Origin: Chondrosia reniformis
Taxonomy: Eukaryota > Porifera > Demospongiae > Chondrillida > Chondrillidae
Assembly: GCA_947172415.1 (NCBI GenBank)
Contig: OX359198.1
Span: forward strand, 4,991,401 to 5,055,400
Direction of reading: 5' to 3'
DNA: 64,000 nucleotides
Under the pieces are notes generated by a model. It was not told where the DNA came from. It searched no databases and saw nothing but the letters and a program-made list of their open reading frames with translations. A program made the position numbers and the translations under genes. Position 1 is the first letter of the stretch; each line of letters starts with the position of its first letter. Of the stretch, positions 1 through 64,000 are shown one piece after another.

Positions 1-65
1 GACTATTAATATTCTCTGTACCTTTAATCAGGTTGACTACTAATATTCTCTGTGCCTTTAATCAG
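1..65 (+). repeat. Tandemly duplicated intron end with two splice acceptors
   Basis: A 34-bp unit (32-65) ending in CTTTAATCAG is preceded by a nearly identical copy at 1-31. Each copy has a pyrimidine tract and an AG followed by GTYGACT. The second acceptor (AG at 64-65) gives the good kinase reading. Use of the first would add 34 nt and shift the frame. Confidence 0.8.
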
Positions 66-3000
66 GTCGACTGTTGGAGTTTTGGTGTAGTGGTGTTTGA
101 GTCCTGCTGTGGAAGGAGACCATTTCTTCATAACCACAACTGGGTGACTGAATTGAGCATTATTGAATCAAAGAAGTCACAGGATATCTTTGTATATAGA
201 CCAAAGCCTGGGACAGGTACGTAGTACATGTACATATAAATAATCTAATACGCAATACTTATCATGTTACTTCTAATTTAGAATAAAACCACTATAGGGA
301 GTGAGACTTTGAATAAGGATTAATATAGGTTTCTCCTTTTACTCTTCTTCTTCTCTACCAGGCCAGACAGCTGTTTCTGGGAATTCCACCTTTCATCAGT
401 GACCCTGGGAATTCCACCTTTCATTAGTGCCCCTGGGAATTCCACCTTTCATCAGTGACCCTGGGAATTCCACCTTTCATTAGTGACCCTGGGAATCCTT
501 TTTTCTACTTTTTGATCCTTTGTGGGTCTTTGGCTTATGTATGCCAACAACTGTTGATTCATTTCTTGATATTCTTACACCTAAAATGCCTTTTACCATG
601 TAGTTTACCCATATATATGTATATCAAAAATGCAATCAGACATCATATGTCACCATTTTTGCATATAGTTGTAGAGAAGTAAGTAGATATGTATGTATGT
701 AGGTGCTAGTTCTGTATCCAATAAGAGTATGTTATAATGCATCTAACTACTCAATAACTGAAACAAGAATTTATTTTAACATCAAATATCTCTGTTTTTT
801 TAATATCATTACAACAGGATTGTTAGAAAATATATGTGCATGTACGTACATATGTATGTATATGTGCTTAATAAACATAGAGAAGAAGTAACTGAGTGCT
901 ACACCCTTTTAATATTGAATATTATCTGTGTGTATGTTTAGAAATAATATTCCTTCTTGATTAGATGAAACTATTTATAGTGACAGACTACCACAACCGA
1001 ACAGACTCTCGAGGTATGTACTACGTATATGTCCTTATATGGTAATATTTTTATATTCCTCTAGTATCACCATATTTTCACTCTTACTGTTAGGAAGTTA
1101 GCTATATTATATGGCTTCCTTTCTAGAAAGGGGCCATTTTCTATAACCTAGTAGATTTTTTGATTAAGTTTCAACTTCTGTTCTAAATACATTAACACTA
1201 TGAAAAGGGAGAAAGGGGAGTTAGTTACGTATGTACACTAAGCCAGTACCAAGGTTTGGTTGGTCATGTATCATATCTCAGTAATATGTTAAGAAATTAG
1301 ACCAATGTTTTTACAAACATGGTTGTTTTGTTATAGGCCATTGACAGATGGGCTTGAAAAGTGGCTAAGGATGGTATTAGAAGTCAACTCAGTTAGAAGG
1401 AATGGCACAGACAGCCTGAATTACCTCAATGGGGTTATTCAGACCAAAGTTATCAATATTATAAGCATGAGCACTGGATGTGTATCCAGCTACAGTGCTT
1501 TCAAAGTGGAAAGCTATCAAGCCTTGCATGAAGCAGTGAGACGTGACAGAGCTCTAAGCTCCCAAGGCATATCAGGAGCCTATTTGCTCACAACCGAAGG
1601 AAAGAAAGTTGAAGAGCTACACTCTCCTCCAATGATTTGCCAAGTATGAAGGTTTAAACATTCTCACAAATATATACAGGTTACAGGTTATGGTCCAGAG
1701 GTTATGGACAATAGCTAAAATACATATATTATGAGGCTGAGTAATTATATTTCGACAGAAGTCCAAACCAATGAGCTATAACTGGTTTGTACTCTGTTGC
1801 CATGGCATTTGGGCAGCCTGAGGTCAATATGGCTGAAAATAATTGCATACTATTTACTTCAATGACTGGTTTACCTCCTGTATAGAAACCACTATCTTCC
1901 TTCAGCAATTTAGGTTGTATATTGTACAACTGTTCTTGCTTTGGCTTCAAATATGTATATAACACCAGCAATGTTGTGTCTGGTTTGCAATGTGTGAATT
2001 CTATTTTAGTTCAACTGTTGTATCAATTCTTCTGAATTTTTATATTAAATATGTCTACATATAATAATATTTTCAGATGGCTTTAGTACTACCTATGTGC
2101 ATGCTTACCTGTTGTAATGGCTTTACCTTAAGCCATAGTAACACATGCTTATTGCTTCTGCAGACCGGTGCCCTGGGAGAAGTGTTTCTATTTTGTGACG
2201 ATTCTCCTAAGACACAATTAGGCAGCATCCATGACTCAAAAAGTAATTGTGTTTGTACACATGAGTGTCTGCTTTTATTTTTCCTCGCACAGTTTTTTGG
2301 GTTATATTGATTGTTACAGTAGATGAGCTTAAGTTGTCTTTCTTTGAACTAATCACTTACAACATCATATCTCCTTGTGACATCATACCTACATACCTAC
2401 ATACGTATATGTACGTAGACTTTGCACAATTTTTGTGCAGTTAACTTTGGTTTATGTTAATATATATACGTATATGTATAGTTATGTATGTATGGATGCT
2501 ACATGATATTTTCAGAGCTGTATATATATTTGTTGTGTATGACTGATATTTACGTTGAGGGGTTATTCAAAGAGCTAGCTTATATACGTATAGTAGAACA
2601 TCAAGTAATAGAAAGTGTTTTTAGGATTTAATGAGTATTTCTTATTTTGTGTGCAAACAGTAGTGAGATTGAGTGTTCTTTTTGTTTAGAATTCAATAAG
2701 TCAACTCCTGCATGTGTGGCTGTACATACGTATGAACATACATAATACTACATACATAGGATACAATGATGACGTGTATACATATGATACATATGACCTG
2801 ATGAAACAGTACTATTTACAACCTTTATCAACACAAACAACATGAATGACCATTTAGACCAGCCAAGATTAGACTGCGGTCACTTGGCTGGTTTGACGTA
2901 ATATTTTCCTGTGAATATTTGCTTTTCACTTATTTATGTATACAGTGTGCTTACATTATAGTTTCTAGTATATACTATTGTACGTAGTTCCACCACAGTA

Positions 3001-6000
3001 TGATAAGCCTTCAGCTAAGGAGAGGCACGGGGAGAAACTGTTTCATGTACTACAACAGGTTGAAACAGTTCGGTCACTTGCGAGAGGCCTAAAAGCTGCA
3101 CAGTAAGTCCAAAGATGGGCACTATTGTTGGGTCTTACAATCGTCCAGTGGCTTCATCCTTATGATCATGTAGAAAATTTGTGGAAAAAATGAGATCCGA
3201 CTTCAGTGAAGTTGCTAACATGGAAGAGTTCCTCATAGAACTGAGAGTGAAATGCAATCTCCTAAAATCTAGGTATTATAGCAGCACTACTACTGTACAT
3301 ATTATTTATGTTTCTGTGGCACATTTAGATTTGGAATTATCTAGAACACCTATTCTCTTTATGTGCATATGTTCAAATATGGTATAGACCACATACATAC
3401 TGTACGTACATATGTTTTGTATTGAGGCCACATCTCCTCCTCTCTGTGTTCATGCTATACGTATCTTTTAGTCCTTTGAGCATCTAGAGATGCAGTTGGT
3501 TCTTTTAAGACTCAGATGTTCCAAACCTGGGGGTCTTCTTCAGTGACTGATGGTGGCTGCTGGAAGTTGCCTCTTTTATATTTTCCCCTCCATGTCTGCT
3601 TCCTCTCGTGTGATTCTCACCAGGAACAGAAAAACAGAAATTATGAATATTAAATTGCCTCCAGGCTTAATGTAATATTCAGATCTGTCTTTAAAGCACC
3701 AGTTTTTAGCCTACTAGGCCTGATGGTGAGAGGTAAAGTGAATGTGTATCTGTCTGTGTGTTGGTATTCTATACACAGATGTGTCTAGACTTTCCTTGTT
3801 CTTCTTCACTTGCCCGTCCAGGAAGGGTATAGTACCATTGATCTCCTTCTCCATGCTAAACTGAATATTATCATTTCTTCAATTAAAGAAGCTGAGAAAT
3901 TTCCCCAATCACAATGCTCCCAGACAAAAAAGTTATCTACATACCTCGGCCATAACTTAGGCTTCATCAAAGCAGCTAAGAGGGCTTCTGTGATAAATCT
4001 TATTCAAGGCATTAAATTCCTGGAGGCAATTTACTTAAGTATAAGATAGGTTTGGAAATTTCTATCATCTAACCTTATAGAGATGTCCACAATAATTTGA
4101 ATGTTAAATTAATTTTGATGTTGTGATAGTAAAATATTCATATTGAATTTTACATATGTACCAGTTATAGTGAATATGACTTAAACATTACTTTGGAGAG
4201 AAATTACATTATTTTTAGGATTTAACCTGTATGTGATATTTTGCATGTATTTTTAAAAGGATTGCTGTTTGGATGAATGTTTAAATGTGTTATTTATCCA
4301 AGTTCTTCAATCCTCTTAAAACTCCCAATAGCATTGATTCTGACATTTCTGAATTAAAAGACCTTACTAAGGAGTGTGAGTTTGAAGCTTCTCAGCTAGA
4401 AATAGTGCAGGAGGTGCTTAAGGATTGGAAGCGTAAACAAACAGAATTACAAGACATTTTGCAAGTTAGCATTCTAAAAAAGAGGATTCATTTGGGAGAA
4501 TGTTTTGCTATATCTGAGTCACTGAATGTCCCCTTGCTAAAATCACCATTAATTACTGTATGTTTGCTTTATAGTTAGTACTGTAACTGTATGTATAGTG
4601 GTAATATGAATGGAGCATTGCAGTGGTAATAGTAACTCGGTGGGTGAGCATTGATCGATCAAAGCCAGTTGTCCTTGGGTTCAATTCCCAGTTTATGGTT
4701 CTTCATGTTTTTTTCCCTTTTCATGATGTTTGACTGTAACTACTTGTGGTTTGCCTATATCACTTTGATTATGTTAGTAGTGTTGCACTGTTGTGAACCA
4801 ACCAGCTAGGCATGATACATGTAGGCTTACACATGCACATGTCTTTTGTAGGCATTACATTAAAGGACTCTCTTTGTGACATCGTTAGTCTTTTATATCA
4901 CACTTCTAACCTATCCTTAATACTTGCATATGTAGGAGTCACGTGTAAGTGGTTTGAAAGAGGAAATACAAAGTTTCAGTGAAATATTTAATCAAATGTA
5001 CCAAGAAACAAAATCTAACTTAGAAACAGTCAGGGCTGATGTAGATCACCAAATGCACTACTGGAGTGACCCTGACCAAAGGTTCGCCTACATTTACACA
5101 CATTCATTACTCGCTAAATTTCAGAACTTTCAAGGTATCGAAAATAGTTTATTTTATTTTTGTATGTGAATATGCAAGTATGTGTACATGAACGTCATCT
5201 CAACTTTCACTGAAGAACCAGCTCTTATCAACTGCCAGTCAGCCACATTAGAACTCTATATAGGAAAGTAGATGTCTTAGCTGCAACACAAGAACGAAAT
5301 GTGTATGATTCATCCAATTGGATGATGACTTAATTAAAATGCTCCTACACCCAGTTAGATTATCTGAATCAGAAATGCAATTCATATAAGAGAATATCCT
5401 CAGCCACCATGAAAAATCTAAGATACCATTTTCCTACATGCTATGCCTATTCTGTAAAACAGCCTATAAGGGAACTAAACCTGAAGCTTCTACTCCAGCT
5501 GATCCTCAGCCTCTAATACCCCTTTCAGACAGGCCATTTAGAAGCGATTTTAAACTGGTTTCAACCCGGTTCAGGTGTTCACATTATGTTTCGAAAGCAG
5601 GTTCGATTCAGTTATCAAAACGTGTTCAACCCTGCTACCGAGCCGGGTTGAACACGGTTTCTCAAGCGAGTTATAATGGCAGATCAAGGACGAGTTTGGA
5701 CTGATGAAGAAGTAGAAGCACTGATTGCCTCATGGACAAGTTGAAAACGATCTCGCCATACCCAACTTCAACACGGGTTCGAACACACTTTGCCGCCATT
5801 TGAAAGGGATATAAATGAGACCTGGCTTCTATACAGACAAATACTGTACATGCTTATGCATATGTGTAATTATAATATACAAATTCATCTTGCTCAGTTT
5901 TGTGTGACTATTAAAATGTATCTTCTTTTTCATTTCAGTCTAAAGAAACTTCAGAATCTCTTTAAAGCTCTTAAATCAGCCCAAAGTATGTGTGTATTAG

Positions 6001-9000
6001 CTGTTTACATGTGATATCTGTTAAATGTCAAATTGCAATGCAATCATGCCTACCTGCCTTTATGTCATAGCATAGGTTTAAGCTAGGTATGTAGATATGA
6101 TGATAGCGTTATTGTTTTATATAATCATACTCTCTCTAGTGGGCAGAAATGAAGGCCTTGAAGCCTCTTACAATGAACTGATAAGAAAGATTCTGTCACA
6201 GTGTCAAGCAATGGCAACAAGACTTAACAGCAGGTTAGCATTATCTGTGTGCCTCTACATTTGATAATACTTACATACATAGAATATAACAACTTTGCTT
6301 TCTCTACAGAAACTTTTATTCAGATCTTTACTACCTTGAAGTGACCTTGAATCAACTGAGAGCCAGCTACAAGAACCTACTGGCAATTGGAAAAGTTTTG
6401 AATGAGGTATGCCTTTATATGATTACCGTATATCGGGATATGATTGTGAGAGTAATAGATTGTGAATTACGGATTAAGTAAGCATTGTGATTAAAGAATG
6501 TGAGATAAAGCTTAGGTGTATGGGATGTGTATTCGAAATTACTGAGGTGTCAAATCAATACATGTCAAAAGATTGCTCATACAGTCAAAACTTGCACTTC
6601 ACATTCTTTTGATACACGTATTCAAATCCTGATATACGGTAACTAGCTTGTTTATTACGTTGCTAGGGTATGAGGTTATTATTTAAGTCAAGTCCAACTT
6701 ATTAGCTTGATAGAGGAGTTTTTTATCAGCAATATTTATATAAATGCATTTTCATTCAGTAGATATTTTAATTGAAACTACTTTTCTGTTTGCACAGATA
6801 AACGGATCTAAACAAAAGGGAATTTGGAGTATTCTTCGGGTATGTCTGTAATAAACTCTTGTAGTTTTCAGTAATTCTGCATGTTTATACATGCCTATAG
6901 GTACATATGTGCATAGACCTACGTATGCACATATATAGCTCTTACTGTGTAACTTAGTTGTGTGTAATATTTGTCCATATTTACTTGGAGAAATGAATGT
7001 CACTGGAATATACTCTGTCTTAGCATTTGCAATGGCTTGGTGTAATCACTCCTGCACTTCATGATTATGCCTTTAGGGCTTCCAGCAAAGGAAACAGAAG
7101 AGTCACAGTGCTCCTAACACCTCAGTTGAGAGTAGAGTGGATTTTCAGTCAGTGGCAAGGAATGTGACACAATTAATTACCACTACACAGCCACCTGGAG
7201 CTATTAGAATGAGAACACAGCCAAACACAGAACCACAGTATACCTTCAACACGGCAAACAAAATACCTAGAAGGATGAGGGGAAATACTATTAGGTACAT
7301 AAGGGTTGCAATATGACAATTTGCATAATACACTTAGGTACAGTACGTATATTGTTTAGAATAAATGTTAAATTTCATTTCCCTCTACAGTCAAAGCAAC
7401 ATTGAAACTGACGATGTAGTTATATCATCACTGAGCATGTTTTCAAGGTTGGTTTGATCTGGTTAATTGAACATAATTTTGTTAATGAAGAGTAGATATC
7501 TAATTGACTGATATATTGTATCAACTTTAGTCAGTGTCACTATTAAAGATGGTAATGTAAATGTTGGAATTACTGTTTTTAGGACTGCATCTTTGACAAG
7601 AAACACAAGTTTGAAGACTGAATCTGTTGATGGCCTGAAGAACAGGTACACAGGGAATTCAATGTATTGTGTCTAAAGAATGCGAGATTGCGATTGCCTT
7701 AAACTTCATCTCGCATTCTTTTAACCACAATGTTTTACTTACGTGCGTATGTACGTATTTAATACCCTCGCATTTGATTCCTGATTTATGGTAATGTTTA
7801 TAGCCCCACTGTCTGTATAGTCAATATACGTACATAGGCATATGAGGCAAATACTCTTTTGCTATACTTTCACTAATTAAAAGAATACGTAGTTTACCTT
7901 TCACGTTAGATGACTGCATATTACATCTATATTTGTATCTGTATGGATCCCTGGATACTGTCAGTTATTATGCTAGCACTAGAACTAACAGTATTTTGTT
8001 TCAAGTGGACAGCTGTATCACATTTCACCCATCCCTATACCATCAGCATGCAATAATCTTTTAGATGGTTCATCCTTCATCTCTTTGGGTATGTTCAGAT
8101 GCTCAAAAACACAAAGGATGAACCATCTGAAAGATGTTTGGTGCAGTTAGAAGAAATCCCCTTTACCTAAATGGAATGCAGTTGTTTGTGTAACTATAAA
8201 TGGATTAGAGTTTTCAGTGTGTACACTTTTGGATCCTCTGAACCTGAACTATGTATGTGTAACATTTAGTGTCTGACTATTAGATTATTTAGTTTATCAT
8301 TATAGTTTACTATATAGTATTATGTTTACCATACCACTAAACCAGTACTTAAGTATTATCACCTATTGTACCATTTAAGCTGCTGTAGTTGCAGCTAAGG
8401 ATGATAGATTCTGTCAGTGTGGTTATCCGTTCAGTGGTCACTTGCGCTAGCGTTCTGTGAGCTATCTTGGCAAGGCGCAAGGATTAGCTTTGATATTGCT
8501 GATTTGAGTTTACATATGTGTGGTTTACAAACACTTTCTGTTTACAGTCAGTCATGACTGTTTAGTACGGCCTTTGATTATCTAGTTCCCTCAATACAAA
8601 TCTAAATATGCAATAAGCTGGCCCTTGGGTTCCAGCTCCAACAGAGTGGCAATAACACCTTTTGTGTGTATCTGCATCTACAAATTGACATATTAATCCA
8701 GCGGATGTTAGCTGAGTTACTGCCAAACAATTTGGTCTGCAAAGTATGCTGATGTAGTACACATATTGTGTTTGCGATGCCAATCGATGATAAAGTATTA
8801 CTTTTAAATTAGTACATACATGTTTTGTACTAATAAAGAGTGCTTTGTTAGTTTTTACACAATATTCTTATATCATGGTTGTGTTATGGTGTCAGGGGTG
8901 ACATTTAATATATAGACCTTCTTAATTCCCTCTTCTTAATAAATTTTTTGTGAAACCAATGCAGTCTAATTAAACAGTCACGACTATATACATGTTAGTT

Positions 9001-9329
9001 CCCCTATAGGCTTTTTACAGAATAGGCATAACATCTAGGAAACTAGTATATTAGATTTTTCATGTATATAAATATATACATACATACTTTTTGTTGCTAA
9101 GTGAATATACGTATATTAACCAATCTTTTAGATTCTCTCGATTAATTTCTTCAATCAGTCAAGAAAGCGAGTTTGAAGAATCTGAATCTAATGTGAGTCT
9201 TTTAGATGGTTGCTATTTTAATGTGTAACTGGATGAATGAATTGTAGGCACTGATCATTGGTCATGACAGCCTTCATCAGTGATCCTGAGATATACATAT
9301 TTACCTTCGTTTGTCTTCTATAGGCTTGA
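66..9329 (+). CDS. IKK-alpha/beta-type inhibitor-of-kappaB kinase, 5' end outside window
   Basis: Ser/Thr kinase subunit that phosphorylates IkappaB proteins upstream of NF-kB in the cytoplasm. Exons read: 66-216, 965-1013, 1337-1643, 2164-2242, 2988-3102, 3174-3294 (end uncertain), 4303-4464, 4936-5081, 5939-5985, 6140-6233, 6310-6406, 6798-6839, 7077-7294, 7391-7447, 7583-7645, 9132-9192 and 9324-9329 (GCT TGA). Phases agree throughout. The first exon gives VDCWSFGVVVFE and GRRPFLHNHNW, kinase subdomain IX of IKK. Then come DRLPQPN and the ubiquitin-like domain, a long helical scaffold domain, and KQKGIWSIL, matching the IKK segment before the C-terminal tail. The tail is Ser/Glu rich and ends ESESNA. 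I see no LDWSWL-type NEMO-binding motif. The activation loop lies upstream of the window. Introns hold many repeats. Confidence 0.9.
377..495 (+). repeat. 28-bp minisatellite in an IKK intron
   Basis: Just over four copies of a 28-bp unit beginning CTGGGAATTCCACCTTTCAT. It lies in a dispersed repeat: 25420-25560 has the same flanks (TTCTTCTC..., then a TTTTTGATC / CCTTGGCT stretch) with only one unit. The array therefore expanded in this copy. Confidence 0.85.
3465..3620 (+). repeat. Dispersed repeat copy (family also at 35035-35110)
   Basis: The string GAGCATCTAGAGATRCAGTT plus flanks is shared with 35035-35110 in an intron of the UBXN8-like gene. No coding potential is evident and the family is not recognised. 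Confidence 0.5.
4628..4800 (+). repeat. tRNA-derived SINE-like repeat in IKK intron
   Basis: CTCGGTGGGTGAGC resembles a pol III A box, and about 40 nt later GGGTTCAATTCCC is a close match to a B box. A non-tRNA body follows. This spacing is typical of tRNA-derived SINE heads. A functional tRNA is unlikely because no clean cloverleaf is seen. Confidence 0.5.
5395..5480 (+). repeat. Dispersed repeat, 'TTTTCCTACATGCTATGCC' family
   Basis: TTTTCCTACATGCTATGCC and AGCCTATARGGRACTAA recur at 25330-25380 and, in reverse complement, near 8998-9060 and 19135-19185. The 345-560 and 25420-25560 segments look like further parts of the same family. Family unknown. Confidence 0.6.
5520..5830 (+). mobile_element. 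Relic of a Harbinger-type element with Myb/SANT-like ORF
   Basis: From an ATG at 5676 the frame gives MADQGRVWTDEEVEALIASW, then a stop. Just after it, QLQHGFEHTLPPFERDI can be read in the same region. This pattern (W-[TS]-DEEV-x-ALI followed by QLQ-HGF) is that of the Myb-like DNA-binding protein of PIF/Harbinger elements. GC is higher than in the surrounding intron. Direct and inverted AACCCGGTT / CCGGGTTGAAC strings flank it. The element is broken and has no transposase nearby. Confidence 0.5.
6421..6645 (+). mobile_element. MITE with TTACCGTATATC termini
   Basis: The left end, TTACCGTATATCGGGATATG, is inverted at the right end, which finishes in GATATACGGTAA near 6642. Internal strings (TGTGAG, AAAGAATG, a GTGTCAAATCAAT block, CACATTCTTTTG) recur at 7655-7795, 26150-26335 and 30590-30838, so this is a multi-copy family. 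Confidence 0.7.
7655..7795 (+). mobile_element. Degenerate copy of the TTACCGTATATC MITE family
   Basis: Contains GGGAATTCAATGTATTGTGT, AAAGAATGCGAGATTG and TCATCTCGCATTCTTTTAACC, matching blocks at 30590-30838. The right end is truncated. Confidence 0.5.
8056..8135. repeat. Inverted repeat with 22-bp arms
   Basis: The left arm ATCTTTTAGATGGTTCATCC (8056 on) is inverted at 8114-8135 with about one mismatch around a 36-nt loop. Within an IKK intron. Likely a small MITE core. Confidence 0.7.
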
Positions 9330-10269
9330 AGTTCAGAAGATCAATATTCAGAACATTTTTCATGTGTTTTTATTTTGGTTGTATTGATGATGTTGTATTT
9401 GTAATTTTCAATTTGTATGTTATACCTCCCATTTCTATATTATGTACTTTACATAGAACTCTTCAATTTATATTATATTTGTATGCCAACCATGCACTCA
9501 AAATATGGTTTTAATGGATCATGCATTATACTTGTACAAGCAAAGTGCTTATATATAATAAGAGAACTGCTTAAAAATAATGTTCTATATATATATATAT
9601 TTTCCAATACTTATAGGTGTATTGATTATATATATTTTCACAGTGCAGCGTCTAGATCACCATGCATATGACTGCTATTATCATGGTCTTAAGGAGACTT
9701 CCTGAGAGGAAATATGACCATAATTACGTATACATGCATGAATTTCTTTTTTATATACGTATTCATTCTTCAAACCTTTGCTCAGGAATCTCAGGAATAT
9801 ATAAAGACAAATCTCCATGCATTAAATTTCTTTTAGACTCATGCAGTCCCTTTTTGTTACATGTATTTATTAATAGCTATTTTTAATGTATGCATATATA
9901 TATTTCAGTATTACTAATTATAAATCGATTTTATGAAACTGATGAATATATATGAATCAGATCATATTCCTAATATGGAATGATGTAAATGTATATACGT
10001 ACGTACCATTAATTTTAGTGAACAGGGATATACGTAATTCATGTTTAATTTGACTATATACGTATTGAAAGTATAAACTCTGAAATATATATAATTATAA
10101 ATGTTAGCAAATTTTACACATTGATATCACGTATGTTTTACGTACTATATAATATCCATGATGTGCCCAAATTAACATAGAAGTGATGTGCACATATATA
10201 TTATATGCAGTTAAGTTTCTACATGGTTATATATATACGTATAAAAACTGCAAGACTTAGCTGGCCTAC
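9330..10269. other. AT-rich intergenic region downstream of IKK
   Basis: Rich in TATATACGTA strings and short A/T runs. It should contain the IKK 3' UTR. Open frames here are short and of low complexity, and no gene is supported. Confidence 0.6.
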
Positions 10270-11061
10270 TGTCTATTAGTGAACCTAGTTACAGTCACTG
10301 TGGTGATATATTAGAAATAGATAAGTTAGAAGCCTTATTTCTAAGATAAGAGGAGGCACAGCTAGACTGTATGAGAGTAGAAGAGGGTAGATGGTCTAGA
10401 ATAGAGAGGAGTGAGCGTCTATATATATGTCAGCACTGTGAATCACAGGAAGTAGAAGACAGTAACCACTTCATTCTCAGGTGTGAAAAGATTAGTAATG
10501 AAAGAAGTAGCTTGTTTGAGGAGTTAAGAGAGAGGGTTGCTGAATTTGATAGTAAACTAAGATAGTGAAAAGCTGATAGTGGCATTGACTGAGGCTTGCA
10601 GGAGTACTACAATCAGGTTTTTAATATTAAAAATGTGGCTACATTGGATAATAACCCCATGGCTCCCTTCCCTATTTATATTTCACTTATATTTTATGGA
10701 TATTTTATTACTTTCTTAATTACATGCACCTACATTATATATCTACTTTACCCACATCATCCCACTCTGTAAATCACCTTTCACCTTTTATTTCACTTGA
10801 ACTAAATGATGCACCACCTCCGAACTCAGTGATTTTGTATGTGACTGTCTGGGAAGTGCGGCCTGGTAGCCTTAAGTGGTGAGGGTTTAATGTGCCCAGG
10901 CAGTCGGGCTATGTACCTGGGCGGACGGGCTCGCGTAGCCTTAAGTGGCAATGGTTTATACATGTCCAGGAATAGCCCTATAGGCCTGCATGTGCCCCTT
11001 AACCAGACCTGGTTGGCATTTATCTACACCTTAATGTATGTACATGCATGGGCACTTTTAA

Positions 11062-11118
<57 letters not shown>

Positions 11119-11135
11119 TATATATAATAATAATA
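10270..11135 (+). mobile_element. LINE family A, 5'-truncated 3' end
   Basis: Encodes the C-terminal zinc-knuckle-like end of a LINE ORF2: CQHCESQEVEDSNHFILRC (CX2C...HX4C), then a stop near 10563. A conserved 3' UTR follows (TGGCTCCCTTCCC, CAGTCGGGCTATGTACCTGG, GTATGTACATGCATGGGCAC). It ends in a (TAA)n tail from about 11062. The same sequence, inverted, is the 3' part of the copy at 14880-18410. Confidence 0.85.
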
Positions 11136-11145
11136 ATAATAATAA
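11062..11145 (+). repeat. (TAA)n microsatellite, LINE A tail
   Basis: About 28 TAA/AAT triplets with one TATATA interruption, directly at the end of the LINE A 3' UTR. Confidence 0.9.
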
Positions 11146-11273
11146 TATAATACACCATATGATCACTGCATGTCTTGTTTTGTTATATACTTTTTCCAGC
11201 TGTGCTGTAAATTACATAATATTATGTAATACATTATGATACAATAGATTTAATTACGCATTAACAAATTTGA

Positions 11274-12827
11274 CTATATACTGGAATATATTTGATCTTT
11301 CCATAGATAATTCTCATCATTAAGTAATCTGGCAAGCTGCTGATTATAAGGTGCAAAGAATTCAACTAAATTCCTTTCTGTCTCATGGCTCATGTATACT
11401 GAGCTATTTGAAGCTGCTGAAACTCCTTGGTTTTTGAAAGACATTCCTGTCACAGTATTTTTGATGGCATTGATTGGCAATGGAAGGTCTAAAAAACTTG
11501 CAAGTTGATGCAAAATTTTACTCTGATTGCTAAGTTCTTCAGTACGAATGAGAAGAAATCTCTCTTTAGGAATATAATGAAGCCAGTAATATAATGAATA
11601 GTAATAGATTGAGCTTCCCATGTTGAGAAAGATGCAGCTAGGTATCCTCTTGTCTGGTACAATGTGATTTTTGTAATCATATATACAAATGCTACCATCA
11701 CCTCGAGTAAGTTCCATACACTTATTGAAGGCAGTTGTGTGTTGTAATACTGCTAAATGCAACCAGTATCTTTTCTTGATTTTATCGTCACGGTCATATT
11801 TATTTGTAGAATTCGAAAGTACCCCATTCCTTTTCAAGCTTGCAAAACATTGTATATTAAAGTAGTAAAAACCAGACCGAACTGAAAGGACTGGATCTCT
11901 CATTACAATTATAAACCTTTGTTGTTTGAAGAGTTGGGAGTACATGTATGGCATGAACCCGGGTAACACAGAAGTAGTAGTTGTTCTAAATGGCAAGCTG
12001 TATGCTGCTAAAACACTGCAATCACCGGTTATCCTCTTGGTATATTTGCTAATACTAAAGGCAGCTGGAACAAAATGAGCAAGATAGCGCTTAAAATACA
12101 ACGAACTTAGCGGTTCAGTTGTCTGGTAAGGATACCATGCCCACCAATGCAACTCTTTACTTACAGGACTAGCAAACAAATTAAATTTTGTTATTAAGGA
12201 ATAAAGTGTGGTAGTTCCTGTTTTAGCATAACCCAGTAGAAAGAAATAAGGCAGGCAATAAAGGTTTCGTTCTCGACTGCTTTCGGAATGTGCTCTTATT
12301 GGGACACGCAAGTTAGAAGTCTGGTAAGTCGCTATGTATTTCTCTTTTAGTTTAACTGAGTTTTCATCTAACTTCTGGCTGACACCGGGAAATTTGAGCT
12401 GGTTAATAACAGAAGGTATCTCGAAGTCGGAATACCAACACGGATTTCTAAGCTCGGAAATGTACTCATTCGGAAGATGTGACTTGAGCGATGCTATATA
12501 TTCATCCATTCTCAATAGTTTCTGATGCAGTTTGTTTTCTAGTGGCAAATTACGAACGTTTTCCGCTAAGTATTTTTGAATAGTATACGTATGTGATGGC
12601 GAGTGAGTCGTTATCGTTATCGTACTGACTCCGTATACACTAGTTGGAAATGTACGTGGTTTGCTTGGTAAATGAGATCCACTGACACTCACCGCCCCGC
12701 TGTTTATCTTCAACTCCTTCACGTGGCCACCTGTCTGTAGTACTAAGACTATAGTCAAAGAGACAACAGCAATTGCAAGAAGGCGATAACGCTTGAAGCG
12801 ACGCCCTAATACTCCATGCGTGCTCAT
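11274..12827 (-). CDS. Golgi-type carbohydrate sulfotransferase (CHST15-like), 517 aa
   Basis: Predicted type II membrane enzyme that transfers sulfate from PAPS to a glycan in the Golgi. Single exon. A short basic N-terminus is followed by a signal anchor at about residues 15-31 (RLLAIAVVSLTIVLVL). The 5'-phosphosulfate loop is at 196-208 (FLLGYAKTGTTTL), KELHWW at about 224-229, and the 3'-phosphate-binding motif at about 304-323 (RFIIVMRDPVLSVRSGFYYF). The KE-HWW motif and length resemble the GalNAc 4-sulfate 6-O-sulfotransferase group, but the acceptor cannot be assigned. It lies between two LINE A copies. An overlapping frame from 12897 could be an upstream ORF but has no family signal. 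Confidence 0.88.
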   Translation of the reverse strand: MSTHGVLGRRFKRYRLLAIAVVSLTIVLVLQTGGHVKELKINSGAVSVSGSHLPSKPRTFPTSVYGVSTITITTHSPSHTYTIQKYLAENVRNLPLENKLHQKLLRMDEYIASLKSHLPNEYISELRNPCWYSDFEIPSVINQLKFPGVSQKLDENSVKLKEKYIATYQTSNLRVPIRAHSESSRERNLYCLPYFFLLGYAKTGTTTLYSLITKFNLFASPVSKELHWWAWYPYQTTEPLSSLYFKRYLAHFVPAAFSISKYTKRITGDCSVLAAYSLPFRTTTTSVLPGFMPYMYSQLFKQQRFIIVMRDPVLSVRSGFYYFNIQCFASLKRNGVLSNSTNKYDRDDKIKKRYWLHLAVLQHTTAFNKCMELTRGDGSICIYDYKNHIVPDKRIPSCIFLNMGSSIYYYSLYYWLHYIPKERFLLIRTEELSNQSKILHQLASFLDLPLPINAIKNTVTGMSFKNQGVSAASNSSVYMSHETERNLVEFFAPYNQQLARLLNDENYLWKDQIYSSI

Positions 12828-13249
12828 CTATATAGTAAGACCAGGGATCCAATAGCTGATGACTAGAGTCAGAATTGTTAACATTAACACCATCCATACG
12901 CTGAATGCGACCTGCGCTTGCATGACACCTTAATCATTTTAAATTTACACATTCCTGGCATGGCTTTCTATATATGTGACACTATTTTTTTCGAGATAAA
13001 CCAGCGAAATGTATGGGGTGTCGTTTTGGTCAAGTTTCTTAGGAATTAGATCTATCAACAGGAAAACTGCATCCATTTGGGTTTTCATGCAGGCCTTGGA
13101 GAAATTTATGATTAAATGAAAAAAAGACAAGGATATGATTCTAAGTATGACCAAAAAAATGAAGAGAAAAGAAAAAATACCTAATTGCTCCTGTACAATA
13201 AATTACTAGATGATATGAAAATTAAATGACTAACTAAAACAAAAATGTA
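12828..13249. other. Upstream region of the sulfotransferase gene
   Basis: No gene recognised. The stretch 13060-13150 (CTGCATCC, TTTTCATGCAGGYC, AAATTTATGATTAAATGAAA) resembles 34845-34920, so it is a dispersed repeat, possibly the 3' UTR of LINE family B. Confidence 0.5.
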
Positions 13250-13880
13250 TTACATGAGATATGATCGAGATAATACAAATAAAATTAAACTAAATTTGTT
13301 TTCATCTAAGGTCTTCAGTTTGAGAGCCCTTTTGAAAGAGAATACATCTGACTTTCCTTTAACCTCATATGGTAATTTATTATAATGAAATACCCCTTGA
13401 TACTCAAACGAGTATTTCAACATGTTGGTATGAGGTTGTGGAATATGTAGATAATTTGCTCCATGTGTACAAGAGTAAAAACACAAGTTCCTCACAAACT
13501 TATCCCTAAGATACTGGGAGCCCCTGCCAATTAAACATTGATGTACCTGACTCAGCATATGATTTTGGCGCCTCTGAGCCAGGGTAGTCCAATTTAACTG
13601 CTTCCTCAGGAAAGCACTTGGTGTATGTGGGGGTTTGTTTGGGATAACCCTCATAGAACAGTTTTGTACTCTCTCCAATCTCAATGAAAGTGCCTGGCTA
13701 CATGGGTGCCAAACAGTTGAACAATATTGGAGATGTGGAAGAACCAGTATACCAAGGTGTAGTATAATAGCTTTCGAGTATCTATACCGAAAGATATCTA
13801 CTAACTTGTCGTATATACTGTTGAAATGGAAGATCTATAGCCGATCTTAAAGCATTGATGTCATCAAATTTGCATCGTAT

Positions 13881-13925
13881 GCCATACTGATGAGTCCTAA
13901 AAAGGACGAAACAGCTGTCTATGGC
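13881..13925 (+). ncRNA. Type I hammerhead ribozyme (complete core)
   Basis: Stem I 5' strand GCCATA (13881-13886); core CTGATGA (13887-13893); stem II GTCC / GGAC (13894-13897, 13904-13907) with loop TAAAAA; core GAAA (13908-13911); a one-base-pair stem III C13912:G13917 closing AGCT; then GTC (13917-13919), with the expected cleavage after C13919; stem I 3' strand TATGGC (13920-13925) pairing perfectly with GCCATA. Every conserved core residue is present. ACAGCTGT around stem III is self-complementary, which would favour dimeric folding, as known for animal type I hammerheads with very short stem III. Confidence 0.85.
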
Positions 13926-14062
13926 TCGACCATCTTTTTGAGTGGCTAGGGGGAGACTCTGGTTCCCATCAAGCGAACTTCGGTTCCTCCCATTAGCTCA
14001 TTTGGCTCCTAAGGGGACATGAGTGGGCAAGGGTAATACCCAGAGTTAAATGATGATGACAT
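13881..14062 (+). mobile_element. Hammerhead-bearing SINE/retrozyme-like repeat inserted in LINE B
   Basis: Begins with the hammerhead and continues through GACCATCTTTTTGAGTGGC, ACTCTGGTTCCCATCAAGCG, GACATGAGTGGGCAAGGGTA and CCCAGAGTTAAATGATGATG. The LINE B reading frame resumes on both sides (AASAV before, KFDDINALRSAI after, minus strand), so this is an insertion. Related copies lie at 26305-26470, 40848-41030 and 42965-43125. Confidence 0.8.
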
Positions 14063-14773
14063 ACTGCTGATGCAGCAAAAACTTTCTTTCGGATAGCATG
14101 CAAGTATGTGACTCTTACAACTAAGATAAAGACCAAGATACACAAAGCTAAACTGATGACACTATTTCATCAGACAGCCTCAAGTGCACATTTTGCCCTG
14201 ACCTCATTGCCTTACTCCCTAACACCATATACTGAGTTTCACTAACATTATAATATAATCTTGAGATATTTAATTGCATTCTGTCCAACGAACAACTGCA
14301 GCTAGATCACTGTTAAGTGATGCTATAACTTCAATCATTTATATATATCTTTACCCAACAGTAAATGGCCACATCGTCTGCATATATATACATATTTATG
14401 TTGCACTTACTTGTCATTCTTGGGAGATCATTTAGATAAACAAAGGACCCAAGACAGAATCCTGGGGAACACCTCTCACTACTGATATATCGTGTCATCC
14501 AATGGCGCCACTCTCTGCTTCCTCCCTTTAAGATAGTTAGAAAACCACTGATACTCTTTACCAGTCCTTTAACTCCATAGCACAGCAACTTCTGAAGAAG
14601 TAAGCCACAGTCAATAATGTCGAAGGATTTACTTAAATCTACAAAGACAGCTCCAACACATTCTCTTTTATCCAATGCCTTACGCCAAGATTCCTGTGGA
14701 AATCTCGGAAATATCTTCCGCGTCCCCAGGAAAATACCGATAAAAAGACCGATTTTCGTTTTCTGTGACCAAG

Positions 14774-14821
14774 AAAATCACTTTTTTGAATTCCCAGCTG
14801 GGAATTCAAAAAAGTGATTTT
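14774..14821. repeat. Perfect 48-bp palindrome
   Basis: The two 24-bp arms meet at 14797/14798 (centre CCCAG|CTGGG) without spacer or mismatch. It lies between LINE B and the tail of LINE A. A second, imperfect palindrome centred on ATGTACAT and flanked by (TAA)n/(ATT)n follows at 14822-14895. Confidence 0.95.
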
Positions 14822-14879
14822 AATAATAATAATAATAATATATATCCTATATGTACATATAGGACATATATTATTATTA

Positions 14880-17800
14880 TTATTATTATTATTATTAAAG
14901 TGCCCATGCATGTACATACATTAAGGTGTAGATAAATGCCAACCAGTTCTGGTTAACAGGCACAGGGCTATACCTGGACATGTATAAACCATCGCCACTT
15001 AAGGCTACCAGACTGTCCACCCAGGTACATAGTCCGACTGCCTGGGCGCATTAAGACCTCGCCACTTAAGGCTACCAGGCCACACTTCCCAAACAATCAC
15101 ATACACAAGCACCAAGTTTGGAGGTGGTGCATTATTTAGTTCAAGTGAAAAAAAAGATGAAGGGGGATTTACCGAGTGGGATGATGTGGGTAATGTAGAT
15201 AATGTAGGTGCATGTATACACAAAAGTAATAAGAAAGTAATAAAATATAAGTGTAATATATACACAGGGGAGGGAGCCATGGGGTTATTATCCGACGTAG
15301 TTTCATCTTTTCCACATTTTTAAAAACCCGATTTTAGTACTCCAAGACCTGCAAGCCTCAGTCAATGCCACTATCAGCTTTTCACTGTCTAGTTTACTAT
15401 CAAATTCAGCAACCCTCTCTCTTAACTCCTCAAACAAGCTACTTCTTTTATTACTAATCTTTTCACACCTGAGAATGAATTCGAAGTGGTTACTGCTTCT
15501 ACTTCCTGTGATTCACAGTGCTGATGCTCACTCCTCTCTATTCTAGACCATCTACCCTCTTCTACTCTCAGTCTAGCTGTGCCTCCTCTTATCTTAGAAA
15601 TAAGGCTTCTAACTTCTCTATTTCTAATATCAGTACTATAACTAGCTATATAGGTTCACTAATAGACAGTAGGCCAGCTAAGTCTTGCAATTTACAACTA
15701 CTGGCTATACTTTCCTTCCATTCACTATGTAGTTCTCTCTTAAGGCAACTGAATACTACTGCTCTAAACTCATTGCTGGATAGGCTTTTACAGTCCGTAT
15801 ATATAGGATCCGCTAGCTTAAACTTATCAAATACGCTAACAATCTTTGAGATCCATTCAACCTTTATATTATTAGCTAATATGCAATTGATTATTTAATT
15901 ATGGACTCTGGCCTGATTAAGAGCTTTTACCAGTACAACACTATACTTTCAACCTAACTCTCCACCGTGCAGGAATCCAATTTCTGTCTCTAAGGCTAGC
16001 GCTGTGATAGGGTGTTGTATTCCTACCCCTAGGAAGCCCCTTAAGGCCCTATTCTGTACCTTATCTACAGGTGACCTAACCCCCCATACTTCGGCTCCAT
16101 AATCCATAACTGGGCCGGGGTTACTATGGTATTATACAGCTTAGAAAACAGTGCTCTACATTTACATACGTATAAGAGAGCTTAGGGCTCTATTACTGCT
16201 TGCTACTCATTCTTCAATCATCTTGAAAAGGTCCAAGTGTTCAGTAATGGGCAGGCCCAAATAGCTGTATCTTTCAACCACTTCCACACTACATCCTTTA
16301 ATTGTAAACCGGCTGTTAGTTCTCTGCTTCTTACTATATAGGTCTGACATGCAACACACCTGACTTTGGGTTTTTAGCCACCAAGGCATTTGCCTCACAC
16401 CAATCCCCTACTAAATCTAGATTTTTCTGCAGGTCTTCCTCACTAGATTCAATGAGAACTAAATCATCTGCGTATAACAGGTGAGCTATTCTTTCCTTTC
16501 CTAAGGCAACTCCTCTTTTGTTAGCCTTTAGTGCAATCCCGATGTCATCAATAAAGAGGCTAAATAATGTGGTAGACAGGATACATCCTTGTCTAAGGCC
16601 TCTTCCTACACTAAATGATCCACTAGAGCCTTCACCCACTCTGACCTGCATGGCATTGAACATCACGGTATATCTCCTTCAGCATGCCTAAGAAGCTGCC
16701 TTGGATACCTCTTAGCTCCAATTTTTTCCATAAAAGATTTCTATCTACAGAGTCGTATGCTTTCTTTAAGTCTATAAAGCACAAATGCAAAAATGTGTCC
16801 TTCTTCTCCTTCAGTCTCATTTCACTTAGCAGGCTAAGAGCTAATACATGGTCAATGCATCCTCTATTACTCATGCATATATAAACCCATTTTCTTCGTC
16901 ACTTAATAACTTCTCGCCTTCAATTACTCCCACTAGCCTATTTCCTAGTAATTACATAGGGCCTTGTACACCACCGAGAGTACTGTGATTCCCCTGTATT
17001 GGCTTAGATCCAGTGGATTCTTTGTACATGCTTTAGGGATGGGTACTATTGTATACCAATGCGCCATTGAGTTGGTATCAGTCTCAGTTGGAAGCACTTC
17101 ATAAGTAGTGCAGAGATGACAGGGAAGCATCTATAGGATGCCTCAGCATTTCCATTATTATATACTCCATCTTTTCCAGCAGCCTTATACAGTGCAACCT
17201 CACTTATCCGAACCCCTGTGGTCAGTTGAATTGAAACAAGTGTTCGAATAATTGAAAAGTTCGGATAACTGAAGTGAAACAGAACTTGTTTTGCCATTGA
17301 TTATAATAACATAAATATGTATATGCATTACATGTAAAGCACAAATAAGGATTAATATTGTGCTCTAGATCTTTATCTGCAATTACCGTCAACAAATAGT
17401 GGGCCCTGGTTTAACCGACCTTGAGTTAACCGACAACCTTATTTAACCGAACGGAATCAACTGAAACCTATCAAAATCGTATTACCCGTAATACTTTAGG
17501 CCCTCGTATATCCAACCTCGGTTTATCCGTATCCGTATACACTGAAATGGCAGATGCACTGGGCTTATTCGGATAAACGAGGGTTCGGATAAACGAGGTT
17601 CGGATAATCGAGGTTCGGATAATCGAGGTTGCACTTTACCAATACTAAGTTGCCTCAAGGCTATGAACACCTCTAGATCTTCTTCTTCTATATCTTTTGC
17701 TGAACTCGATCTGTTTTGGCATATGCTGAGGCTTGCTCACAGTCTTGGATTGGTATACTCTGACTCCCTTGTTCCCTTTCCTGTGGTGCTTGGTTATATA

Positions 17801-18410
17801 TTCATATTATAATTAAGCAGTTTATCAGTACTTCATCCATGTGTCTTCTATACCTTAGCTCTACCACTTACAATTGAGTCGTCTTCTCCTTTTACTTCAT
17901 TTGGGAGGGACCTATGACCTTTCCAAGCTATTCCAACCTTCCTGATCATGAGTTTTTTTCCATAACTTTTGTGGGTTTGAGAGCAACTGCCTCTCAATGT
18001 ATATGCACTCTGTCTGCATTGAATTTCCTTTTCCCCTGCCAAGTAGCTTTAGAGTAGGCCTTCCTCTTTAGAATGTATACGCCTCTTAGTGTTCTCCTTT
18101 TGGCCTTATTCTTACTCTGCAGCCAGACCCTTTCATGCAGCTTTTCTGAACTCCTTTTTCATTTTCCACAAGTCTCTGTTCCATCAAGACTGGTTCCTTT
18201 TGGCTCTAAATCTTCCCTTTTTAACATTTCTTCTCTTTATGTTCTTTTGAGCACTATTTCTTAGTAGAACTGATAGTCTATTATACACATCATCTAGAGC
18301 TCCTTGATCACTATTTGTCAGGCTATTAATGTCATCCAGGATAGCTTAAAAAATTCCAGCTCCTTGTTAGCAAGGTACTCCTCATTGATGGACAGGCGTA
18401 CTCCTTTACT
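14880..18410 (-). pseudogene. LINE family A copy, 5'-truncated, with RT domain
   Basis: Minus strand, 5' to 3': a linker near 18400-17650 (WNRDLWKMKKEFRKA), then KAAGKDGVYN, LDLSQYRGITVLSVVYKAL, CFIDLKKAYDSVDRNLLWKK, VGRGLRQGCILSTTLFSLF and LLYADDLVLIES, then the C-terminal knuckle region, 3' UTR and (TAA)n tail shared with 10270-11135. The frame is broken many times and a pogo-type MITE (17190-17636) splits it, so it is dead. Confidence 0.88.
17190..17636. mobile_element. Pogo-type (Tc1/mariner) MITE inside LINE A
   Basis: The left end CAGTGCAACCTCACTTATCC after TA (17188-17189) is inverted at the right end, GGATAATCGAGGTTGCACTT followed by TA (17637-17638). CAGTGCAACCTCGATTATCC-like termini with a TA target duplication are characteristic of pogo/Tigger elements. 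About four tandem copies of GGTTCGGATAA[AT]CGAG sit just inside the right end. No transposase is seen. Confidence 0.85.
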
Positions 18411-18574
18411 GCATATATATGTATGTGAAATATTGAATACAACAAAAGGTATATACAGTGCAAGTTACAAAACATCATTCTAATCTAATATCGAATATGG
18501 CTCCAAGAAAGAACCTAAAGGACAGAATCAGAAGGGGCATATATTACGGTACATGTGTATGACAAACATTGTCG

Positions 18575-18861
18575 TATGGCGCCAAATTCTCGAGGAGCAC
18601 AATTTTTGCGTTTTTCGCGAATGAGTCTTCGGAGCCGCGATTTCGAAAGAGCGAATCGTGTGTTGAAGACGTGTAGTCTAGAGATGACAGCGTGGAGGCA
18701 ATGGTGCGCCTTCAGCGTTGGTCAATATCACACCTAATAATATACGATTACTCAACAAACAATTCAAAAGGTCACGAGCTCTCCATCTGCGAAATTAATT
18801 TCTGCGAAAACTTGGGAAGGCCAATCCTGAAAATTGTGCTTCTCGAAAATTTGACGCCATA
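18575..18861. mobile_element. MITE with about 31-bp TATGGCG termini
   Basis: Left TATGGCGCCAAATTCTCGAG and right (reverse complement) TATGGCGTCAAATTTTCGAG continue alike through AGCACAATTTT, with about three mismatches. Interior strings such as TTTCGCGAATGA and AATTAATTTCTGCGAAAA are short inverted/direct motifs. Non-coding. Superfamily not assigned. Confidence 0.75.
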
Positions 18862-20021
18862 CAGTATACCATAAGCTGCATGAGCAATTGTAAGTTTTTC
18901 AAGCTCCTGCTTTCATTCTACAACCTTCTCTGAAACATATGGTTCAGCATATTGTTTCAGTTTCAATATTAATAGCTCTCAGTGTGACCTTTACACCTTT
19001 GTCTTTGCAGGAGCATTTGGGACAAGCAGTATTGTCAGAATACCACACTTGATCTACATCCTGCATGTGGCACTACTCCCTGAATGGTGTATGCCCTATA
19101 TAGCTTCATCAATATATGTCCATATTCCAGGTTTAGTTCCTATAGGCTCTTAATACAGAGAGATATAGCATCTAGGAAAATGGCCACAGATTAATAATGT
19201 GCACTCAAACGTTTTTGCTGCATACTGTACATGTATACATCAGTTTCAGTTATATATACATGTATGTATATATGATCTTGGTCTGGCATTAAACTGATAA
19301 GCATTTGAGTTGGAAATGATTTCAAGTTATATACCATGCAATTGAGGGCCGGCAGAGACAGTAGGGCATTTGCCCTACCACTTTTTAGGGTGTCCAGGCA
19401 CAAAATAGAGTATGGCAAAACGCATTGCTTTGATGATCAGCTGTAGTCATGTGAACCATGTTTATATAAGTTCCACATATTTGGAGCTGTATGTACCTAC
19501 ATTCAGTAATCTCCCACAGAGCTTTAGCTTACCCTCCTATATATGTAGTGTGATTCCCACTGCTCTCTACCCTCCATAGTCTATAATATAGCACGCACGT
19601 GTCCTAGCTCTTTCAGATACTGTCTCTACATCACATGTGGGCAAGGTGGCTTCTTTAGTGGTACATATTAATTATTCACAAGTGTTACTGCATTTGAGGG
19701 ATATCAGTAACAGAAAATGGTTTTATATATCCATCATGCATATCTCTTTTCCCTCTTGTAGTAATAAATAGAAAAGGGTCTGGCTATACTATTGTCTGAT
19801 ATAATGCTATATACCCTGCAATAATAATCATTAATAACATGTCTGTTTCCAAAATCACCCTTTGTCATTATTATATTCAATTAAATGTTAACTATACGTA
19901 CATTTTAATGATTGAACAAATGACTTGATCATGATTATTAAGCATGGACGTCTGCATGTGCATTAGGTTAGTTAACTTGGAGTCCAATAATATCACATAT
20001 ATGATCAAACTAAGTTTGGAG
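18862..20021. other. Intergenic region upstream of nothing recognised
   Basis: AT-rich with TACATGTATGTATA strings. It carries an inverted copy of the CTATAGG...ATCTAGGAAA dispersed repeat at about 19135-19185. No coding region is supported. Confidence 0.5.
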
Positions 20022-20768
20022 TTATGGGCAACTGCATGAACAGTATTGAATTGTAGGTATTCTCACTCTCCTCCAGCCACACTCGCGGGACCACCAGGAG
20101 TCTATCAAATTGTAACAGCAATCCCACATGAGCCCATCAAGGTAGTATGGAAGATCAGGTCTCGGTAGGCATCTCTGTCCTGTGTCGGCTGGAACGGAAC
20201 ATTGTGTCGTTTCATCAGGGCAAATTCCCGTAACATAATATCTTGGATAGAACTTTCTTGGAAGCTCGGTCCATTCAAATCTTGGCCGACAGGCTGCAAA
20301 GGTTTGTTCAGTCACCCATGCTTGGATAGCTTCTCTTGCCCCTGTTACATATGGCCTACCTGGATCCCCTAGTTCAAACAAAGTCGTACTGACTCTTCGA
20401 GGTTGAGCCCATCTGCCACCATCATCTGGTATTACATACCCGGGTGGTGGCGGACCTGTACCTTCTCGTCTTATGTCAGAAACACGCTCTTCATCAAAAT
20501 CAACACCAAGCACTCTCCTCAAAATTCCCCAATTAACCTGTCCATGTGGAAGAGGAATGTTTGGTGGAATTGGTTTCCAAGGTTCATCTGGACTGGCTGG
20601 TTCAATACCAATGAAGATGGGACCTATTGGTGATTCTATACCTCCTTCATATGAGAAACATGTTAAGATGGTATTGATGGGCTCCCTCGGAGGATATCCA
20701 TCTCTGAATTCAACAGCATGTATTCCAGCCACAAAGAGAAGCAGGAATATGCTAAGCTGGGCAAGCAT
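20022..20768 (-). CDS. Noggin-like secreted protein, 248 aa
   Basis: Likely secreted cystine-knot protein of the Noggin family, whose bilaterian members bind and block BMP ligands. Single exon, as in most Noggin genes. A signal peptide covers about residues 1-18 (MLAQLSIFLLLFVAGIHA). The C-terminal third shows the Noggin pattern: ACRPRFEWTELPRKFYPRYY (about 158-177), CSVPADTGQRC, LMWDCCYN, ECGWRRVRIPTIQYCSCSC at the end. About ten cysteines are clustered there. The N-terminal half is Pro-rich and divergent. A related gene lies at 23567-24458 on the other strand. BMP binding is inference. Confidence 0.82.
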   Translation of the reverse strand: MLAQLSIFLLLFVAGIHAVEFRDGYPPREPINTILTCFSYEGGIESPIGPIFIGIEPASPDEPWKPIPPNIPLPHGQVNWGILRRVLGVDFDEERVSDIRREGTGPPPPGYVIPDDGGRWAQPRRVSTTLFELGDPGRPYVTGAREAIQAWVTEQTFAACRPRFEWTELPRKFYPRYYVTGICPDETTQCSVPADTGQRCLPRPDLPYYLDGLMWDCCYNLIDSWWSRECGWRRVRIPTIQYCSCSCP

Positions 20769-21628
20769 TTCTACCTACATAAACAGTAGAAGAACAGAAT
20801 AGTCGGGTTGATCTGAGTATATAGCACACAAACAACTCACTGACATGCAAACAGTACACAAATGAATAGAATGGTGAGCTATCCGGGTATTGAACATTGT
20901 GCATGCACTTGTATATATGATAATTGATCCTACAGCAAGTCTCCATATATATTATGTCAATAGACACTATCCTACACAACAAACTCAGGTGATGTGAAGA
21001 TAACTTTAGCGGCATTACCTACAGTTACTGCGCGCTCTCAACGCAATAACGAGACAGGCAGATGGGTAAATACAATATAAAATATCGCAGGAACAATGAA
21101 TTTAACATGCCCTTTTAGAAAACAGTACAACAGATTTTAAGTCACTGCCTAGAAAATTAAGACACAGGCTACAGAATATTTGAAGACTTTACAAATTGAA
21201 TATCTGCTTGCAAATTGATTAAAAGACCGAACCTCTCGTATTAGCTATAATCATTGTTATGTTACGAATCCCACAAAAACTTAGAAAACATTGTAAAAAT
21301 TAACGTATGATTCCCAATATGTGTTTAACTCAAACTTATAACCAGTACAGCAAAGGGAACGACAGCTCTGCTGTGCGGAAGCGAATAGCGGGAGTATATA
21401 GGACAAGTTCTATAAAGACTATAATTTGTCAAATAATATTTCGGGGGATTGACAAGCAACTAGGTGTCTATATATAAAATTTATTACGTGACATAAGACT
21501 GAACTAGTCCTAGATTACTAATATTTGCAATACAAAGGAAAAAGGATTTACAAAAATCTCAATTAAAAGCGAAAACAATGCATTTAGATACAATAAGTAT
21601 ATGAAACGAGGCAGGCATGTTAACTCAC

Positions 21629-21785
21629 TATATACTCCAATGTCGCAAAGAGGAAACAAAACCTTCCCTACGACGAAGGTTACAAACCCTACGCAGCTTA
21701 GCGTAATTAGAGCTTCACCTATGGAAGGTAGTAAGCTCCGCCTTTGTCTCTTTGAAAACCCGCGAGGCGCAGCGGCTTCGGCCAT
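21629..21785 (-). CDS. Candidate first exon of a small membrane protein
   Basis: ATG at 21785 gives MAEAAAPRGFSKRQRRSLLP followed by a hydrophobic helix (ALITLSCVGFVTFVVGKVLF), then PLCDIGVY and a good donor (GTGAGTTAAC). The region is GC-richer than its flanks and looks like a promoter-proximal exon. I found no continuing exon before the Noggin-like gene, so the rest is unknown. It may be only part of a gene, or not a gene. Confidence 0.35.
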
Positions 21786-22275
21786 ATTAAACTTCCGCTT
21801 TTAATGTTTTGACAAGCCTTAATTGTGTCGTTTTACATCTACCTATATAGCTTCAAAAATGGTCGAACTACCGGTTGTATATCCATTCAAGGACATAACT
21901 GAAGGCTGAAAGATGAGGAGCCAAACTATCCAGTCGAAACAGCAGTTTCCTTTAAAAGTCTTACTACCAGCTAGACCCCATGTATGAGGCACAAGGCAAG
22001 TTATGGGTTATACTTGACCGTATTCAAATGGATTAGCAATATATAGGGGTTTGATTTGATGACTGATGATGATAAACTATTTGCCATTCTGGATCAAGGA
22101 TGCAAGCATCACTCAATCCTTAAGATTATTTTGAAGATGTGGACTGTTCGATTTATTTGAGCCCTTTTTGAATGATGACTTAATGCTTTGTTGTTGAACT
22201 GATTTATTTTTCATGATGTATATTGGTGTGTGCCTCATAGGACAGTTTGTCCTAGTGCTATGCATATAGCTAATG

Positions 22276-22277
<2 letters not shown>

Positions 22278-22325
<48 letters not shown>
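22278..22325. repeat. (ATT)n microsatellite
   Basis: About 16 ATT triplets. A second, shorter tract lies at 22873-22907. They bracket the LINE C fragment below. Confidence 0.9.
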
Positions 22326-22565
22326 GGAAAAAGGATGATGATTGGTGGTAATTAGGGCATGAATGAGGTAACAGGATTAAAAAAAAGGCCTAAGTGTCCA
22401 TATACAATAAAATACTAGATGAAATAATACAGGAAACACAAACATTAAATAATATTACATGAAAAGTGATCTTATAATACATTTACTTATAAAATAAAAT
22501 TAAAATTATTAGTATTAGTATAATAGCTTAAGTATTAAAATGAAAATTGACACTGTCCCTGACGA

Positions 22566-22885
22566 TCAATAAGTGAGATCATCAATAGCAAAATCATCAA
22601 TAGGACTGGGAATTGAACCCAGCACAGATGCAGCATTCCCAGCCTGAATGGCAACTGAGAGCTGTTGCAAAAGGTGGGCATAGGACTTCGGCTCTCCATT
22701 TGCCATTTTCAATCTCCTTCCCAATTCTCTAAGAAATGATAGGGAATCTGGGCCCACAGCACCACTAGTCTCCATGGCAATAGGCTGAAAAATATAAGCT
22801 CGATCAAGGTGAGCATACTTATGGTTCTTGCCGTCCTCAGCAACTGCTGCTGCACCACCAGGAGCATCTACCCATCTATTATTAT
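22566..22885 (-). pseudogene. LINE C-terminal fragment (family C)
   Basis: Minus-strand frames read DRAYIFQPIAMETSGAVGPD, SFLRELGRRLK, LLQQLSVAIQAGNAASVLGS and a stop. The pattern (PIAxETxGxxGPxxxxFLxxLGRR...LxQxLSxAxQxGNAxSxLG) is the 3' end of a reverse-transcriptase polyprotein common in invertebrate genomes. Only the last 100 or so codons remain. Confidence 0.7.
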
Positions 22886-22889
22886 TATT

Positions 22890-23566
22890 ATTATTATTAT
22901 TATTATGGAAATTATAATGATAAATGAAAATAAAGTAATAATAAAACTAGCTCATTGTTTGTTATTATTATTATTAATGATATGGGATATGTTCAAATTT
23001 ATTGTAACAATAAATACAATACAGCAAGCTCTATAAGAAAAGGAGAAATAATGCGATACATCACAAGCAGTAAGCAGAAATGAAAAGTCCGAGTGGAAAA
23101 GGAAGAGAAGATTGAATGTTAATGATATTCATGGCCGGTAGTGTTAATTGTAATATAATACCGGAACTTCCGAGTGAGGCGGGCGCAGTTCGCTGGCCGA
23201 CCGATTGCTGTCTGTAGACGAACAGATTTCTAACTGCAGAGAGCCTTTAGAAGAAATTATCTTCATCTTATACGTGTAAGCCGTTGTAAGAGAGACTGTG
23301 TAATAGGAATAGCGATTTCGTCGCTAAGTGAAGTACGAAAGACTTGTGATGCTATGTATATAGTATACGATACCTCGAATAGGTCGATGACCTGGTATAT
23401 ACATACATTACAAATTACCGCAGCTTATTAAGTAGCCAATCTGAAACCTATTTTCATCTATTAAATGATTTCATTTCTTTTAGCTTGTATTTCCTCCAAT
23501 CTCTGATCAATTTCATGATATTGCGTTGTCCTATTCTTCCCCTTAGCTTGGACCTCTGAGATATAA
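22890..23566. other. Upstream region of the second Noggin-like gene
   Basis: 22873-22995 is ATT/TAA rich. 23150-23235 is a GC-rich patch (CGAGTGAGGCGGGCGCAG) that could be promoter or 5' UTR. No coding sequence recognised. Confidence 0.4.
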
Positions 23567-24458
23567 ATGGTAAAGTGGTTGATTATCGGCACTATTGTAC
23601 TCCTTGTTTTCAATGACTGGGAGCTGAACGCGCATGATATAGTCGGTTACAGAGATCCCGATTCGATTGAACAGATTATAATTTGCAACATTCCGGATCC
23701 AGCTGCAAGTTATATAAATGCAACCGAAGAGCAGTTACCAATTCGGCATCTCTCGCCTGGTACGTAAAGCTAAAGTAATTGCGATCGTTTTGGTTTCCAT
23801 ATAGTCTGCTTAGAGATGCATGATTCTGTACCTTTTGTAGCAATCCAGGGCGAACCTTGGTTCCCTCCGCCTTCAAATGTACCATATTATGTTGAAAACA
23901 GTAGTCTATTGGAAACAGATGAAGACTTGCAAAACAGATTAATACAGCACCTTGGTCAGGATGCGTACGATGAGTTTACTGGAAAGTTACACACTCTAAC
24001 TGATCTAATGATTGACGTAAACAATGAGCAGTTTGTGAAAGAGGGTTGCCAGGGTATACAATTGGGTGATATAACACCCGCACCAAATGAATTTGTGAGT
24101 GCATATCTAGATGCACTGTCTTGTGAACCAAACTTCCAATATGCCAGAGTAGCACCAGATTACTTTCCTGCATGGTTTGGAGTTATCATATGCGACAATG
24201 CTATTGTGGAACAAACGTTAGTTTCTTTTAGAAGTTATTATTATCACGTCATATATAACTTTGAATCATTCTGGTCCCTGTAGGTGTTCTGTCCCGCCTG
24301 GTTCATCTTGTTTCATTAATATCACCTGTAATGTTAATGTTCCGATGCTTCACTGGGACTGCTGCTGGTCCTGGTCGCCCGAAAACAACTACGAATATAT
24401 GTGTGGATGGAGAAGAGTTTTAGTTCCTTTTGCTAATGGTTGCTTGTGTCAATGTTAA
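23567..24458 (+). CDS. Noggin-like secreted protein, second paralogue
   Basis: Three exons: 23567-23759, 23841-24216, 24284-24458, giving about 247 aa. A signal peptide is at the start (MVKWLIIGTIVLLVFNDWEL). The C-terminus repeats the Noggin-like pattern of the gene at 20022-20768: CEPNFQYARVAPDYFPAWFG, CSVPPGSSC, MLHWDCCW, CGWRRVLVPFANGCLCQC. It differs from its neighbour in having two introns and an acidic helical middle section (TDEDLQNRLIQHLGQDAYDE). The pair is divergent (starts 2.8 kb apart), so an inverted duplication is likely. BMP antagonism is inferred from family only. Confidence 0.78.
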
Positions 24459-24923
24459 GTTCACTTCCGACAACTGGCTAGCTCTGATACTTAAATATTC
24501 AATCTTCATTTTTAATTTTAATTTTACAGATTTCTATTATTATCCAATCTCCATTTAGTAGATTTATAAACTTATTATCCCAGACCACCTTGTAAGATTA
24601 TATTTTATAGCAGTTACCTAATGCTGTTCCAAGCAATAGTATGCATGACATGAATATCTCTACTATAATTACATTTTGACTGATTGAGCACAAAGTTTTG
24701 CACAGTTTTAACAAATGCAACTACGAAACCCAGGTTAATATGAACATGGCATTACTGATAGACTACCAACTTCATGCATGTCAGTTTAACCACTCTCTTA
24801 GGGCACAATAGTCCATAATTGTATCTTCAGTCACAAACACTGTCGGACATCCTTACACTCGTTTAATAAGTTAGCAAAATGACGATGCTTACAGAGACTA
24901 GAAGTTAAAAGCAATGCAGTGTG
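24459..24923. other. Intergenic region between convergent genes
   Basis: Should contain the 3' UTRs of the Noggin-like gene and NDUFA12. Nothing else recognised. Confidence 0.5.
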
Positions 24924-27441
24924 TCAATTTTGTGGTGGCCTCCAGGAGTGCACTTTCTTAACTACTGTAGAATAAGGAACATACTCCTGGTCACTTCCAG
25001 ACAGATTTTCAACATGAGATTGGTGAAATTTCCTTTCAACTGGTGGACATTTTGTTGGTGGATCATCAGTAATGTAATGAATCCATCTATGCCTATGCAA
25101 AGAATATAAAACAATGTTATAAAAATTAGCAAATTTCATATATCGTGTAATAAATGATGCAACAGTAGTTAAAACACCAATGGAAAAATAATTTATACAA
25201 TTGACTATATATTTATGCATTTTGATCAAATCCCATCAAAACAGCATTTAAATGGTGCAAAACATTACTTTGTACATTGTCAAATAACTCCCCCTTTACA
25301 CTAGATGAAAAATCCTTATACACAGTTTTCCTACATGCTATGCCTACTCTGCAAAAAAAGCCTATAGGAACTAAGCCTGAAGAGAGCTTTCGATGAGAAT
25401 ACAGGAGTCATCTCCTCTCTTCTTCTCCACTGGGCTATGCAGTCAGCTGTCTCTTTAAATTTCACCCTTCATCAGTGATCCTGGAAATCTTTGTCTTCTT
25501 TTTGATCTTTTGTGCATCCTTGGCTCTCTATGCTAAATCTAAAGGTCTCTCTTCTTGAACAAATAAATTTGGGTATGCATGATAAACTTACCATTCAGGT
25601 GGGATCTGACTGGCATCAACATCTTTTCTTTTATAATCAACCCACCTATTTCGACCTTAGAAAAAGATAAAAATTATCAAAACAAAAAACATTGCACAGC
25701 AAACAAATGAAACAAGACACCTTTTCTAAACAGACTCAAAATGCCGTAAGGTGTTCAAATTACGCTTCAGTCAACAACCCCTGTGGTCATCCTAATATAT
25801 TCTAGACAGAAGTCTATACATCAACTACAGCAATTAACTTATTAAATTGTTCTTGATTGTATAATATATTAGATAAAATGGTTCCTTGTTTAAAATACAA
25901 ATTAGTTTAGTGTAGCACAATATTAGACTGTGTAAAACTGATATACAAGTATTATTAGAGTACAAATCCTTCAGTTTGGCTTTACCCATTTTAATGATAC
26001 AAATTTAACATAAGTGTTCCAAATTAAGCAATTAGCTAATTAAGCCTGAGTACATGCACCTGGACCTGTTCCCAGTAGAATTTGGATTGGACATGTCACT
26101 GTATGCTCAATCAAAGTGTTTATAGACACAACACTTGTACCTACATACTGTATATTGGGAATTGAATGTGTATGCTTAAAGAATGCAAAATTGTGAGTTT
26201 TGTCTGCATCTGCTGTAATCCATTGATTTGACACCTAGTAAGTCTGCATACTAGTCCGTACACCTTCAGCTTCATCTCATACTCTTTTATTAAACCACAA
26301 TGTTCACTTTTACCTGTAATTTACCCCATCCATTCATGTCACTTAAGGAACACTATGGAACACTAATGGGTGGAACTGAAATCCACTTAATGGGAACCAG
26401 AGTCTCCCCTTATAGCCACTCAAAAAGATGGTGGAGTCATAGACAGCTGTCATCAAATGAGAGCAAAATGATGATAAAAATTAAAGCTATAAAATCAGCT
26501 TTACCGACTTTAAAGTCTATTTTTCAAGCCTTTAGATGCTAAGTAAATTGAAGAAGGGCTTGCAGGAGGTACACTGAGTTTTAATATTTATATATAGTCC
26601 CACAGCTCAGGTGAAAATGATAATAAACTATAGATTCCTAGAACCCCATGACAGAGCAGAATTGTCAGCCTCCAAAGAAAAGTAGAGAAGGCAATGACTG
26701 AAGTAAGGGTGCAGGTTTTGAAAAGAAAGGGGGCCTTGATGTACCATGCCCTATATACATATAAAATAAATGAATGGATTTTTTATGTTGATAAATTAAT
26801 GTATTTTCTGTACAGTGCTACATGGGCAAAGGCCCTATAGTGTCCTATGCACATGGTGCACTTTAATAATGATAATAATAAAAATGATAATAACCTTCGT
26901 GTCTGGAACCAACGGGGCTACAACGTGCCAATGGAAACCGCCTGGATGGTGTCACCAAGGTCAGAAGGAAGGTGTGGATACCTTCTGCCAATCCCACAGA
27001 CAGAGATGTGATAAGGAGGCTGGCGCCACTGCTGCACATGCAGAGGATGAAAAGTGAAGATCTACTTGCACCTTGACCACAGGTACGTACTCCTTCCAGC
27101 CTGTTGCCCTGGAAACTATGGGTTCAGTCAGACCAGAGTCCATGTCCCTCTTGAAGGTCCTTTACCACTGCATTAAGATGACTACAGGAGAGCCTCAGTC
27201 ATTTGCTTTCCTGATGCAGTGACTCTCTATGGCTGTCCAAATGGGGAATACCACTTTAGTGCTGAGCGCACTCAGGTCTCCCGATTTGTTCGATGACTAT
27301 TAGGGACAATTCATTTTTATTGCTATCATTGTATATGGACTACTTATCAATATTATCCACTCATTGTAAAGGTTAATTTTATGTTAATGCAGTATTTTAT
27401 TTTTGAGATTAGTTTTTCCCATTTCGATTATTTATTATATC

Positions 27442-27483
<42 letters not shown>

Positions 27484-27932
27484 TAGTAAGATGAAAATAC
27501 TAACATCTGAAATAATAATAATACGTATATAGCTTAGTGGCAAAAGGTGTGTGGAAATATTAATGTCCCATTAAATTGGTTCATTGATTACTTACCAAAA
27601 AAGTACTCATTGTTTTCGTAGTAAGTATTTCCAAAGCTATCTTCTCCAACAACCTTTCCCAAACGTATTTCATTCATCCTGCAACAAAAATATATTTATG
27701 GCATAAAGTTACAGTAAATAGTTTAAAATGGACTTCTATTTCATCTAGTTCAAAGCAAATACATGTGCACAAATAACACTTGTAAACTCCTTTATGGTCA
27801 AAATGTAAAGTTATAATAATCAGCGGCGAATTAGTAGCATAATAACAACAAGTACAGTACATACTTAAATATCATGCGAATAGAGTTAGTGACACCTCCA
27901 GCTCCCCTAATGGCCTTCAAAAATGACGCCAT
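24924..27932 (-). CDS. NDUFA12: NADH dehydrogenase 1 alpha subcomplex subunit 12 (complex I)
   Basis: Accessory subunit of mitochondrial complex I at the matrix arm. Exons on the minus strand: 27932-27865, 27678-27596, 25655-25592, 25092-24924, giving 127 aa with consistent phases. Family signatures in order: LGKVVGEDSFGNTYYENN, GRNRWVDYKRKDVDASQIPP, HRWIHYITDDPPTKCPP, QEYVPYSTVVKKVHSWRPP. The length is a little below vertebrate homologues (about 145). Introns hold a ribozyme-repeat copy, a MITE copy and two other repeats. The start is 0.5 kb from the SNX17 3' end. Confidence 0.95.
25300..25560 (+). repeat. Dispersed repeat copy in NDUFA12 intron
   Basis: Joins blocks seen separately at 5395-5480 (TTTTCCTACATGCTATGCC) and 345-560 (TTCATCAGTGATCCTGG, TTTTGATC, CCTTGGCT). 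It may be the most complete copy of this unrecognised family in the window. Confidence 0.6.
26150..26335 (+). mobile_element. Copy of the TTACCGTATATC MITE family
   Basis: Shares TATTGGGAATTGAATG, GATTTGACACCT, ACTAGTCYGTACACCTTCAG and CTTCATCTC with 30590-30838. It abuts the ribozyme-repeat copy that begins near 26305. Confidence 0.6.
26305..26470 (-). mobile_element. Hammerhead-repeat family copy, core lost
   Basis: Reverse-complement match to 13912-14045: ACAGCTGTCTATGACTCCAC, CCATCTTTTTGAGTGGC, GACTCTGGTTCCCATTAAGT. The CTGATGA and stem II part is missing: the homology stops at ACAGCTGT. Confidence 0.7.
26860..27310. other. Possible repeat bracketed by TAA-rich tracts
   Basis: A GC-richer stretch lies between AATAATGATAATAATAAAAA (about 26864) and an (AAT)n tract at 27443-27482, inside NDUFA12 intron 2. 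GTGCACTTTAATAATGATAA resembles a LINE A tail. Origin not resolved. Confidence 0.3.
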
Positions 27933-27965
27933 TTTACTTGCTTACGTTTCCTCGTTACTGAAGAG

Positions 27966-28050
27966 TCTCGTCTCGCGTATATAGCCCAGACCGCGCTTCC
28001 ATTGAAGAGACTGGCAATAGCGGTCTGGGCTATATACACGAGACTATCAC
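27966..28050. repeat. Hairpin upstream of the NDUFA12 start
   Basis: GCGTATATAGCCCAGACCGC (about 27976-27995) is inverted at about 28018-28037 (GCGGTCTGGGCTATATAC), with flanking AGTCTCGT / ACGAGACT extending the arms, around a loop of about 22 nt. It begins about 35 bp upstream of the NDUFA12 ATG. Just beyond it, 28057-28099 (MAAEPPSQWQLTIQ then GTGCATG) could be a first exon on the plus strand, but no continuation was found. Confidence 0.75.
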
Positions 28051-28457
28051 TTGAAAATGGCTGCTGAGCCACCATCGCAATGGCAACTCACAATTCAAGG
28101 TGCATGCTTATGCATCAATATGAAAATGACACCATAGTAACAGTTAATGTATTTATGCCATAGACAGTTTAGCATCCAGCTGTACAAATTAGGCAACTAT
28201 ATTATAAGGTACAAAAATTCTTTGCTTTGATTTGCTCTTCATTAAGCACTTTACACTACTCCATTTGTCTCATTTTTATACTACTTACACTGTCAGTTTA
28301 TACAATAAGTTTAATGTAGTTATTACAATGTACAGTACATATATTTCAACTTTCTTAAACATGCACTTCATAGTGATGAAGGGGCCATACACTTGGAAAC
28401 TAACAATATTAGGATACGTTTATCAACTATAGATACAAGTAGACTGCTGCCAGACAT

Positions 28458-31400
28458 TTACAAGTCATCGTCTCCATAAACTTGGTCAAAGAGATCATTA
28501 GAGACCTCATTGGATTTAGAACTCTAATAGCAAAGATAACAAATACATTGGTACAACCTGATAACAATATATTAGCACACCAAATATACTCTATCTGTTA
28601 GTTGATGACAATTCATTTACTGCTAATGTCACTTACAGAAAGCTTCTTCAAAACATTGGTAATGGATCTTTTAGACTCTACTGCCTCCGCACCAATATCA
28701 ACGGGATCCAGAAAATCAGGTCTTTCTGGTAGCTTAGCTTTCTGAGGGTTTTCTGCACTCCTTCTACCGTCTTCATTGCTCTTACCTATGACAACAAGAA
28801 AGTTTAAAGATGTACACAGTTACCATGACAACAAGAAAGTTTTAAGATGTACACAGTTACCATGACAACAAGAAAGTTTTAAGATGTACACAGTTACCAT
28901 GACAACAAGAAAGTTTTAAGATGTACACAGTTACCATGACAACAAGAAAGTTTAAAGATGTACACAGTTAGCATGACCTGATATCATTAAGCATATACGT
29001 CATAAGAACTGCATTTACATTAACAAATGTCTCAGAAGATTAACAGTCAATTAGAAGCATGAAAAAGGAAAATTTTAAAAGTATGTCCGTCTTCTAGAGT
29101 ACAAAAACTTTGAACTGAAGCCTAACTTGCGAAGATGCCTCCTCGACTGGATACTCTACCTTAACTATCCATTGAAAGACAGCTACGTATAAAGAAATAT
29201 TTTTTATACTTAAGGTATAAAAAAATTAAGTAAACTCCAAAGTTATCAACAGTTAGGCCTTCAGCTGTTGACACCCTGAAATTTACTTACGTACATCAGT
29301 AACTTCTATACTTTCCCATGTAGCATACCATTTACTTAGATATTGCTTTGATAGAGAATGGATGAGACAGGTAGAGACTTAAATGAATCACGTGGGTACA
29401 TACCTAGAGTTCTTCCATCTACCTCTTCTGACTCTGTTTTCCCATTTGTAGAAGTCTCTTTATCCTTTGTCTCACCTGCCACTTGGCCATCTGATGAGGC
29501 AGAGAGCTCACGATCTGGTTTTGGAATGGGTTTGGAAGGTGATGGTGGTGGGCGCTGAGGCCTTGCAAGTTCTCTTCTATTCACCTTTGGAAAACTAGGT
29601 ATAGATCCTCTGTCTGCTATAGATGGCTATAAAAACAGAAGCAATCGTAACACATTACATCAATAGAAATGCACAGAGTTATATTCATACGTACCTTCCT
29701 GATATTAATCTTCTGTGCAATCCTGACAGTCTCGTGAACCAGACCTTGTACGCACTGAGCAGCAAATGCAACTTGCTCTCCAGTGATGTACACCCACTCC
29801 ATTTCCCCCTTAGACACAAGGTAATGTAGAGCTAATACAAGAGTTTGAGTTTCCCTCTAAACAAGATATATAGTCCAAAGTGTGAAATTAGAGACAGCAA
29901 AAATTATTCATTATTTTAACTTAAATGGCTAAAGCTTTCTGCAGAGGAGCTTTGATCATATATTATCTGATCTTACAGTAGTGTAGATATTCTGATTAGG
30001 TTGTTAGAAAGGACAATATTACAGAATGTAAATACTAAATGTGGATGGAAATAAATGCAAACTTAAGTTGAATAACACTTACAGCGTATGACATTTTCCA
30101 ACATCGGATTCTACTAATTTTCATTTCTTTAGACACATAGTCTGTGTCATCTGGTAAATTCTTATAAAAGATCCGAACTTCATCCTTCCCAATGTGTAAA
30201 TAGCCAACATACTTATCAGGTTGGAAATCAAGGGTCAGGTTGTCAATGCGGACAAACAAATAATCATTTTGTTTACACACAATATCCAGAAACTAAAAAT
30301 ATCAGAAAAAGATGAACTAAATCCTCTTACGCAAGTGTAGGCTAACTTGTGATCAGAAATGTGTACATGCCATGGTCATCATTATTACCTCTTTCTTTTG
30401 GCTTTTTTGAATAGCTTTCTCAATTGCCTTTTTATCCTCCTCTTTACACTTCCACCACCTGTTCTCAATACCATGTACACCCTAAAGATCATATACGTGC
30501 ATATCAGTGCAATGCTACAATTCATAGGACCATTGGAAAAGTCTTAAATTTTGTATTCAACAATTACACTACACTCCCTGGCCTATACTATATACTGGGA
30601 ATTGAATACATGAATGTGAGATTGTGAGATTGTGAGTTTTGCTTGTAATCGTTTGACACACATTGATTTGACACTTCAGTATTTCTGTATACTAGTCTGT
30701 ACACCTTCAGCTTCATCTCGTATTCTTTTAACCACAATGTTTTACTTATAACTGTAATTTGGATAACCACAATCTATTACCCGTACAATGTAAATCTATT
30801 ACCCTTGCATTCAATTCACGATGTACCGTATACAATTGTATGTACAGTTGTTAATGAACAATAATGAGATACCACATATCTAGGAAGGACAATATATTTT
30901 TCCATAGCCTATACAACACATGTAGTCTATCAAACCAAACTATAGTTAAGCTTAATAAATCTAAATGGAATAGTCCAGAATGCATAGGCTAGTAGTAATA
31001 CCTCGAGAAAGAGAAGGTTTCTGGCGGTCTTGTCTCCTTTCAGATCATCATGCACTGAAGTGTGCCAAAACCTACGTAAACAAACAATATCTATGTCAAA
31101 GAATCATCAGAATAACTTGAAATACTGTTTATGTTGTCTTAATGAAGGCTCCAGTCCTAAGACAGCCGGCTGATTAGCTCAAGTATGGAAGGAAGGAGAA
31201 TTAATCAAAGTTCTTTGGCTAGTCATTTTAGCAAAAGATATAATCCACGTAGAAAGCCTATGTAGCATATTTGTATTATAAGGTCTATGTAGTGTATTTG
31301 TATTATAAGGTCTATGTAGTGTATTTGTATTATAAGGTATATGTAGTGTATTTGTACTATAAGGTCTATGTAGTGTATTTGTATTATAAGGTATATGTAG

Positions 31401-34279
31401 TGTATTTGTATTATAAGGTATATGTAGTGTATTTGTACTATAAGGTCTATGTAGTGTATTTGTACTATAAGGTCTCATGTGTTAGGAAGCATTTCACACA
31501 ATGCAGTTACCTTCTCATAAGAAGAATCTTTTGCTTGCCCTTGGCTCTGCTTGTTAGTATGACTGGCGACTCAAAATCATACACTCTTCTATAAACTGTA
31601 CAATATAAGCACAACTTGTTCAAATGTCTTATTAAAGGTTTGAGTGTGTAAAGGTAGCAAGATTTTTAAGCTTGACTAAAAATATCCAAAGCTTTAAACT
31701 ATAAAGAACAAGAGTTAATTTCAAACCTTTTGCAAATACATAAATATTATAGCACCCATAGTATCTTTTTGTGATGTGAAGCCATTAAACTGACTTACAA
31801 ATTGAAACAATATAGGGGCTGCCCCTAAAATTTAACAAATACACTTTAAAACAGAAAGAGCCAGTCCAGCTTGACTGTGCTACACCATAATATAAGATTA
31901 ACAGCTCATCCAATGATAAATATTAACAGTTACTCCATTCATGCATGATACACAGTTTGAATGTAAAGATGGTTTTACCTTTGATTGAATTGTTACTCTC
32001 ATCCTCTGTACACAAGTGCAGAGCAAAGTGGAACACAAACTCATCAGGTAAACCCATCTCCTTGGCAACCCTCTAAATCACATTAACATTACACAGTTAA
32101 CACTGTAGATATGTTTAGAGAAAGGGGAGTACTAACCACTTGTATCACGTCTGCTCTATCAAGTGCTGAAGCTTTGACTGTTACGTTCTTTCCATTTAAA
32201 AGATGAACAGTCAGTTGTATTTCGCTCTCACCGCCTTCCCAGGAAGCAAACTGAGCTGCCAGAAAGAAGTTCTTAAAGAGATCACTCTGAGAGATCTTTG
32301 CAGCAAGGGTCACTAAAGTGTCATTGAAATGAGGGAGACTTATTGTAAACATACCTAAACCAATTGTTTGTGACTAGTAAGCCTATTTGGCTGGTCAGAT
32401 TACTGATTGTCACTCTAATAATCATTATTATTATTATTATATTGCAGGTCCAAACACTCCTACCTCTGACAGAGGCCTATTAGTTGTTATTACAACATTA
32501 CTAGGTAATTTGGACAGAGACAACACACACTTAAAGGAAAAGAATGTCTCTAATTGCATTAATTGCATGGTACCTACTTCTAGTCTTATCAATTGAAATC
32601 AGGAAAGCAAAAGTACATTAAGACAGCACTAGAATACTATAGAGAAACTAAATTTCAAAACAGATTATACAAAAAATGATACATTTTATCCCAACCAATC
32701 CAAATAATGAATAAATGACACTGGCAACAATAGTTTCTCTATTATCAGAGAGTGGCATAGTATTATTATTCAAACAGAATAGTACGTTATCAGAAGGAAC
32801 ACTTATACGTACAACCTATTCAAAGTATTACATAACATAGAAAATGATTAAAACAACTAGCCATGATTAAAGCAATGAAGTCAAAAGTGGCTATATATAA
32901 TAAATATATAATTACAAATACCCAATAAATAGGTGTTAGCTATATATAGACTATTCTATGGATAGTTTGACCTATCCATAGAATATTCTATATATAGCTA
33001 ACACCTATTTATTGGGTATTTGTAGTATGTTAGGTAACATTAAAGAGGCAGTTACATAAGGCAAGTTTCGCTGTATTTATCCACCATTGACCAAATGTAC
33101 TACACTCACATGCTTGTAAGTACTTCTCTAGAGCAAACCTCCGCTCTTCCAATTGTGTGTCATCCAAACCGAGAATTTTCTTAGGAGGGAATGGTGGCAG
33201 TTCTGTGGCAGGGAAGGTCTTTTGTATCTATATAAGATTAAGGCAAATGAGCAAGCAGTTCTTAAGAATAACAAATCACTCAATAGGCTTGTTAAACAAA
33301 ATTATGTAATGTCATTATCATTATCATCATCATCAATTTTAATTTGTAATCAGAATAGTCCCTTCAGCTCAAATGGGCTGATCTATCAGGGAGTTCTGCA
33401 AGTACAGTACATATACATAAAATGATAGTTTGTGTGTACAATTAATCATATAGAGGAGTTAAGAAATGAATGAAATCAGTCGAAAAGTTGATTAGACAAA
33501 TATGATCGTAAATGTTTCTTAAAAAGTGAAATGTTGCCAATTTCTTTGACCCATCGTGGTAAGTTATTCCAATCCTAATCAGGCTGCATAGAGGGGGGCA
33601 TCCCCCTAGGATTGATTCAGCCCCCCCTAGACTTTTGGGAAGTCATGTAATATACAGCTAATATTATATACCTTCCCCCCCCCCCCCCCCCCCCCAAATT
33701 TTGAAATTTTTAATTTTACCCCCCTGGCTGCTAATGTACGTATCTGTAGTGAGTGTCACTGGTCAAAATATTTATAAACCAAAAATGTTGGATTTTATTT
33801 CCTCTAAGTTGTACACGATTTGAGTGTCTCCTGCAAACACACGCACCCAGATAAGCTTAGCACAACCATAGTTACATGCGGCAATTGCTCCAGTGTACTT
33901 CTGCATATAGTGCACTTACAAAGTGATAATACTGTTACATATCCAACATAAAGTGCACGCAAACAAAGGAAGATTGTAGTAGTTTAGTAGAATATAGAGA
34001 GCTGATTATTCGTAGCTCTAAGACGCTTACATTTACCACTTTTTCCTTTTACTCACCTCATTTTGAAGTTGGAACAGCTGGCTGTACCGTAAGGAACAAA
34101 AGTACTCGCCGTCCAGAGCTAGATCGAAGAGCTGTAAAGTGTAGCAAAGCGGTTAGCAGTGCAGACACTGTTTGTTAAATTAGCCAGTATTTACATGATT
34201 ACAAAGCTTTCAGCCTTACCCTGAAAGTGTTCTTTCCTTCCCAGCCCTCGGAAATAGATTGAATTATAATAAACATCAT
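28458..34279 (-). CDS. SNX17: Sorting nexin 17-like PX-FERM protein
   Basis: Endosomal adaptor; SNX17 family members bind PI3P through PX and NPxY cargo tails through an atypical FERM domain. Thirteen minus-strand exons: 34279-34220, 34131-34057, 33227-33110, 32312-32140, 32072-31979, 31595-31511, 31071-31002, 30481-30389, 30292-30083, 29856-29695, 29626-29404, 28785-28637, 28523-28458; 525 aa with consistent phases. PX: RYSQLFQLQNE, ELPPFPPKKILGLDD, LEERRFALEKYLQ. FERM: IQLTVHLLNGKNV, LPDEFVFHFALHLC, GVHGIENRWWKC, KISRIRCWKMSYA, MEWVYITGEQVAFAAQCVQG. It ends in acidic DQVYGDDDL, as family members do. A longer Pro/Ser linker precedes the end. Alternative: SNX31, a close paralogue in vertebrates. 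Confidence 0.92.
28789..28975 (+). repeat. 37-bp minisatellite in SNX17 intron
   Basis: Five copies of a 37-bp unit starting GACAACAAGAAAGTTTTAAG and ending TTACCAT, nearly identical. Starts next to the acceptor of the exon ending at 28785. Confidence 0.9.
30590..30838 (+). mobile_element. Copy of the TTACCGTATATC MITE family (longest)
   Basis: Starts TATACTGGGAATTGAATACA and ends CATTCAATTCACGATGTACC GTATA (inverted). Shares GATTTGACACTTCAG and CTTCATCTCGTATTCTTTTA with the copies at 26150 and 7655. In an SNX17 intron. Confidence 0.7.
31254..31478 (+). repeat. 27-bp minisatellite in SNX17 intron
   Basis: About eight copies of a 27-bp unit (TATTATAAGGTCTATGTAGT plus GTATTTG, with RTA/CTA variants). 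Because 27 is divisible by 3, both strands show long artefactual reading frames of 9-residue repeats. Confidence 0.95.
32914..33023. repeat. Near-perfect 110-bp hairpin (MITE-like)
   Basis: The left arm ACAAATACCCAATAAATAGG onward to GGATAG at 32965 is inverted at 32972-33023 around a 6-nt loop, with about one mismatch over some 52 bp. Inside an SNX17 intron. Confidence 0.92.
33675..33695 (+). repeat. Poly-C tract
   Basis: A run of 21 C, with further C/G runs at 33593-33635 and 33719. On the minus (SNX17 sense) strand these are G runs, within an intron. Confidence 0.9.
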
Positions 34280-34440
34280 CTTGTTTCCTTCTTGTAGATC
34301 AAAATGAGAACGGCAATGTTTACAGATCAAACGAAGAAAGACTAAACCGAAGAGTAACGTCTGCAAACGCAATATAACCTCGTTTATATGAAAAGGGCTG
34401 TGCATATTGTACAATATTTAGTCCAGCATCCTTTAAAAAT
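34280..34440. promoter_or_regulatory. Short bidirectional promoter, SNX17 / UBXN8-like gene
   Basis: Only 161 bp separate the two divergent start codons, so both 5' UTRs and core promoters must overlap here unless upstream non-coding exons exist. No obvious TATA box pair is seen. Confidence 0.6.
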
Positions 34441-36443
34441 ATGAAGATTATCCGTAAAGAAGAAAGGCGAGGTGGAAATCTATTAGATAATGGATTCTTT
34501 CTTTCTCTTCTACTCTTTATACTGGGAATGATAATATATATTTCGTAAGTATGTACACATTATCAATTTTCAGTGATGATTTATTCTTGCTTTTTACATC
34601 CCATAGTGGTGGAAGCTTTTATTTGGTTATCAAGTGGAGCATCCTAGCTACTGTTTTCATTGGATTGACTTTATACATTTTACACACTTTAAGAGGCTAT
34701 ATAAAATCACTTTACAGTACAGCTCCTGTTAGTCCAGTGATAGATGTAGCAGGTTAGTATACCGGTATACATATTGTGTAATGATGATTGTGGTTCGGTT
34801 GTTGATTTATTATTATTATTATTATTTTAAACAAGATAGCTGCATCCATCATACGTGGATTTTCATGCAGGTCCTGTGAATAATATGATTTACATGAAAA
34901 ACTATGATAGGTGATTAAGTAATAGAGGATAAATGATTAATATTAAAAGGTCCTCATTCCCTATCACAATGTACATAACTACAACTATAATCTATAGTTA
35001 TAGTATAGTAACTATGATCACAAGTCCGGTCCAAGTCCTTTGAAGTTGGTTCTTTTAGTCATTTGAGCATCTAGAGATACAGTTGGATCTTTAGGATTTA
35101 GGATAGGATCTTAGTTATTGATATACATACACATCATGGTTCGTGGATCTTGCCCACAGAATGGCTGATTATAGTTACATGTCACTGAAAGGCTGGTTTG
35201 CATGCTTGTAATGCCCTGCTGGGTATGCCTGCACGAGGCAGCCCCCGTGGATATGTTCAGTGGTCATACAGCTAGTAGACTGACAAGAGAAACTAATTTT
35301 AGTCTGGACAATGGACCTACCAGATGTCCTTAGCTACACTGCTTTTGCACCAAATGCATTCTACAACCCTGTGACATCTATGCATATATGGACTTCTCTG
35401 CACTATACATGCTCTTTAAAAGCCTTCTTTATACCTGTTTACCAATCGCCCCAAAACTCATTAAATAAATGAGTAATCATAATCAAGCATTTTGAAGAGG
35501 GAAAAACTTAAAACTGATGTATATATATTCATCAGACAAGATGACAACCAGAGATCTGGGCTGGTTTATTTCCGGTTGGATGGGCCACTTTAATCAGCTG
35601 TGGTTACTGGTTATGTAGTTGTATGTACATAATTCTTGCCAATTCCAGTGATGATTATATGATTATTTAAATTTCTGTGTGTGTATTACTGAGATATTCC
35701 ACTACATCTTATAATGGCTATCCTCACCTGTAATTATTTTCTCTCTTTTAATTAAGGTCATGATCGTAGGAGACTTGATTTAATTGCACAAAAACAAATT
35801 GAGCTTACAAAAAAGGTAGGAAAGACTTTTAAGCTACAATTTCTTAGTAAACAGGCTTTTAAATTATGTTAAGGAATTGTCGCCAGCTAGTGTAGTGTAC
35901 ATGTCAAGCTATGTACTAAATTTAGAGCTAAGCCAACTTCAATTGTACTGAATTTAGATATGCTTATTATGTAACTACTATACATAGCTCTAGCTGTATC
36001 CTTATGAAGTTATCCATTAAAATCTCTGTACTGACTGTATGGGAATATTTTATAAGCATGATTTTGGACTTAAATTTTTAATTAGTAAAAGATATGTACA
36101 GATAGAAGATGGAGAGAGTAAACATGTAGTTCTTTAGCAGAGGATGTGTTGTATTGTATGCCTTCATGACTGATTAAATGTATTTTAGTCTGACGACCAC
36201 GAAGAGAAAGTGGTTAAGCCAAGAGAGGAAGAAAAGCTAGTGAATGCTGAACAAGAAGTCAACAAGTTCTCTGAACACTGGAAGGGTAAAGGACACAAGT
36301 TAGGAAGTTTTGAAAAGGATCATCTAGAAGGAAGGTCAGGCAAAGAAGAAAATATTTCTGCAAGTCAGGAAGCAGCTGTTAAGAGGAGACTAGGTGTTTC
36401 TAAGCAACTGTTAGAGAAAGAAAACACAGAAAAGACACAATGA
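34441..36443 (+). CDS. UBXN8-like ER membrane protein lacking the UBX domain
   Basis: Exons 34441-34544, 34607-34752, 35757-35815, 36189-36443 give 187 aa. Two hydrophobic helices come first (about residues 18-35, FFLSLLLFILGMIIYIS, and about 41-58, VIKWSILATVFIGLTLYILH). A charged helix follows (HDRRRLDLIAQKQIELTKK), then KPREEEKLVNAEQEVNKFSE and WKGKGHKLGSFEKD. The order of membrane helices, charged linker and GHKLG motif is that of UBXN8 (an ER tether of p97/VCP). Human UBXN8 then has a UBX domain; here a stop follows at 36441. AATAAA at 36721 is a likely poly(A) signal. Family call is moderate. Confidence 0.62.
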
Positions 36444-36902
36444 TATCAATTTATTTTAATTCAAACCTTTAAAAAAGAAAATTTTGAATTAACTGTAATT
36501 TGATGCATGAAAAGGAAAATTTGTTAGAGTTTTATTTTGGATTCAAAGATACTAGACCTATAGATGTATATTACTAAAAGAAATGTACGTATAATATATC
36601 CTATCACTTCTGGTTGTACATATATACAATTATATGTCTCAAAGTGTACATAGCTATATGCATGTTTTATGTTTGTTATATATGAACACATTTCTATCAT
36701 CCTGTATCTGCTGTTTCAATAATAAAAAGGTGATATCATTGCTTTAAATATATAATTGACCCTTAAATAACCTCATGGTATTCTAAAGTAGGGTTGGCAG
36801 AAAAACATGTCACCCTAGTCAATGTATTATCATATATATAATACTTTGACCATTGGTAACATTAAAGTGGTTACTAACATCAGGACCAATTCCAAAATTC
36901 AT

Positions 36903-37830
36903 TTTTATCTTCTTATTCATTCCTACTTCAACTATCTATGGTGCACCCAAATACAGAAGTGATGTGTATGGATAAGTAACTTAAATTCAGCATGCCACTT
37001 CAGTATGGTTAGCTGTATCTTTATGATCACTGTCTTGTTTTGACACTTTTCCCAGATGTGGTATACATTGTTGCAACACTGGCCATCCCTACTTCTAACT
37101 ATTTTTTAAATGTTTCTATTTTACTTGTTGAATTGAATAGAATTAGATCATCCAATAATACACATCAAAAGAAAATGGAAAGAAGAAATGTTTGTCTCTC
37201 TATAAAACATCTGCAACATACACATAAGAGAAAAAGAAGGTATACATTAAATTTCACACTTATAAATATTGGTATTATTGGTATTTCTACATTAAGTTAT
37301 GTTCAGTATAATCTGTATCTAAGGATTATATTAGAAATGGAAATGAGATCAAAATGTCTCCATACTAGACTAGAAGGTTGTTAGTCAACCCTTGAGAGAG
37401 AGACCTGGTACCTTTCCACAATACGCAAGTTTATCAGTTAAACAAACTCACTATTTCTTCTTGCCAGCTCCCACATTGGCTTTCGCTTTCCCTCGAACTT
37501 TCTTTTGTCTATTTTTTCTTTCTTTTCTTTGTTTACGTGTACCCTTTGGTTTCTCGTACAATCCAAGCTATGCGAGACAAAAGGTCAATAAAAAGAACGC
37601 AGAAAAGGAAACTGTAAACAGCGACAAAGTAAAGGGGCACCAAATGTTTATTAAAAGCAATCAACTTTCCCACTTGTAAGCTCTAATTAAAGAAACTTAC
37701 AACTTTACAAGCACTGCATACAAGTATACAAAACACAACAAACTCAAATTCTTCTTATTCATCCCTACTTCAACTATCCATGGTGCACCCAAACACAGAA
37801 GTGATGTGTATGGATAAGTAACTTGTGGTA
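36903..37830 (+). repeat. Pair of about 80-bp direct repeats
   Basis: TTCTTATTCATYCCTACTTC, ATGGTGCACCCAAAYACAGA and AGTGATGTGTATGGATAAGT occur at about 36907-36985 and again at about 37746-37826, one copy in the 3' region of the UBXN8-like gene and one beyond the RPS24 stop. Both are followed at some distance by TGGTAT-x-ACATTGTTGCAA. An open frame at 37040-37384 between them has no family signal. Confidence 0.7.
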
Positions 37831-39169
37831 TGCGTACATTGTTGCAATACAGTTATCTGCTCACCAAAATTGCAGGCAAAGCAACATACCGTACTTATAG
37901 CAGCCATTTTTATCATTTGCTGCCTGAAAAATTAACACTAAGAAAGTGATCAAACTTTATTAGTTATTCATGAAAATATCTTTCTCTTGTATAGTGATTA
38001 ATGGTACAAGTTTAAACGAGTGCTTTCAATTTATATTTTCTCTTACAAAAAATAAGTACATCTCAAAGTCATAGACAGTGTTAGAGTAACACACACACGT
38101 ACCTCTCTGGTCACACAGAGTAGAAAGGTTTAACTGTATACATACATAGCTCAACAAATAGTAGAATAGCTATAGATTTCCTAGACTGCCGTAATAACAT
38201 TCTTGTTTCTTACCCTTCCTAGACGGTGTTTCGGTTCAAACTTTTTCAAGAAGTCCACAGAGTCATATATAAGTGCAAATCCTGTGCTCTTTCCACCTCC
38301 AAACTTTGTTCTAAATCCAAAGCATACTACAGTGTCCGCAGTCGTTCTGTACATTTTAGCTAACTGCTCTCGGATCTCATTCTTTGGTACATTAGCTCTG
38401 TCAGGATGAATAACATCTACAATCTATAAAAATAAAGAAGCATATAGTCACAAATCATAAACTGGCTGCACAAATGGCTATTAAAAGTCCTGACTAGTAG
38501 TACCAAAATCCATTCCGATTTACGCTGCCTTAAATGTTGCACTAATTTGTCCTCACTTTTGTTCAAAACTCATACCCAACCCAGGAGTAGAGCTAAATCG
38601 GAATAAATTGCCCAATTTCTACACTTTAACTAATTATACTACATCTACAGATAGCGAGCGCCCTTAGACTTCAAAGTATACGGGATTATGATGTTAACAG
38701 TAATCCTTAGCCAAGTTCAATTTAGACGTACACAAAATTTTGTAAAATAGTTGTAGCAAATTATAGTGAGTGTAGTTGGTACGCGTTAGATGCCAACAAA
38801 AGATATGATTGGGCTGATAACTATTCCAGTTGCCAGTTACAGCAGACCCACGTGTTAGCAAACATGGCCGACATAACATGTTCACAAATAAGAGCATGCG
38901 CTGTGTAACTCCGGCACTTTATTCTTAAATTAATATACATAAACTCACCATTTGTTTTCTATTTAAAAGTCTGTTGGTCAAGAACTTGCGCGTTCTAATC
39001 GTCGTGTTACTGCTCTATATAAATTTCAGACAAAAAGAAATCGATCAACGTAAACAAGGAATAAGGACTTTAATACATCATAATATAAGAAGAAAGGTAT
39101 TGCTTTAGAGAGTTGGTAGAGTCACCTAGCCTAGTTTAGTAGAGGATTGTGGAGATTACTACTTACCAT
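37451..39169 (-). CDS. RPS24: 40S ribosomal protein S24
   Basis: Component of the small ribosomal subunit. Minus-strand exons: 39169-39167 (the ATG alone), 39014-38949, 38423-38214, 37567-37451, giving 131 aa, the usual length. Signatures: [96 protein letters not shown]. An initiator codon alone in exon 1 is also seen in vertebrate RPS24. Start is 350 bp from the divergent death-domain gene. Confidence 0.97.
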
Positions 39170-39519
39170 TTTATCTTCTCTCCGTTGAGTTGGAAACGCA
39201 AAGACAAACGCGAAATAACGTTAACGCGGCTGATTCCTGGAAGAAGTAAAGTCCAGCCTGGAACATTCCGTTGATTTAAATTTAATCGCTGACGTACGGT
39301 ACAAGTTTTTTACATTGGTAAGTTCTTCATGTTTTGCCAAAGTTGAAAGACTTCAATGTGGTATCAGTTATTATTATGGATGTCTACTTTACAATCTTGT
39401 ATCCGAGATTCATGCAGCATTTATCTTTACGAGTGTACTTGTTTAAGCTTCTTTCGTTCATCTGTATTAATATTCCCTTTTCCTTTGATATATAATACAA
39501 GGACTTTACCTTTTTTGGA
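39170..39519. promoter_or_regulatory. Divergent promoter region, RPS24 / death-domain gene
   Basis: 350 bp between two divergent ATGs, with a CG-containing pyrimidine-rich stretch (TTATCTTCTCTCCGTTGAG) at the RPS24 side that would suit a ribosomal-protein transcription start. No defined element can be named. Confidence 0.45.
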
Positions 39520-42500
39520 ATGACTGAAGACGATCCGTACTTGAATAAATTGAATTTAATCCATCTTCGAAATATCAGGAGGCTGTTAGACGTTCCTGGA
39601 AAATGGGAAGAGTTTCTGATACACGCCTCTGAGCACGGAATTGATGGTCGCCCATCCCTCAATGCCCAAGATATTAAAAGCAATGTAGAATTTCAGATTA
39701 ATATCAAAAAAGAGAGTCCCACTGAAAAACTATTTAGGGAACTGGGAATGATGGGGTATCGCCAGAGCGACTTGATGTACTGGGCTAACATTCAAGGAAA
39801 ATTTAAACAAATTTATGACGTGCTTTGTACTAATAAACCAAATGGTGAGTACTGCATACATATATACAGATACGTACATAATTTTAGATCTTAATTGATG
39901 ATTGATATCAATTTTTATCCCACTGTTAAATAATGTGTTCCACTTCTAATCGCCATGTGACTACAATACTTTGTCTTACTATTGTGATTATGTATGCAGA
40001 AATAAAATGTGTGGCATTCTGTAAATATTTAGACCATAGTGTGGAAGAAACATTCTGTAAATAGTTAAGGTGTTTTTGGTTAATAAATAGCTTAGTGTGG
40101 AAGAAAACACACTGCAGTAGTAAATATTAGTATAAAGATGTAAAATTATTCAAATGTAGCCATTGTATTTCTTTAAGTAGAATACGAGTTTAGTTTTGTG
40201 CATGTATTACAGCTTCATATTAATATTTACTACTGCAGTGTTTTTTATTCCACACTAAGCTATTTATTAACAGTGTATATATCAGTATTCCATTTCTAAT
40301 TTTGACTATGAGGAAGTAACTGATGAATTCAAGTCAATATTCTTTTTTGAATATCACTTGTATTGTATAACCTCTAAATTTATTACACAGTAACAAAGTA
40401 CTTGTTAAAAATGGAAACCTTTAGGTACTTTTTAGTGTATATACCTTCCTAGTGTACACTGAATACTTGTTTGCACTATTGGTGATCTCACATATCTATT
40501 ACCTGTTAGCCCTATGACATCATCATGACATCATTGAAAATGGCAGGGGAAGTACCTAAGGGATTACAAACCACTTGTATTCTCTGATGCAAAAGATTTA
40601 TAATATCTGCATGTTTATATTTACATAATTACTGTTTTGTATTAAATCCTTTAGCTGTATCAAGGCAGAGAAGTGAAGGTGGTGGTACCATTACTGTAAA
40701 ACAACATGAGTCCTACAGATCTGGAAGAAGCAAGAGTTATGGAGGAGGTACTATTACTCTTGGTGACAACAATTTCGAGGTGAATAAATACATATAGGTA
40801 GAAGAATTGGCTTCTCCATATGTACATACATATAAATAGTATGACTTTATCATCATCATTTGACTCCGGATTTCACCCCACCCACTCATGTCTCCTGAGG
40901 AGCACAATGAGTGGAACTAAAGTTCACTTGATGGAACCAGAGTCTCCCCTTAGACAACTCAAGAGATGGTTGAACCTCCGTTGGTCTTTATTAGGACACA
41001 TCAGTATGGCATTGGTGGAGGTTTGAGTGGCTACTTTGCTCATAAGTACTCCTAAATGCTTGTGGTTATACTTTATCAGTAGATAAAGGATACAGCTAAA
41101 GTGTGGTTGGCCACCATATGAAAATAATTGGGGACTAAAATCCATAGTCAAATAAAGAGGATATCAAAGTTTTAAAATCGGCTTCAGATCTTAAATTCTC
41201 CTGTATTTTTCATTGTATGATTTTCTTATTCATTTAAAACCTGTACTCTGATCATGAGATGAGGATACCAGGGCTGTGAACACCTCCTTGAATCCAAACT
41301 TCTGCTACACCATTGTAAAGAATTTTATGCTACCAGATTGCCCTACAATCCAAACAATACTTTACAGAATTGAACCTTAATAATATCCTAATGCAGTGGA
41401 GTATATGATTATAACAAACATGGATTAATTACATAACAAAAAAATAAACAATTAAAATCTGATTTATAACAAACCCTTAGTGGCAAAACTGGGAAAATTT
41501 GGTTTATAAAAAAGCTTTCATGATCTGGTACTCTAATCTTTGATGTGTTAATCATACATGAGACACTAATGAATTTCATTAATTGCAGTCTCAAGTTGTA
41601 TATGTTTATCAATGTTAACAATGTCTCTTGAAGTTGTACGTCTATAAAATCATACAGCCATTTATAGCTTATTTTGATGTCAAAAACAACTGAAGCTGTA
41701 TACAGTACCTACGCGTATAGGTAGAAGGATTGGCTTGAATCCATACTTCTGCTGTACCAAACTGGATTCGCTATAAACAACTAAAACTCCACTAAATAGT
41801 ACCTAGCGTCAACACTCTCCCTTCGCTATACACAAAAATTCACTGTATGCGTTTGCATTATAAGCAACGGAAGTCCCATACTTAAGTATAGCTGCTTGGC
41901 TGGGACTTTAGAAGGGATTCGTTATAAAGTAAAGTTCACTATAAGTGATCTCGTTATAACGAGTTTTGACTGTATATCCTAAATTCTCACTGAAAGGTTA
42001 TACAAACTGTACTTTTTTATGTATTCCTATTCCTTATTGATAAAATATACTTTGCAACCTGTTGCTTAGCAATATGGCGGTGGAGATGTTGATAGCAAAC
42101 TTAAGAAATTGAATGAGGATGAGACAAAAGAAACGAGTTCACAAGAAAATGATGTTTTTCCCGAAGAAGATTTTGCTAAAGGAGACTCTGCAGATGTAGT
42201 TAAGGAAGTGGAAAAAAAGGAAGCAGAGAATGCAACACAGGAAACATACCAGACTGCTCCTCAACCAGGTAAATCTTCTTTTTTAAAATATTCAAGAATA
42301 ATTTCAGGCATGAAGTACGTATTTGCAGACTTCAAACTCATGAGATTTATGTATGTGTACTTGATTTTGCTGCAACCCTCAAAAGGATTTCACAATCTTT
42401 TGCCTAATTGCATCATACTGTATATGTATATATAAAAACACTTTCATAGTTTACGTATGTAGTATAATTTCAAAGACATGACTCACATGCGTATAGGTGT

Positions 42501-45094
42501 TACAATTTTAAAGGTAGAAATTTACAATTAGAACGGAATCATTGAAAATAGTGAAATTTATTCCCCTTGAAGATTTCCCCATAGTCCGGCATTAATTATT
42601 CAGCTTTTCTCCTCATGTTCCACTTCCCTGCTCAGTCTGACAGTAGTTTTTTACTCGTGGTTGAAAGGCCCGATGCAAAAGCGTTTATTTTATCATTCAC
42701 ACAGATCCTAAATTGGATATACAGAAATCAGGCAGTCCTACAGGCAGTGTGGTGCAGAAATCAGGCAGTCCTACAGGCAGTGTGGTGCAGAAAGGGTCCC
42801 AGGATAGTAAAGAAACTACTGAAAAGGTTGAGCATAAAACACTATTGGAAAAGGAGACTAGAGAAATTGAATATCGGAAAAGGCGTACTCTTCCTAACTC
42901 AAAGGATGCAACTACAACAGGTACATTTAGTTCTATTACTAAATTGTATTTTTGTATATAATATTGAGCTCACAGGATTATCATCATCATTGAGCTCTGG
43001 ATATTACCCCTGCCCACTCATGTCCCCTGAGGAGCACAATGAGCTAATGGGCAGAACTGAAGTTCGCTTGATGGGAACCAGAGTCCCCCCTATAATATAA
43101 TATCCAGAGTTGAATGATGATGATATCGATGCTTTAAGATCGGTTTTAGGTCTTAAAGTCCCCCTTTTTTCCATTATCTTATCTGTTATGTGTAAGTTAA
43201 TTGAGAGTTTAACGAAGAAGCAGCTGTCTCTATGCCCTCGTTATGGAAACAGCTGTTGAGTAAGGATGGCTGCAGATGTCTTATAATAAGGCCACTTTTA
43301 ATTGATTCAGCCTTACTCTATAGGGCGATATATAGCCACATTAGGCTCATAGCTGGACAGAGCTAGAATTGTCCATACTCAATTTATATATCTCATATAA
43401 ATCGTTTTGATGTACAGTACAGATCAAAAAAAAGGTAACGCTTCTTGTCGGTTTACGTTTAGCGATTATCGATTGTCGGTTATTTTTTTCCGTTTAACGT
43501 TTAAAGGGTTGTATCGGTTATTGGTTTACTGTAGCGTTTACCGTTTGACGTCTTGTCGGTTGTCGGTTATTCTCTAACGGTTAGTGCTGACGATTAACGG
43601 TAGATCGCTTTTGTTAACGGTTAATTTTTCCAATTAGCTCTCGCTTAGGTGTCGCTTTAAGGTGTAATTTATCACTGGGATGCCAACAAGTAGAGTTGGT
43701 AATGCCTATTACCACGTTTACTTGCCTTGTCTGCGATCCAACTGGCCTACCTTATCTGGCAATGATATCATTATTCCCACAGAACTGCTACCTATGTTAC
43801 AACCAGAGCACAAGATATTTCTCTTTCAGAACCTTGGAAGTAGAGTTTGAACAGTGTGTGTACTGCCTATTTTCAAAGACCTCTTTAGCAGCTAACTCAA
43901 AATATTAATTCAGTGACACTAGTACTAATACTTAGTTTTTGCCAGTGGGCTTTATTTGCTTAATATAACATAAGGCACAAAATTAATAAGATTCGTGCGA
44001 AAAATCGTTTTCCTGACTTATGAGCTTCGATTGTTTCGGCCGTTTCACATTGCCTCGTAGTGGGGAACGAGAAGCGGCTGAGCAAAACGTCTTCTGAATC
44101 GAGATCGCCATTTGCAAGGGTTCGTTTTCGCCGTTTCCGCCATTTCCGCCATTCCGCCGTTTATCCTGGCCCTTTAACTAGCTCGGTAGCTTTTTTATTG
44201 ACTCAGGAGTGCTTTTAACTGATCGCAACTATGGACTACGTTGCAATTATTTATCAAGGAAATGATTCGGTGCGCTACGACGATAAGGAGTTTCTAGAGA
44301 GAAGAAGCAAGCTAAGGCGATTGAAGGGCAGTCGGTGATAGGCATCTTGATCGATTGTATAAATAATAACAAGATTATGGTCATAATTTCTTCACGCTGA
44401 CTTTACACCTCGAAAGCTCACCCCTCTCGGCAGTTTGCGAAGTTACTGGTTAACGTTTGCTTAACGGTTATATCTCATTTATTACCGCTTAGTTCGATTC
44501 AACGGTTAACGGTTTAGCCCTTCATTAGCGATTAATGTTTATCGGTAAAACATCACCCTAAACGTTAGTCGATTTTTCTTTAGCGTTTACCCTTTATCGT
44601 TTATTAAAAAATCCTATCGGTTAGCCTTTAACGGTTAGCGTTTATCGGTTAGCTTTTAGCCCTTAGCATTTACCGTTTAACTTTTACCGTTACCTTTTTT
44701 TTGATCTGTACTGTAAATATAGATACGAAAATAATTTAATCATGATTATACCAAAAACGTTGCTTGCATTTTCACAGATTTCTTGGTTTGTTGATTTCTG
44801 AGTTGTCAGCACACACAAATACTTTGTGAGATCCCTACAGAAGAGAGTATTGCTGTACATTTGTTGTTAGCCTGTGAATGTGTTATATTCTAGTAGAAAT
44901 GGTAAAGGCTGTACTGGTAGATGTTGCCATGTTCTGCACTGTGCTTGACAACAGAGACAGTTATATTTATTATTATTATTCTATTAGAACAAGCTATCAA
45001 ACCCAGCCAATCAAAGCCAACCATTCCGTATGGAACTCTATCCTTTATTTTGGCTACAGCAACTTTATTGGTTTTTGCTTTGTATTTTATATAA
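39520..45094 (+). CDS. IRAK/Pelle-like death-domain protein with C-terminal tail anchor
   Basis: Probably a membrane-anchored innate-immune adaptor. Exons 39520-39844, 40655-40779, 42070-42268, 42705-42920, 44988-45094; 323 aa, all phases agree. Residues about 8-105 read as a death domain closest to the IRAK/Pelle type: LIHLRNIRRLLDVPGKWEEF, LNAQDIKSNVEF, KESPTEKLFRELGMMGYRQS. Then GGGTITV / GGGTITL repeats, an acidic disordered region, and an in-frame 33-bp duplication (SGSPTGSVVQK twice). The last exon gives TIPYGTLSFILATATLLVFA and ends YFI-stop, a single hydrophobic helix at the extreme C-terminus. No kinase domain. The architecture recalls MAVS, with a death domain in place of CARD. Function is inference. 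Confidence 0.75.
40079..40271. mobile_element. MITE with 50-bp inverted arms
   Basis: GTTAATAAATAGCTTAGTGT (40079 on) to AAATATTA is inverted at about 40219-40271 with few mismatches, around an internal segment of about 85 nt. Non-coding, in intron 1 of the death-domain gene. Confidence 0.85.
40848..41030 (-). mobile_element. Hammerhead-repeat family copy with decayed ribozyme
   Basis: The reverse complement begins ATGCCATACTGATGTGTCCT and then AATAAAGACCAACGGAGG: stem I 5' strand and part of the core remain, but CTGATGA is CTGATGT, and the GAAA and cleavage-site region is not recognisable. The rest matches the 13881 copy (ACTCTGGTTCCATCAAGTGA, GACATGAGTGGGTGGGGT). Confidence 0.75.
41700..41965. 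mobile_element. Mariner/pogo-like element end
   Basis: The right end CTCGTTATAACGAGTTTTGA then CTGTA gives, in reverse complement, TACAGTCAAAACTCGTTATA, a pogo/Tigger-like terminus next to TA. Internal CACTATAAGTGATC and CGTTATAAAGTAAAG repeats are typical. A matching left end was not located with certainty. Confidence 0.5.
42965..43125 (-). mobile_element. Hammerhead-repeat family copy flanked by its own inverted end
   Basis: TGCCCACTCATGTCCCCTGA, AATGAGCTAATGGGCAGAAC and TGATGGGAACCAGAGTC match the 13881 copy. ATCATCATCATTGAGCTCTG on the left and CCAGAGTTGAATGATGATGA on the right form an inverted pair. The ribozyme half is absent, replaced by the inverted tail. Confidence 0.7.
43415..44713. 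mobile_element. 1.3-kb TIR element with GTTTAACGGTTA-type subterminal arrays
   Basis: Perfect 26-bp terminal inverted repeats start CAGTACAGATCAAAAAAAAG and continue GTAACG, flanked by TA on both sides (43413-43414, 44714-44715), as in Tc1/mariner. For about 200 bp inside each end there are dense, imperfect CGGTTA, GTTTA, AACGGTT and CGTTTA strings. The GC-richer core (about 43680-44400) has no transposase that I can recognise; an ATG at about 44231 opens a short frame (MDYVAIIYQGNDSVRYDDKE) with no family match. Located in the last intron of the death-domain gene. Confidence 0.85.
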
Positions 45095-45367
45095 TATTGT
45101 TGAGTTATAAGTTATAATGCTGCTTCTGATGCTTGTGATGGAGTACATATGTAATTAGGTACTACAGTAGAGGTTACAGAATGTGGTGACTCGTATAAGA
45201 TATACCTATGTGCTGTATCTACAATCAAGTGTAAAAAATTAAAAAAATCAAGTGTTAAATTAAGTTTTAGCACTGAGTATAGCATTGCAGAATGTGGTGA
45301 CTGGAATAGGATATACGTACTACGTATATACTCTGACTATGATCATGATGAAGATGGTAGCTAATGT

Positions 45368-46000
45368 ATCTACTACTGCTATGTTGAGAAGAGTTTGAGA
45401 ATAAAGTCTACACTTACAGATGTTTCACTTTTCATCTTATAACGGTCTTTTTGATCCAAGCAGAATCATCAGTAATGTAAATCCATCTGTGTCGAGTCAT
45501 ACAATAGAAACATAGCCTCTCTGTTGCATTCAATTAGACAATTGTAAGTAGTTTGCTGATGAAGACCTACGGGTTGAAACGTCCTATTATCAATAATTTA
45601 TGTTGCTGTTGCTCAATAATACCTCTGGATTAAATCATGATCGCAACAAACAACCCTTATCACTTCAATTGTAAGTAGGCATGAACTATACTGAACCACT
45701 CCCACTTCCCTAAGCCCCACTCATCCCTCTTATCTCCCTCCCCCACACTTCACAGTTGCTCCTCCTCTCTCCTCAGGACAACTCCTGGTCAGACAGTAAT
45801 AATAATGTAAGCACCTTTCACTCAAGTGATTTACAAGACCATCAGAATATTAATCATGACGCATCATCATCATCATCATCATGACGACGTGTTTAACCAT
45901 TTTACAATCTGCTTCACTGATTCATTGATCTCATCATTTGTATATACAGTACAGCTTCTTCAGTATATATCATACAGTCAACTGTATTCATCTGTCAGTC
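45368..46000 (+). pseudogene. Relic Ig exon and receptor 3' module beside NLR 1
   Basis: 45387-45500 (GAAGAGTTTGAGAATAAAGT, ACACTTACAGATG, GTCTTTTTGATCCAA) matches the end of the first Ig exon of the receptors at 52165-52488 and 54963-55283. 45555-45590 has CTGATGAAGACCTACGGGTT GAAACGTCC. 45700-45990 (CACTTCACAG, CCTCAGGACAACTCCTGGTC, AGACAGTAATAATAATGTAA, CTCAAGTGATTTACAAGACC) recurs at about 50495-50720 and 60700-60960. None of it forms an intact gene. Confidence 0.7.
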
Positions 46001-46096
46001 ATTGTAAATTATTCACTTAAGGATATGTATATAAAAACATACATATATAAAAATTAGTAGAAGCAGAAATAGAAGTATGACAACTTTCCTAGAATA

Positions 46097-49000
46097 TCAT
46101 AAAGAGACATCAATTGAAAGAATAGAGTGGTTTGTTTGAAGTGTCTGTCTGATCTGAACTTGTATGGATTCAGGTACATTCTTCAGCGAGACTCTCTTAA
46201 GATGATTGTTCTGTGAGAGACCTTTTGCAACTGCAGTAGCTCTTTGTGTAATGATTATTTCATCTTTTTCACTAAAACTATGAACCTCCATCTGAAGAGT
46301 GTCAATATTCACTTGACTACAAGCTGATGTCAATCTGGACATGTCAAGTTCCTGTACATAACAAGAGATACAACATTACTGGGTACACTTCTCTCAACAA
46401 TCAACTATCATTACAAATTGAACAACATACTCCTAATATGGTGACTGGACTACATATAGAACATGTCATTATTAGATTTAGATTGAACAAACAAATAAAC
46501 AAAATGTACTATATTGTACAAATCATTTTAAATAAACAAACTTACTTTAGACCAAATTGGGTATGTCACTATCAACTCCTTCAAAGGACAGCTAATGGCT
46601 TCCAGTACTAGTAATGGATCAGACCTTAGAACATGAAGTGTCTCCAATTGAGGCATTGACACACACTGAGCTACATCTTCCTTCTTTAGACCTCCATAAC
46701 CTGTAATGAGAGTTGGTTATCAAATGTAACTAACTGTGAATATCACTTCACCTGAACCAACTAGTTCACTATATAGGACATGTCAACTGATAACAGTGGA
46801 GAGGAACAGTGGAGAGGTACAGTGGAGAGAGGTACAGTGGAGAGAGGTACAGTGGAGAGAGGTACAGTAGAGAGGAACAGGAGAGAGAGGAACAGTGGAG
46901 AGAGGAACAGGAGAGAGGTACAGTGGAGAGAGGAACAGTGGAGAGAGGAACAGGAGAGAGGTACAGTGGAGAGAGGAATATCTCTCAATCAAATACTCTC
47001 TTCACTGGTGACAGCACTTGAATACCATCTTCTGATACACAACTTACAACATATCAGACTAGACCAGTGTCAAGTGCTACATTCAACATGAAAGTGGTCA
47101 TCAGAACACTCACTGCAAAGTTTCAGCTTTTCAATTGATCTGCTAACAGAGACACACTCTAAAATGGATATAGCATACCCAAGTGTGAGTTCTTTCAATG
47201 TATTGTTGTCCTTAACCTTTGACCTCAGTAAGGATACTTCCTGCACCTTGATAAATACAAATGTACAGTATCTTGAAGCATTATTTAACAAACAGACTGT
47301 ACTGGACACACTCAATATACGTACATATACGTACGTATATGGTATTACAGTTTAAGGAGTGTCTACACATGTCCTCATGTCTCAGCTGAGATTTCACAGA
47401 AATACAATATTTATATAACAAGTAATACACTTACATCTTTAATGGGTTGGACAAAATTATGAGATATGAAGAGAGTTAGATTCTTTAGTTTCTTCAGTGA
47501 AAAGACTTCAGCCAAAGCTGACAGAGAAGTAGCTGTAAGAACTAAAAGTCTTAGTATCTCAAGTGATTGTACTGACTGAACAAGGCTCTTTGCATCTACA
47601 TAATAAAATTGCAACAATTCATAAACATATTACACATATACATACGTAAACTGGAATTATAGAAATTATATTGTCATCTCACCATTTATTGAAAAGTTAT
47701 TAAATCCAATTTTAAGTTTGACCAGAAAAGGGTTGTTTTGGCAAATCTTCTCAATATAATTGATTGGTACGATTGAAGAAACAAGTAATTCCTGTAAATG
47801 TGAACACTTGCTCAAGCAATGTGACAATGCCATCCAATCAAATTGAGAGAGGCTAGCAGCATGTATATCCAGTGTTGGCTGAAGAAGCTGCACAACTTGC
47901 TCTGTGAATGGAATGTTTTGAGACTCAAATAACGAGTGAAACAGGAACAGACTTCGATCCATATGATCAATCTCATTTGGTAGTGGTCCACTGAAAACTG
48001 CTTTCTGAACTGCTTTTGATTTCAATCCTGTCAGTCCACAGTAGAAACGGAATGCCATAGCAACTGAGGGATTATCCATGTTGCCACTCCAAAATTTCAC
48101 TTGTTTCTCCTCTGGCAGACACTTCAGCTCCTCTGCACTCAGAAACTCCTGAAGAGTAGCATGTTGGAGGCTGTATGTGCGAATGGTTGAGAATGCCACT
48201 TCCTCCAAGTGGACATTCAGGAGACCCATGCAGTCAAAGTCCTCTGGTACTGGACCCTCAAACCCAAACACATCTCCCACCGTCTTCTCATCAAACACAA
48301 GGATCTTTGGATCACTAAGGAGACCATCGAGACACAACTGGCTTAGCTTACGGACCAACTCAGGTGCTTCATGAGGCAAATCATTAAAGCTGGCAATGGG
48401 AGGCAATCGACTTTCTCCTTTCTTCTCTCTCAAGTATCGAAAGATGAGTTGCAGGAAGAAGGACTGGTAACAGCTGGTGATGGTGGATGGGAAGGACTGG
48501 CCCTCGTGTTCAAAGACAGAACACAATATGAACAGGTTGACTGGAATGTACGCTGCTCCATTTAGATCAGGACGACACCTCAGCTCACTAAAGAACTTGG
48601 CAGATTTTGATCTATCTTGCTTCAAAAAGAAATTCACAAATTCATTGATTTGTGTTTCGTTAAATCCTTGAATTTCAAAGCACTTGAGATGCAGCTGTGA
48701 TAAATGGCTGCAGGATCCAGGACGAGAAGTGATCAAAATTGTGGCTTCCGGTAGTAGCTTTCCATGTAAGAGCTGATTCAGACAGGAACCTTCCTCCTTC
48801 AGAAGATGGACAGCTTCATCAAGTCCATCAAACAGGAACAGAATGGACCTTCCCTTGCTCTTCTGCAACACACTTGACAGGCTCTGGAACACAATGTCTG
48901 TGTCCTTTCCATAGTAAGCAAGCAGATCTGGCAGGCTCTTGGCAGTAGATATGCGTTTCTCACGAAGTGGAAACAGCAAAACTAGATCAAAGTCACTCTT

Positions 49001-49995
49001 GACTTCTCCAAAGGCATACCTTCTGGTAAGATGGCGGAGTAGGGTCGTTTTGCCAATGCCCGGAGTTCCAAATATCAGTTTTACACAATTTTCATCTTTA
49101 GCTAGTATCCTATCAGAAGGGATGGTCTGGTTGCCATGGCTACCAACCCACTCACAGTTGGCTTTACGCATGTTCTCCAGGAAGGCCTCAGCATTTTGTT
49201 TGGTCTTTTTAAATGGATCCTCTTCAACTACTCTCAGTTCTACATACTCCAATTTTGGAGCTACCTCGACCGGCCGAATTCTCTTATAAGTAGATTTAAC
49301 TGAATCGGAGTACACTGAGAGAAGCTGTAATACAAAAAATGAAAGGCGTTGGTAAAGATAATAGTGAGCCTTAAATCATACCAAAACAATTCTAAAGTGA
49401 AAGCTTGCTTGAGTTTTAGAGTATAATATACAGCTCGTAGAGACATATAGACCAGTATTAGCTATATTTGTGACTTGTAAAGTACCTGATGTTGAACTGA
49501 GGGAGTGATGGACTGATGTTGAGCAGAGGGAGTGATGGACTGATGTTGAGCTGAGGGAGTGATGAACTGAGTTGTCTGTAAAAACACATCAATCAGTCGA
49601 GCTAGTTTTATATTGTTTTCATGAGCACTGTCCTCCTTCAAACACTTTGACACTTTCTTCAGTTTCTCAAGAGACGGATCGCCATCTAGGATACTGTAGA
49701 ATTGGCTGTTCGCCGCTTCGAGCTGTACAGCTGGGCCGATCCGCTCAAACTCTCCTCTGTCGATGACACCCGCAACGCGAAGGCGTGAGGCAACGCGTCT
49801 CACATCACAGCTCTCTGTCAAGTGGGCGTGGAGGGTTTCGTTTAGAAACTGGCGAACCTCGCGACTCGTTGCTAATTTAAAAGAATAAGTAGAGTGAATG
49901 CAATGTCATTGGAAGGAAAATTAAGGAAAAAAAGCGTTACCTGAAGCTTCTGTGGACCTGGGATTACTAAATAGGGCACTCCACCATTGACCCAT
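46097..49995 (-). CDS. NOD-like receptor, CARD-NACHT-LRR, 928 aa
   Basis: Intracellular pattern-recognition receptor. Minus-strand exons: 49995-49941, 49871-49486, 49324-47683, 47595-47435, 47246-47114, 46700-46546, 46351-46097. Residues about 20-125 are helical and CARD-like (REVRQFLNETLHAHL, LRVAGVIDRGEFERI, FYSILDGDPSLEKLKKVSKC). A linker of three ITPSAQHQS-type repeats follows. NACHT: Walker A GTPGIGKTTLLRHL at about 233, Walker B ILFLFDGLDEA at about 308, then ATILITSRPGS and a winged-helix/helical region (SLQHATLQEFLSAEE). The last four exons are leucine-rich repeats (SLEILRLLVLTATSLSAL, NTLKELTLG, HLKRVSLKNVP), one repeat or so per exon. Start chosen from the upstream exon MGQWWSALFSNP. 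A partial paralogue lies at 61095-64000. Confidence 0.9.
46795..46975 (+). repeat. GTGGAGAGAGGTACA minisatellite in NLR 1 intron
   Basis: About a dozen copies of a 15-bp unit (AGTGGAGAGAGGWAC and variants). The homologous intron of NLR 2 has a shorter array at 63378-63472, so the array predates the duplication and has changed length since. Confidence 0.9.
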
Positions 49996-50041
49996 CTCTC
50001 AAACTGTCACGTGATACTCTTCAAAGATGGAGTCGATCGAT

Positions 50042-50480
50042 CCTGCTACATAATATTATGTAGTAGGTTAGTATATTTATGGTGCGGTCCTCACAGACGG
50101 ATCTTATACTCCATCTCGCAAGAGCAGAATGAGTGATGAGTGATGTCATTGCTCCATTTAGTAGTTTTAACTCCATGCCAAAGGAGCCTCCCCCTTCCCC
50201 TCCCCCTCCAGTCGGACAGGAGTACAACCAATACCAGCAGTTTCTCTATCTCAGTGCTCCGGACAGTACCACACCTTCTGGCTCCGGACAGTACCACACC
50301 TTCTGGCTCCAGACAGTACCACACCTTCTGGCTCCGGACAGTACCACACCTTCTGGCTCCGGACAGTACCACACCTTCTGGCTCCGGACAGTACCACATC
50401 TTCTGGCTCCGGACAGTACCACACCTTCTGGTTCCAGACCTTCTGGACAGTAAGCAACACCATCACAATGGATCCCTCAG
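50042..50480 (+). repeat. 25-bp minisatellite upstream of NLR 1
   Basis: About eight copies of a 25-bp unit (GCTCCGGACAGTACCACACC TTCTG) at 50256-50450. Before it, a frame reads MPKEPPPSPPPPVGQEYNQY; after it, 50470-50550 reads MDPSGGETPDSTSSLLRTTP then GQTV. These resemble the 3' receptor module, so this may be an expanded copy of that module. Period 25 makes all three frames cycle every 75 bp. CTACATAATATTATGTAG at 50045-50062 is a small palindrome. Confidence 0.85.
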
Positions 50481-50494
50481 GAGGGGAGACACCG

Positions 50495-50720
50495 GATAGT
50501 ACCTCCTCTCTCCTCAGGACAACTCCTGGTCAGACAGTAATGATAATGTAAGCACCTTTCTCTCAAGTGATTTACAAGACCATCAGAACTGTTCAACTGA
50601 CATTTACTGTTTTACTGTCCACTTCACTCGACTGACACATTCACTGATCTCATTTGTACAGTACAGTTTCTTCAGTAAATTATTCAATCAACTGTATATA
50701 TTTTATGGTTTATTTTGCTA
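50495..50720 (+). repeat. Third copy of the receptor 3' module
   Basis: CCTCAGGACAACTCCTGGTC, AGACAGTAATGATAATGTAA and CTCAAGTGATTTACAAGACC match 45765-45860 and 60745-60840. Further downstream TTATAATGCTRCTYCTGATG and GAGTAYRTA...GTAATT strings (50790-50930) match 45110-45240. Confidence 0.75.
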
Positions 50721-50929
50721 CAGATTTTTGCTTTATATTTATTTTGCTAATTTTATAGTATTTTATATAGTTATAATGCTAATATTATAAGTTATAATGC
50801 TACTCCTGATGCTTGTGATGGAGTATGTACTACAATATTAGAGGTTATAGAATGTGCTGACTCGTATAAGATATAACTATGTACTGTATCTACAATCAAG
50901 TTTAATTATTAAATGATGTTACTGTATAG

Positions 50930-51988
50930 TGTAAGCAGTACTGAGTGTACTGTTGGCAAACTTGACATTGAGACATTGATATCATCACACTTGTATAGCT
51001 ATATAGAGCAGTCATATCAGAGAATACAGCAGTACTCTCTAAGTAGGGATGTATATAGTATAAATCACACTCATTTGTTTTTGTAATCTAATCTGGGACC
51101 ACTGTAAAGTAGCCAATCACTAAGAGGCTCCCCAGTCTAAATAATGCTTATTGAATTGAAAAAAATTATAGTATAAACCACTTGTCCATAATCCATGTGG
51201 TCTAGAGATTAATGATTAATTAGGTGGAGTCACACCTTTTCATACCTAGTCAATTTGGCATGTCATATGTGTTACATCAATTATTATAAGAGACAATTTT
51301 AAAGGTATCACAACTATAACAGCCACGGCATAGTTGAAGTGAATGACAGAATTTGGTAAACGTTGGATTGGATTTCTGGACTGGACTGAAATACTAGAAT
51401 GACCTTTGACCTACTAACATAGGGACAATCCTATCTACATTTGTAGCTATACAAGTCTCATTAGCTAATGGCATTGGACAATACAATCACAATTATGCAC
51501 TTAAACATTATTAAGAAGTCATTAAGAAAGTCATACATGCTACCTCAGCACACACCAACCAGCTAGACTGCATGGACATGAGTACTTTGTGTTTAGATTA
51601 AAAGCAATTGTAATTTCGTATATTTCCAGACAGCAAGCTCTCCTAGAGACATTCTTGGCCAACGTTAATAGAACATTGCTGTGGCAACTGTAGCTCAGTG
51701 ATCTAGAGCACTGGTGGTCATAACCAACTAAGGTTGTCATACGTAGGTTGTATTTATATATAGTTTGATAACATCACAAATACAGCTACTGAGATATAGA
51801 CATTTTGTATTGTAGGCATAAAGCTAAACCACAGAATGATCATTACCTTAGGTTATCTCTATGTATATGTATAGGTATATAAGATTTACTATTGAATATG
51901 AAAAATCAGTGAATATGTAGGTTTGCATTTAACATAGGACATATTGTATAGGTTATCAAGGAGATGTTTTATATATCACAACCACAAG
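50930..51988. other. Intergenic region before the Ig/FN3 cluster
   Basis: Mostly AT-rich. A tRNA-like string at 51686-51745 (CTGTAGCTCAGTGATCTAGA, later GGTTG) has an A-box-like element, but the B box is degenerate. No gene supported. Confidence 0.5.
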
Positions 51989-54046
51989 ATGGCTGACCAG
52001 TGTTACCTGGTAACCATTTCCTTCATTTCAGTACTTCAAGGTGAGGCAAACATTCCATTTATATAGTACATTTCATCTGAAGAAAGTTATCAATATGTAC
52101 TTATATACATAGCTTGTTTTATAGTCTTTTGTGTGATCTATGTAATATGTCTGATTATTGATAGTTGTAGGAGCTACTGTTACAATCACTGCTCCATCAA
52201 GTCCTCCTTGTTTTGGTCAAACCTACAAGTTAACATGTACACATCCTGTACTTGATGCTGATACTAATGTCAGATGGGAGAGAAATGGAAGTGGATTTAA
52301 TCCTCAGTCTACTCCTAATCATGATGGAGATGATCCTATTCCAACTACTACTGCTCTCACTATCACTGTGACCAGAGAATAGTTTGAGAATAAAGTCTAC
52401 ACTTACAGATGTCTCACTTTTGATCTTGACGTTGGTCTTTTTGATCCAAACAGGGAAATCAGTAATGCTATCACAGTAAATCCATCTGGTAGGTCCCTTA
52501 TAGAGTATGATTTATACTTTTCTGCTGTTATGTAAGTTGTTTTTATCATCCATATTTTAATTAGACTAATTAGTCCTTTCAATGTAAATGTTATTTTCTT
52601 TGTGTATATGTACATAGATATATATACACACATGTGAATGTTTAAATTTCACAGAAGTACCCCAAGTACCGTTCAGTATCACACACATGAGAACATCTGA
52701 TTCAACCTCCGTTTACTGGCAACATAAAGATGTGTGTTTTGATACCATCTCATATGAAGTAGAAGTACTCCAAGATGGCCGACCCACTGAACTAACCAAT
52801 GACACTAACATAACTATTGAAGGTCTAGTTCCTAATACAACATATAATATAGCCATTAGAGCTGTCAGTGGAACAGTGAAGAGTGGATCTTTACAAGTGA
52901 TGGTCACTACATTAAGTGAGTGCTTGCTATAAAATGTGTTTTGTGAATGCACAGTCACTGTAGTTGCAGTTAAATCAATTATCACTTATAACAAGCTATA
53001 GCTACATACGTACGTACGTATGTACAATGAAACATCAGCTTTTTAGCACTATTGTATTTATTAAATTAGAAGACATTTTATGATCTTAAACTGTGACCAT
53101 CAGAGTGCACTATATACCTGTGTTCTTCCTGTACATGTTATTCTATACTTTCCAACAGAGAATACCACTTTACTAGCTAATCCATTAGAAAACTGTCGAG
53201 CCACTTTGACATGTCAACATCATGATAGAAATGACGTAGCCATTAGTCCAAAGTCAACCTTTTGGAAGAGGAACAATGGTAGCTTATATATATACGCACA
53301 TGTGAATGTTTAAATTTCACAGAAATACCCCAAGTACCGTTCAGTATCACACACACGAGAACATCTGATTCAGCTTCCGTTTACTGGCAACATGAAGATG
53401 TGTGTTTTGATACCATCTCATATGAAGTAGAAGTACTCCAAGATGGCCGACCCACTGAACTAACCAATGACACTAACATAACTATTGAAGGTCTAGTTCC
53501 TAATACAACATATAATATAGCCATTAGAGCTGTCAGTGGAACAGTGAAGAGTGGATCTTTACAAGTGATGGTCACTACATTAAGTGAGTGCTTGCTATAA
53601 AATGTGTTTTGTGAATGCACAGTCACTGTAGTTGCAGTTAAATCAATTATCACTTATAACAAGCTATAGCTACATACGTACGTACGTATGTACAATGAAA
53701 CATCAGCTTTTTAGCACTATTGTATTTATTAAATTAGAAGACATTTTATGATCTTAAACTGTGACCATCAGAGTGCACTATATACCTGTGTTCTTCCTGT
53801 ACATGTTATTCTATACTTTCCAACAGAGGATACCACTTTACTAGCTAATCCATTAGAAAACTGTCAAGTCACTTTGACATGTCAACATCATGATAGAAAT
53901 GACATAGTATTCAGTCCAAAGTCAACCTTTTGGAAGAAGAACAACGGTAGCTTTGTAGAGTATTCCAGAGGAGTAGTTAAGAGTGAAGCTGAAGAGACAG
54001 TTCTGTCCGTCACTGCTGAATATGGAGACACATTTACTGTGCACTG
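51989..54046 (+). pseudogene. Ig/FN3 receptor pseudogene with tandem exon duplication
   Basis: Paralogue of the gene at 54799-57663. Exon 1 51989-52040 (MADQCYLVTISFISVLQ); Ig exon 52165-52488, where an in-frame TAG (52379-52381) replaces the GAG of the intact copy (VTREEFENK); FN3 exon 52655-52915 (SYEVEVLQDG, LVPNTTYNIAIRAVSG); partial Ig exon from 53159; then a second FN3 exon at 53323-53583 and Ig exon from 53827. The second Ig exon runs into a stop after GDTFTVH at 54044-54046. Transmembrane and tail exons are missing. The stop could be read as a soluble truncated product, but the accumulated lesions argue for decay. Confidence 0.8.
52640..53975 (+). repeat. 668-bp tandem duplication of FN3-Ig exons
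   Basis: 52640-53307 and 53308-53975 are offset by exactly 668 bp at several anchors (GTGAATGTTTAAATTTCACA at 52633/53301; TACGTACGTACGTATGTAC; ACCACTTTACTAGCTAATCC). Differences are few, so the event is recent. The junction joins the Ig exon (GGTAGCTT) to the upstream intron (ATATATATACGCACATG). Confidence 0.93.
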
Positions 54047-54798
54047 AAACTACAAAATGGAGGAATGGAGGAAAGTAACACAATCACAGTTCAAAGACCT
54101 GATGAACCTCCTCAGTGTGAGATATGGGCAATTTAACTATTACACAGTACATTACACATTTGTATACATATGTACGTACATGCACATGTTGAAGGAATAA
54201 GGAGTGCTTGTTGCAATCATTATGAGAATACAGCCTTATTGAGCGTCAGCAACATGAATTTACTAATTTTGGACGTTTCGACCCAGAGGTCTTCATCAGC
54301 AATATACGTACGAGTTGAAACGTCCATAAGGCTCTATTCTCATGCACATGCTGCTATATATACATATATACTTACTGTATAACCTACGTAGTACAAGTAT
54401 ATAATTGCTGTAAGTACATATGTACGTATGTAGCTAGATGGTAACTTTACGGTATGCTATGCACATGTGTTCCTGTATGTGGTATGTAGATGTTAGCTGG
54501 CTATTTCAGTTAATAATCGGATGCATGTCAATTCCAATATATAATATCCTTAACTAGAAATTCATAAAAATTATACAGTAAGCTTAGATATCCCAATTAA
54601 GTGGAAAATAATGTGTATATAAAAGTATTCAGACTTTGTTGACAGAAAACAATGAACAAGTACATAGTGTAAGGTGTTTGTCGGTATATATATTGTAGCC
54701 ATAAATATATAGAAAAAGAAAACAGACAAATTTAGTGTTTAAAGTCAGTGAATAGGCATTTAATACAGTATATAATTGTCGACTATCACTACCACAAG
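54047..54798. other. Spacer between receptor pseudogene and receptor gene
   Basis: Contains an inverted repeat at about 54218-54345: GAGAATACAGCCTTATTGAG and CATAAGGCTCTATTCTCATG. Between them is GGACGTTTCGACCCAGAGGT CTTCATCAGCA, inverted relative to 45555-45590. No coding sequence. Confidence 0.6.
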
Positions 54799-57663
54799 AT
54801 GGCTGACAAGCGTTACCTGGTGACCTTTTACCTCATTTTAGCATTTCCAAGTAAGTAAGGGCTTATATTCAGCTCATTATCGGTATTCATTTCATTTAAA
54901 GAAAGTAATTCTAGTATATATATTTACATATGGGTCTATGTAATGTGTCTGATTATTGATAGTTGTAGGAGCTACTGTTACAATCACTGTTCCATCAAGT
55001 CCTCCTTGTTTTGGTCAAACCTACAAGTTAACATGTACACATCCTGTACTTGATGCTGATACTAATGTCAGATGGGAGAGAAATGGAAGTGGATTTAATC
55101 CTCAGTCTACTCCTAATCATGATGATGAAGGTGGTAATACTCCAACTACTACTACTCTGACTATCACTGTGACCAGAGAAGAGTTTGAGAATAAAGTCTG
55201 TACTTACAGATGTCTCACTGTTAACACAAGTACTGACATTGTAGTAAGAGTCTACAGTAATCAAGTGGCTGTAGATCCATCTGGTGAGCGTCATGTAGGT
55301 ATATACACATGTATACATATATATAACATTGGGTTGTCTGAAGCTATTTGTCTAACTCCCTATAGCTGTAATAGCTATTAAATGCATGCATCTGGACATA
55401 TTTTGGCATGTACATGTATTTTACTTCAGAATGCTGTTATATAGAGATTTCCCACATTATATGGACCATATTGTCTTGCTTGATATATATATACGTACAC
55501 AGATGTACGTATATATACGTACGTAGGTGTATATATATAGACAATTTCATTCTTTTCATCTATTTCACAAAGCAAATGCTTTTATAATTAAACTCAGATA
55601 CTGTTGATATTATCATTGAGAGGTCTCAATACCGAAGCCAATCAAATAGCCTCTACTGGAGATATAAGAATAATGAATGTTTTCTATATATCTCTTGTAA
55701 CATCACTCACTGTTTGAAGAGTAATGGAGTACCAGACATGTCATCATGTGAATATAATGTGATATACAACAGAGAGAGCTTCACCATACAACCTCTCATG
55801 TCAGATAGTCAGTATGAAGTGACTATACAAGCTGAGAGTGGGCACTATTCTGGTATTGTCAGTAGTATACATGTGATGGACATCTTTACGTTGAGTTAGT
55901 TTACATACGTATAAGTGATAGCGATATATTATTGAAATTGAATGTGAATTTTTAATCTATATATAGTTGTACATATACATACGTATGTGTGCCAAGATAT
56001 TCAGTTATAATATTTTTATAAATCCAACCTGTAAGGCCATACAAACATTGGGAATATACATATTTACGTACGTACGTATATGTTGCAAAGATTATACATG
56101 TACTTAAAAGCATGCTACATACATAGCTATGCATTCATCTCATTTCAGGAGCTCTTGTAGTAAAGGTCTCCTCAGAAGTAGTGTGTTACAACAGACAAGT
56201 CCAACTCATCTGTCAACATCATGATATAACTGATACTACATCAAGTGGACCCATCTTCAATCAGACCAGTCCTGTAGTATGGATAAGGGATGGAGAGAGG
56301 ATTGATCTACCTGATACATACCATATGGTTGTTTGGCAGAGTAATATTGAGACAGTTGTGAGTGTGACAACAAGAAAGAGTGTCTTCCTCAATGGAGAGG
56401 CTAACTACTCTTGTGCTGTTGTGTATGCTGATGGTAGTATGGAGGAGAGTGAACCAGTGGCAGTGAGAGTTAGAGGTAGGTAGTTTCATGTCATAGTGTT
56501 AAGATTGTTAATATTATTGTATTATAGTTAATATAGGGTCTCCCCTTCCTCCAAATGCTTTAAAATCCATGTTCTATAAAGGGATTATTTCCCTGATGTG
56601 GTCCCACAGTGATGAATGTTTTGAGAACTGTACCTTCCTGTATGAGGTAGCATGGAGACAAGCATCTGGCTCAGTGAAAGCAACCACTACTCTAACATCC
56701 TACACTATTGAAGGCATTGTTCCTGGTACAATTTATGAGATTGGAGTTAGAGCTTTTTGTATGGAAGATTTGTCCTTGAAAAGTGATATGATTACAGTAT
56801 TGACAACCTTTGCTGATGAAGGTAGGTAGTATTACAATGTATATACGTAGACTTAGAAAACAAGGACAAAGGATTTGTATAATTATCAAAGATGATGTAT
56901 CTTATGCGTATATATACAGGGTATACGTAGATGCTTGAATAGTCACTCTCCTACATTTGAATAGTCACTCTAGATCTCCTACATGATTAATCATAAAGTA
57001 TATAATGGACTAATAAGACCAATTGAGAGGGTTAACCTACGTATATAAGGATATAGTTATAGATTGACTCGTTTCTTACTTTTGCACCATTGGACATGTC
57101 TATACAAAGAGTATTATTGTATGAAGATTTAGTTACTTCTATATTAATTATTGTAATATTATATATATGTGTATGCACTATATTAATATAATATGTATAG
57201 TATGTAAATTATATGTATACTAGGTTCTCCAATAAGATCCTGTGTGCCATGGATAGCAACCTCAGTTGTTTTAGCTTCACTTTTGATTGTTAGTTGGGGT
57301 ATATTCATTGCTTCTTGTGTGGTAACAGCTTGCAGAGAAAATCAGAGAAGAAGGCATTTGCAATCCTTGAAAAGTATGTACGTACAGTGTAGTAAAACTT
57401 TTAATTACATTTCTGTAGCACTAATTTAAAACCTTATCTAGGTACACACTATATACGTACATACGTACAGGTTATAACCTATGCTATATACCTATATACA
57501 TTTGTCTTACTTTACAGACAAATGTGCTTTTATAAACGATGATACTGCAAAAAGGATCAATAATGAAAGTACTATTGATAAGAATGTAGAGATAGAGAGA
57601 AATCCTGCTTATGTACCTATTGAGATGAATCAGATTGAAGATAAGCCAACTTATGTTACTTAA
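54799..57663 (+). CDS. Ig-FN3 type I transmembrane receptor with NPxY tail, 525 aa
   Basis: Exons 54799-54850, 54963-55283, 55598-55894, 56149-56475, 56537-56821, 57224-57373, 57518-57663; every internal exon is phase 1-1, the usual pattern for shuffled extracellular domains. Order: signal peptide (MADKRYLVTFYLILAFP), Ig-like domain (CFGQTYKLTC ... VCTYRC), FN3-like domain (PLMSDSQYEVTIQAESG), Ig-like domain (RQVQLICQHHD ... NYSCAVVYADG), FN3 domain (IVPGTIYEIGVRAF), one membrane helix (PWIATSVVLASLLIVSWGIF) and a tail of about 65 residues. The tail has ERNPAYVPIEMNQ, with an NPxY motif, and ends KPTYVT. Ligand and function unknown. Neighbouring NLRs suggest, but do not prove, an immune role. 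Confidence 0.85.
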
Positions 57664-59033
57664 AATGATGGAAAATTCATATTAATGTCTACAGTGCCTT
57701 TGATATACAAACGTACATATAGGTACATATACATACATACGTATATATATATGATTAATGTAACCACTATTTAATACATTAGATTCCTCATTATTTGAAT
57801 GTACCTCTTTATATCGATTTTGATGTGCGTACATGTTGATTTTTTAATCACTGTGCATAATAGTGCATGTGGCCATGCGTATGTCATGTGATAGATCTGA
57901 TACGTAATTCCCAGTAATTGCTCTTTTAAAAATCAAGGACAAAGGATTTGTAATATATAATTATTAAAGAATAATTATCTTATATGTACAGGGTATATAC
58001 AGTAGATATATATAGAAGTAGGAATGGCATGCAGTGTTCACCAGTATTTTATAATTTAAAATGGTAATTTACATATAGAAGACTGCAATTGTTAGTATAT
58101 AGTATGTTGCTATGGTAATAAATATCTTTCCCTGTCAAAAGAATCACTATTCAGTTGTTACCCTGATATTGATCTTTGCTATTGCCTGCTCCTCATAACA
58201 CCTAATAAAAGATCATAACAATTGTATTAATACAATTGCAATTACAACTGACTAGAACATTCTAATGAACCTCACTAATTATTCACTTTAACAAACACAT
58301 GACATATTGAAATAAACTCTGAAATTGTTAGTGATAATACAAACTGACATCCTACAATTTAAAAAATTGTTAGAGGAGACTGCAAATATGGCTAAATACA
58401 CTTTTAATTGACCTGTACTACTGTAGATAACTCCAAAAAAAACAATTCAAATGATATTAAAATTATCTGTGAGAACAATAATCCATACTACCTATCAAGC
58501 ATTACCATGGCAACACCTAAATAACAACATTGCCATAGCAATGGCTACAATCTATTTAATAATTAAGACTACAGCTGAACAATTAGAACTCCTAGCTGGT
58601 CACATAAGCCTGACAGTGTACATATACATTAATAATTCATAAAATATATCTACTAGTTGGCCCGGAGGCACTTACACTTGGAAATACAAACAACATTAGA
58701 CTTTAGCTATATACGTACGTACAACTACTTACATTAAGTATAGTTTCTTATATAAAGTTGTCTACAGTAACTTGCAAGTGCTAACTTGGTTTACAAGCAT
58801 TCGTTGTCATTTTTAATGTACATACCAAAACCTAGTACAGTCTCACAGTGCATGTAACATCTCCCATCAACTTCTAGATAGTTGTCAATTTCTCTGTCAA
58901 ACACTTGTCATCCGTGATAATATCCAGTGCATTCTGACGACTGCTCTCAGTTTAAAAGGAATAACAATCAAAGTTGTCGACATTTGGCAATACAAACAAG
59001 TACATACAAAGCTGAGAGTAAGGTACACAAAGC
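57664..59033. other. 3' flank of receptor gene and AT-rich intergenic DNA
   Basis: Possible poly(A) signals include AATAAA at about 58119. No coding region is recognised. Confidence 0.5.
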
Positions 59034-59818
59034 AATAATCCCTTACCACCAAGTCTTTGTTGTTACTTAATTGGACATGTTGCTAAGTGTCTGACATTTG
59101 ATTGTAGAACAATGAATGGAAATGCTTACACAAGCTATTAATATTTTAATGAACCTCAATTGTTCAGCAGAAATCATTTATCTTAAACATATACAAGCGC
59201 ATGAATTGTCATGCGGGCATGTTTCATGCACATTGAGAATCAAGGATAGTATCATACAGATGGTTTTGTTAAATGGAATCATGGGTTTCTTAATTCTGAG
59301 GTATTATTAAACGAAGAAAGTCTATAGATTTAAGATTCTTTGAAATGATTGCTTCGTGCATATCTTTATACTGTGTGTACATACTTGTGCTATTGTTCAA
59401 TCAATTTGTGAATCTAAAATGGCTATTGCTACGTTGCTAAACTAGTACTGAAGCCTAATTTGAGGAACTTTGGCATTGTACATACCCTAAACTTCACTAA
59501 TTGGTAGATCATCTTGTTTAGAGAATTATAGCCTCTTTAAATGATGGTTGTTTTTCTTTTAAGTTACATGATTAGCATGTTAATCACGTTTACCTCATTA
59601 CCTCATGTAAGAATACCTACTTCTAGTCAAGTTGTGAGACTGCTCAAAATGTAATTTGTCACTAGGTACAATTTATGCATGCAAACCAATATTTGATTAC
59701 TCACGTATATGGCTTATTGTACAGCCTATAATTTATTTGCTCTACAATTAAATGGCAGGTATATGCCTAGCAACATGTCCAATTAAGTATAACAAAGACT
59801 TAGTGGTAGGGGATTATT
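59034..59818. mobile_element. Non-autonomous DNA transposon with about 75-bp TIRs
   Basis: The left terminus AATAATCCCTTACCACCAAG ... TTGGACATGTTGCTA ... TTGTAGA (59034-59108) is inverted at about 59742-59818 with about 80-85 per cent identity. The 785-bp element has no transposase signal; a short frame inside (MEMLTQAINILMNLNCSAEI) has no family match. Confidence 0.85.
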
Positions 59819-59877
59819 TGGCTTAACCCATTCAGGTGAGAAAAGAAAGTATTGGATCAAGGAAAAATTGCATGCAA

Positions 59878-60249
59878 TCAGCAGTGAGTATAACATCTTC
59901 TCAGCCAAGCTCCCAAAGTTCTACCTTTTACCTCCGCCCTACCCACTACCAGTCCCTTCATGTCCAATGTCTCATTCAGCATACAGCCTAGGTACTTGTA
60001 ATGTTCAACCATACCAATTTCCTCACTCCCCACATTAAAGACTGTGTCTGATCTTGGGACTCTTCCCCTTCTGAAATGCATGATCCCACATTTTGAGACA
60101 TTTACCTTCACTGCCCATAGCCTACACCACTCCTCCAGAGTTTCCAGGCCTTTACTTAAAGCTGCCTCATCATCTGCCAGAATCACCATGTCATCAGCAG
60201 AACAGTTCATAGAGCAGAGCTGGTACAAGCCTCTATACATATAATACAT
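59878..60249 (-). pseudogene. LINE reverse-transcriptase fragment (family D)
   Basis: The minus strand reads ADDMVILADDEAALSKGLET, LEEWCRLWAVKVNVSKCGIM and HYKYLGCMLNETLD: the RT segment from just after the YADD catalytic box through the thumb (KYLG) motif. Both ends are lost. Confidence 0.85.
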
Positions 60250-60439
60250 TCAAAAAATCTATAAGCATTCAGTATACTCTTATAAAATCTTGCATAATAA
60301 GCACAGTATATATAGAGCGTTGAATTGAACAATAGATTATGCAAATGGGTCCACATATGAACTATATAACTTGTACATCATTAATCTGTTCGTTTAAAAC
60401 ATCATAGCATTTGTGATCCACAGGACCTAAAAACATACA

Positions 60440-60960
60440 ACTACTACTCTGACTATCACTGTGACCAGAGAAGAGTTTGAGAATAAAGTCTACACTTATA
60501 GATGTTTTACTTTTCATACATCTTAACATTCATTCTTTTTTTACACCAAACAGATATCTGTAATGCTAGCGCTATTACAGTAAATCCATCTGTGATGAGT
60601 CAATAGAGGCTTTCTACTGTTATATACGTATACGTAGATGGTTTTGTTTATAAAGCATTACTCCTTTCAATATGTACGTATGTACAAGCTGTACTAAACC
60701 ACTCCCACTTCCCTAAGCCCTTCCCCCACACTTCACAGTTCCTCCTCCTCCCTCCTCAGGACAACTCCTGGTCAGACAGTAATGATAATGTAAGCACCTT
60801 TCACTCAAGTGATTTACAAGAACATCAGAACTGATTATGACATGTTTAACCATTTTACTGTCCACTTCACTGATTCATTGATCTCATCATTTGTACAGTA
60901 TATACAGATTCTTCAGTAAATCATTCAGTCAACTGTATTCATCTGTCAGTTATTGTACAA
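60440..60960 (+). pseudogene. Relic Ig exon and receptor 3' module beside NLR 2
   Basis: 60440-60600 (ACTACTACTCTGACTATCAC, GAAGAGTTTGAGAATAAAGT, ACAGTAAATCCATCTG) matches the Ig exon end at 55140-55283 and 52340-52488, but carries stops. 60700-60960 is the same 3' module as 45700-45990. It is followed, as there, by an NLR 3' end. Confidence 0.75.
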
Positions 60961-61094
60961 TATGTTGTGTATTATTCACTTAAGGATGTGTACGTATATA
61001 AAGTGGTTTTAACATTAGTAGAAGCAAACACAGAAGTACGTATAACAACATCACGCCCTCAGAGTAAAGCAAAAATAGAAGTATAATAGTTCTC

Positions 61095-64000
61095 CTAGAA
61101 ATCAACTGAAAGAATAGAGTGGTTTGTTTGAAGTGCCTGTGTGATCTGAACTTGTATGGATTCAGGTACACCCTTCAGTGTGACTCTCTTAAGATGATTG
61201 TTCTGTGAGAGACCTTTTGCAACTGCAGTAGCTCTTTGTGTAATGATCATTTCATCCTTTTCACTAAAACTACGAACCTCCATCTGAAGACTCTCAATAT
61301 TCACTTGACTACAAGCTGATGTCAATCTGGACATGTCAAGTTCCTGTACATAACAAGAGATACAACATTACTGGGTACACTTCTCTCAACAATCAACTAT
61401 CATTACAAATTGAACAACAAACTCCAAATATGGTGACTGGACTACGTATAGAACATGTCTTAGATTGAACAAACAAATAGACAAATGTACTATATTGTAC
61501 AAATCATTTAAATAAACAAACTTACTTTAGACCAAAATGGGCGTGTCACTATCAACTCCTTCAAAGGACTGCTAATGGCTTCCAGTACTGGTAATGGATC
61601 AGAATCCTTAACATGAAGAGTCACCAATTGAGGTATTGATATACACTGAGCTACATCTTCCTTCTTTAGACTTCCATAATCTGTAATGAAAGTTGGTTAT
61701 CAAATGTAAATATTACTTCACCTGGACCAATTACAGTGTAGTCCACATAATTCGTATCCAGTTCATTTGAAATTTTGCATAATTAGAAAAATCCGTATAT
61801 TCCCTGTATTTTGTATTTCAGCAATACAAAATTTCGAATGGACAATTTCGTTTAGTTCAAAAAATAGCTTTTGTTTCACCTTAATTTCCTAATCTTTTGA
61901 CACCTCAGTAATGGGACGTATTCATAACGGTATTTATTTTTCGTGGAATAATTAGAAAGATACGGTAAAGGGTGCAGGCTGTCACGTGGTCGTATCTTCG
62001 TGCTATAGGCGAGGAGATGCTGAACGTTATTTGTTGTGTTCCTGGTTGCAGTAATCGTTCTGACCGTGAAAGAGACCGCACCTACCACTGCCTTCCGTTG
62101 AGGAACAAGTTGTTTTGCGCGTGTGGATCCATAAGATCAGAAGAAGCAACCTGCCGCTGAAGAGAAATACTAGAGTCTGCAGCAACCACTTTCTCAACTC
62201 GCGTGGCCGTAAACTGAGGCTAGATGAGCTTCCTACGCAGAAGCTGCCTAAGCTTACAACCAGCAGGCCGTTGCCGAAGAAAAGTCGTAGACCAAACAAA
62301 GGTGAGCAATCGGCGTCTCTCAGTGTAAGTGAAAACGAGACAGACACTAACTTACCATCCATTTCGACAACCATCGAGGCCAGTACGCAAGTGGGTAATA
62401 GCTACACGGCAGCTTGTAGATGCATCCACCTCTACTGATGCCATCGCGAAGCCAATACAGCCAAACAGAATGCGAGTAGATTCTATTAAAGATAATCCAG
62501 AAATGTTTCAATACTATACTGGATTTCCTATGTACAAAGTTTTCCTGGCATTCTTTTCTTTTCTTGGACCAGCAGTGGATTCTTTGATTTATTCAGAGAA
62601 AGATGCTGATAAGCCACAAGCCACACACACTATTGGTGCATTGAAGACAGGGAGGATCAGAGCACTCCAACCTATGGATGAGCTTCTAATGGTCCTCATG
62701 CGTTTACGACAAGGCCTGTTTGAGCAAGACTTAGCATACCGATTTGCTGTATCACAGTCCACTGTCAGTAGAGTTTGGTCCACATGGATAAACTTTCTCT
62801 ACCACAAACCAAAGGCTTTACCCATCTGGATGTCAAAATATTCTATGCAAGCGACCATGCCTGAAGTGTTCAAAAGAGATTACCCAACAACAAGAATTAT
62901 CATTGATGCAACTGAACTTTATATTGAAATGCCAGAGATTCAGCAATTGACATTCTCAAGCTACAAGAACCACAACACATACAAAGCCTTAGTTGGCAGG
63001 AGTCAGGAGTGGTGACTTTTACCTCTAATCTCTTCCCAGGCTAAATATCGGATAAGGAATTAGTTAGATGTAGTGGCTTGCTAGGACTGTTAGAGGTTGG
63101 AGACACCATAATGGCAGATGGAGGTTTTGACATAGAAGATGACATAGCACCCTTAGGGATTCGTGTAAATATCCTCCTTTTCTCAAGGGCAAACAGCAGC
63201 TTGATGCCAAGGACGTGATAATTACACACAGGATAGCCTCTCTGCACATTCATGTAGAACGCTGTATGGAGCGGATAAAGAATTTTCACATATTTGACCG
63301 CATATTGCCGTCATCTTTCATAAGACAAGTTCACAAGGACATGTCATTATATATTGTAGGACATGTCAACTGATAACAGGAGAGAGGTACAGGAGAGAGG
63401 AACAGGAGAGAGGAACAGTGGAGAGAGGAACAGGAGAGAGGAACAGGAGAGAGGTACAGTGGAGAGAGAAATATATCTCAATCAGACACTCTCTTCACTG
63501 GTGACAGCACTTGAATACCATCTTCTGATACACAACTTACAACATATCAGACTAAACCAGTGTCAAGTGCTACATTCAACCTAAAAGTGGTCATCAGAAC
63601 ACTCACTGTAAAGTCTCAGCTTTTCAATTGATCTGCTAACAGAGACACACTCTAAAATGGATACAGCATTGCACCCAAGTGCCAGTTTTTTCAATGTATT
63701 GTTGTCCTTCACCTTTGACCACAGTAAGGATACTTCCTGAATCTTGATAAATACAAATGTCATGTATCATAATGCATTATTTAACAAACAGACTGTACTG
63801 GACACACTGTATACGTACATATACGTACATATTTGGTCTAACGTCCTCATGTACACTACATTAGCTGAGATTTCACAGAAATACAATATTTATATAACAA
63901 GTAATACACTTACATCTTGAATGGGTTGGACAAAGTTACGAGATATGAAGAGAGTTAGTTTCTTTAGTTTCTTCAATGAAAAGACTTCAGCCAAAGCTGA
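61095..64000 (-). CDS. Second NLR paralogue, 3' LRR exons only (continues past window)
   Basis: Minus-strand exons with the same sizes and phases as the NLR at 46097-49995: beyond 64000-63914 (LKKLTLFISRNFVQPIQD), 63742-63607 (one codon longer than its counterpart), 61680-61526 (same size) and 61343-61095 (ending SILSVDF). All are open, so the gene may be functional. The intron between 63607 and 61680 is about 1.9 kb instead of 413 bp because of a transposon. The CARD-like and NACHT parts lie outside the window. Confidence 0.85.
61735..63325 (+). pseudogene. THAP-DDE transposase element inside NLR 2 intron
   Basis: A THAP zinc finger begins near 62017 (LNVICCVPGCSNRSDRE ... RVCSNHFLNSR, LDELPTQKLP) with a frame change at about 62115. 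Then a helix-turn-helix (MDELLMVLMRLRQGLFEQD, AVSQSTVSRVW) and a DDE_Tnp_4-type transposase: IIIDATELYIEMPE (first D), MADGGFDIEDDIAPLG (second D), ASLRIHVERCMERIKNFHIF (E), after another frame break at about 63010. The right boundary is near 63325. The left part, from CAGTGTAGTCCACATAATTC after TA at about 61732, looks like a separate pogo-type terminus. Inactive. Confidence 0.85.
63378..63472 (+). repeat. GAGAGAGGWACAG minisatellite in NLR 2 intron
   Basis: About seven 12-15 bp units, orthologous in position to the longer array at 46795-46975. Confidence 0.85.

Follow-up and report, generated by a model that had tools for sequence, protein, structure and literature searches.

The window, by which we mean the whole 64,000-nt stretch of DNA that was analyzed (C10:4991401-5055400), comes from the sponge Chondrosia reniformis, the genome of which was searched as 117,379,552 bases on 15 contigs. 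A short insertion carrying a hammerhead ribozyme splits a decayed LINE in this window. T1 and T2 in the feature list designate two recurrent outer ends of insertions of this family, which are described below.

13250..13814, minus strand: host element, the C-terminal part of a decayed LINE, split by the insertion (open frame 13250-13834)
13815..13824: left target-site duplication, ATACTGTTGA, with one mismatch to 14061-14070
13825..14060, plus strand: 236-bp retrozyme insertion of subfamily A with two arms, truncated at its 5' end
13825..13866, minus strand: short inverted left arm, the T2-T1 tail segment (subfamily A minus-strand match at 13823-13866, unit positions 173-216)
13864..14060, plus strand: right arm, from ~23 nt upstream of CTGA to site T2 (GATGATGAC)
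13881..13925, plus strand: type I hammerhead ribozyme (RF00163, 43.1 bits; predicted cut 13919/13920)
14061..14070: right target-site duplication, ATACTGCTGA, which pairs with 13815-13824
14334..14777, minus strand: reverse transcriptase region of this decayed LINE (RVT_1, 30.3 bits; cut-off, 29.6)

The window copy is a truncated single-unit insertion within the decayed LINE. The frame at 13250-13834 had no Pfam match and was assigned to the LINE by eye; once the element and one duplication were removed, the LINE-like frame was still open across the site. The duplication, ATACTG(T/C)TGA at 13815-13824 and 14061-14070, is weak evidence on its own because 31 of 399 shuffled flank pairs scored as high. 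In the left arm the match to the unit ended ~14 nt short of T1 and was followed by CCATT.

The presence of a type I hammerhead at 13881-13925 was confirmed with the Rfam covariance model RF00163, which matched over its full length (model positions 1 to 45 of 45; 43.1 bits compared to a gathering score of 34 bits; E value, 1.1e-7), and no further Rfam match at gathering score was found in the 64,000-nt window. All of the parts listed in an initial annotation made from the letters of the DNA (a 6-bp stem I, CTGATGA, a 4-bp stem II with a 6-nt loop, GAAA, GTC, and a self-complementary stem III) proved to be in place. Stem I is GCCAUA/UAUGGC (6 bp) and is followed by CUGAUGA; stem II is GUCC/GGAC with the loop UAAAAA and is followed by CGAAA; and stem III is the palindrome ACAGCUGU. 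Self-cleavage is predicted between C 13919 and 13920. The annotation had further called stem III minimal and stated that hammerheads with a short stem III act as dimers, and the folding predictions agree, with a stem III that was weak within a single molecule and strong between two. The minimum-energy fold of a single strand was not the full hammerhead; in it, stem II extended to 5 bp and closed a 4-nt loop, and other pairs formed around stem III. Two molecules co-folded as a double hammerhead in which stem III was 8 bp long (-34.7 kcal/mol, versus -14.6 kcal/mol for one molecule).

For the window copy, the suggestion of self-cleavage into units or circles was not supported. With one hammerhead and 236 bp, compared to a unit of ~354 bp, this copy could be cut once and could not yield a unit or circle alone, whereas family copies with two or more tandem hammerheads could release either. 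Two other features were looked for and rejected. ARAGORN detected no tRNA-derived SINE head in the window, and a coding frame from the ATG within CTGATGA, as in the anole element, ended after ~19 codons in subfamily A when inspected by eye.

The description of the repeat as dispersed was borne out by at least 113 genome matches to window positions 13700-14150. The core pattern CTGANGANNCCNNNNNNGGNCGAAACAGCTGTC had 200 exact matches (106 + 94) in the 117 Mb, versus none (0 + 0) for the reversed control, and these matches are therefore not due to chance. At least 65 matches to RF00163, at least 51 of them over the cut-off, were found among the 73 that were scored out of 11,921 first-look candidates. 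The loci that were fetched provided 81 hammerheads, 54 of them distinct over positions -20 to +49. Because these hammerheads were chosen by part of the core, it is the stems, and not the invariance of the core, that are informative in this set.

The stems define two subfamilies, A (GCCAUA/UAUGGC and GUCC/GGAC) and B (ACCACA/UGUGGU and GCCC/GGGC). Among the 54 distinct units, compensatory changes between the subfamilies were found in stem I (T-A in 33 and C-G in 16; G-C in 33 and A-T in 18) and in stem II (T-A in 35 and C-G in 18). In an outer helix beyond an internal loop (UAU/U in subfamily A), the first three pairs covary, for example C-G in 27, A-T in 9, T-G in 5, and T-A in 3, and pairs further out are formed in a minority of the units. 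Over all 23 pairs, standard pairing was present in 949 of 1,242 cells, compared to 27 to 35% when the partner was slid by 1 to 3 positions. One A unit and one B unit that were compared were identical at 37 of 45 positions of the hammerhead and at 192 of 309 others.

Conservation within subfamily A was evaluated in 27 units from stretches for which DNA similarity was at least one of the fetching routes. The core is well conserved among these copies, since 22 of the 27 units have all 12 bases of the catalytic core and cut site. Differences from the reference copy were found at 18 of 1,160 positions in the hammerhead and at 105 of 2,887 positions in the flanks (Fisher P = 3e-4), a comparison in which array units are non-independent, the reference is one real copy, and the 13700-14150 query itself contained the hammerhead.

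The family unit is 354 to 359 bp long. In stretch L028, units of 354 bp lie in tandem on the minus strand and an arm on the plus strand comes after them, and L069 contains five head-to-tail B units with a spacing of 359 bp, four with intact hammerheads over the Rfam cut-off and a fifth with a decayed one. Tandem units of 354 and 359 bp, each with a type I hammerhead, are within the range of non-LTR retrozymes (~150 to 450 bp). No long frames were noticed by eye inside the units among frames of ≥90 amino acids at 26 loci. From its sequence, the family fits the known metazoan non-LTR retrozymes, is non-autonomous, and in this instance is found in a sponge, C. reniformis.

In order to describe the insertions, loci were merged to 68 stretches with 74 family intervals, of which 69 were used and 5 were dropped (short flank or length). 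A duplication score of ≥9 was reached by 39 of the 69 insertions but by only 11 of the 399 flank pairs that had been shuffled. The family thus has target duplications that exceed 4 bp, as non-LTR retrozymes do. Most insertions consist of two head-to-head arms between target duplications, which vary in length from 10 to 18 bp. The inner ends of the arms are truncated at varying points, and some arms hold several units. For example, the insertion at C3:2242113 is a 1,344-bp structure of two minus and two plus units between CAAAAGAAGAGATGTC and CAAAAGAAGAGATGGC. Such composite arrays are single insertions. Inner (5') arm ends seem to cluster at A unit positions 220-230 and 331-335, that is, just at T1 and ~20 nt upstream of the hammerhead, with some of them common to related copies. 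Such clusters could reflect the place where transcription begins, a halt at structure, or shared ancestry.

The outer ends recur at two sites. T1 is CCCCTATTTTTTCC in subfamily A (unit position ~230) and AACTCCCTTT in subfamily B (position ~225). T2 is AATGATGATGA in A (position ~179) and TTATTTCTGATC in B (position ~184), which places it ~41 to 51 nt upstream of T1 in the unit. Forty insertions, the 39 with a duplication score of ≥9 and the window copy, were classed by script, with rules that were drawn up after 36 end pairs had been viewed: 29 were T1/T2, 5 were T1/other, 3 were T2/other, 2 were other/other, and 1 was the window copy, which has an incomplete T1 arm and T2. The script found neither T1/T1 nor T2/T2 insertions among the 40, and C9:2976889 looks T1/T1 by eye. 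Ten of the 40 fell outside T1/T2 according to the script; on inspection by eye, T1/T2 also applies to C5:1944500 and C2:7588169, and others are single-arm or diverged copies. Since some loci were fetched by tail sequence, the count was also split by fetching route, which gave T1/T2 ends in 13 of 20 insertions that were never tail-fetched, plus the window copy, and in 16 of 20 with any tail fetching. Four insertions in satellite DNA (C8:2407540, C8:2969014, C8:2499233, and C12:2923658) resemble each other in their duplications and, in part, in structure, and may thus be non-independent, possibly one event copied. Head-to-head arms with unequal outer ends and a target duplication, the structure of Penelope-type insertions, were thus present in 29 of 40 cases by script.

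The extent of the arms bears on the form of the template. Arms crossed the cut site in 79 of 107 cases over all loci. Because many loci were fetched by their hammerhead, the stretches fetched by tail only were used for this question; among them, 15 of 29 arms of ≥60 bp crossed the cut site, and 1 started within 3 nt of the cut. Many templates were thus not linear monomers cut at that site, and uncut multimers and religated circles would both fit. A few arms have a length of almost exactly one unit, running from T2 to T2 at C7:3424748 and C3:5189796 and from T1 to T1 at C1:1208012, as would be expected from one lap of a circle.

Penelope-like elements are present in the same genome. A search with a Penelope-like protein had at least 7 matches over nearly all of its 750 residues with 97 to 100% identity, among the 60 that were scored of 1,706 candidates. 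The seven near-complete copies have frames of 750 to 831 amino acids, six without and one with a stop in the match. A second group at ~71 to 75% identity also has long frames. The domains detected were RVT_1 and, barely over the cut-off, GIY-YIG. Both groups share a 31-nt stretch after AAAGATA that ends in AATCCTTATTC. This stretch is the Penelope tail described in PMC3846280 and PMC11167929.

Genome matches to the Penelope-like end had a similar arrangement. There were 40 long matches that were scored, and 9 partial matches on the opposite strand beside long ones stopped at query positions 48 to 56, which correspond to T2. An unequal pair of ends with duplications of 8 to 17 bp was found in 8 of 15 short stretches, including L099, which is ambiguous and within a satellite. 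In the remaining 7 of 15 the inverted motif was not found, although L102 and L103 do have an inverted partial match in the search results. The segment between T2 and T1 is predicted to fold with -16.0 kcal/mol in subfamily A, -7.3 kcal/mol in subfamily B, and -3.3 kcal/mol in the Penelope-like tail, values that stand without a shuffled comparison. Satellite DNA with the motif ACTAGTTGTATG was found in the flanks of 11 of 41 insertions of subfamily A and 1 of 16 of subfamily B. Among the Penelope-like 3' ends, it flanks 5 of 6 that are long and 2 of 8 that are short, compared to 0 of 320 bins of the window, which is a small background. Subfamily B rarely has this target, which counts against the mode of movement proposed below. 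In L070 (3387-4310), the Penelope-like end region and a hammerhead-like motif occur twice per orientation around a satellite stretch.

The tails of the two Penelope-like families differ in sequence from the retrozyme A and B tails. In the 3' regions of these families the A tail had no match, and the B tail had no whole-tail match as an element end; a 58-bp match to the B tail in L071 (83% identity), just outside a Penelope-like element, was taken as a separate B fragment. The four places fetched in the A-tail genome search for an autonomous partner were short family copies. No autonomous element with an A or B tail was found among the places fetched in the A-tail search or in the 3' regions of the two Penelope-like families, and no Penelope-like element adjoining retrozyme copies was noticed by eye among the frames of 26 loci. 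A hammerhead-like motif (CTGAAGAAGACCC..GGGTCGAAACG) is visible in the Penelope-like elements; the Rfam search had no hammerhead match in L070 or L071 at E values up to 0.5 or in six further stretches at E values up to 1. The retrozyme hammerhead, in contrast, is a classical type I over the Rfam cut-off. A 618-amino-acid frame in L072 (2147-4000), found via GIY-YIG, adjoins repeats of a kind that is likewise present on the flanks of the B array in L069.

These comparisons suggest how the family may move. We consider it probable that this is a non-autonomous sponge retrozyme, tandem or circular RNA of which is moved by a Penelope-like reverse transcriptase into two-armed T1/T2 insertions. A source locus with tandem units would be transcribed, and the hammerheads, probably as dimers, would cleave some of the transcripts. 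A Penelope-like reverse transcriptase that carries a GIY-YIG nuclease may then bind multimers that stayed uncut or circles formed by religation. As read from the DNA, the target is broken with a stagger of ~10 to 18 bp, and the insert has two head-to-head arms, one with T1 and the other with T2 as its outer end; either arm may span more than one unit. By analogy with the purified anole Penelope-like element, T1 and T2 would be the start sites of reverse transcription, with each target end priming one arm. In that system (PMC11167929), the Penelope tail is the stretch between two reverse transcription start sites, and both target strands are cut and extended. The start sites did not differ between the two strands in vitro, whereas the ends of the sponge retrozyme do differ. 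Head-to-head inverted repeats with duplications and a 31-bp tail on one repeat are also described for Penelope-like elements in an excerpt of PMC3846280.

The initial annotation had linked short-stem-III hammerheads to Penelope-like repeats. That link stands in spirit, but its reason does not, because the link is carried by the ends of the insertions and not by the ribozyme itself. The likeness of the end pairs to those of Penelope-like elements supports Penelope-type mobilization, which so far had only been proposed for animal retrozymes. The retrozyme unit, with ~354 bp and no reverse transcriptase or GIY-YIG frame, is at most a non-autonomous follower of these elements. More generally, Penelope enzymes may move animal retrozymes in trans by two-ended target-primed copying, in which both ends of a staggered break would prime on one multimeric or circular retrozyme RNA, the first at T1 and the second at T2, so that the T1/T2 signature would mark the mover in any animal genome; we lean toward this broader proposal, with less confidence than for the sponge family.

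Whether the hammerhead contributes to this process can be argued both ways. It could be a relic without present use that spreads with the repeat while the RNA copied in the Penelope manner is uncut. The cut site usually lies within the arms (in 15 of 29 in the tail-only stretches, whereas 1 arm starts no more than 3 nt from it), and hammerhead-dead anole RNA was inserted as well in vitro (PMC11167929), so that insertion may not require the hammerhead. However, the hammerhead is the best-kept part of the A units (18 of 1,160 differences versus 105 of 2,887 in the flanks; P = 3e-4, with non-independent units), and its stems covary between the subfamilies. Thus, a relic seems unlikely. A SINE-like element moved by a LINE, with the inverted arm made by twin priming (the second target strand priming inside the same RNA), is less likely still. 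LINE machinery also gives duplications of 10 to 18 bp and 5'-truncated, 5'-inverted copies, and LINE reverse transcriptase fragments adjoin the copies in L001 and L033. In twin priming, the inverted part begins at varying internal places. The second outer end here instead recurs at a single site, T2, at least one complete unit is contained in many of the arms, and the Penelope-like elements of the same genome have the same end pairs. A DNA transposon of the cut-and-paste or fold-back type, with the hammerhead lying by chance in its terminal inverted repeats, is very improbable, for although many copies resemble inverted repeats with target duplications, their ends are unequal (T1 versus T2), the duplications range from 10 to 18 bp, arms are multi-unit, inner truncation varies, and no transposase adjoining the copies was noticed by eye among the frames of 26 loci.

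The metazoan non-LTR retrozymes described in the main text of PMC7229834 are likewise non-coding repeats of a few hundred base pairs with low GC content and type I hammerheads, tandem and dispersed, with duplications of more than 4 bp, a weak stem III, and co-existing Penelope-like elements. The head-to-head arms with T1/T2 ends are a difference, since the word "inverted" is absent from that main text, as are sponge, Porifera, and Amphimedon. Plant LTR retrozymes, as summarized there, are also non-autonomous, with hammerheads and a passage through circular RNA that is thought likely, but their hammerheads are type III within long terminal repeats, and their duplications are 4 bp long. The Penelope-like elements in PMC11167929 and PMC3846280 share with the sponge family the head-to-head arms, target duplications, partial tandems, hammerheads, and a tail of ~30 to 40 bp at one of the two ends; the retrozyme differs in lacking a reverse transcriptase and nuclease and in its tail sequence.

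In its discussion, PMC7229834 considers Penelope-like elements strong candidates for moving animal retrozymes because hammerheads, tandem copies, and hosts are shared, and according to an excerpt of PMC7761336 the partner cannot be told from any motif in the retrozyme repeats. If the reading given here is true, the pairing of T1 with T2 ends would provide such a motif, one that could be read from assemblies already available and put to the test in the purified anole system. The family itself belongs to the known metazoan non-LTR retrozymes, and it is the paired ends that look new. A sponge would also be added to the record of retrozyme hosts. No report of hammerhead ribozymes in sponges (Porifera) was found in the open-licence literature; the single mention of a sponge in PMC7761336 belongs to a reference about microRNA sponges. 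Early surveys of animal hammerheads may have included a sponge.

Further sequences related to the family are present in the window. A second subfamily A insertion, without a hammerhead, is located at 42977-43174; its minus arm (42977-43092) ends at T2, its plus arm (43114-43174) ends at T1, and ATTATC is a 6-bp candidate duplication. Older A copies are found on the minus strand at 40849-41134 (77% identity, with a decayed hammerhead) and at 26363-26450 (88% identity). A fragment at 2859-2903 resembles the B unit (91%), and one at 3475-3627 resembles the Penelope-like end region (~78%). Positions 14771-14825 form a near-perfect palindrome (CACTTTTTTGAATTCCCAG.CTGGGAATTCAAAAAAGTG) with weak, sub-threshold miRNA matches on both strands. 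Pfam matches in other open frames of the window were a sulfotransferase (11274-12827, minus strand), Noggin (20022-20774, minus strand), NACHT (47666-49375, minus strand), and the transposase helix-turn-helix HTH_Tnp_4 (62329-63015, plus strand).
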